Below are positions 1-37,019 of a stretch of DNA of 37,019 bases, piece by piece. A program made the position numbers and the translations under genes. The stretch covers positions 1 through 37,019 of the forward strand of contig JAIEOP010000384.1 of assembly GCA_019750465.1 (NCBI GenBank). Direction: 5' to 3'. Numbering within the stretch: position 1 is the stretch's first letter; each line of letters starts with the position of its first letter. The stretch comes from Acetobacteraceae bacterium. GTDB lineage: Bacteria; Pseudomonadota; Alphaproteobacteria; Acetobacterales; Acetobacteraceae. Below the pieces are notes generated by a model, which was not told the DNA's origin, did not search any database, and saw only the letters and a list, made by a program, of their open reading frames with translations.

Positions 1-1143
1 TTCAAGGCGCGTGGCGCTGAGATCGTCATCGACCTGAACTTTGCCGAGACCGCTGCGCCTGGCCGCTTCGCCACGGCTGTCGCCAAGCTGCCTTGGGGAA
101 ATGCTGAACGTCCCTGGACTCCTGAAGACTTCGGCAGGGGCCGGAACGCGGATTTCTACAAGCAAATGGCCGAGTTCGCCGTCGCGAACGGCGCCACCGC
201 AGTCCTCGCCCCGACCCACCTGGTCGAGTCGGAACTGGCGCCCTGGCGCACCGTCGACTTCGATGGGTGCATTCGACTCCGTCAGGAGCTCGACCGCGCC
301 GGCGGCAAGCACATCGCCATCGACTATCAGATGATTACCACGACCGCCGCTCTGAAGGATTCGCAGCTGCGCTCGACCCTGCTCGACGGCATCGCAGATC
401 TACCGTTCCAAAACCTCTGGCTCCGCGCCTCGGGCTTCGGTGCAAAAGCCACGGGCGCTGGCACACGCCACCTTCTCGAGACCGCAAGGCACCTGCATGC
501 GATTGGCCGGCCTGTCGTGATTGACATGGCAGGCGGGTTCGCTGGCCTTTCGACACTGGCGTTCGGCACTGCGGGCGGCATCTGCCATGGCGTCGCGCTG
601 AGCGAGAGCTTCGACGCTGCCGACTGGCGCAAGCCTCCTCAGCAGGGCAAGGGCGGCGGCCTCGGTGCCCGGATCTATGTTGCTGACCTCGATCGCCATC
701 TCTCGGAGAAGCAAGCGGAAGCGTTCTTCGCGGTACGCGGCACGAAGTCGCGCTTCGCATGCAACGACACGTCGTGCTGCCCGTCAGGGCTCGACGATAT
801 GGCTGAGAGCCCGCACTCACACTTCATCACGCAGCGCTTCCGCCAGATTGCGGAACTCGACCGACTGCCGGAGGCGCGGCGCGCCGAGCATTTCCTGCTT
901 CGCATGCTCGACCCCGCCGTTCGTTCCGCCCGACAGGCAGCCAAGCTGAAATTCGGTGACGAACAGGTGCAGAAGCTGGTGGGCGAATCCAAAAGCCGCC
1001 TTATCCGCTTCCGCGACGCGCTCGGCGCCCTGCATGAAGCGGAGGCTGTCGGCACCGAAGTCTCGCGCTCAAGGGCGCCTGCCTTCCGCGGCGGCCAGGG
1101 CGATGCGGGCGGAGTCGTGACCGTCCTGGGCGGGCGGCGATGA
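1..1143 (+). CDS. Unidentified protein, possible barrel fold with a Cys/His cluster (5' end cut)
   Basis: The frame is open from the first base, so the N-terminus lies outside the window; 380 residues are visible. I do not recognise the family. Several hydrophobic strand-like stretches (FAVANGATAVLAP, KHIAIDYQMI, RPVVIDMAGGF) alternate with helices, as in a TIM barrel. Near visible residue 250 there is a Cys cluster (C, four residues, CC) followed by SPHSH, which could bind a metal. The arrangement loosely recalls the C-terminal zinc site of tRNA-guanine transglycosylases, but the ligand spacing differs, so this is speculation. Its stop codon overlaps the start of the antitoxin gene (ATGA), which puts it in one operon with the following toxin-antitoxin pair. 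That coupling suggests a third component of the module or a defence-linked enzyme. The reading frame is secure; the function is unknown. Confidence 0.75.
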   Translation, partial: FKARGAEIVIDLNFAETAAPGRFATAVAKLPWGNAERPWTPEDFGRGRNADFYKQMAEFAVANGATAVLAPTHLVESELAPWRTVDFDGCIRLRQELDRAGGKHIAIDYQMITTTAALKDSQLRSTLLDGIADLPFQNLWLRASGFGAKATGAGTRHLLETARHLHAIGRPVVIDMAGGFAGLSTLAFGTAGGICHGVALSESFDAADWRKPPQQGKGGGLGARIYVADLDRHLSEKQAEAFFAVRGTKSRFACNDTSCCPSGLDDMAESPHSHFITQRFRQIAELDRLPEARRAEHFLLRMLDPAVRSARQAAKLKFGDEQVQKLVGESKSRLIRFRDALGALHEAEAVGTEVSRSRAPAFRGGQGDAGGVVTVLGGRR

Positions 1144-1478
1144 GCGGAGCAGTCGCCAGGATCGTCGATGACCTCCGCACGCGCGGCGGGCTCAAAGGAA
1201 CCGATCTCGCCAACATCACCGAGGTGTCGCAGGCGACCGTATCTCGCTGGGCGGCCGGCAAGGCCTCGCCGCATCCAAAGACGCAGCTCGTCATTTCCGA
1301 CCTGAAGTATGTCGTGGATCGCCTCGCCGATTTCTACACGCCGGAAGAGACCCGGATCTGGCTCTATGCCAAGCATCCGCTGATGGACGGCGCGCGCGCG
1401 ATCGACCTTATCCATGACGGCCAGACCGATCGCGTCCTGACCGTGATCGAAAGCCTCGCCGACGGGACCTACACCTGA
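1140..1478 (+). CDS. Xre/MbcA/ParS-type antitoxin
   Basis: A 112-residue protein. Residues 15-45 form a helix-turn-helix (LANITEVSQATVSRWAAGK) and the C-terminal half has the antitoxin and toxin-binding pattern with RIWLYAKHPLMDG and ARAIDLI. Antitoxins of this family neutralise the RES toxin by blocking its active site and usually repress their own operon through the HTH. The gene starts inside the stop of the preceding gene (ATGA) and ends two bases before the toxin ATG, so translation is probably coupled. The toxin directly downstream supports the call. DNA binding and self-repression are inferred from the family. Confidence 0.88.
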   Translation: MSGAVARIVDDLRTRGGLKGTDLANITEVSQATVSRWAAGKASPHPKTQLVISDLKYVVDRLADFYTPEETRIWLYAKHPLMDGARAIDLIHDGQTDRVLTVIESLADGTYT

Positions 1479-1480
1479 GC

Positions 1481-2026
1481 ATGACGAGCCGGCGCCATGA
1501 TCGGGTCATCCTTGATGCCCTCGAAGCCATGGAGCCTGAGGCCTTTGCCGGCGATGTCTGGAGGGTCACGTCGCGGGGCCGCGATCCGCTGCGCGGCTCG
1601 ACAGCGGAAGGCCGTTGGAGCCCTGCTGGCGAGTTCGAAGTTCTTTACACGAGCCTCGAACGCGATGGCGCGCTGACGGAGATCGGCTATCGGCTCTCGC
1701 TGGAACCGGTCTGGCCCAGCAAAGTGCAGCATCAGGTGCATCGGATCGGCGCACGGACGGAGCGGTCCCTGCGCTTTCCGGATGTCGCTGCGCTGGCGCC
1801 GCTCGGTGTGGAAGCCGCGCGCTATGCAAGCTTCGACTACGGGCCAACGCAGGCCCTAGCGGCCGCGGCACGCTTCCTCGGCTTCGACAGCCTGATCGTG
1901 CCGAGCGCGCGATCGTCGGCGCTGCATATGGTGGTCTTCCTCGATGCCATCCTCGATGATGGGGCGCTGACCGTCCTGGAAAGCGAAGACATCGATTGGG
2001 ACGGCTGGCGACGGAAGCGGCGATAG
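1481..2026 (+). CDS. RES-domain toxin (NAD+ phosphorylase family)
   Basis: A 181-residue RES-family protein. The family signature is visible: an R near residue 26 (WRVTSRGRDPL), then GRWSP, the strand FEVLYTSLERDGALTEIGYR with its conserved Tyr and Glu, and a late S/H region (ARSSALHMVVF). Characterised RES toxins deplete cellular NAD+ by phosphorolysis and arrest growth. It follows the cognate-type antitoxin by two bases, the standard order for this type II system. The length is typical for the family and there is no sign of truncation. Enzymatic activity is inferred from family membership. The system may stabilise the mobile element or act in phage defence. Confidence 0.9.
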   Translation: MTSRRHDRVILDALEAMEPEAFAGDVWRVTSRGRDPLRGSTAEGRWSPAGEFEVLYTSLERDGALTEIGYRLSLEPVWPSKVQHQVHRIGARTERSLRFPDVAALAPLGVEAARYASFDYGPTQALAAAARFLGFDSLIVPSARSSALHMVVFLDAILDDGALTVLESEDIDWDGWRRKRR

Positions 2027-2030
2027 CATC

Positions 2031-2531
2031 ATGGAGCGGGAACCAGGTCCGAAGCGTGCTCGGCAGATCGATTCGGCCGGGCCTTCCAACGAGATCGATC
2101 GGCGTGGGTTGCTCGTACTTGGCCTCGCGGCCACGTTCGGCCTTGCCTCGGCGCGGGTCCTGCCGCCGCCCCGGCTTGCCCTGTTCCACTTCGCCATCGC
2201 TGGCGGATTCCACCACGGCCTCAGCCAGGTCTGGGGGCGGTTGCCCGCCGGCTTGCTGCTCGACCTGCGCGCGGAGCCTGGCAATCCCCATGACGCCAAT
2301 GCCGTCGAGGTGCTCATGCCGTCCGGCAGCCCGCTTGCTGGCGTGAAGCTGGGCTACCTGCCGCGCGACGGGAACGCAGCCGCTGCGCGCTGGCTCGCGC
2401 GTGGTGCATCCCTGCGGGCCGAGGTGCTCGGGCGCGTCGGCGAGGGGCCGGGCCAGGAAATCCCGGACGACCTGGTGTTCACGTCATTCCTGAATGGCGA
2501 TCCGCTGCTGCGGCTGACCTTCGAGGGGTGA
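2031..2531 (+). CDS. HIRAN-domain protein with Tat-like signal
   Basis: A 166-residue protein. Residues 50-140 fit the HIRAN domain: a FHFAIAGGFHHG strand, LRAEPGNPHDANAVEV (the conserved EP-NP-D-AV core) and LGYLPRDGNAAAARWL. HIRAN is known in HLTF/Rad5 helicases, where it binds 3' ends of single-stranded DNA; small stand-alone bacterial versions are common and poorly understood. Oddly, residues 24-42 (DRRGLLVLGLAATFGLASA) look like a twin-arginine signal or membrane anchor, which would place the domain outside the cytoplasm. It starts four bases after the toxin gene, so it is probably co-transcribed with the toxin-antitoxin pair. The domain call is good; export and role are inferences. Confidence 0.78.
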   Translation: MEREPGPKRARQIDSAGPSNEIDRRGLLVLGLAATFGLASARVLPPPRLALFHFAIAGGFHHGLSQVWGRLPAGLLLDLRAEPGNPHDANAVEVLMPSGSPLAGVKLGYLPRDGNAAAARWLARGASLRAEVLGRVGEGPGQEIPDDLVFTSFLNGDPLLRLTFEG

Positions 2532-2568
2532 CGCGATGATCCGCGCAGTCGCAAGGCCCTGTGCCGCC

Positions 2569-2574
2569 TGGAGG
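2569..2574 (+). promoter_or_regulatory. Shine-Dalgarno deciding the abi start
   Basis: GGAGGA lies seven bases upstream of GTG 2582. The alternative in-frame GTG at 2561 lies before this site and has no purine-rich leader. Confidence 0.6.
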
Positions 2575-2581
2575 ATGGACC

Positions 2582-3400
2582 GTGGCTGATCTCTCGGCCG
2601 TCGAGAAGCGTCACCTGGAGCACCTGCTCGGCATGGGTTCCGGCTATGTGCTGAATTTCTCGAACAACACCTTCGCGGAGTTCGTCTTCGACACCGTCGG
2701 GCGCGACATCTACGACTCGCGATACGATCACGGCAGCAGCAACTCGAAGGCCAACAGGCTCCGGGGATTTTGGGCCAAGGAAAGCAACTATGTCGTCGGC
2801 CAGCTGCTCACCAACCTGATCGAGCTCGCCGTATCTGAAGCGGCGACGCCTCCTAACTCGACGATCCTATCACAGTGTCGCGCCACAGCCCTGCGTCTGA
2901 TCCAGGGCGGGCCGGTGACTGATCTCGATGCGCTTGCCGTCCCGACCGATGATCGGGATTTCGAGGTCGTGGCCCGCGCCGTGCGCGACACCATCGAGAA
3001 GAACCAGCCGGAGGTCGGCCTCGATCGGCTGCACACCTTCGTCGTGAAGTATGTGCGCTCCCTGTGCGAGCGCCGCGGCATCGCCGCGGGCCGCGACAAG
3101 GCGCTGCATGCCATCTTCGGTGAGTATGTCCGGGGGCTTCGCCAGGCCGGGCACATCGAGGCGGAGATGACCGAGCGCATCCTGAAGTCGAGCATCTCCG
3201 TCCTCGAAGCGTTCAATCACGTCCGCAACAATCAGAGCCTCGCACACGACAACAAGCTGCTCGGCTACGACGAGGCGCTGCTGATCTTCAATCACATCGC
3301 GAGCGCAGTCCGGTTCCTTCGCTCGCTTGAATCGAGGTTGGACGCGACGGCGCGTACGCAGCCGGCGCCGCAGCCGGCGGAGGACGATATCCCGTTCTAA
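2582..3400 (+). CDS. Abortive-infection family protein (Abi C-terminal domain)
   Basis: A 272-residue protein from the chosen GTG start. A GGAGGA Shine-Dalgarno at 2569-2574 sits seven bases before GTG 2582, which decides against the upstream in-frame GTG at 2561. The C-terminal part (FNHVRNNQSLAHDN, then DEALLIFNHIASAVRFLRSLE) is the abortive-infection C-terminal domain, with its RN-AH motif. The N-terminal 100 residues (FSNNTFAEFVFDTVG) match the N-terminal segment often found with it. Such proteins are linked to phage exclusion, although their mechanism is usually unknown. It is convergent with hsdS, only three bases between the two stops, inside a defence-gene block. Confidence 0.8.
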   Translation: MADLSAVEKRHLEHLLGMGSGYVLNFSNNTFAEFVFDTVGRDIYDSRYDHGSSNSKANRLRGFWAKESNYVVGQLLTNLIELAVSEAATPPNSTILSQCRATALRLIQGGPVTDLDALAVPTDDRDFEVVARAVRDTIEKNQPEVGLDRLHTFVVKYVRSLCERRGIAAGRDKALHAIFGEYVRGLRQAGHIEAEMTERILKSSISVLEAFNHVRNNQSLAHDNKLLGYDEALLIFNHIASAVRFLRSLESRLDATARTQPAPQPAEDDIPF

Positions 3401-3403
3401 TAT

Positions 3404-4543
3404 TCAGTCCGAGCCGAAGGCTTCGGCGAGCAGCGCAGGCACGAGGCGATCGAGATCATCCGCATTTTGCCCACGTCTGATGAGTAGCAAGCGATCGAAA
3501 CTGCGTTCGAGACGAGCTTGGGCCTCAACGCCCGGCAATGGGATGAGCAGATCAAGAAGCAGCTCAGGGCGCAATCGCTCCCGGCGCGCGCCTTGACCGC
3601 GCGTCAGCAGCGCGAGCTGGTCGTGGAACCACGGCGTTGCGCAGAGATGCGACAGGAATGTCGGGCGCAGCCTGTCGGCCACGCATCGGAAGGTCCGGTA
3701 CTCGGGGGATGCGTACATCCCCTCGAAGGTCGCGTCGCAGACAGCCACGGCGCCCTCCCATCCCTTCACCTGGCTCATGACGAAGTGCCCGGCATGAAGG
3801 CGATTGAAGTGGCGATAGGTTGTGGCGCCCGCTTCGACTGGCGGCTTCGGAAACAAGCCGCCCCCGAACCCACGAATGCCAACCTGCGGATAGCTCTCGC
3901 CAGCGGCAATGGCGACGCGATCCTCGTCGAGGACTAGCGCGTCACCGAGCCTCGTTGGCGCTGTCCCAAAATGAGCGTTCGCCGAGGTGACGAAGTCGGA
4001 GAGGTCGGAACCGATCTCGCTGTGCAGGCGCTTGATCCGCCCAATCCGTGCCTCGACCGCGTCGAGCCGCTCCACGATCCGCTGCTGCTCGTCGAGCGGC
4101 GGGAGTGGCACCGAAACTCCACGAAGCCCGTCCATCGATAGCGTCCGGTTGCGATCAGCGCTCCCCGGCGAAGCCGCCGCCAGTTGAGCGACAGCAACAG
4201 GCGTTCGGAAGAAGGCCCCCAACCACGCGGGCAGCACGCGCTGCCGATCCGCGACGCACGTCAGGTAGCGGTGAGAGCAATACATGCCGTCGTCGGCATC
4301 GGAGACGACGGCAACCGCCCCCTCCCATGCCTTGATATTGCTGACGAGCAGATCGCCCGCCCGAACCTGAAACAGCCGTTGCCAAGTCAGGTCATCACCT
4401 TCCAACGGCGGCTGATGAAAGGTTCCCCGCCCGAAGCTCCGTGCCGCGATGATGGGGTAGTCGCTGCCGATCTCCGCCGCGACGGGACGACGCACAATCG
4501 GAGCGATCTCGCCCAGCGGCATCATCGGCCAACGCACCGTCAC
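3404..4543 (-). CDS. hsdS: Type I restriction-modification specificity subunit HsdS
   Basis: A 379-residue protein that selects the DNA target for the HsdM methylase and HsdR nuclease. It starts with GTG overlapping the hsdM stop (GTGA). The layout is target-recognition domain 1 (about residues 5-150), a coiled-coil conserved spacer (LPPLDEQQRIVERLDAVEARI, to about 185), domain 2 (about 198-335) and a second, shorter helical spacer. The two recognition domains are clearly paralogous. Both have the order YP-RGFG-PP-WEGAVAV-GMY-YRT/LTC-CVADR (YPIIAARSFGRG with KAWEGAVAV, versus YPQVGIRGFGGG with KGWEGAVAV). This suggests similar half-sites in the target. It is the last gene of the hsdR-hsdM-hsdS operon and meets the abi gene tail to tail. 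Confidence 0.92.
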   Translation of the reverse strand: MTVRWPMMPLGEIAPIVRRPVAAEIGSDYPIIAARSFGRGTFHQPPLEGDDLTWQRLFQVRAGDLLVSNIKAWEGAVAVVSDADDGMYCSHRYLTCVADRQRVLPAWLGAFFRTPVAVAQLAAASPGSADRNRTLSMDGLRGVSVPLPPLDEQQRIVERLDAVEARIGRIKRLHSEIGSDLSDFVTSANAHFGTAPTRLGDALVLDEDRVAIAAGESYPQVGIRGFGGGLFPKPPVEAGATTYRHFNRLHAGHFVMSQVKGWEGAVAVCDATFEGMYASPEYRTFRCVADRLRPTFLSHLCATPWFHDQLALLTRGQGARRERLRPELLLDLLIPLPGVEAQARLERSFDRLLLIRRGQNADDLDRLVPALLAEAFGSD

Positions 4544-6120
4544 GCCACCCGCTCAGCGACCAGCGCCTTGATCTCATCGAGCAGAGCCAGGACCCGCCGC
4601 TCCTTATCGATCACGCTTGCGACGATCTCGGCCGGCGCCCGGTGGTCCACCGCCTCCTTCGCCGCCGGGTTCTTCAGGTCGAGGTTGACCGCGATAACAC
4701 GACCTGCCTCGTCGCGGCGGATCAGCTCCGGCCCGTTCACCTTCCAGGCCTGCGGGCCTTCCTCGCGCTGGCCCCACCAGGCGATGCAATCGGCAAATTC
4801 CTCGAACAAGATCGGCCGCGTCTTGGAGTATTTCCGCCGCCCCTCGGGCATCGGCTGCTCGTAGAACCACACATCCCGCGTCGGCCCCGCCGTGTCGAAG
4901 AAGATCACGTTGGTGGGGATGTCGGTGTAGGGCGCGAACACGCCTTCCGGCAGGCGCAGCACGGTGTGCAGGTTGAACTGTTCCAGCATGTCCGCCTTGA
5001 TGCGCGCGCAGACGCCATCGCCAAACAGCGTGCCGTTGGGCACCACCACCGCGGCGCGCGCCGGCCGCCCCGCCGAGGTCTGCGCCCGCTTCAGCCGGCG
5101 CATGATGAGCTGGAGGAACAGCAGTGCCGTCTCGGCCGCCTGCCGGTCCTCCGGGAAGTTGCCCTGGATGCCGCGCTCCTCCTCGCCGCCGAAGGGCGGG
5201 TTGGTGAGGATCACGTCCACCCGGTCGCGCTCGCCGATCTCGGTGAGGCGATGGCGCAGCGCGTTGCCGGGGTCGATGCGCGGCGCATCCAGACCGTGCA
5301 GCAGCAGGTTCATCTGGCAGAGCAGGTAGGGCAGCGACTTCGGCTCGCAGCCCATGAGCGAGGCGGATTGCAGCACGCGCCGGTCCGCCACTGTCCGCAC
5401 CTGGCCGGCGAGATGTGCGAAGGCCTCGACGAGGAAACCGCCGGTGCCGGCGGCGGGGTCCAGCACCGTCTCGCCCAGGCGCGGGTCGGTCACCTGGACC
5501 ATCAGCCGAACCACGGCGCGCGGCGTGTAGAACTCGCCGGAATCTCCCGCTGCGTCGCGCATCTCGCGCAGCATGGATTCGTAGAGCGCGCCGAGGGTGT
5601 GCAGCTCCTCCGACGACGTGAAGTGGATGGCGCCGATCTTGTCGATCACGTCGCGCAACAGGTAGCCGCTGCGCATACGGTTATCGACGCCACGGAAGAC
5701 GGTGGCGATCACGTCCCGCCGGTCATCGCCGTTCGCGCTCGTCAGCCCGCGCAGATAGGCGAAGAGGCCCGGTCCGCGCGTGCCGTCGGGCCGTACGCCT
5801 TCATCGTTGTTGATGAAGGCCAGCAGCTCATCGCCGGTGATGGCCTGCGGGTTGGCCGCCCAGTCGCGCCAGCGATAGGGCGGCTCGATTGCCGGCCGGA
5901 AGCGCGTGGCGGCCAACGCTGCTTCCTGCTCCCGCTGCTGCTCAAGGTCATCGAGGAACTTCAGGAACATGATCCAGGTGAGCAGCGGCAGGCGGTCGAG
6001 GTCGCCGTTCAGCCCCTTGTCCTTGCGCATGACGTCGCGCGCGGATTTCAGCAGCGAGCCGAGCGCCTGCGCCGTGGTCAGTGCCGGCTTCGCGGCGGCG
6101 GCGCGGGGCTTACGCGGCAT
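4540..6120 (-). CDS. hsdM: Type I restriction-modification methyltransferase HsdM
   Basis: A 526-residue N6-adenine methyltransferase. The N-terminal HsdM helical domain covers about residues 15-160, followed by the GEFYTPR segment at about 195-201, the SAM-binding motif DPAAGTGGF at 221-229 and the catalytic NPPF at 307-310. The start is ATG 6120 (MPRKPR), which overlaps the end of hsdR by 11 bases. A longer in-frame reading to 6174 is possible but lies within hsdR coding sequence. With HsdS it protects host DNA; with HsdR it completes the restriction complex. The length and motifs look intact, and the stop overlaps the hsdS GTG. Confidence 0.95.
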   Translation of the reverse strand: MPRKPRAAAAKPALTTAQALGSLLKSARDVMRKDKGLNGDLDRLPLLTWIMFLKFLDDLEQQREQEAALAATRFRPAIEPPYRWRDWAANPQAITGDELLAFINNDEGVRPDGTRGPGLFAYLRGLTSANGDDRRDVIATVFRGVDNRMRSGYLLRDVIDKIGAIHFTSSEELHTLGALYESMLREMRDAAGDSGEFYTPRAVVRLMVQVTDPRLGETVLDPAAGTGGFLVEAFAHLAGQVRTVADRRVLQSASLMGCEPKSLPYLLCQMNLLLHGLDAPRIDPGNALRHRLTEIGERDRVDVILTNPPFGGEEERGIQGNFPEDRQAAETALLFLQLIMRRLKRAQTSAGRPARAAVVVPNGTLFGDGVCARIKADMLEQFNLHTVLRLPEGVFAPYTDIPTNVIFFDTAGPTRDVWFYEQPMPEGRRKYSKTRPILFEEFADCIAWWGQREEGPQAWKVNGPELIRRDEAGRVIAVNLDLKNPAAKEAVDHRAPAEIVASVIDKERRVLALLDEIKALVAERVA

Positions 6121-8473
6121 AGAGCTGTTCCTGCAGTTCGGCGACGGCAGCGCGCAGCTGATCCGCCCCGCCAAACAGGCGGATGATGTCGGCCACCTGG
6201 CCGTGGTTGGAGATCGGCGGGACCTTCAGCACGTCCGGCAGGACGAATTCGGCCTCGCCGTGGGCGGCGTATTTCTCCAACAGTTCCTCCAGGATGGCGC
6301 GGCCCTCGGGGCCGAATTTCGTGAAGACATCAGGCTGGCGCGTGCGCAGCTGCTGCGCCCGTTCCCGCCGCGTGCGCAGCGGGGCGTTGAAGGCCAGGTG
6401 GCAGAGCAGGTCAAAGGGATCGGCCTCCGGCTGCTGCGCCGCCTCGGCAAGCTGGTCGAAGCTGATGCCACGTGCCGCCAAGCGCTGCACGACGGCGGAG
6501 CGCTGCGCCGCGTCCATCCAGGCCGCGCGCAGCTCCTTCGAGGTCGGGTAGAGGGAGCGGACGCTCTCGGCGGCATAGTCGGTGTAGCGCACGACGCGCA
6601 GCTGCGCGCCGGATGGATCGAGCTCATAGACAAGGTGGGCCGCGACAGCGACCTGACCGCCATCGAAGTAGAATTTCTGACGTCTCGCCTCGGGTGGCTC
6701 GATGATCTCGGGCTCGCCGGGCTCTGGCGCGGGTTCCGCGCCCTCGACCGGAATGTCGGTCTCGGAGACGGTCTCGCCGGCTTCGTTCAGCTCCTCCTCC
6801 GTCAGGCGTGCGGGATCGCCGTCGAAGGCGGGGTCAGCGAACAGGCGCGTGGCGGAGCCGGTGTAGTCGATGATGTTGAACCAGAGCTTCCCGTAATCGT
6901 CCCTCACCCGCGTGCCGCGTCCGATGATCTGCTTGAACTCGCTCATCGAGCCGACGATGCGCGCCAGGACGACGTTCTTGCAGGTCGGCGCATCCACGCC
7001 GGTCGTCAGTAGCTGGGAGGTGGTGAGGATCGTTGGCGTGCGCGTGTCCACGTCCTGGAAGCGGCTGAGGTGGCCGCGGCCGATGTCGCCTTCAACGGCA
7101 GTCACGCGGCACACATAGTCCGGGTGCTGCGCCATCATGTCCGCGTTCAACGCGGCCAGCGCCTGGCGCATCTCGGCCGCGTGTTCCTGGTCGACGCAGA
7201 AGACGATGGTCTTGGCGTAGCGATCGGTCTTCCGCAGGAAGCCGTCGAGGTGTTTCGCGATGGCCTGCGTGCGGGCGCGCAGGGCGATGACGCGCTCGAA
7301 GTCCTGGGTCCGGTACTCGTCGTCGGGGATCTCGCGGCCGTAGCGGTCAAGGTCGCCCTGGCTCGGCCGCCACCCGGCAGCGTCCCATTCGGTGATGACA
7401 CGGTGCACCCGGTAGGGAGCGAGGAAGCCGTCATCGATCCCCTGGCGCAGGCTGTACTCGTAGATCGGGTTGCCGAAGTACCGGTAGCTGTCCCGGTTGT
7501 CCTCGCGCAGCGGCGTGGCCGTCATGCCCAGCTGGGCGGCGGGCGCGAAGTGCTCGAGGATCACGCGCCAAGAGCTGTCATCGCGCGCGCTGCCGCGGTG
7601 GCATTCGTCGACGATGATCAGATCGAAGAAATCGGGTGGGTAAGCGCGGAACAGGCCTTCGCGGGATGCGTCCTCGGCGAGTGCCTGGTAGATCGCGAAG
7701 TAGATCTCGCGCCCCATGACGACCTCGCCCGATTCGATCTTGCAGCGGGCGTCGCCGAAGGCGGCGAAGATGCCATCCTTCGGCTGATCGACGAGGATGT
7801 TGCGGTCAGCCAGGTAGAGGATCTTAGGGCGGCGATGGGCGCCGTCGCGGTTCCAGCGGCTGTTCCAGAGCTTCCAGCAGACCTGGAAGGCGACCGTGGT
7901 CTTGCCAGTGCCCGTCGCCATGGTGACGAGCATGCGGCGCTGGCCTTGCAGGATGGCTTCGACGATGCGGTTGATCGCGGTCTGCTGGTAGTAGCGTTCG
8001 TTCTTCCCGACGGTGTGATTGAAGGGGGTGAGCAGGCGATCGGCTGCCTGATCGCTCGCCAGGCCCGTGCCCGCACGATAGCGCGCCCAGAGCTCCGCCG
8101 GTGCCGGGTAGGATGTGCGCGGCGTCTCGGCGCCGGTGAAGTAGTCGATCTCGATGATCTCGGGGCCGTTCGTCGCATAGGCGAATTTCAGACCGAGCAT
8201 CTCCGCATATTGCCGCGCCTGTTGCACAGCATCCGCGGCGCTTTTGTAGCTGGCCTTGGCCTCGACCACCGCGAGGGGGAAGTCGCGCCGGTATCTCAGA
8301 AGGAAGTCCACGCGCTTCGGCGGCTTGCGCACGAAGCCGCGGCCGACCGGGACGATGCGGCCATCCGTGATGGTTCGCTGCTCGGCGATGGAGTGGGGGT
8401 CGGCGTCCCACCCGGCGGCCTGGAGTGCGGGCACGACGTGCCGGCGGCAAGTATCGGCCTCCGTCTCCGTCAT
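6110..8473 (-). CDS. hsdR: Type I restriction endonuclease subunit HsdR
   Basis: A 787-residue ATP-dependent DNA translocase and nuclease. An N-terminal PD-(D/E)xK nuclease is seen as VDFLL (D56) and VVEAKA (E71, K73). The superfamily 2 helicase follows: Walker A ATGTGKT at 186-192, DECH at 289-292, TATP at 318-321 and QIIGRGTR near residue 490. The C-terminus resembles the EcoEI-type HsdR domain. The size fits the EcoEI-like, shorter HsdR subfamily. It is the first gene of the operon, with about 110 bases of leader before the Xre gene stop. All key residues appear intact, so restriction is probably functional. Confidence 0.94.
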   Translation of the reverse strand: MTETEADTCRRHVVPALQAAGWDADPHSIAEQRTITDGRIVPVGRGFVRKPPKRVDFLLRYRRDFPLAVVEAKASYKSAADAVQQARQYAEMLGLKFAYATNGPEIIEIDYFTGAETPRTSYPAPAELWARYRAGTGLASDQAADRLLTPFNHTVGKNERYYQQTAINRIVEAILQGQRRMLVTMATGTGKTTVAFQVCWKLWNSRWNRDGAHRRPKILYLADRNILVDQPKDGIFAAFGDARCKIESGEVVMGREIYFAIYQALAEDASREGLFRAYPPDFFDLIIVDECHRGSARDDSSWRVILEHFAPAAQLGMTATPLREDNRDSYRYFGNPIYEYSLRQGIDDGFLAPYRVHRVITEWDAAGWRPSQGDLDRYGREIPDDEYRTQDFERVIALRARTQAIAKHLDGFLRKTDRYAKTIVFCVDQEHAAEMRQALAALNADMMAQHPDYVCRVTAVEGDIGRGHLSRFQDVDTRTPTILTTSQLLTTGVDAPTCKNVVLARIVGSMSEFKQIIGRGTRVRDDYGKLWFNIIDYTGSATRLFADPAFDGDPARLTEEELNEAGETVSETDIPVEGAEPAPEPGEPEIIEPPEARRQKFYFDGGQVAVAAHLVYELDPSGAQLRVVRYTDYAAESVRSLYPTSKELRAAWMDAAQRSAVVQRLAARGISFDQLAEAAQQPEADPFDLLCHLAFNAPLRTRRERAQQLRTRQPDVFTKFGPEGRAILEELLEKYAAHGEAEFVLPDVLKVPPISNHGQVADIIRLFGGADQLRAAVAELQEQLYAA

Positions 8474-8562
8474 GCTGTTCCCCCGGCCCCCATCCCGAAA
8501 TGATGTAACCCTTCAACTCACGCCAGAATATCATCCTCGGCGTGCCACCATGAATACCCAAG

Positions 8563-8578
8563 TGCCTGGGAACAGGCA
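8563..8578. promoter_or_regulatory. Small inverted repeat in the hsdR leader
   Basis: TGCCTG-GGAA-CAGGCA, a 6-bp stem with a 4-base loop, lies between the Xre gene stop and hsdR. No T-run follows on either strand, so it is a weak candidate operator or attenuator for the restriction operon rather than a terminator. Confidence 0.25.
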
Positions 8579-8587
8579 GGTTCAAGC

Positions 8588-8875
8588 TCAGCGGTCGCCT
8601 GGCTCCTTCTCGGCGCTCGGCTTTCTCCGCCCCCCGCGCCGCATCGGCTTCGCCGCCTTGACCTCCCCATCCGGCTCGACCAGCGCGACGTGGCTGACGC
8701 CCAGCGCGCTGGCGAGCTCGAACAGCGTCACCACCGTCGGATTGCGCGTCCCGCGTTCCAGGCTGCTGAGGTACTGCTGGCTGAACCCCGACCGCTCGGC
8801 GAACGCCTCCTGCGTCAGGCCCTTCTCCAGCCTGATCCGACGCACGTTCCTCCCCACCAGCCGGCGCATGTCCAT
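8588..8875 (-). CDS. Xre-family HTH transcriptional regulator
   Basis: A 95-residue protein. Residues 5-65 form a Cro/C1-type HTH (RRIRLEKGLTQEAFAERSG, FSQQYLSSLERGTRNPTV), followed by a basic tail (KAAKPMRRGGRRK). It is transcribed away from the DUF2285 gene; the intervening AT-rich stretch carries repeated TTACAT-type half-sites. It lies upstream of hsdR on the same strand and could also control the restriction operon like a C protein. In related elements a small Xre protein at this place acts as a regulator of element genes. Target genes are inferred from position only. Confidence 0.88.
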   Translation of the reverse strand: MDMRRLVGRNVRRIRLEKGLTQEAFAERSGFSQQYLSSLERGTRNPTVVTLFELASALGVSHVALVEPDGEVKAAKPMRRGGRRKPSAEKEPGDR

Positions 8876-8893
8876 GCCGGCACGGTCGGGTCG

Positions 8894-8953
8894 TTACATA
8901 CTTTGAGTTTATCTTGCATAGTGTGTAAATCGCGTGCCCGCGCTCCCATGTAA
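8894..8953. promoter_or_regulatory. Divergent promoter/operator region with TTACAT-type half-sites
   Basis: This locally AT-rich stretch lies between the Xre gene and the DUF2285 gene. TTACATAC (8894-8901) and GTGTGTAA (8921-8928) form an inverted repeat matching at 7 of 8 positions, and CATGTAA (8947-8953) adds a third half-site. A plus-strand promoter candidate overlaps it: TTGAGT (8903-8908), a 17-bp spacer and TAAATC (8926-8931). A repressor bound to the repeat would cover this promoter, which fits autoregulation by the adjacent Xre protein. The binding is inferred. Confidence 0.45.
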
Positions 8954-9033
8954 CGCCCCGGCTGGCGCTCAAGGCCCGAATGGGTGACTCTGAGGCGACA
9001 GCGCGATGAGACGCCGGCAGAGGGGGCGCCCGC

Positions 9034-9300
9034 ATGACCGCCGCGAGGATCCTCGAGACCCCACCCGACGAGCCGCGCGTCACGGCCTATGACCTGGCCC
9101 ACAAGATCCTCTACCTCCGCCTGCTCGATGCTGCCGCCGAGGGCGCCGACTGGCGGGAGGTCGCACGGATCGTCCTCGGACTCGACCCGGACGGTGATCC
9201 CGACCAGGCACGGCGAATCCACGACAGCCATCTCGCCCGTGCCCGCTGGATGACCGAATCCGGCTACCGCGACCTGCTGCGGCAGGGCTCGACCAGCTGA
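9034..9300 (+). CDS. Short DUF2285-type DNA-binding protein
   Basis: An 88-residue protein from the replication-transfer backbone of this element type. The pattern AYDLAHKILYLRLLDAAAEG, ADWREVARIVLG, and ARARWMTESGYRDLL matches the helix-turn-helix-like C-terminal module of DUF2285 proteins. The next gene carries the same module (YRDIAIGLFG, GGYRALLRVG). An AGAGGGGG ribosome-binding stretch precedes ATG 9034. A DNA-binding regulatory role is inferred from the fold and from its place behind the operator region. No enzymatic motif is seen. Confidence 0.72.
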   Translation: MTAARILETPPDEPRVTAYDLAHKILYLRLLDAAAEGADWREVARIVLGLDPDGDPDQARRIHDSHLARARWMTESGYRDLLRQGSTS

Positions 9301-9316
9301 CCGGCGTTGCGCTGCC

Positions 9317-9332
9317 GGCAACACGTGTTGCC
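9317..9332. repeat. 16-bp perfect palindrome
   Basis: GGCAACACGTGTTGCC is self-complementary over all 16 bases and sits in the 122-base gap between the two DUF2285-type genes. It is a good candidate operator for a dimeric HTH protein. Confidence 0.5.
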
Positions 9333-9383
9333 CGGCGCGCGCCTCCACAACACACCGAATAGTCGCATCTCTCGGCATGCTGC

Positions 9384-9405
9384 GCGCGGAGCGTGCGCTC
9401 CGCGC
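9384..9405. repeat. Strong GC-rich inverted repeat before the second DUF2285 gene
   Basis: GCGCGGAGCG-TG-CGCTCCGCGC has 10-bp arms around two bases and ends 17 bases before ATG 9423. In RNA it would be a very stable hairpin close to the start codon; as DNA it could be an operator. No T-run follows. Confidence 0.45.
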
Positions 9406-9422
9406 TGTGCCGGAGCCTTGCC

Positions 9423-10185
9423 ATGCCGTCGCGAGACTGGCGGTCGGCGGCCGCCTACGCAGAGCTGGAGAACGCCCCGGCGCGCGATCTCGCCTGGGAA
9501 TTCCTCCGGCGCAATCCGCGCTATGTGCGCGACTGGGAACAGTTCGACGACCGGCGGCCCGACGACGCGGCCGACGCCGTTGCCGAGCGCTGGGGGTTGC
9601 GATTTCCCGGCCGACCCGGCGCTCGACGCACGCACGGCGGGCGTCGTCTGGATGCCGGCGCTCTGCACCGCCACCGTGGCGCTCTCGGCCTTGCCGCCGT
9701 CATTCTCGCCACGCTCTCCGGCTGCCCTGCCGCCTGTGAGGTCGCCGCGCCAGGCGAGTGACGGACTGCACGGCGCAGTCGGCGAGCCGCCGATCCCGGT
9801 CTGGATCGCGCGCGGCGCGGTGCCGGACAGCCATCTCGGCGCCCTGATCCCCTTCGATGACGCCCTGCCGCAGCGCCTCGCCGCGGTCCTGCGCCTGTGG
9901 CACGCGCTGCAGGGCCCGGTGCAGCCTGACGTCGGACTGACCGCACAGCGCCGACGGCGCCTCGTCCTGGCGCTACGCGCCCATGACGGGCACCAGGCCG
10001 GCCACAGCTACCGCGACATCGCCATAGGGCTATTCGGTGCCGCACGCGTGCCCCGCGGTGCGGCCTGGAAGACCCATGACCTCCGCGCCCGCACCATGCG
10101 CCTGGTCGCCGATGCGATCGCGCTCCGCGACGGCGGCTATCGCGCCCTGCTGCGCGTCGGTCCGCGCGTGAAGCTCGCGCGCTGA
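9423..10185 (+). pseudogene. DUF6499/DUF2285 transcriptional-regulator-like gene, frameshifted
   Basis: Two frames together make one familiar protein. Frame A from ATG 9423 gives the N-terminal domain (RDWRSAAAYAELENA, ARDLAWEFLRRNPRYVRDWE, ERWGLRF). The match then continues in the +1 frame as PADPALDARTAGVVW and runs to a C-terminal DUF2285 module (SYRDIAIGLFGA, GGYRALLRVG) ending at 10185. Removing one C from the run at 9606-9608 restores a continuous protein of about 253 residues with the family's normal junction. Without correction, frame A runs on as an unrelated tail to 9761. This could be a real inactivating mutation, an assembly error or, less likely, programmed frameshifting. The family is a conserved backbone regulator of these elements. 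Confidence 0.72.
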
Positions 10186-10265
10186 CGCGGCGGGGTACAC
10201 GCAGCCGACCCGCGCCTTCGTACTCCCTCGACGCTGCCGCGCTTCGCCAGCCTCCGATGCGACCG

Positions 10266-10282
10266 CCGCGCCCCATGCGCGG
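10266..10282. repeat. Small hairpin upstream of the HTH gene
   Basis: CCGCGC-CCCAT-GCGCGG, a 6-bp stem with a 5-base loop, lies just before the GGAGG ribosome-binding site (10300-10304) of the next gene. It could affect translation; no terminator features are seen. Confidence 0.25.
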
Positions 10283-10310
10283 CATCCGACAGCATCACCG
10301 GAGGCTCCCG

Positions 10311-10595
10311 ATGCCCGACCCGAATGCCGGCCTGCCGCCGCGCTATCTGCGCACGCCCGAGGCCGCGCGCTTTCTCGGCCTGTCCGGCCGCACCCTCGAA
10401 AAGCACCGCACCTACGGTACGGGCCCGCGCTACTCGAAGCTCGGCGGTCGCGTCGTCTACGCCGTCACCGATCTTCAGGCCTGGGTGAACCGGGGCACCA
10501 AGGCCTCGACCAGCGACGACACCGGCGAGACCGTGCTGCCCGCCAAGCGTCACGCCGCGATCTCGCCGGCCTACGCCGGCGCGGCACGCCGCTGA
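10311..10595 (+). CDS. Excisionase/AlpA-like helix-turn-helix protein
   Basis: A 94-residue MerR/HTH_17-type protein. Residues 8-60 show the winged helix pattern PPRYLRTPEAARFLGLSGRT, then EKHRTYGTGPRYSKLGGRVVYAV and TDLQAWV. The start is ATG 10311 with GGAGG at 10300-10304; an upstream in-frame ATG at 10257 has no ribosome-binding site. Proteins of this type act as recombination directionality factors or as small activators. Its constant position before repA in this element class suggests control of replication or transfer. The fold call is strong; the role is inferred. Confidence 0.85.
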   Translation: MPDPNAGLPPRYLRTPEAARFLGLSGRTLEKHRTYGTGPRYSKLGGRVVYAVTDLQAWVNRGTKASTSDDTGETVLPAKRHAAISPAYAGAARR

Positions 10596-10608
10596 GCGCG
10601 CGCCGCCG

Positions 10609-11688
10609 ATGCGCCGCGATGCCACGCCCAGCGAACGACTACGGCTCAGCCCGTTTGACGCGCTACCGGACGACGGCCCACCACGTCGCGACCAGCGCGA
10701 CCTGATGGAGCGGCCGTTCTTCTCGCTGGCAAAGGGCCGCCGCGTTGCGCCGATCCTCTACCGCGCCGGCGACATCGAGGTGCAGGTCCACGCGGTTCCC
10801 GAACACGGCATGGCGACCATCTGGGATGCCGACGTGCTGATCTGGGCCGGCTCGCAGATCGTCGAGGCCGCCGACCGAGGGCTCGCAGCCTCCCGGTTCA
10901 TGCGCTTCGCGCCGCACCAACTGCTGACCGCCATCGGGCGCGGCACCGGCCAGCACCAGTACCTGCTGCTGAAGGCGGCGCTCGCCAGGCTCCAGTCGAC
11001 CGTCATCCGCACCACGATCCGGCACGGCGCGCACTGGCGACGCCAGCAGTTCTCGTGGATCAACGAGTGGGAGGAGCGGGTCACCGCCTCCGGCCGCGCC
11101 GACGGCATGGAGTTCGTGCTGCCGGACTGGTTCTACCGCGGCGTCCTCGATCGGCAGCTCCTGCTGACCATCGATCCGGCCTACTTCCGCCTTACGGGAG
11201 GCATCGAGCGTTGGCTCTACCGTGTCGCGCGCAAGCACGCCGGGCATCAGCCGTTCGGCTGGGCGTTCGAGTTCCGGCACCTGCACGCCAAGTCCGGCAG
11301 CCTCGCGCGCTTCGCCGACTTCGCACTCGATCTCCGCCGGATCGCCGTCCGCCAGAGCCTGCCGGGCTATCGCCTCGCCATCCGCCGCGATGCCGGCGGC
11401 ACCGAGCTGATGCGGATCGTCCCGAGCGGTCATCCTGCTGGCTCTGTGGATAACTTGTGCAGGCCTGTGGGACCGCACGGCAGATCAGGCGCAGGAGATT
11501 CGGCAGATCAGGCGCAGCCGACACGGCAGATCAGGCGCACGAACCACCCGCAAACCATTGCAGCGCAAGCGGAATTCTGGCCCGTAAAGACTCTAATTGA
11601 GTCTAATTCTAATGAAGGTAGGCCCAGCGCCGTCGGTGGAAAACACGACCGGGACGGGGAGCGGGAGGCGGCGCCATGCCGGCGCTGA
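10609..11688 (+). CDS. repA: Replication initiator protein RepA (RPA family)
   Basis: A 359-residue reading frame. Residues 25-270 match the plasmid replication initiator family RPA: RDLMERPFFSLAKG, PEHGMATIWDADVLIWAGSQI, LQSTVIRTTIR, a WINEW segment, LPDWFYRGV and FEFRHLHAKSG. It should bind the origin and start replication of the element, whether plasmid or circular ICE. The last 80 or so residues are low in family similarity. They are encoded by DNA that holds a DnaA box and three iteron-like repeats lying in different reading frames, so this tail looks like a by-product of an origin embedded in the gene. The frame overlaps the DUF2840 start by 13 bases. Confidence 0.9.
   Translation: MRRDATPSERLRLSPFDALPDDGPPRRDQRDLMERPFFSLAKGRRVAPILYRAGDIEVQVHAVPEHGMATIWDADVLIWAGSQIVEAADRGLAASRFMRFAPHQLLTAIGRGTGQHQYLLLKAALARLQSTVIRTTIRHGAHWRRQQFSWINEWEERVTASGRADGMEFVLPDWFYRGVLDRQLLLTIDPAYFRLTGGIERWLYRVARKHAGHQPFGWAFEFRHLHAKSGSLARFADFALDLRRIAVRQSLPGYRLAIRRDAGGTELMRIVPSGHPAGSVDNLCRPVGPHGRSGAGDSADQAQPTRQIRRTNHPQTIAAQAEFWPVKTLIESNSNEGRPSAVGGKHDRDGEREAAPCRR
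11445..11613. other. Candidate replication origin (DnaA box, iterons, AT-rich element)
   Basis: TGTGGATAA at 11445-11453 is a perfect DnaA box read on the minus strand. Three identical 16-mers CGGCAGATCAGGCGCA follow at 11478, 11501 and 11524, spaced exactly 23 bases apart. Next comes an AT-rich stretch with GACTC-TAATT-GAGTC (11589-11603) and TCTAAT repeated at 11592, 11602 and 11608. DnaA box, iterons and AT-rich region next to a rep gene are the parts of an iteron-type origin. Since 23 is not a multiple of three, the repeats encode different peptides, so they appear to be conserved as DNA. Function is inferred. Confidence 0.7.
11478..11539 (+). repeat. Three 16-bp direct repeats (iterons), 23-bp period
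   Basis: Copies of CGGCAGATCAGGCGCA occur at 11478-11493, 11501-11516 and 11524-11539 with no mismatch and constant spacing. They are probably RepA-binding iterons. Confidence 0.75.
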
Positions 11689-12140
11689 CCCGCGTCGAGC
11701 TGCTGTGGCTCGAGGGCCGCGTCGAGCGCTGGATCCGCTTCGGGCGGATCGCCGAGGAGACGATCCTCGACCGCCGCCGTCGCGTCGTCGCCTTCGCCGC
11801 TGGTGAGGTCTTCGCCTTCGTGCGGTGGGCGTCGAACGGCTATGGAACCGTGGTCAGCCGCATCGACATCCTGCGCGCGGTCGCGCCCGGCGAGGCCTTC
11901 AGCACGATCGGCTTCGTGGAGCCGGGGGCGGAGATCCTGCTGCGCATCTCCGGCTGGCCGAAGGTCAACGAGGTGCTTCGCGCGATCGACGCGGTTGAGC
12001 AGACCGGCGTCGCGCCCGAGGCCGCCTGCCCCGACCACTGGCGGCATGTGATGAACCGACTCGCGGCCGGCGAACCGCCGCGCGCCTACACGCGCGAGCG
12101 CCACCGCGCCTGGCTGCTGCGCCGGAGGATCGACGCATGA
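11676..12140 (+). CDS. DUF2840 family protein
   Basis: A 154-residue protein typical of the backbone of alphaproteobacterial conjugative elements, always found between repA and traF. Visible family features are TRVELLWLEGRVERWIRFG, the ILDRRRRVVAFA segment and FVRWASNGYGTV. A conserved LRISGWPKV and C-terminal RAYTRERHRAWLLRRR follow. It has no signal peptide and no known catalytic motif. It overlaps the repA tail and its stop overlaps the traF start (ATGA), so the genes are co-translated. The molecular function is unknown; a role in transfer or replication is inferred from constant synteny. Confidence 0.85.
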   Translation: MPALTRVELLWLEGRVERWIRFGRIAEETILDRRRRVVAFAAGEVFAFVRWASNGYGTVVSRIDILRAVAPGEAFSTIGFVEPGAEILLRISGWPKVNEVLRAIDAVEQTGVAPEAACPDHWRHVMNRLAAGEPPRAYTRERHRAWLLRRRIDA

Positions 12141-12667
12141 CGGCGCGGCGGAGACGGCGCGCGGCGCCGGTCGCGGCCATGCTCGCCGGGCTGGGGCTGA
12201 TTGCTGTTCCAGCGGTCGCGGAGTGGCAGCCGCGCATCATCTGGAATGCGTCGGCGAGCGTGCCGCTCGGCCTCTACATCGCGGGACCGGCCGAGGAAAT
12301 CGCGCTGGGCGACCTCGTCCTCATCCGCCCGCCCGAGACGCTGGCGGCGTTCCTCGCCGAGCGCGGCTACGTCGCGCGCGGGGTGCCGCTGCTGAAGCAC
12401 GTCGCAGCCCTGCCGCCGCAGGTGGTGTGCGCAGAGGGCACCGAGATCAGGGTCGACGGCGAGACGGTGGCACACCGCCGCATGGCTGACCGCCTGGGCC
12501 GCGCGCTGCCGACCTGGCACGGGTGCCACAGGCTTGAATCCGGCGAGGTGTTCCTCCTCAACCCCGCCGAGCCGGACAGCCTCGATGGCCGCTACTTCGG
12601 ACCACTCCCATGCACGAACATCGTCGCCCGGCTGCGTCCTGTCTGGATCACGGGGCGCGGACCATGA
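12137..12667 (+). CDS. traF: TraF-like S26 family signal peptidase
   Basis: A 176-residue membrane-anchored serine peptidase. One N-terminal membrane segment (residues 11-29) is followed by NASASVPLGLY with the likely nucleophile S41 and LLKHVAALPP with the general base K87, the Ser-Lys dyad of the S26 family. In RP4, TraF processes the TrbC pilin precursor and helps cyclise it; a TrbC homologue is encoded at 32286. It lies between DUF2840 and the transglycosylase gene, overlapping both by four bases. Both catalytic residues are present, so the enzyme is probably active. Confidence 0.9.
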   Translation: MTARRRRRAAPVAAMLAGLGLIAVPAVAEWQPRIIWNASASVPLGLYIAGPAEEIALGDLVLIRPPETLAAFLAERGYVARGVPLLKHVAALPPQVVCAEGTEIRVDGETVAHRRMADRLGRALPTWHGCHRLESGEVFLLNPAEPDSLDGRYFGPLPCTNIVARLRPVWITGRGP

Positions 12668-13482
12668 CCACGACGCCCCCTTTCCATGCGCCCCCATTGG
12701 CGACGCGCGGCGCTCCGGCAGGGCGTGCTCAACAGCGCGGTCCCTCCCTCCCGTCCCGGTCGTGGCCCTGCATCGCAGCCGTGCTGCTGCTGGTCAGCCT
12801 TCCGCTGTCCGGGGGAGCGGCGCAGACGATCCATGCGGCCGAGATCGCGTCTGCATCACAGCGTTTCGGCATTCCGGAACCCTGGATCCGAGCCGTGATG
12901 CGCGCGGAGAGCGCCGGCGATCGGCACGCCGTGTCGCACCGCGGCGCCATGGGGCTGATGCAGGTGATGCCGGCAACCTGGGCGGGTCTGCGCGCACAGC
13001 ACGGCCTCGGCGCAGATCCCTTCGCGCCGCAGGACAACATCCTGGCGGGGACCGCGTATCTACGCGAGATGCTGGACCGCTTCGGGTCGGTGCCGCTGAT
13101 GCTGGCGGCCTACAACGCCGGGCCGCGCCGGGTTGAGGCGCATCTGGCGACGGGGCAGCCGCTGCCGGCGGAGACGCGAGCCTACGTCGCAGCTCTCGCG
13201 CCGCCGCTCACCGGTGACACCGGCACCGCTGCGGTTGACCAGGTTTTGCTTCGTTCTGCACGCAACGCTGACGGTATCTTCGTGCTGCTCGGCGGTGACG
13301 ATGCGGCACCGACGCGGTCAATCTTCGTGCCGGTTGGCGGCGCGACAATCGCAGCCGGTACAACAGCCGCGCGGCCACTCATCGGCCGATCCCGAGCAGC
13401 GGAGGCGCACGAGGCCGACGGTCCAGCGGACCATCGACGTTCCATCTTCGCCATCCGTCGTAGCTCGGGCGGTGCACCATGA
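12664..13482 (+). CDS. Lytic transglycosylase of the conjugation machinery (VirB1/TrbN type)
   Basis: A 272-residue exported peptidoglycan hydrolase. A hydrophobic signal segment covers about residues 35-53. The SLT domain follows (residues 60-175): the catalytic Glu in MRAESAG (E82), GAMGLMQVMPATW, the NILAGTAYLREML helix and LAAYNAGP. The start ATG 12664 overlaps the traF stop; an upstream in-frame start would lie inside traF. Such enzymes open the cell wall for the type IV secretion channel. The C-terminal 100 residues are low in complexity and not part of the domain. Confidence 0.9.
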   Translation: MTTTPPFHAPPLATRGAPAGRAQQRGPSLPSRSWPCIAAVLLLVSLPLSGGAAQTIHAAEIASASQRFGIPEPWIRAVMRAESAGDRHAVSHRGAMGLMQVMPATWAGLRAQHGLGADPFAPQDNILAGTAYLREMLDRFGSVPLMLAAYNAGPRRVEAHLATGQPLPAETRAYVAALAPPLTGDTGTAAVDQVLLRSARNADGIFVLLGGDDAAPTRSIFVPVGGATIAAGTTAARPLIGRSRAAEAHEADGPADHRRSIFAIRRSSGGAP

Positions 13483-13798
13483 GCGATGGCGTTCGGACGG
13501 AGGGCATCGCGCGGCCCTGCAGTCTCACCCATGTCGCACATGCGCGCAGGCTCGGGTGCTTCTGTCGTTCTGCCGGCTACTCCAGGACCGACCACCAAAG
13601 CGGTGGAGGCGGGGAACCGAGGAACCCCGACCGCAGATCGCCAGATAAAAGCAGGGCAGGCGGTCGGTCGTATGTGTCTGATCCAGCGCAGAAATTCGCG
13701 TCCCGCCCCAAAGCGGCGGCTGGCGCTTCGTGCCAAAAGCCAAGGCGAATCAACGGTCTCAGCGCCAGCCGCCTCTGCCCGCGCGCGGATCGCCGGCC
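13483..13798. other. Intergenic region before the relaxase, candidate oriT
   Basis: There are 316 bases between the transglycosylase and the relaxase. A 107-codon open frame (13479-13802) overlaps the previous stop but resembles no protein I know. The region is rich in inverted repeats: GGCGGCTGGCGCT (13715-13727) with AGCGCCAGCCGCC (13761-13773), a perfect 13-bp pair; ATTCGC/GCGAAT (13694-13699, 13745-13750) nested across it; GACCGACC/GGTCGGTC (13586-13593, 13662-13669); and CCACC/GGTGG (13592-13606). Inverted repeats directly upstream of a relaxase gene are the usual setting of oriT. The nick site is not identified. Confidence 0.5.
13715..13773. repeat. 13-bp perfect inverted repeat, likely oriT core
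   Basis: The arms GGCGGCTGGCGCT and AGCGCCAGCCGCC are separated by 33 bases and end 25 bases before the relaxase ATG. This is the strongest repeat in the transfer region and a candidate relaxase recognition site. Confidence 0.55.
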
Positions 13799-15556
13799 AT
13801 GACGACCCGCGACGACGACCTGGTTGTCCGCCCTGGCCGCATCGGCGACACGCGTGTGCCAACCCGCCGCGCGCGGAGCTTCGTCGGCCAGGTCATGCGG
13901 GCCGTCCGCAAGGCTGGCCACACCGGCCCAGGCTTCGGCCGCGGCGCACGCGGTGTCGGTCGCTCACGCTTCGGGCGTGGCCGCGCCGCGGCGGCACAGG
14001 CGGCGCTCCGCTCGCCCGCGCGACGCGTCGTCATCAAGGCGCGCGTCGTGCGCCACCAGGGCACGCGCTTCCGCTCCGCCTCCCTCGCCACCCACCTCGG
14101 CTACCTCCAGCGCGACGGCGTGACGCGCGACGGCGCCAAGGCACGGCTTTTCGAAGCGAGCTCGGACAACGCCGATGCCCGAGACTTCGAGGAGCGTTGC
14201 ACGGATGACCGCCACCACTTCCGCTTCATCGTCAGCCCCGAGGACGCACCCGCGCTCGCGGACCTGAAGGCCTGGACGCGCGACCTGATGCGCCAGGCCG
14301 AGCAGGACCTCGGCAGCCGTCTCGATTGGATCGCGGTCGATCACTGGAACACCGACAACCCGCACGTCCATGTCCTGCTGCGCGGCCGGGCCGAGGATGG
14401 CGGCGACCTGGTGATCTCGCGCGACTACATCTCGCGCGGCTTCCGTGGACGCGCTGAGGCGCTGGTCGAGCTGGAACTCGGGCCGCGGACCGAGAAGGAG
14501 ATCCGCAGCACGCTGGAGGCCGAGGTTGGTGCCGAGCGCTGGACCGGTCTCGACCGCGCGCTGCGCGCCGCCGCCGATGAGGGTGGCGGCATCCTGGACC
14601 TGCGCCCCGCCGGCGCGGACGCCGCCGATCCGGAACTCCGTCGCCTGATGGTCGGCCGGGCGCAAACGCTGGAGCGGTTCGGCCTCGCCGAACGCCTTGG
14701 GCCGGCGGTCTGGACGCTCAAGCCAAGCATTGAGGAGACGCTGCGTGACCTCGGCACCCGCGGCGACATCATCACGACCATGCACCGTGCCATGCAGGGA
14801 CTCGGTGCCGAGCGGGCGGCCGGCGACTTCGCCATCCATGGTGACCGGCCTGAGCCGATCATCGGCCGTCTTGTCGAGCGCGGCATCGCCGACGAGCTCA
14901 AGGGCAGGGGCTACGCGATCATCGACGGCATCGATGGCCGCGTGCACCACCTCCGCTTCGCAGATATTGAGTCGACCGGCGACGGGCACCCAGGTGCGGT
15001 CGTCGAGCTCCGCCGCTACCAGGATGCCGGCGGGCGGGAGCGCAGCGCGCTCGCGGTGCGGTCGGACCTGTCGGTCGAGGCGCAGGTCACCGCCGAGGGC
15101 GCGACCTGGCTGGACCGGCGCTTGCTGGACCGAGAGGCGCTGCCGCTGGCGCGGCAGGGCTTCGGTGCAGACGTCGAGGGCGCGCTCGCCCGGCGGGCCG
15201 AGCATCTCGTCGCAGCCGGTCTCGCGCGCCGGCAGGGTCAGCGTGTGGTCTTCGCGCGCGATCTGCTCAATACGCTGCGCCAGCGCGAACTGGAGGCGGC
15301 CGCCACGCGGGTGACGGCCGAGACAGGGAAGGCGTGGCGGCCGGCGCGGGAGGGGGACGGCGTCGCCGGGGTCTTCACCCGACGCCTCGACCTTGCCTCG
15401 GGGCGTTTCGCGATGATCGACGACGGGCTCGGCTTCCAGCTGGTGCCGTGGAAGCCGGCGATGGAGCGGCAGCGGGGACTGGCCGTGGCGGGGAGCATCG
15501 CGCCTGGCGGCGCTCTTGAGCTCACACCCACGCGCAAGCGAGGCCTCAGCCTCTGA
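13799..15556 (+). CDS. rlx: VirD2/DUF3363-type relaxase
   Basis: A 585-residue relaxase that nicks oriT and leads the strand into the recipient. The start ATG 13799 (MTTRDDDLVVRPGRIGD) matches the usual RPGRI N-terminus of the family; an upstream GTG at 13730 falls in the putative oriT. The N-terminal relaxase domain contains LATHLGYLQRDGV, the tract ASSDNADARDFEERC, HHFRFIVSPED and the metal-binding histidines in DHWNTDNPHVHVLLRG at about residues 181-196. The C-terminal DUF3363 half runs from about 220 to the end. It lies upstream of traG with a 154-base gap. The domains appear complete. Confidence 0.92.
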   Translation: MTTRDDDLVVRPGRIGDTRVPTRRARSFVGQVMRAVRKAGHTGPGFGRGARGVGRSRFGRGRAAAAQAALRSPARRVVIKARVVRHQGTRFRSASLATHLGYLQRDGVTRDGAKARLFEASSDNADARDFEERCTDDRHHFRFIVSPEDAPALADLKAWTRDLMRQAEQDLGSRLDWIAVDHWNTDNPHVHVLLRGRAEDGGDLVISRDYISRGFRGRAEALVELELGPRTEKEIRSTLEAEVGAERWTGLDRALRAAADEGGGILDLRPAGADAADPELRRLMVGRAQTLERFGLAERLGPAVWTLKPSIEETLRDLGTRGDIITTMHRAMQGLGAERAAGDFAIHGDRPEPIIGRLVERGIADELKGRGYAIIDGIDGRVHHLRFADIESTGDGHPGAVVELRRYQDAGGRERSALAVRSDLSVEAQVTAEGATWLDRRLLDREALPLARQGFGADVEGALARRAEHLVAAGLARRQGQRVVFARDLLNTLRQRELEAAATRVTAETGKAWRPAREGDGVAGVFTRRLDLASGRFAMIDDGLGFQLVPWKPAMERQRGLAVAGSIAPGGALELTPTRKRGLSL

Positions 15557-15710
15557 CCGCGTGCAGCGCTGCTGGATCGGCCCGGTAGGGTCCCCCGCCG
15601 ATTCGTGCGATGCGCTCGCCGCGGCTACGACGCAGGTCCGCGACTGCTTGAACACGGGCACGCCGATCGCGCACGTCTCGCGCCATGGACGCCGCTCGCC
15701 CCACCCAACC

Positions 15711-17687
15711 ATGACCGCGACCAGGATCCTTTGGGGCCAGGTCCTGGTTGTCTTCCTGATCGTGCTCGCCGCGGTCTGGGGCGCGACGCAATGGGTTGCC
15801 TGGCGCCTCGGCTACCAGCCGCAACTCGGGCAGCCGATGGATGTCTGGGGCGGCGTGCCGGTCTACCCGCCGCCCGCCTTCTTCCTGTGGTGGTACTGGT
15901 ACGACGCCTACGCGCCGCGGGTCTTCTACGAGGGCGCCATCATCGCCGCCGCCGGAGGCTTCGCGGCGATCGGCATTGCCATCGGCATGTCCGTGTGGCG
16001 CGCCCGCGAAGCGCGGGACGTCACCACCTACGGCTCGGCCCGCTGGGCGACGGAGCGCGAAGTGCGCGACGCCGGGCTGCTCGCCCCCGATGGCGTTGTG
16101 CTCGGCTGGTTTGCCCGGCGCTACCTTCGCCATGACGGGCCGGAGCACGTGCTGTGCTTCGCGCCGACGCGCTCCGGCAAGGGCGTCGGCCTCGTCGTGC
16201 CGACACTTCTGACCTGGCCGGGTTCGGCCATCGTCCACGACATCAAGGGCGAGAACTGGCAGCTCACCGCCGGCTGGCGGGCGCGCTTCGGGCGCGCGCT
16301 GGTGTTCGATCCGACCAACCCGGCGAGCGCCGCCTACAATCCGCTTCTCGAGGTCCGCCGCGGCGACAGCGAGGTCCGCGACGTGCAAAACATCGCCGAC
16401 ATCCTGGTCGACCCCGAGGGCGCACTGGAGCGACGTAACCACTGGGAGAAGACCAGCCACTCCCTGCTGGTCGGCGCAATCCTGCACGTCCTCTATGCCG
16501 AGGAGGACAAGACCCTCGCCGGCGTGGCGAGCTTCCTTTCCGATCCGCGTCGCCCGATCGAACGCACGCTGGCGGCGATGATGACAACGCCCCACCTCGG
16601 CGACCGGCCGCACCCAGTCGTCGCCTCCGCCGCGCGCGAGTTGCTCAACAAGTCGGATAACGAACGGTCCGGTGTGCTGTCGACGGCGATGAGCTTCCTC
16701 GGCCTCTATCGCGATCCGGTCGTTGCGCAGGTCACCCGCCGCTGCGACTGGCGGATCGCCGACCTGGTCGAAGCGCGCGAGCCGGTCACGCTCTACCTCG
16801 TCGTCCCGCCCTCGGACATCGTCCGCACCAAGCCGCTGGTGCGGCTCGTGCTGAACCAGATCGGCCGCCGGTTGACCGAGTCGCTGGAGAACGAAAGGCG
16901 TCGCCATCGGCTGCTGCTGATGCTCGACGAGTTCCCCGCGCTCGGACGCCTCGACTTCTTCGAGAGCCAGCTCGCCTTCATGGCAGGCTACGGCATCCGG
17001 TCCTTCCTCATCGCGCAGTCGCTGAACCAGATCGAGCGTGCCTACGGGCCAAACAACGCGATCCTCGACAACTGCCACGTCCGCGTCGCCTTCGCGACGA
17101 ACGACGAGCGCACGGCCAAGCGGGTCTCTGATGCGCTCGGCACGGCGACGGAGATCCGCGACAGCCGGAACTATGCGGGCCACCGACTGTCGCCTTGGCT
17201 CGGGCATCTGATGGTGTCGCGGCAGGAGACGGCGCGGCCGCTGCTGACGCCGGGCGAGGTGATGCAGCTGCTACCGACCGACGAGATCGTCCTGGTCTCG
17301 GGCTGCCCGCCGATCCGCGCGCGGAAAGCACGCTACTACGAGGACCGACAGCTGCGTGCGCGCGTGGTCGCGCCACCGGATCCGGCGGCGGCTGCGCCCT
17401 GTGCGCTTCGTGCGGATGACTGGAGCGCACTGAAGCCTCTCTCGCGTAATGATGGGGCGGCATCCGCCGACGCAGGTGACGATGCTGACGGCGGCATCCG
17501 CCGAGAGCCGAGTCTGCCCGAGCACGAACAGATCGCGCCCGAGCCCAGCCCGCCACCCGAAAGAGAGTTCATCTTCGCGGAGGACGATCAGAACGACGAC
17601 GCATCGCGCACCCGTGCCCTCGCAGCGCGTGCTCGCCGCGTGGCCCGCCAGGCGGCACTCGACCCCGACGACGGCATTGCCCTCTGA
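15711..17687 (+). CDS. traG: Type IV coupling protein TraG (VirD4 family)
   Basis: A 658-residue membrane ATPase that links the relaxosome to the mating channel. Two N-terminal membrane segments (about residues 5-25 and 75-95) precede the VirD4 signature, Walker A APTRSGKG at 151-158 and Walker B LLLMLDEFPALG near 402-413. The chosen start is ATG 15711 (MTATRILWGQ); the frame is open upstream to 15516, but that part overlaps the relaxase and has no similarity. The acidic tail (EPSPPPEREFIFAEDDQ) is variable in the family. The CopG gene follows six bases later. All catalytic motifs are present. Confidence 0.94.
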   Translation: MTATRILWGQVLVVFLIVLAAVWGATQWVAWRLGYQPQLGQPMDVWGGVPVYPPPAFFLWWYWYDAYAPRVFYEGAIIAAAGGFAAIGIAIGMSVWRAREARDVTTYGSARWATEREVRDAGLLAPDGVVLGWFARRYLRHDGPEHVLCFAPTRSGKGVGLVVPTLLTWPGSAIVHDIKGENWQLTAGWRARFGRALVFDPTNPASAAYNPLLEVRRGDSEVRDVQNIADILVDPEGALERRNHWEKTSHSLLVGAILHVLYAEEDKTLAGVASFLSDPRRPIERTLAAMMTTPHLGDRPHPVVASAARELLNKSDNERSGVLSTAMSFLGLYRDPVVAQVTRRCDWRIADLVEAREPVTLYLVVPPSDIVRTKPLVRLVLNQIGRRLTESLENERRRHRLLLMLDEFPALGRLDFFESQLAFMAGYGIRSFLIAQSLNQIERAYGPNNAILDNCHVRVAFATNDERTAKRVSDALGTATEIRDSRNYAGHRLSPWLGHLMVSRQETARPLLTPGEVMQLLPTDEIVLVSGCPPIRARKARYYEDRQLRARVVAPPDPAAAAPCALRADDWSALKPLSRNDGAASADAGDDADGGIRREPSLPEHEQIAPEPSPPPEREFIFAEDDQNDDASRTRALAARARRVARQAALDPDDGIAL

Positions 17688-17693
17688 CCTGCC

Positions 17694-18122
17694 ATGCGCA
17701 CCAAGGCGACCTTCCGGCTGCCCCCTGATCTGATCCGGCGTCTCGCCGATTACGCGGCGCGGAAGGGCGTGAGCCAAGCGGTCGTGGTCGAGGCCGCGCT
17801 CGAGAGCTACCTTTCGCCGGATGGTTCCGACCGGCTGGAGGCGGCTCTGGCACGTCGGCTCGATCGCCTGTCGCGCGCCAGCGAACGGCTGGAACGCCAC
17901 GTCACCATCGGCAACGAGGCGCTCGCGCTCTTCGTGCGCTTCTGGCTCACCATCACACCACCACTGCCAGACGCGGCCAATGCCGCCGCTCAGGCCAAGG
18001 GACGGGAGCGATACCAAGCATTCATCGAGACACTCGGACGCCGACTTGCCCAGAGCGGTGGCCTCGCCGGTGAAGTGGCTTCTGAGCAGTTGCGTGAGCA
18101 CTCGGACGCACAATCACATTAG
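17694..18122 (+). CDS. CopG-type ribbon-helix-helix regulator
   Basis: A 142-residue protein. Residues 1-45 form the ribbon-helix-helix (KATFRLPPDLIRRLADYAARKGVSQ) and a longer C-terminal helical part continues with RLDRLSRASERLERHV and a hydrophobic stretch (ALALFVRFWLTITPPLP). The same gene stands between traG and trbB in related elements, where it is presumed to regulate transfer. Here its normal neighbour trbB lies 13.2 kb away. Its C-terminus looks complete, so the foreign block was inserted after it rather than into it. Confidence 0.88.
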   Translation: MRTKATFRLPPDLIRRLADYAARKGVSQAVVVEAALESYLSPDGSDRLEAALARRLDRLSRASERLERHVTIGNEALALFVRFWLTITPPLPDAANAAAQAKGRERYQAFIETLGRRLAQSGGLAGEVASEQLREHSDAQSH

Positions 18123-18506
18123 CGGTGCAGGATATGGGCAGCATGCAGCAACATCATGGCGGCGAGTCACGACCACAGCGCCTGCTTGCCGGCAAACGAT
18201 TGTCAGCGAGGTCATCGCAGCGACGTATGCAGCCCGCCCCTCAGCAACGCGAATCGGAGATCGCCCGGCTCATGAACATCGAGAGAAGGCAATGGGCCAG
18301 GCTGATGGGCGATCAACCGCACCAACACCCACACGAGAAGCGAAATTCCTGCAAGAACTAGGGTGAGCTGCGCGATGTTATTCAGGCGAGCACGGATTAC
18401 AAGCGCCATCGGCAACGCTCATCCAGCGCGGCGTCGAGCCCCGACAAGGCATCGGCGACCGTCGGCCGGCGCGCGGATCGCGGGGCCGGCGGCCGCGACG
18501 CCAGGT
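18123..18506. other. Left boundary region of the stress island, no confident gene
   Basis: There are 384 bases between the CopG stop and the last hsp20 gene. Two weak overlapping frames are seen. The plus-strand one at 18134-18361 gives a basic, Gln/His-rich peptide with no known relatives. The minus-strand one at 18212-18409 gives 65 residues with a clear hydrophobic helix (IAQLTLVLAGISLLVWVLVRLI) and could be a small membrane protein downstream of the hsp20 genes. An inverted repeat TCGCGG-N9-CCGCGA (18478-18498) lies just after the hsp20 stop but has no T-run. I see no insertion sequence or clear direct repeat here. Confidence 0.4.
18212..18409 (-). CDS. Possible small membrane protein
   Basis: A 65-residue frame starting at ATG 18409. 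Residues 10-33 form one long hydrophobic segment ending in positive charges, consistent with a single membrane helix. It is co-directional with the hsp20 genes and starts 98 bases after the last one stops. There is no strong ribosome-binding site and no family match, and the codon bias is not decisive, so this may be chance. Confidence 0.3.
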   Translation of the reverse strand: MALVIRARLNNIAQLTLVLAGISLLVWVLVRLIAHQPGPLPSLDVHEPGDLRFALLRGGLHTSLR

Positions 18507-18998
18507 TCAGCCCGCCTTCACCTCGATCCGCTTGACCTTGGCCTGCGCCTCGGGCGTCTGCGGCAGGCGGATGGTCAGCACGCCGTTCTTGAAGCTCGCC
18601 TCGGCCTTGCTGCCATCCACCCCGGGCGGCAGCGGCACGGCGCGGTAGATCGAGCCGTAGCTGCGCTCGGAGAGGTAGTAGCCCTTCTTCTCCTCCTGCC
18701 GCTCGATGCGCTTCTCGCCCTTGACCGTCAGCATGTCGTCGGCGACCGCCACCTCGATGTCCTTCATCTCCATCCCCGGCAGTTCGATGGAGATCTCCAC
18801 CGCATTGTCGGTCTGCACCACGTCCGACTTCGCCTCGCTCTGGCCCCAGGGCCAGTCGAGCTTGCCGAAGCGGTTCCAGAAGTTCTCGAACACCTGGTTC
18901 ATCTCCCTCTGCAGTGAGGCGATGGCGTTCGGTTCGGCGGCCTTGGCCTCGGGCGCATCGCCCTTACGAGCCCAGGGGATAAGGTCCTTGATCTGCAT
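18507..18998 (-). CDS. hsp20: Small heat-shock protein Hsp20 (third of three)
   Basis: A 163-residue ATP-independent holdase chaperone that binds unfolding proteins. The alpha-crystallin domain spans about residues 58-150, with VEISIELPGM, the conserved GVLTIRLP near the end and a C-terminal IEVKAG. The N-terminal arm carries NQVFENFWNRFG, typical of the larger members. A strong GGAGG ribosome-binding site stands in the 20-base gap to the preceding hsp20. It is the longest of the three tandem copies and the closest to the shsp20 of known tLST islands in layout (inference). Confidence 0.93.
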   Translation of the reverse strand: MQIKDLIPWARKGDAPEAKAAEPNAIASLQREMNQVFENFWNRFGKLDWPWGQSEAKSDVVQTDNAVEISIELPGMEMKDIEVAVADDMLTVKGEKRIERQEEKKGYYLSERSYGSIYRAVPLPPGVDGSKAEASFKNGVLTIRLPQTPEAQAKVKRIEVKAG

Positions 18999-19018
18999 GT
19001 CGGTTCCTCCTTCTTGGT

Positions 19019-19414
19019 TCAGGCGGCCTTGACGCGGATCGTGCGGGGCTGGGCCTCAGCCGCACGCGGCAGGCTGAGCGTCAGCACGCCGTTTCGCATC
19101 ACGGCCTCGATCCGCTCAGCGTCGAAATCCTCGGACAGAGCGAAGGCGCGCTCGTAATCGCCCGGCTCGTATTCGAGGTGCGCGGGGCGCAGGTTCTCGG
19201 GCTGCGGGTTGCGGCCGCGACCGCGCACGGTCAGCACCCGCTTCTCGAGCGTGACTTCCACATCCTCGGGCGCGACGCCCGGCATTTCCAGCACCAGCAT
19301 CGGGCCGTCGCGCGTCTCGACCACGTCGGTCAGGGGGCGCCAGACTGGAACGCCGCGGGTCGTCTCGGGCGCGGCCGGGGTCTGGGCAGGGGTGGCGGTC
19401 AGTTCGGTGCTCAT
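19019..19414 (-). CDS. hsp20: Small heat-shock protein Hsp20 (second of three)
   Basis: A 131-residue Hsp20-family chaperone. The alpha-crystallin domain covers about residues 28-127, with MLVLEMPGVAPEDVEVTLE, the VLTVRGRGR strand and GVLTLSLPRA near the C-terminus. The N-terminal arm is short and rich in Ala, Pro and Thr. An AAGGAGG ribosome-binding site begins directly after the stop of the upstream hsp20, 16 bases away, so the genes form one transcript. It probably co-assembles with or complements the other two copies; this is inferred. Confidence 0.92.
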   Translation of the reverse strand: MSTELTATPAQTPAAPETTRGVPVWRPLTDVVETRDGPMLVLEMPGVAPEDVEVTLEKRVLTVRGRGRNPQPENLRPAHLEYEPGDYERAFALSEDFDAERIEAVMRNGVLTLSLPRAAEAQPRTIRVKAA

Positions 19415-19429
19415 GGGGCGATCCTCCTT

Positions 19430-19855
19430 TCAGCCAGCCTTGATCTCGATGCGCCGCGGGCGATCGGCCTCGGGGCGACGGACGGCGATGCGCAGCACGC
19501 CGTCGGCGAAGCGCGCCTCGACCAGGTCGGAATCGACGCGAAAGGGCAGGCGGATAGCGCGGGAGAAGCGCCCGAAGGCACGCTCGCGGCGCTGCCAGGA
19601 CGCGCCCTCCGGCAGGTCGGGCGCGCGGCGCTCCCCGGCGATGGTCAGGACGTCATCCTTGACGGAGATGTCGATATCCTGCGGCTCGACGCCCGGCACT
19701 TCTGCGATGATCGCTGCCGCCTCGTCGTTCTGCCACACATTGACGGCCGGAAAGACCGGCGCCGCCGTGCTGAAGGAGGCACGGTCCAGCGCCTCGCTGA
19801 CGCGCCGCAGCAGCGCGAAGGGATCAGCGGGGTAGAGTGTCATTGGATTGAGCAT
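19430..19855 (-). CDS. hsp20: Small heat-shock protein Hsp20 (first of three)
   Basis: A 141-residue Hsp20-family chaperone and the first gene of the tandem trio. It has PFALLRRVSEALDRA in the N-terminal arm, AAAIIAEVPGVEPQDIDISV and VLTIAGERR in the crystallin domain, GRFSRAIRLP, and GVLRIAVRRPE near the end. An AAAGGAGG site lies six bases before ATG 19855. A 321-base gap separates it from the NDUFS4-like gene, so the trio probably has its own promoter, perhaps of the heat-shock sigma type. Confidence 0.92.
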   Translation of the reverse strand: MLNPMTLYPADPFALLRRVSEALDRASFSTAAPVFPAVNVWQNDEAAAIIAEVPGVEPQDIDISVKDDVLTIAGERRAPDLPEGASWQRRERAFGRFSRAIRLPFRVDSDLVEARFADGVLRIAVRRPEADRPRRIEIKAG

Positions 19856-20176
19856 GATTTCCTCCTTTCGCGGCCCTCGCGGCCCGCCCTGACGGAAGCC
19901 ATGCCATGGGGCGCGTGGCGTGCCCCTGAAGCCGACGGCACCAGTCTTCTCCCCGCTTCGCGGCGGAACCCTGGTGGCCTGCCGTGATGGCCAGACCCGT
20001 CAACCTGCGAACCCCGATTGGGCGTTCCGACGACGATCAAGGTCGCCCACGACCGAGATTCAAGACGTGCATTATGCGTCGCGCGTCGGCCAGCCATACC
20101 GCCGGCGCGAGCCACCGGCGGGGCAGCCGAATTGTCCTGCTGCGCACCGAAACCGCCCGACGGCACCGCGACCGCC
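19856..20176 (-). promoter_or_regulatory. Leader of the hsp20 trio, weak RpoH-like promoter
   Basis: There are 321 bases without a gene. On the minus strand CTTGAA (20059-20064) is followed after 16 bases by CCTTGAT (20036-20042), a poor match to alphaproteobacterial heat-shock promoters. The transcript would have a leader of about 180 bases, which leaves room for an RNA thermometer, but I see no clear ROSE or fourU motif. A hairpin CCGCCGG-N9-CCGGCGG (20099-20121) lies downstream of the NDUFS4-like stop and may separate the two transcripts. Confidence 0.25.
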
Positions 20177-20755
20177 TCACGCGATCCTCACCCCGGTCCA
20201 GGCGGGAGGATCGCTTGCCGGAAAGGACTCTAGACTGGCCTCCTCGACCGGATCCTGTCTCGGCTCATCCTCGGCATGGGCAGCAAGGAGCCAAGGCCGA
20301 ACGCGGCTGATCGCGTCGCTCATGTCGCTCCGCAGCTGCTCCGCGTAGCTTCTGTAGCGCACGCGACGCGGGGGTGGCTCCGCGACCTCGTAGCGCCATC
20401 CGTGCCGCTCGGCGAAGGCTTCCGCGCTCTGCCTGTCCGGGAACTCAAGTCGCACGAGCGCGAGCGGATCCGTGCTGCCGATCCATCCGGTGAGCGGGTC
20501 GATCGGCGGCGGCGACGATGGCACGAACTCCAGGACCCAGCGCTGCCGTCCTGGCGCGGATTGCGTGACGGAACGACCCGGCTGATGGATGCGCACGAGC
20601 GGGAGCCGCCATCGGCCGGCCGATGAAGCGCCGCCCGGCAGGAGCGGCACCGATTTTTCCGGGCCGGTCCCGCTCCCCGCTCCGGTAGCTGGCGCCACTG
20701 CCTCGCCCCAAGTCGGAAGAGAGGCCGGAAGGACTGAAGGTGGGCGTGAGGCCAT
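20177..20755 (-). CDS. NDUFS4-like (ETC complex I subunit domain) protein with stress-protein tail
   Basis: A 192-residue protein. Residues 50-145 match the ETC complex I subunit conserved region known from NDUFS4: VRIHQPGRSVTQSA, RQRWVLEFVPSSPPPIDPLTGW, VRLEFPDRQSAEAFAERHGW and a Y-E-V-P-R-SYAEQLR end. The last 30 residues carry EEASLESFPASDPPAW, a motif shared by many small alphaproteobacterial proteins of unknown role. The first 50 residues are low in complexity. It starts 11 bases after the clpG stop, so it is likely co-transcribed. Why a complex I-type domain sits in a chaperone island is unclear; protection of respiratory chain assembly is only a guess. Confidence 0.75.
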   Translation of the reverse strand: MASRPPSVLPASLPTWGEAVAPATGAGSGTGPEKSVPLLPGGASSAGRWRLPLVRIHQPGRSVTQSAPGRQRWVLEFVPSSPPPIDPLTGWIGSTDPLALVRLEFPDRQSAEAFAERHGWRYEVAEPPPRRVRYRSYAEQLRSDMSDAISRVRPWLLAAHAEDEPRQDPVEEASLESFPASDPPAWTGVRIA

Positions 20756-20766
20756 GGCGGCAGCGT

Positions 20767-23586
<2,820 letters not shown>

Positions 23587-23652
23587 CAGATCCGCTCCCT
23601 CTCCGGATCCGCTGCCAAGGTCGCGGATCCTGTCATGGCGTGTCTGTCGTCC

Positions 23653-25461
23653 TCATACCGCATCCCGCTGCCGCAGCGGCGGGAAATCTTCCGGCGTGAT
23701 CGTCTCGCGCTCCAGCAGCAGCCGGGTGCCGGCCTCGAGGTCGGCGCGGCGTTCGGCCAGCAAAGCCTTGGCGCGCGCATAGGCCGCATCGATCAGTTCG
23801 CGCACCGCGACATCCACCTCGCGCGCCGTCGCCTCGGAATAGTCGCGCGGCGTGATGCCCGGCACGCCGTCGCCGAGGAAGCTCTGCCGCTCGGGCTCCA
23901 GCACCGCCTGGCCGAGCGAGGGATGCATCCCGAAGCGGGTGACGATCTGCCGCGCGATGTCGGTCACGCGCGCGAGGTCGTCCGCCGCGCCGGTCGAGAT
24001 CTCGCCGAGCACGAGGTCCTCGGCCGCGCGGCCGGCCAGCAGCACGACCATGCGGTTCTCGAGGTCGCGCCGGGTGATGAGGAAGCGGTCCTCGGTCGGC
24101 CGCGTCATGGTGTAGCCCAGCGCGCCGATCGAGCGCGGGATGATCGAGACCTTGTGCACGGGATCAGCCCCGGGCAGGGAGGCGGCGGCGAGCGCATGGC
24201 CCATCTCGTGCCAGGCCACCGCCTCGCGCTCCTTCTGATTCAGCACGCGCCCCTTGCGTTCGAGGCCGGCGACGATGCGCTCGATCGCGGCGGTGACATC
24301 GGCCATGCTCACTGCCTCGGCGCCGCGGCGGGTCGCCTGGATCGCCGCCTCGTTCACCAGGTTGGCGAGTTCCGCGCCCGAGAAGCCCGGCGTCAGCCCG
24401 GCGATCTGCTCGATGTCCAGCCCTGCGTGCTTCACCTTCTTGAGATGCACGCGCAGGATGGCGGCGCGGCCGGACTTGTCGGGACGGTCCACCACCACCT
24501 GGCGGTCGAAGCGCCCGGCGCGCAGCAGCGCGGGGTCGAGGATTTCGGGGCGGTTGGTGGCGGCGAGCAGCACGATCCCCTCGCGCGGGTCGAAGCCGTC
24601 GAGTTCGGTCAGCAGCTGGTTGAGCGTCTGCTCCTTCTCGTCATGGCCGCCGCCGAAGGCGCCGGCGCCGCGCCGCCGCCCCAGCGCATCCAGCTCGTCG
24701 ATGAAAATGATGCAGGGCGCTGCCTTGCGCGCCTGCTCGAAGAGGTCGCGCACGCGCGCCGCACCCACGCCCACGAACATCTCGACGAATTCGGAGCCGG
24801 AGATGGAGAAGAACGGCACCCCCGCCTCGCCGGCCACGGCGCGCGCGACCAGGGTCTTGCCGGTCCCCGGCGGGCCGACCAGCAGGATGCCCTTCGGAAT
24901 GCGCGCGCCGAGGCGGCCGTATTTCTCGGGAGACTTCAGGAAGTCGACGATCTCCCGCAACTCGGCCTTGGCCTCGTCGATGCCGGCGACGTCGTCGAAG
25001 GTGACGCCCGTGTCCTTCTCGACATAGACCTTCGCCTTGGACTTGCCGACCGACATCAGCCCGCCGAAGCCCTGTCGCTCCGCGACATGGCGGAACAGGA
25101 ACATCCAGACCCCGAAGAAGACCAGCGCCGGCAGCACCCAGGACAGTACGGTCGAGAGGAAGGTGTTCTGGATCGTGCCGTCGTAGCGCGCGGTGGACTG
25201 TTCAAGCCGGCGCGTCAGGTCCTCCGGCACGATGGTGGTCAGGAAATGCGTCCGGCCCTCGATCGGCTCACGGTAGCGGCCGAAGATGCTGTCCGGGCGG
25301 ACCTGGACCTCGGCGATGCGGTCCAGCTGCAGCAGTTCCAGGAAACGCGAATAGGGGATGCGCTCGGTCACCGACGCGCCCTGCCACCAGCCCTGGAAAA
25401 GCAGGAGCAGCAGGAAGGCCCCGATCCAGTACCAGATATTGAATTGTTGCTGCCTGTTCAC
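23653..25461 (-). CDS. ftsH: FtsH-type membrane AAA+ zinc protease
   Basis: A 602-residue membrane protease that removes damaged membrane and cytosolic proteins. Membrane helices at about residues 9-24 and 103-124 flank a periplasmic loop. The AAA domain has Walker A GPPGTGKT (196-203), IIFIDELDA and the second region of homology [20 protein letters not shown]. The zinc site is HEMGHA (418-423), with Met where housekeeping FtsH usually has Ala, and a later Asp near 497. It is a second, cargo-borne FtsH rather than the chromosomal copy, judging by its neighbours. It is flanked by psiE and clpK on the same strand. Confidence 0.95.
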
Positions 25462-25538
25462 GTACGGCTCCGACCGTCAGCGCGAAGCGGATATGAACGC
25501 ACAAGACCTTTCGGCCGTAAGGGACAAAAGCAGGCGGA

Positions 25539-26042
25539 TCAGGGGGGCCTCGTCTCTGCGCCCTGAAGCGTTGCGGCATCGGCGTCGCGCCGGTCCTGGT
25601 CGCGCACCAGCCAATAGACGATGCCGAGCGCCAGCATCGCCGCGCCGAGCGCGAGCAGCTTCATCGCCTCGGTCTGGCTGAGGTCGAGGATGATGAACTT
25701 CCGCACCACCGCGAGCATGGCAATCATCACCACCGCGCGCACCTGGACGATGCCGAAGCGCCGTTCCACGACGACCAGCAGGGAACGCTTGAACTCCAGA
25801 GCGATGACGACGGTGAAGATCGCGCCGAACACGGTCTGGAACACCGCCGGATCCGTGGGGTCGAAGATGTCCACCAGAAGCAGCGAGGTGGCGACCAGCT
25901 TGAGCAGGTTCCACAGCGCGGCCAGGACGATCAGCGCGATCAGGAGCGTCAGCACAAAGACGACGACCTGCTCGAACTTCTCGTAGAAGGTCAGGGACCG
26001 CCAGAGCATGGAGTTGCCACGCGGTGACTTCGGTTCGCTCAT
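25539..26042 (-). CDS. psiE: PsiE-family membrane protein
   Basis: A 167-residue integral membrane protein with four hydrophobic segments (about residues 26-48, 68-85, 100-117 and 128-146) and the PsiE family pattern FEQVVVFVLTLLIALIV, FGAIFTVVIALEFKRSL and VRAVVMIAMLAVVRKFIILD. The E. coli relative is phosphate-starvation inducible with unknown biochemistry; members occur in tLST islands beside degP. Its ATG overlaps the stop of the protease gene (ATGA), indicating co-translation. The role in stress tolerance is inferred from context. Confidence 0.92.
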   Translation of the reverse strand: MSEPKSPRGNSMLWRSLTFYEKFEQVVVFVLTLLIALIVLAALWNLLKLVATSLLLVDIFDPTDPAVFQTVFGAIFTVVIALEFKRSLLVVVERRFGIVQVRAVVMIAMLAVVRKFIILDLSQTEAMKLLALGAAMLALGIVYWLVRDQDRRDADAATLQGAETRPP

Positions 26043-27163
26043 CGGCCCGCATCCAATGTGACAGCGATCTCAAGGCGCGTGCCGTCGCGCAGGATCGTCA
26101 GCGTGAGGGTATCACCCGGCGCGTGCCGGTCGAGCGCGGCAAGCAGTTCCGCCACCCGGCGCAGCGGGCGCCCCTCTACCGCGAGGATGACATCGCCCGC
26201 CTGGAAGCCGCCGTCGCGCATGAGACGGGCCGGGCGGATCCCGGCGCGCTCCGCGGCCGAGCCCGGATCGACCTCGAGCGCGAAGACACCCTCGATGCCA
26301 AGGCGCGCCGACAGCGCGGCATTGAGCTGTTCCTCGGCCCGGACGCCGAGCGAGGGGCGGATGTAGCGTCCCTGCGCGATCAGCCGCGGCACCACGCGGT
26401 TCACCGTGTCCACCGGCACCGCGAAGCCGATCCCGGCCGAGGCGCCGGAGGGGCTGTAGATCGCGGTGTTCACGCCGATCAGCCGGCCGGCGGAATCGAG
26501 CAGCGGCCCGCCCGAATTGCCCGGGTTGATCGCGGCGTCGGTCTGGATCAGCCGCTCGATGACGGCGCCGGTCTCGCTGGGCAGCTCGCGGTTCAGCGCG
26601 GAGATGATGCCGGTGGTCAGGGTCCAGTCCAGGCCGAAGGGATTGCCGATGGCGAAGACCTTCTGGCCGACGCGCAGGTCATGGCTGGTGCCGATCGGCA
26701 AGGGCTCGGGCCGGCCGGTGCCGACGCCGATGCGCAGCACCGCGAGGTCATGGGCCGGGCTCGTGCCGACCAGCACGGCGTCGTAGGCGCGGCCATCGGC
26801 CAGGCGGACCATCGCACCGGACGCGCCGGCGATGACATGATCATTGGTGACGACATGGCCGAGCCGGTCCCACAGGAAGCCGGAACCGGTCCCCCGCGGC
26901 ACCTGCAGGGCGTTGCGCGTCCAGGGGTTCAGCACGCGTTCGGTGGTGGCGATGAACACCACCGATCCGCGCGCCTGCTCGAAGAGGGCGATGGTCGAAC
27001 GCTCGTCCTCCGCAAGGTCGCCGCGCGGCGTGACGACGCGCGGCTCCGCCCGGCCGGCGAGAAGTTCGGCCTGCAGCAGCGGGAAGCTCTGCCAGGCGGC
27101 GATGAGGACGAGCGCCGCCAACATCAGCAGCATGGTCCGGAACATGAATCGACCATTGTCCAA
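26039..27163 (-). CDS. degP: HtrA-family serine protease, DegS-like layout (tLST DegP)
   Basis: A periplasmic quality-control protease anchored by one N-terminal helix (MLLMLAALVLIAAW). The trypsin-like domain shows the His in VVTNDHVI, the Asp in AHDLAVLRI and the Ser in NPGNSGGPLL, so the triad is complete. Only one PDZ domain follows (SLGVRAEEQL to the end), as in DegS, whereas classical DegP has two. The start is uncertain: TTG 27163 has AGGAGA seven bases upstream, ATG 27145 follows six codons later, and an ATG at 27223 gives a longer product. It begins the psiE-ftsH-clpK transcript. Confidence 0.92.
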   Translation of the reverse strand: MDNGRFMFRTMLLMLAALVLIAAWQSFPLLQAELLAGRAEPRVVTPRGDLAEDERSTIALFEQARGSVVFIATTERVLNPWTRNALQVPRGTGSGFLWDRLGHVVTNDHVIAGASGAMVRLADGRAYDAVLVGTSPAHDLAVLRIGVGTGRPEPLPIGTSHDLRVGQKVFAIGNPFGLDWTLTTGIISALNRELPSETGAVIERLIQTDAAINPGNSGGPLLDSAGRLIGVNTAIYSPSGASAGIGFAVPVDTVNRVVPRLIAQGRYIRPSLGVRAEEQLNAALSARLGIEGVFALEVDPGSAAERAGIRPARLMRDGGFQAGDVILAVEGRPLRRVAELLAALDRHAPGDTLTLTILRDGTRLEIAVTLDAGR

Positions 27164-27290
27164 CGCGGAACTCTCCTGCCAGCTGAGCCTCCGGGACGCA
27201 GGGTGCCCCTGCCGCCCGATCATGCGAAGCCCCGTTCTTCAGCCGCGCCCTTTTCGCTGAAGCGGCCGGGCGGGGGTGGGCATCTGCCCA

Positions 27291-28277
27291 TCAACCGCTG
27301 CCGATCAGGATGCCGGCGGCCAGCACCAGGCTGCCGCCGAGGACCACCTGGAACACCGCCCGCCGGATAGGCGTTTCCATGTAGCGGTTCTGGATCCAGG
27401 CGATCGCCCACAACTCGATGAAGACCACCGCGATGGCGATCGCGGTCGCCGTCCAGAAATGCGGGATGAGGTAGGGCAGCGCGTGCCCCAGGCCGCCAAG
27501 CGCGGTCATCACCCCCGAGGCGAGGCCCCGCTTCCAGGGCGCGCCGCGGCCGGAGAGCCTGCCGTCATCATGTGCGGCCTCGGTGAAGCCCATGGAGATG
27601 CCCGCCCCCACCGAGGCCGAGAGCCCGACCAGGAAGGTCGTCCAGGGATCCTGGGTGGCGAAGGCGGTGGCGAAGATGGGCGCGAGGGTCGAAACCGAGC
27701 CGTCCATCAGCCCGGCCAGCCCCGGCTGCACCCAGGTCAGCACGAATTGCCGGCGGGCGGCGAGGCTTTCCTCGCTCGCCGCCCCGCGGCGCGCGAGCTC
27801 GGCCGCCATCGCCTCGACGTCGCTCTCGTGCCGCGCCTCCTCGGCCGCGAGGTCGCCGAGCAGCCGGCGGGTCTCGGCATCCGTCGTGCGCTCGGCGGCG
27901 GCGCGGTAGAAGGCCTCGGCCTCCCGCTCCATGGCCATCGCCTCGGCGCGAATGCGGTCGAGGCCGAGATTCTCGACCAGCCACACAGGCCGGCGGGCGT
28001 AGAAGTCCGCGACATGCTCGCGACGGATGGGCAGGATGAGGTCGCCGTAGCGGGCGCGGTAGAGGTCGATCAGCCGGCGCCGGTGCTCGTCCTCCTCGGC
28101 GGCCATGGCATCGAAGATGCGGGCGGTCGCGGGATAGGAGTCGCGCAGCCGCTTGGCATAGAGCGCGTAGATGCGCGCGTCCTCCTCCTCGGAGGCGATG
28201 GCGAGGGCCAGGATCTCCTGCGCCGAGAGGCTGGCGAAGCGGCGGCGGCCGAAGCTCGGCAGGGGAAGAAGGCGCAT
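27291..28277 (-). CDS. mbfA: MbfA-type membrane-bound ferritin / VIT family iron transporter
   Basis: A 328-residue protein. Residues 15-165 form a ferritin/erythrin-like domain with repeated di-iron-type motifs (ILALAIASEEEDARIY, AAEEDEHRR, AAEEARHES). Residues 185-328 form a VIT1/CCC1-type membrane domain (LAGLMDGSVSTLAPIFA, VGAGISMGFTEAA, three more helices). MbfA of rhizobia and Agrobacterium exports iron and protects against peroxide. ATG 28277 gives an N-terminus like that family (LPSFGRRRF); longer in-frame starts add only unrelated sequence. It is transcribed towards degP and away from the rhomboid gene. It is not part of published core tLST gene sets as far as I know. Confidence 0.88.
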   Translation of the reverse strand: MRLLPLPSFGRRRFASLSAQEILALAIASEEEDARIYALYAKRLRDSYPATARIFDAMAAEEDEHRRRLIDLYRARYGDLILPIRREHVADFYARRPVWLVENLGLDRIRAEAMAMEREAEAFYRAAAERTTDAETRRLLGDLAAEEARHESDVEAMAAELARRGAASEESLAARRQFVLTWVQPGLAGLMDGSVSTLAPIFATAFATQDPWTTFLVGLSASVGAGISMGFTEAAHDDGRLSGRGAPWKRGLASGVMTALGGLGHALPYLIPHFWTATAIAIAVVFIELWAIAWIQNRYMETPIRRAVFQVVLGGSLVLAAGILIGSG

Positions 28278-28557
28278 GCGGCTCTGGGGGAGGCTTGGGG
28301 GCAGGACCGTTCGGACGATACCCGCCTCGGCCAGCTTCCGCCACCGGGCCGGCCGACCTCGGCAAAGCCGTGCGTGTCGGAGCGACGGCGCAAGGTGATG
28401 CGGACCGGCGCTTGGGGGAGCGGCTGCAGCGCCAGCCGGGGCATTCCGCTGAGGCTCCGCTGATGCCATGATCGCGATGCGCGCCACCCGCCCAAGGCCT
28501 CCTAGCGGCGCGCGGAGGTGAGGCGGCGGGCGGCTTCTCCTTGTGCGGGATCCTTCG

Positions 28558-29310
28558 ATGCTGCCCTTGCAGGACACAGTTGCATCCCGGTTCCCGCCCT
28601 TCGTCGTGTGGTCCCTGATCGGGGCCTGCGTCCTCGGGTTCCTCCATCAGATGTCACTGCCGCCGCGCGAACTGGAGGCCTTTCTCTACCGCCACGCCCT
28701 GGTGCCGGCGCGCTTCTCCGGCGCCTTGCCCGCGGCGTCGCCAGGGGGGTGGAGCGCATTCCTGACCAACATGTTCCTGCATGGCGGCTGGCTCCATCTC
28801 ATCCTGAACATGTGGACGCTCTGGATATTCGGGCCCGCCGTGGAGGACCGGCTGGGCGCGGTACGGTTCCTGGCCTTCTACCTGGTCTGCGGCATCGCGG
28901 CCGGCCTCGCGCATGTGCTGGCCAATCCGACCTCGGCCGTGCCCGCCCTCGGCGCATCGGGCGCGATCGCCGGCGTGATCGGGTGCTATGCGCGGCTGTT
29001 CCCGGCGGCGCGGCTCGTGGTGGTGGTGCCGATCCTGTTCATTCCGCTTTTCTTCGAGGTGCGGGCGATCGGCTTCGCGCTGATCTGGTTCCTCATGCAG
29101 ATCGTGCCCGGGCTTCTGACGCTTGGTCAGGACGGCGATTCCGGCGGGATCGCCTGGTGGGCGCATATCGGAGGCTTCCTCGCCGGATGGCTCCTCGCCC
29201 CCTTCGCCCGGCGGGCGCGGCGCGTGTATCGGCCCTACTATCGCGACGAGGGTATGTACGGGTTCCTGCCGGATGGCCGGCGCAGCGGAGGAGGCGGACC
29301 GTGGGCGTGA
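28558..29310 (+). CDS. Rhomboid-family intramembrane serine protease
   Basis: A 250-residue membrane protein with six or more hydrophobic helices. Family motifs are HGGWLHLILNMWTLWIFG, the nucleophile in GASGAIAGVIG (S134) and the catalytic His in WWAHIGGFLAG (H203). Rhomboids cleave membrane proteins within or near their helices. ATG 28558 is preferred; a GTG five codons upstream is possible. The stop overlaps the alternative ATG of the next proteinase gene (TGATG), so the two are coupled. It stands divergent from mbfA over a 280-base region. Its place in the island suggests membrane protein quality control. Confidence 0.92.
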   Translation: MLPLQDTVASRFPPFVVWSLIGACVLGFLHQMSLPPRELEAFLYRHALVPARFSGALPAASPGGWSAFLTNMFLHGGWLHLILNMWTLWIFGPAVEDRLGAVRFLAFYLVCGIAAGLAHVLANPTSAVPALGASGAIAGVIGCYARLFPAARLVVVVPILFIPLFFEVRAIGFALIWFLMQIVPGLLTLGQDGDSGGIAWWAHIGGFLAGWLLAPFARRARRVYRPYYRDEGMYGFLPDGRRSGGGGPWA

Positions 29311-30131
29311 TGGATCTTCTCTGGCTGTTCCTGATGCTGTCGGCCCTGCAGCCCGTGCTGCAGCGGCGCTACCTGGATGCCATGAGGGTGCGGAAGATCG
29401 CGCAGATCGAAAAGGCCCGCGGCAGCCGCGTCATCCTGCTGGTGCACCGGCAGGAGACGATGAGCCTGCTCGGCTTCCCGCTTCTGCGCTACATCGACGT
29501 CAATGACAGCGAGGAGGTGTTGCGCGCGATCCAGCTCACGGATGACGAGGTGCCGCTCGACATCGTGCTGCACACGCCGGGCGGCCTGGTGCTGGCAGCC
29601 ACGCAGATCGCGCGGGCGATCCAGGGGCACAAGGGGAAGGTGACGGTCTTCGTGCCGCATTATGCCATGTCCGGCGGCACGCTCATCGCACTGGCTGCCG
29701 ACCAGATCGTCATGTGCCGCCATTCCGTGCTCGGCCCGATCGATCCGCAGCTGAACGGCATGCCGGCCGCCTCGATCATCAAAGTCGTCGAGGAAAAGCC
29801 GATCGCCGAGGTGGACGACCGGACGCTCGTGCTGGCCGATGTCGGCCGCAAGGCGATCGCGCAGGTCGAGGCAGCCGCGACCCGGCTTCTCGCCGAGAAG
29901 ATGGAGGAGGCAGAGGCCCGGACGCTGGCCGCCCGCCTCGCGACCGGCACCTGGACGCATGACTATCCGATCGCGGCCGAGGAGGCGCGCGCGATGGGCC
30001 TGCCTATATCCGTGGAGATGCCACCGGAAGTGCTCGAACTGATGACGCTGTATCCACAACCTGTGCGGCGGCAGGGCGGCGGCGTCGAGTATCTTCCGCA
30101 GCCGCGCCAGCGTGAGGTGCGGGGAGGATGA
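29301..30131 (+). CDS. SDH-type Clp-fold serine proteinase, membrane anchored
   Basis: A 276-residue protein of the serine dehydrogenase proteinase (SDH/SppA-like) family. One N-terminal hydrophobic segment (MDLLWLFLMLSAL) is followed by the ClpP-like core: DIVLHTPGGLVLAATQIARAI and VPHYAMSGGTLIALAADQI with the likely nucleophile S124, then GPIDPQLNG. A GGAGGAGG site at 29287-29294 lies six bases before GTG 29301, which decides the start. The gene overlaps the rhomboid stop. It is likely an inner-membrane-associated proteinase; its substrates are unknown. The gene ends about 100 bases before the thioredoxin gene. Confidence 0.88.
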   Translation: MGVMDLLWLFLMLSALQPVLQRRYLDAMRVRKIAQIEKARGSRVILLVHRQETMSLLGFPLLRYIDVNDSEEVLRAIQLTDDEVPLDIVLHTPGGLVLAATQIARAIQGHKGKVTVFVPHYAMSGGTLIALAADQIVMCRHSVLGPIDPQLNGMPAASIIKVVEEKPIAEVDDRTLVLADVGRKAIAQVEAAATRLLAEKMEEAEARTLAARLATGTWTHDYPIAAEEARAMGLPISVEMPPEVLELMTLYPQPVRRQGGGVEYLPQPRQREVRGG

Positions 30132-30227
30132 TGAAGGACAACCGCTTGGGTGAATCCGCCGTGATCGTCACGGCGCGGTCTCCGCCCCGGACCTGCGCGA
30201 CGTCAATTGCGAACGGAGGATCAACCC

Positions 30228-30665
30228 GTGCCAACCGTTGCCTGCCCCGATTGCGCGACCACAAACCGGGTTCCGGAGACGCGCCTCAACGACAATCCGC
30301 GCTGCGGTAGCTGTGGCGCGGCTCTGTTCAAGGGCGCGCCGGTCGTACTGACGGCGAACAACTTCGAGCGGCATGCGACGGCGGAACTGCCCATGCTGGT
30401 CGATTTCTGGGCTGCCTGGTGCGGACCCTGCAAGGTCATGGCACCACAATTCGATGCCGCGTCGCGCATGCTGGAACCCCGGTTCCGTCTCGGCAAGATG
30501 GACACGGAAGCCGAGGCCGACATTGCCAGCCGCTTCGGCATCCGAGGGATCCCGACGATGATCCTGTTCAAGGCAGGCAAGGAGATCGTGCGCGCCAGCG
30601 GCGTCATGTCCGCCGCTGATATCGTACGCTGGGCCTCCGCCTTCGCCTCCGCGCAGGCCGAGTAG
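30228..30665 (+). CDS. trxC: Thioredoxin 2 (TrxC type)
   Basis: A 145-residue disulfide reductase. The N-terminal zinc ribbon has C6, C9, C26 and C29 (CPDC and CGSC), and the thioredoxin fold carries the active site WCGPC at 64-68, then the usual GIRGIPTMILFKAG. GGAGGA at 30215-30220 lies seven bases before GTG 30228, which fixes the start; an upstream TTG is unlikely. Trx2 is linked to oxidative stress and a thioredoxin gene is part of known tLST islands. It is the last intact gene of the island before the transposase remnant. Confidence 0.95.
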   Translation: MPTVACPDCATTNRVPETRLNDNPRCGSCGAALFKGAPVVLTANNFERHATAELPMLVDFWAAWCGPCKVMAPQFDAASRMLEPRFRLGKMDTEAEADIASRFGIRGIPTMILFKAGKEIVRASGVMSAADIVRWASAFASAQAE

Positions 30666-30774
30666 CAGTAGGACTCTCTGCCACGAGATGACGCGCGAAA
30701 GATTCTACAGCTCGTAGACATTGTCTCAACGCCTTGTGGAACCTGTGCACTCAGCGGACAACGCTGCGCGATGG

Positions 30775-31110
30775 TCAGAAGCCCGACGGCCCGACCGCGG
30801 CAATCGCACCGGCGATGAGCTTCTCGCGATCGCTCCCAGGACGTCTGGCGTCCTCAGTGTCCCCTTCTTGTATAGGGAGCGTGCAGCAGGCGTGGCGCTT
30901 GCCGCGGCGGAATTTCTCGGTGTTTCGCAACAGCAGGTCGCCGTCGGTCGCGTCGGTCTTCACCCTGCGGGCTCGGGGGGCCACCGGGACGCTCCCGGGC
31001 TGAAAGACCAGCACCGCAACGCCGCCGCCCCGCCGCATCTGCGCCAGCCGAGAGGGTGGAGGAGGCTGCCCCGTGGGCCGTGACGACCCACTTTGCGGTG
31101 GTCCTGCGTC
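30775..31110 (-). pseudogene. IS110-family transposase remnant
   Basis: The minus strand encodes a decayed piece of the N-terminal DEDD half of an IS110-type transposase. The best frame (31038 to 30775) reads VFQPGSVPVAPRARRVKTDATD, then GDLLLRN, FRRGKRHACC and EDARRPGSDREKLI. These match the family pattern of a P-SVPV strand, RRAKTD-D, LLR, RGE, and EDARR-RE-LI. Neither the true N-terminus nor the C-terminal Transposase_20 half is present, and upstream sequence lacks a usable start. It lies at the border between the island and trbB, so it may record how the island entered. Confidence 0.65.
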
Positions 31111-31239
31111 GGGCCACTGCGTACCACCTCAACGGCATGATCGCCTCGAGCGAGCGTCCATGCTTCACTCGCAACCGGGCGACCTCAAGTCCTGCGGCCT
31201 GTCTCTGCACGCCCGGCCACTACTCCAGCCTCTCGCTTG

Positions 31240-31270
31240 TTGAACCTGCCCCAACCTGCCGCTCTCTAAT
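31240..31270 (+). promoter_or_regulatory. Weak promoter candidate for the trb operon
   Basis: TTGAAC (31240-31245) and TCTAAT (31265-31270) are spaced 19 bases apart, 51 bases before trbB. Since the island cuts trbB off from the upstream transfer genes, a promoter is expected about here, but the match is poor. Confidence 0.22.
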
Positions 31271-31320
31271 CGTCCCCGCCCGCTGCGGCACCTCCGCCGC
31301 GGCTCCACAACGGGGACCGC

Positions 31321-32289
31321 ATGTCGCTGCATCCGCTCAAGGCCGAGACGACCGCACGTGGCGCGCGGATGCTGCGCACGGCGTTCGGCCCCGGCATCGC
31401 GGCATGGCTGGAGGACCCTGCTGTCGTCGAGGTGATGTTGAATCCTGACGGTCGGCTGTGGATCGACCGTCTCACGGAAGGCCTCACCGATACCGGTTGG
31501 TGTCTCCCCTTCTCCGACGGCGAGCGCATCATCCGCCTCGTCGCGCATCATGTTGGCGCCGAGGTGCATGCGGACCGCCCCTGCGTGTCGGCGGAGTTGC
31601 CCGAGACGGGTGAGCGCTTCGAGGGTCTGCTGCCACCCGTCGTCGCGGCCCCCGCTTTCTCGATCCGCAAGCCCGCCGTCGCGGTGTTCACGCTGGAGGA
31701 CTATGTCGCCGCCCGCATCATGACGGCCGCCCAGGCCGCCGCGCTGCGCACCGCCGTCGTGGAGCGCCGCAACATCCTCGTCGCCGGCGGCACCTCCACC
31801 GGCAAGACCACGCTGACCAACGCCCTCCTCGCCGAGGTGGCTCGCGAGGGCGGCCGCGTTGTGCTGATCGAGGACACGCGCGAACTCCAGTGCCGCGCGC
31901 CGAACCTGGTCGCGCTGCGCACCAAGGACGGCGTCGTCTCGCTGTCGGAACTCGTCCGACGCGCGCTCCGCCTCCGCCCCGATCGCATCCCCATCGGCGA
32001 GGTTCGTGGCGCCGAGGCGCTCGATCTCCTCAAGGCCTGGGGCACCGGCCACCCGGGCGGCATCGGCACCATCCACGCCGGCTCCGCCCTCGGCGCACTG
32101 CGCCGCCTTGAGCAGCTGATCCAGGAAGCCGTGGTCACCGTCCCGCGCGCGCTGATTGCTGAGACCATCAACGTCATCGCCGTGCTCGCCGGCCGCGGCG
32201 CCGATCGCCGCCTCGCCGAGCTCGCCATGGTGCGCGGCCTGACCGCCACCGGCGACTACGAACTCGCACCCACAGGAGACACACCATGA
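31321..32289 (+). CDS. trbB: Conjugal transfer ATPase TrbB (VirB11 family)
   Basis: A 322-residue hexameric ATPase of the mating-pair-formation system at the inner membrane. Residues 20-140 form the N-terminal domain ([21 protein letters not shown]), followed by Walker A GGTSTGKT (156-163), the Asp box [11 protein letters not shown], Walker B-like RIPIGEVRG and the His box [13 protein letters not shown]. All motifs are present and the length is normal. It starts the trb operon, and its stop overlaps the trbC start (ATGA). In related elements it directly follows the CopG gene, here displaced by 13.2 kb. Confidence 0.94.
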
Positions 32290-32606
32290 CGCCCACGCTG
32301 CGCACGCGCCTCGCCGGCGCGGCCGCCTTCGCGCTCTGCCTCGCGCTCGCCGCACCCGCCCACGCCGCCGGCTCCAACATGCCCTGGGAGCAGCCCCTGC
32401 AGCAGGTGCTGGAATCCATCGAGGGCCCGGTCGCCAAGATCATCGCGGTGATCATCATCATCGTCACCGGCCTGACGCTCGCCTTCGGGGACACGTCCGG
32501 CGGCTTCCGGCGGCTGGTGCAGATCGTCTTCGGGATCTCGATCGCCTTCGCGGCGTCGAGCTTCTTCCTGTCGTTCTTCCAGTTCGGCGGCGGGGCGCTG
32601 ATCTGA
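32286..32606 (+). CDS. trbC: Pilin precursor TrbC
   Basis: A 106-residue prepilin of the VirB2/TrbC family. A signal peptide (about residues 1-28, ending AHA) is followed by two hydrophobic helices (IIAVIIIIVTGLTLAFG and FGISIAFAASSFFLSFF) that form the pilus subunit. It is a likely substrate of the TraF peptidase encoded at 12137. It overlaps trbB by four bases and shares one base with trbD (TGATG). Confidence 0.9.
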   Translation: MTPTLRTRLAGAAAFALCLALAAPAHAAGSNMPWEQPLQQVLESIEGPVAKIIAVIIIIVTGLTLAFGDTSGGFRRLVQIVFGISIAFAASSFFLSFFQFGGGALI

Positions 32607-32878
32607 TGGCCGCGCCGGCCGATCCGGTTCCTGGCTTTTCGGCGCCGGTGCACCGCGCGCTGATCGAGCCGATCCTGCTCGCCGGCGCGCCGCGCGCGGT
32701 CGCCATCGCCAACGGCACACTCGCCGCGGCGATCGGGCTCGGTCTGCGCCTCTGGGTCGCGGGCGTGCTGATCTGGCTGGTCGGGCATCTCGCCGCCGTC
32801 TGGGCGGCGCGCCGGGATGCGCAGTTCGTCGAGGTCGTGCGCCGGCACATGCGCTACCCGGCCTGGCTGCGCGCGTGA
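32606..32878 (+). CDS. trbD: TrbD (VirB3 family)
   Basis: A 90-residue inner-membrane protein of the type IV secretion apparatus. The N-terminal PGFSAPVHRALIEPILLAGAPR is characteristic of TrbD/VirB3, followed by two hydrophobic stretches (about residues 35-62) and a basic C-terminus (RRHMRYPAWLRA). It works with TrbE at the channel base. It is tightly packed between trbC and trbE. Confidence 0.92.
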   Translation: MAAPADPVPGFSAPVHRALIEPILLAGAPRAVAIANGTLAAAIGLGLRLWVAGVLIWLVGHLAAVWAARRDAQFVEVVRRHMRYPAWLRA

Positions 32879-32885
32879 GGCGGCG

Positions 32886-35324
32886 ATGCTGAACCTCGCC
32901 GAGTATCGCCGGAAGCCCCAGACCCTCGCGGATTTCCTGCCCTGGGCCGCGCTGGTGGCGCCGGGCGTCGTGCTGAACAAGGACGGCTCCTTCCAGCGCA
33001 GCGCGCGCTTCCGGGGCCCGGACCTGGACAGCGCCACCCCGGCCGAGCTCGCCGCCACCGCCGCACGGCTGAACGGCGCGCTGCGGCGCCTCGGCTCAGG
33101 CTGGGCGGTCTTCGCCGAGGCGCAGCGCGTCCCGGCGCGCGGCTACCCCGCCAGCACCTTCCCCGACCCCGTTTCCGCTCTGGTCGACGCCGAACGCCGC
33201 GCTCAGTTCGAAGAGGCCGGCGCGCATTTCGAGAGCAACTACGTCGTCACCTTCGCCTGGCTGCCGCCAGCCGACGATGCCGCCCGCGCCGAGGGGTGGC
33301 TGTACGAGGGCACGCAGGGCGTCGACGCCGCGACCGGCAGAGAGGCGCTGCGCAGCTTCATCGACCGCACCGACCGCGTCCTCGACCAGATCGAGGCCTT
33401 CGTGCCGGAAGCGAGCTGGCTCGACGATGCCGAGACGCTGACCTTCCTGCACTCGACGGTCTCGACACGCCGCCACCTCGTCCGCGTGCCCGAGACGCCG
33501 ATGCATCTCGACGCGCTGCTGGCCGACCAGCCGCTGGTGGGCGGCCTCGCGCCGCGGCTCGGCGACGCGCATCTGCGCGTGCTGACCATCATCGGATTCC
33601 CGAGTACGACCTTGCCCGGGATCCTCGACGAGCTGAACGCGCTCGCCTTCGAGTATCGCTGGTGCACCCGCGCCATCTGCCTCGATCGGACGGATGCGCA
33701 GAAGCTGCTGACGCGCATCCGCCGGCAGTGGTTCGCCAAGCGCAAGTCGATCGCCGCGATCCTCAAGGAGGTGATGACCAACGAACAGAGCGTGCTGCTC
33801 GACAGCGACGCCGCCAACAAGGCCGCCGACGCCGACGAGGCGCTGCAGGAACTCGGGCAGGACATCGCCGGCTGGGCCTATGTCACGGCGACCGTGACGG
33901 TCTGGGACGAGGATGCGCGCGCCGCCGACGACAAGATCCGCCTGGTGGAGAAGGTCATCCAGTCCCGCGACTTCACCGTGATCCGCGAGGGGGTGAACGC
34001 CGTCGAGGCCTGGCTCGGCAGCCTGCCGGCGCACCTCTACGCCAATGTCCGGCAGCCGCCGATCTCGACGCTGAACCTCGCGCACATCGTTCCCATCTCG
34101 GCGGTCTGGGCCGGGCCGGAGCGGAACGAGCATCTTGGCGGCCCGCCGCTCTTCCATGCGCGGACGGAGGGCGCGACGCCGTTCCGTTTCTCGCTGCATG
34201 TGGGCGATGTCGGGCACACGCTGGTGATCGGCCCGACCGGTGCTGGCAAGTCGGTGCTGCTGGCAATGATGGCGCTGCAGTTCCGCCGCTACGCCGGCGC
34301 GCAGGTCTTCGCCTTCGACTTCGGCGGCTCGATCCGTGCCGCGGCGATCGCCATGGGTGGAGACTGGCACGATCTCGGCGGCGCGCTGGCCGGCGACATG
34401 GCCGAGCCGGTTGCGCTGCAACCGCTCGCGCGCATCGACGCGCCGGAGGAACGCGCCTGGGCGGCCGAATGGATCGCCGGTCTGCTCGCCCGCGAGTGCG
34501 TGGCGATCGACCCGGTGGTGAAGGACCATCTGTGGTCGGCGCTGACCAGCCTCACCTCCGCGCCGATCCACGAGCGCACGCTGACCGGCCTCGCCGTGCT
34601 GCTGCAGTCCCAGGCGCTCAAGCGCGCGCTCGAGCCATACACCCTCGCCGGCCCATGGGGCCGGCTGCTGGACGCCGAGGCGGAGCGGCTGGGCGAGGCC
34701 GAGGTGCAGGCCTTCGAGACCGAGGGGCTGATCGGCACCGCCGCTGCCCCCGCCGTCCTGGCCTACCTCTTCCACGCCATCGGCCGGCGTCTCGACGGCC
34801 GCCCGACGCTGATCATCGTGGACGAGGGCTGGCTGGCGCTCGACGACGCCACCTTCGGTGCGCAGCTCCGCGAATGGCTCAAGACGCTCCGCAAGAAGAA
34901 CGCCTCGGTGGTCTTCGCGACGCAGTCCCTGGCCGACGTGGATGGCTCCGCAATCGCGCCCGCGATCATCGAGAGCTGCCCGACGCGCGTCTTTCTGCCG
35001 AATGAGCGCGCGCTGGAGCCGCAGATCGCGGCGATGTACGCGCGCTTCGGGCTGAACGATCGGCAGGTGGAGATTCTCGCCCGCGCCACGCCCAAGCGCG
35101 ACTACTACTGCCAGTCCCGCCGCGGCAACCGGCTCTTCGAGCTGGGTCTGTCGGAGGTGGCACTCGCCTTCTGCGCGGCCTCCTCCAAGACCGACCAGGC
35201 CGCCATCGCCGAGATCCTCGCCACCCATGGCCGCGCCGGCTTCGCGCGCGCCTGGCTGCTGCGCCGCGGTCTTGACTGGGCCGCCGAGCTCTTGCCCGAC
35301 CCTCCGGAGGAACCCGCCCCATGA
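32886..35324 (+). CDS. trbE: Conjugal transfer ATPase TrbE (VirB4 family)
   Basis: An 812-residue ATPase that energises pilus assembly and substrate transfer. The start ATG 32886 (MLNLAEYRRKPQTLADFLPW) matches the family; the upstream open frame overlaps trbD. It has an N-terminal CagE/TrbE-type domain (to about residue 400), Walker A GPTGAGKS (449-456), Walker B LIIVDEGW (642-649) and a KKNASVVFATQSL segment. Motifs and length are normal. Its stop overlaps the trbJ start (ATGA). Confidence 0.95.
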   Translation: MLNLAEYRRKPQTLADFLPWAALVAPGVVLNKDGSFQRSARFRGPDLDSATPAELAATAARLNGALRRLGSGWAVFAEAQRVPARGYPASTFPDPVSALVDAERRAQFEEAGAHFESNYVVTFAWLPPADDAARAEGWLYEGTQGVDAATGREALRSFIDRTDRVLDQIEAFVPEASWLDDAETLTFLHSTVSTRRHLVRVPETPMHLDALLADQPLVGGLAPRLGDAHLRVLTIIGFPSTTLPGILDELNALAFEYRWCTRAICLDRTDAQKLLTRIRRQWFAKRKSIAAILKEVMTNEQSVLLDSDAANKAADADEALQELGQDIAGWAYVTATVTVWDEDARAADDKIRLVEKVIQSRDFTVIREGVNAVEAWLGSLPAHLYANVRQPPISTLNLAHIVPISAVWAGPERNEHLGGPPLFHARTEGATPFRFSLHVGDVGHTLVIGPTGAGKSVLLAMMALQFRRYAGAQVFAFDFGGSIRAAAIAMGGDWHDLGGALAGDMAEPVALQPLARIDAPEERAWAAEWIAGLLARECVAIDPVVKDHLWSALTSLTSAPIHERTLTGLAVLLQSQALKRALEPYTLAGPWGRLLDAEAERLGEAEVQAFETEGLIGTAAAPAVLAYLFHAIGRRLDGRPTLIIVDEGWLALDDATFGAQLREWLKTLRKKNASVVFATQSLADVDGSAIAPAIIESCPTRVFLPNERALEPQIAAMYARFGLNDRQVEILARATPKRDYYCQSRRGNRLFELGLSEVALAFCAASSKTDQAAIAEILATHGRAGFARAWLLRRGLDWAAELLPDPPEEPAP

Positions 35325-36070
35325 TCCGCCGCCCCCTTCGCGCCGCGCTGCTCGGCGCGGCCCTTGTTGTCCTTCGCGTCTCGGTCGCGATCCCGCCCGC
35401 CCAGGCGCAGTGGACCGTCTTCGACCCGTGGAACTACGCGCAGAACATCCTCTCCGCCGCCCGCGCGCTCGACCAGATCAACAACCAGATCGCCTCGCTC
35501 CAGAACGAGGCGCAGATGCTGATCAACCAGGCGCGCAACCTCGCAAGCCTGCCCTACTCCTCGCTCATGCGGCTGCAGCAGTCCTTCGCGCGCACGCAGC
35601 AGCTGATCGCCCGTGCCCAGCGCCTCGCGTACGAGGTCACCGACATCGAGCGCGCCTTCACGCAAGGCTACGGCAGCGCCGCCTCGCTCGGCTCCAGCGA
35701 GCAGATGTTCGCCAATGCGCGCGACCGCTGGCAGACCTCCGTCGCCGGCTTCCAGGACGCGCTGATGACCCAGGCGACCGTGGTCGGCAACCTGACCGGC
35801 ACACGCGCCGAGATCGAGGCGCTGATCGGCCAGAGCCAGGGTGCGACCGGCGCGCTCCAGACCGCGCAGGCGGGCAACCAGCTCCTGGCCCTCCAGTCCC
35901 AGCAGATCGCCGACCTCACTGCACTCCTCGCCGCGCAGGGCCGCGCCCAGGCGCTGGAGGCCGCGCGCGTGGCCAGCGGCGAGGAGCAGGCGCGCGAGCA
36001 GCTGGAGCGCTTCCTCGCCCCGGGCGCCGGCTACCAGCCGGGCTCGGCGCAGATGTTCCATGGCCGCTGA
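35321..36070 (+). CDS. trbJ: TrbJ (VirB5 family) transfer protein
   Basis: A 249-residue exported protein. A signal peptide ends around PAQAQ (residue 30). The mature part has the family start WTVFDPWNYAQNILSAARALDQINNQI and long coiled-coil helices rich in Gln and Ala. VirB5-like proteins sit at the pilus tip and contact recipients. A 44-base gap follows before trbL. The usual small trbK entry-exclusion gene is not seen there. Confidence 0.93.
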   Translation: MIRRPLRAALLGAALVVLRVSVAIPPAQAQWTVFDPWNYAQNILSAARALDQINNQIASLQNEAQMLINQARNLASLPYSSLMRLQQSFARTQQLIARAQRLAYEVTDIERAFTQGYGSAASLGSSEQMFANARDRWQTSVAGFQDALMTQATVVGNLTGTRAEIEALIGQSQGATGALQTAQAGNQLLALQSQQIADLTALLAAQGRAQALEAARVASGEEQAREQLERFLAPGAGYQPGSAQMFHGR

Positions 36071-36114
36071 GCCGTGGTCGTGGCGCCGTATCTCCGCACA
36101 CCTCGGGACGTGCC

Positions 36115-37019
36115 ATGAACGGCACCGGCGTCATCGACCGCTTCCTCGACGTCTTCACCCGCTACATCGACAGCGGCTTCGGGCTGCTCGGCGGCGAGGT
36201 GGCCTTCCTCGCCGCGACGCTCATCGTCATCGACATCACCCTCGCCGCGCTCTTCTGGGCCTGGGGCGCCGACGACGACATCATCGCGCGCCTGATCAAG
36301 AAGACCCTCTTCGTGGGGGTCTTCGCCTGGATCATCGGCAACTGGAATTTCCTGGCCCAGGTCATCTTCGACAGCTTCGCCGGGCTCGGCCTGGTCGCGT
36401 CGGGCTCGACCATCACGGCGCAGCAGCTGCTCCAGCCGGGCCGCGTCGCGCAGGTCGGCCTTGATGCAGGACGGCCGCTGCTCCAGGCCGTCTCCGGCCT
36501 CATGGGCTACATCTCGTTCTTCACGAACTTCGTCCAGATCGCGATCCTGATGTTCGCCTGGGCGGTCGTGCTGCTGTCCTTCTTCATCCTGGCGATCCAG
36601 CTCTTCGTCACGCTGATCGAGTTCAAGCTCACGACGCTGGCGGGCTTCGTGCTGGTGCCCTTCGGGCTGTTCGGCAAGACCGCCTTCCTCGCCGAGCGCG
36701 TGCTCGGCAACGTCGTTTCCTCCGGCGTGAAGGTGCTGGTGCTGGCCGTCATCGTCGGCATCGGCTCGACGCTCTTCGCGCAGTTCACCGCAGGCTTCGG
36801 CGCCAACCAGCCGACCATCGACGAGGCGATGTCCATCGTGCTCGCGGCGCTGGCGCTGCTGGCGCTCGGGATCTTCGGGCCGGGCATCGCCAACGGGCTG
36901 ATCTCTGGAGGGCCGCAGCTTGGCGCGGGGGCGGCGGTCGGGACCGGGCTCGCGGCAGGCGGCGCCATGGTTGCCGGCGCGGCTGCCGTGCGCACCGCGG
37001 CCGCTGCGGTCGGCGCGGC
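36115..37019 (+). CDS. trbL: TrbL (VirB6 family) membrane protein, 3' end cut
   Basis: An open frame from ATG 36115 to the window edge, 301 codons visible. It begins MNGTGVIDRFLDVFTRYIDSG, followed by at least six hydrophobic segments (for example FLAATLIVIDITLAALFWAW and IAILMFAWAVVLLSFFILAI), then a Gly/Ala-rich stretch (GPQLGAGAAVGTGLAAGG). This is the polytopic TrbL/VirB6 channel component. The cut end is the variable C-terminal region. trbF, trbG and trbI would be expected beyond the edge. Confidence 0.93.
   Translation, partial: MNGTGVIDRFLDVFTRYIDSGFGLLGGEVAFLAATLIVIDITLAALFWAWGADDDIIARLIKKTLFVGVFAWIIGNWNFLAQVIFDSFAGLGLVASGSTITAQQLLQPGRVAQVGLDAGRPLLQAVSGLMGYISFFTNFVQIAILMFAWAVVLLSFFILAIQLFVTLIEFKLTTLAGFVLVPFGLFGKTAFLAERVLGNVVSSGVKVLVLAVIVGIGSTLFAQFTAGFGANQPTIDEAMSIVLAALALLALGIFGPGIANGLISGGPQLGAGAAVGTGLAAGGAMVAGAAAVRTAAAAVGA

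Follow-up and report, generated by a model that had tools for sequence, protein, structure and literature searches.

The 3′ end of repA in the DNA analysed here (37,019 bases, hereafter referred to as the window) very probably contains the origin (oriV) of a Tn4371/trb-type ICE, located inside the element's own initiator gene. An iteron-type origin had been predicted at this position from the sequence of the window, and computational comparison with related loci supports this reading well, through the conservation of the module, its copies outside the reading frame, selection on the DNA and covariation with the initiator. Phased direct repeats, a DnaA box and an AT-rich element beside the iterons are all present in the window.

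A DnaA box, iterons and an AT-rich block in the repA tail

Translation and Pfam identified repA (10609–11688, plus strand) as the gene for a 359-amino-acid replication initiator of the RPA (PF10134) type. The entire profile was matched (positions 1–228 of 228, E = 1.9e-79), but only by residues 27–256, which places the module described here beyond the PF10134 domain. A motif scan confirmed the predicted perfect DnaA box, TTATCCACA, on the minus strand of the repA tail (11445–11453). It is the sole occurrence of TTWTNCACA in the window, with 0.13 occurrences expected in the shuffled window and at least one obtained in 11 of 100 shuffles. Three identical 16-mers, CGGCAGATCAGGCGCA, follow on the plus strand, at 11478–11493 (iteron 1), 11501–11516 (iteron 2) and 11524–11539 (iteron 3), with the predicted exact period of 23 bp; as had also been predicted, they begin in different codon frames, at offsets 2, 1 and 0 of the repA frame, respectively.

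This array was the sole row reported for the window by Tandem Repeats Finder (score 100). The 15-mer GGCAGATCAGGCGCA had three exact matches in the window and no further ones at up to two mismatches; at up to three mismatches, the five matches in the window compared with 4.3 in shuffles, so only the exact copies stand out. No second iteron array was detected in the 37,019 nt with either Tandem Repeats Finder or the mismatch scan with GGCAGATCAGGCGCA, and no family was matched in an Rfam scan of the window. Downstream from a spacer (11540–11591, plus strand), which encodes QAEFWP in the clade of the window and mostly the clamp-motif-like QL[TS]LWPE elsewhere, lies the predicted AT-rich block, a putative DNA unwinding element (11580–11619, plus strand) supported by a G+C scan and by the G+C minimum of relatives. 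It contains three TCTAAT repeats (11592–11597, 11602–11607 and 11608–11613). The G+C content was 47.5% in the 80-nt window 11540–11619 and 55% in the overlapping next one, with values of 62–81% in the other 80-nt windows from 10300 to 12179.

RepA is predicted to be a double winged-helix initiator

The AlphaFold model of RepA (46-row alignment; mean pLDDT 65, pTM 0.59) contains two predicted winged helices, with helices at residues 115–130 and 235–248. The tail is predicted to be disordered, with pLDDT below 50 over residues 275–355 and block means of 26–35 from residue 281 onward. Foldseek searches with this model retrieved RctB (E = 3.9e-9) and RepE54 (E = 4.5e-5), and the model is consistent with an initiator that has two winged-helix domains and is related to Rep_3, RepE and RctB. 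The Pfam Rep3_N profile gave no match in the window RepA and matched, below the cut-off only, the repA of three relatives. When the RepA alignment was searched against the sequences of solved structures, the single match was to a ribosomal protein (E = 0.22).

Several assignments were considered and rejected. RepB of RA3 matched no Pfam family and did not resemble the window RepA, and the RepB homology expected of an IncU RA3-type replicon was therefore not found. RepA of R388 belongs to PF04796 and likewise has no similarity to the window RepA. A repABC (RP-C) replicon was discounted, as the window RepA belongs to PF10134 and the segment has iterons.

The module lies in the core of a Tn4371/trb-type element

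The window is the whole of one contig of a 522-contig assembly and ends within trb genes. All the following genes are on the plus strand and were assigned with Pfam. Upstream from repA are a DUF2285/RovC-type regulator (PF10074; 9307–10185) and a helix-turn-helix (HTH_17) protein (10257–10595) at the rdfS place of this ICE type, the name rdfS being given by position only, after PMC8627217 (section 15). Downstream, the start of a DUF2840 gene (11676–12140) overlaps the end of repA by 13 nt and is followed by the ICE core block (12137–17687), consisting of an S26 peptidase (12137–12667), a lytic transglycosylase (12610–13482), a DUF3363 relaxase (13730–15556) and a TraG-type coupling protein (15516–17687). 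A trb-type mating-pair block (31321–36070) includes a T2SSE ATPase at the TrbB place (31321–32289), TrbE (32817–35324) and the gene after TrbE (35321–36070). These neighbours are the core of a Tn4371/ICEMlSym-like trb ICE. A scan of 30 window proteins, selected from the 155 ORFs listed, gave no integrase match.

The relaxase gene is about 2 kb away, within a conjugation cluster, a position that would also suit an oriT or another relaxase or partition site. A DnaA box and an AT block would not be expected there, the segment lies directly after repA and before parA in Tn4371-type elements, and the sites track RepA residues in a covariation analysis run against RepA rather than the relaxase (see below). 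We therefore consider a transfer or partition site extremely improbable and oriV the preferred reading.

The same genome harbours a second RPA element on another contig (C409, locus L001), with a RepA 93.6% identical to that of the window and the same three iterons and DnaA box; a single host thus carries two elements of one iteron type. The ICE core adjoins a type I restriction-modification set on the minus strand (3404–8473), made up of HsdS-like (3404–4543), HsdM (4540–6174) and HsdR-like (6110–8473) genes. A helix-turn-helix protein followed by a RES-domain protein at 1140–2026 has a layout that we take to be that of an Xre-RES toxin-antitoxin pair; proteins with HIRAN (2031–2531) and Abi_C (2561–3400) domains come after the RES-domain gene. 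A 1608-codon open frame at 20740–25566 had no Pfam match, and long frames are also present on the opposite strand. An SDH-type ClpP-like serine protease (PF01972; 28518–30131) lies as cargo between the relaxase region and the trb genes.

Conservation of the module in related loci

The original prediction had proposed a comparison across related repA genes and had named absence of the repeats from close relatives as one of the outcomes that would count against it. Such absence was looked for, and the repeats were found instead: in a close set of 82 sequences, comprising the window, its second same-genome copy and the best 80 of at least 583 relatives (obtained from 600 listed stretches), 81 had three iterons in the tail, the sole exception being L033, with two. 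This search was confined to the tail; a fourth hit with three mismatches, far from the triplet, was disregarded in six loci. As a single-period scan missed most relatives, which have a spacing of 24 and then 23 bp, scans allowing two spacings were used. The 24/23 spacing was found in most of the close set, 23/23 in the five members of the window clade and in L013 and L041, and 33/23 in L056, which also has three iterons in the tail. The codon offsets were 2, 2 and 1 in most of these relatives, versus 2, 1 and 0 in the window. The iteron unit itself varies between loci (CGGCAGATCAGGCGCA, CGGGACTTCGGGCGCA, CGGGACTTCGCACGCA and others).

A de novo triple-repeat finder, which also covered 350 nt past the repA stop, was then applied to genome and plasmid loci. 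L002 and L124 (the window itself), together with the non-homologous L083 and L084, had been excluded beforehand. Hits were obtained with tblastn for 150 of 153 entries, 149 of which had a stop codon. The window array scored 45, against a cut-off of 36; across the 149 loci, the maximum was 32 for an equal-length stretch upstream from the tail and 29 for shuffles (one per locus). Triplets were found in frame in 96 loci and downstream from the stop in 25, and no triplet was found in 28. These 28 loci include L033 and L148, with two copies each; L142 and L154, scoring 34 and 30, respectively, at 24/23; L056, only because its 33-nt spacing exceeds the limit of the finder; and L120, whose RepA is ICE-like (64% identical to its query) but which has no triplet. 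Most of the others are distant RPA types. From the 121 triplet loci, we removed five distant ones (L091, L127, L150, L151 and L156) and three with a 21-bp spacing (L096, L097 and L155), leaving an ICE-type set of 113 loci with a triplet at 22–24 bp, in which plasmids and unclassified contigs are included. Relatives were picked by similarity to the RepA of the window or of Tn4371, or from the kin of the window, and PF10134 is unevenly sampled as a result.

The triplet lies inside the reading frame in 94 of the 113 loci and 5–36 bp past the repA stop in the other 19. A box with no more than one mismatch to TTATCCACA was present in the 70 bp upstream from the iterons in 82 of the 94 in-frame loci (mean number 1.19, versus 0.005 in repA-body windows and 0.013 in shuffles) and absent from 12, but it was present in only four of the 19 out-of-frame loci, in which the boxes mostly had two mismatches (15/19). 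The 110 nt downstream contained CTAA[CT] repeats in 92 of the 94 in-frame loci (mean 2.99, versus 0.017) and in 19/19 out-of-frame loci, and the G+C minimum downstream from the iterons was below that of the repA body in all loci of both kinds (94/94 and 19/19).

These accompanying elements bear on the possibility that the repeats are RepA sites for control only (autorepression, titration or incompatibility), with the true origin elsewhere or absent. The repeat array DR1 of RA3 is described as titrating its initiator (PMC9455977), and the covariation reported below speaks for recognition and not for initiation. Nevertheless, the iterons are accompanied by the AT dip, the CTAA[CT] repeats and the DnaA box, the last of these chiefly in in-frame loci; moreover, the array is at the 3′ end of repA and not over its promoter, and the repeat and mismatch scans yielded no second array in the window. 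We consider a purely regulatory role quite unlikely, and an origin the better account.

In the AT block, a palindrome of the type GAATCCTTCGGATTC lies between CTAAC repeats in L090, L110, L112, L115, L118 and L119 and in the in-frame locus L114; it was not seen in the window. Loci L096, L097 and L155, with another RPA type, have iterons spaced by 21 bp (four copies in L096 and L097), 86–94 bp past the repA stop and followed by an AT-rich stretch. The RPA locus L150 has about five repeats at 22–24 bp past the stop, preceded by a DnaA box.

The module is found inside and outside the reading frame

The 19 out-of-frame loci are from Delftia (L086), an E. coli plasmid (L088), Pseudomonas (L089), Bradyrhizobium (L090), Polaromonas (L102) and further genomes (L103–L112, L115, L118, L119 and L146). 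Their RepAs end shortly past the domain, and a triplet such as TCGTGCTATCAGG follows, with 24/23 spacing in 19/19 and CTAAC-type repeats after it. In the Tn4371-type repA genes among them (Delftia, Polaromonas, E. coli and Pseudomonas plasmids, and Bradyrhizobium), the stop comes early and the 24/23 triplet lies 7–36 bp further on. In the in-frame relatives, the repA stop lies within an ATGA in 88 of 94 loci. Of the 88 frames that start at this overlap, 39 read as ParA-like and the other 49 had no assigned identity; a general coupling of repA to DUF2840 was consequently dropped.

A tree was estimated for 58 RPA domains, kept from 118 rows after thinning at 93% identity. The in/out label required three changes on this tree, versus a mean of 15.6 for shuffled labels (bootstrap range 3–5, the bootstrap not having settled), and L112 (outside) and L114 (inside) were sister loci (support 99/89). 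The small number of changes, together with this sister pair, indicates that an origin-like module of fixed layout has crossed the border of the reading frame, in or out, more than once. The more distant L091, L127 and L150 lead us to guess that the outside state might be ancestral; against this, the triplet is in frame in the equally distant L151 and L156, and these rows sit on long, uncertain branches of a tree with an uncertain root.

Selection acts on the DNA of the iterons

The claim that selection acts here on DNA rather than protein was upheld by the loss of the codon-position pattern in the iterons and by the presence of the module outside the frame. In 66 unique sequences with 24/23 spacing (from the best 80 of at least 583 relatives), the mean entropies at codon positions 1/2/3 were 0.19/0.13/0.78 and 0.35/0.24/1.01 for two parts of the RPA domain, 0.15/0.56/0.61 for iteron 1, 0.17/0.47/0.65 for iteron 2 and 0.52/0.73/0.16 for iteron 3, the frame of which differs from that of iterons 1 and 2 in these sequences. 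The window clade provides a naturally occurring frameshift: most relatives have iterons 2 and 3 at offsets 2 and 1, this clade has them at 1 and 0, and the DNA repeats are unchanged despite the shifted reading frame.

A repetitive protein segment, with the DNA repeat as a secondary effect, would be consistent with the continuation of the frame through the module in in-frame relatives and with the QL[TS]LWPE part of the tail, which looks protein-selected (see below). It is refuted for the iterons by the Tn4371-type triplets of near-equal spacing outside the ORF. The copies lie in different frames, the codon-position bias is lost or reversed within them and the tail is predicted to be disordered. 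A protein-level origin of the repeat therefore has next to no probability, and we treat the iterons as DNA sites.

Covariation between iterons and RepA

The iteron letters followed residues located in or beside the AlphaFold helices at 115–130 and 235–248. For the 111 loci with iterons in a readable register, position 11 was G with D241 (94 loci) or E241 (7), C with Q241 (9) and A with H241 (1); position 14 was G with D237 (94) and A with H237 (8) or R237 (7), with two exceptions. At position 16, A accompanied R234 (76/76), C accompanied P234 (14/17) and G or T accompanied K234 (13/18); at position 4, C accompanied Q117 (34/35) and G accompanied D117 or E117 (76/76). In the 76 unique sequences with CGG-type iterons, the top-scoring RepA column belonged to the helix set for seven of the eight variable iteron positions, this set consisting of 20 of the 113 variable columns, with residues 233 and 234 added after a first list had been seen. 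D241 scored 0.86 for position 11, versus 0.35 for the best outside column, and R234 scored 0.83 for position 15, versus 0.29. At position 4, however, Q59, an outside-helix column, scored 0.72, versus 0.62 for H116 and Q117, suggesting that the signal from the first helix is partly clade history. When the helix columns were left out of the tree, Q/H241 and A at position 12 were each found in 10 of 102 rows, with nine changes each; only one or two covariation pairs were independent on well-supported branches, too few to reach significance. Given that the iteron letters follow the predicted recognition-helix residues, the iterons are most likely bound by RepA.

The joint change of iterons and recognition-helix residues within the family, together with the continuing identity of the three window copies, which should decay in a vestige, argues against a vestigial plasmid origin disused by the ICE and kept through rare autonomous replication or the need for an open frame into the next gene. 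For such a vestige, it may be noted that ICESyms are described as having lost repA and DUF2840, making these genes dispensable in some ICEs (PMC8627217, section 15), and that the stop codon of repA and a start codon overlap in most in-frame relatives. We consider a disused origin very unlikely, and favour one that is still recognized by its initiator.

A clamp-motif-like peptide in the translated tail

It had been suggested that the last 80 or so residues of RepA may simply be translated origin. This holds for the iteron-coded part, which is predicted to be disordered and has lost the codon pattern, but probably not for the QL[TS]LWPE stretch, which looks selected. A QxxLxP motif, mostly QL[TS]LWPE, was found between iteron 3 and the AT block in 69 of the 82 close-set sequences (best 80 of at least 583 relatives), and began 7 nt past iteron 3 in 68 of these 69. 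Across 58 unique sequences from this set, its codons vary largely synonymously (CTT/CTC, CAG/CAA, CTA/TTA, ACC/ACG/ACT), unlike the iterons, which suggests a selected peptide; some of its bases (TGG, GAA) barely vary and the DNA there is well conserved too, so a constraint at DNA level is also possible.

The peptide resembles a beta-clamp-binding motif, and the tail might bind the clamp through it. In the window RepA, the sole clamp-motif-like pentapeptide is QAEFW, to which QADMF of E. coli polymerase III is a parallel. QLDLF is described as a canonical clamp-binding motif (PMC11381352). An N-terminal Q[LVMI]xL[FW] was present in 24 of the 113 RepAs (16/19 out-of-frame and 8/94 in-frame) and a tail Q[LP]xL[FW] in 73, all in frame; no RepA had both, and 16 had neither. 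These 16 are the five window-clade members (QAEFWP), others with departures (ELTLW, QLTLS, QLNLC, QLSLE, QLDQF and PLQLF) and a few without any resemblance, for example L006, L007 and L072. At the corresponding N-terminal position of the alignment, the main clade has RLDPF. Outside the 113-locus set, L091 has an N-terminal QLDLF and L127 a QVDLF. The swap between N-terminal and tail motifs looks like one deep event, not many.

Comparison with known replicons

Origins inside initiator genes are already known (lambda O, pSK41, pT181, repC and RA3), and the present case is a further variant. In lambda, 19-bp iterons lie in the middle of O, with an AT-rich block beside them; the protein is unrelated and works with lambda P. 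The initiators of pSK41 and pT181 belong to other families (RepA_N and rolling-circle), as does TrfA, and the RK2 origin is outside trfA. The likeness of lambda to the window lies in the four iterons within O (PMC3985674). In the staphylococcal pSK41 and pT181, which differ from the window in not being in ICEs, the origin is also inside the rep coding region, and the part of the protein that it encodes is described as unnecessary for replication and, in pSK41, as a linker (PMC5703833). The alphaproteobacterial repABC plasmids likewise have oriV inside their initiator gene, repC, but this origin is described as having no iterons or DnaA boxes and its initiator is of the RP-C family (PMC3155836). 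In IncU RA3, oriV was mapped experimentally to the 3′ end of repB and the adjacent AT-rich region, as in the window, but a 25-bp motif is present only once in the gene, with the DR2 repeats downstream (PMC9455977). TrfA of RK2 is also an iteron initiator, with a beta-clamp-binding motif reported to matter for replisome assembly (PMC4980987). RepA of pPDL2 is described as resembling the RPA and Rep-3 domains, and a mini-replicon of this plasmid, in which the iterons lie upstream of repA, is reported to be functional (PMC3516476).

The Tn4371-family ICEs (for example in Delftia, Polaromonas pPNAP01 and E. coli pECO-109b) share with the window a homologous PF10134 RepA, three iterons (24/23 bp) and CTAAC-type repeats, in the gene order DUF2285-HTH-repA-par-DUF2840. 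They differ in having the triplet in the intergenic region past the repA stop and a RepA with an N-terminal QLDLF and no tail. The repA gene of Tn4371-type ICEs is said to have a possible role in replication (PMC2789088), and elsewhere as encoding a putative Rep_3 initiator that is absent from ICESyms (PMC8627217, section 15). No title or abstract opening on the origin of Tn4371-type ICEs was found among the matches listed, in a search that left subscription papers mostly outside. The large plasmids pMLb and Bradyrhizobium p184_1, which have such a repA, also carry a RepC initiator, and neither therefore serves as natural proof that the module drives replication. In the 20.5-kb Sphingobium plasmid L091, searched for the RP-C and Rep_3 families, neither was matched.

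A possible mechanism and its implications

From the layout of the module, we infer the following course of events. RepA, as a Rep_3-like double winged-helix initiator, would bind the three phased iterons, with its first winged helix reading the 5′ half of each iteron and its second the 3′ half. DnaA would occupy the box upstream, and the two proteins would jointly melt the downstream AT block, rich in CTAAT, for the loading of helicase and polymerase onto the excised circular element. The ancestral origin may have lain just past the repA stop, as it still does in Tn4371-type elements, and loss of this stop would have allowed translation to continue through the origin. Much of the translated tail would be a by-product, in which the conserved peptide of one large alphaproteobacterial branch may recruit the beta clamp. 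The full scenario, in which an initiator that came to translate its own origin gained a beta-clamp-recruiting QL[TS]LWPE in its tail, replacing an N-terminal QLDLF that decayed to RLDPF, is tentative, and we give it somewhat less than an even chance. If true, about 170 bases would at once bind the initiator, provide the DNA to be melted and encode a protein part that recruits the replisome, and a clamp motif would have been transferred from one terminus of the initiator to the other.

With a probable origin located and its recognition code readable, plasmid-like replication of excised Tn4371/trb ICEs becomes testable, and the code predicts which of these elements and plasmids should be incompatible. 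The loci with the module inside and outside repA provide natural pairs for studies of the cost of translating an origin and of the emergence of a new protein part from non-coding regulatory DNA.
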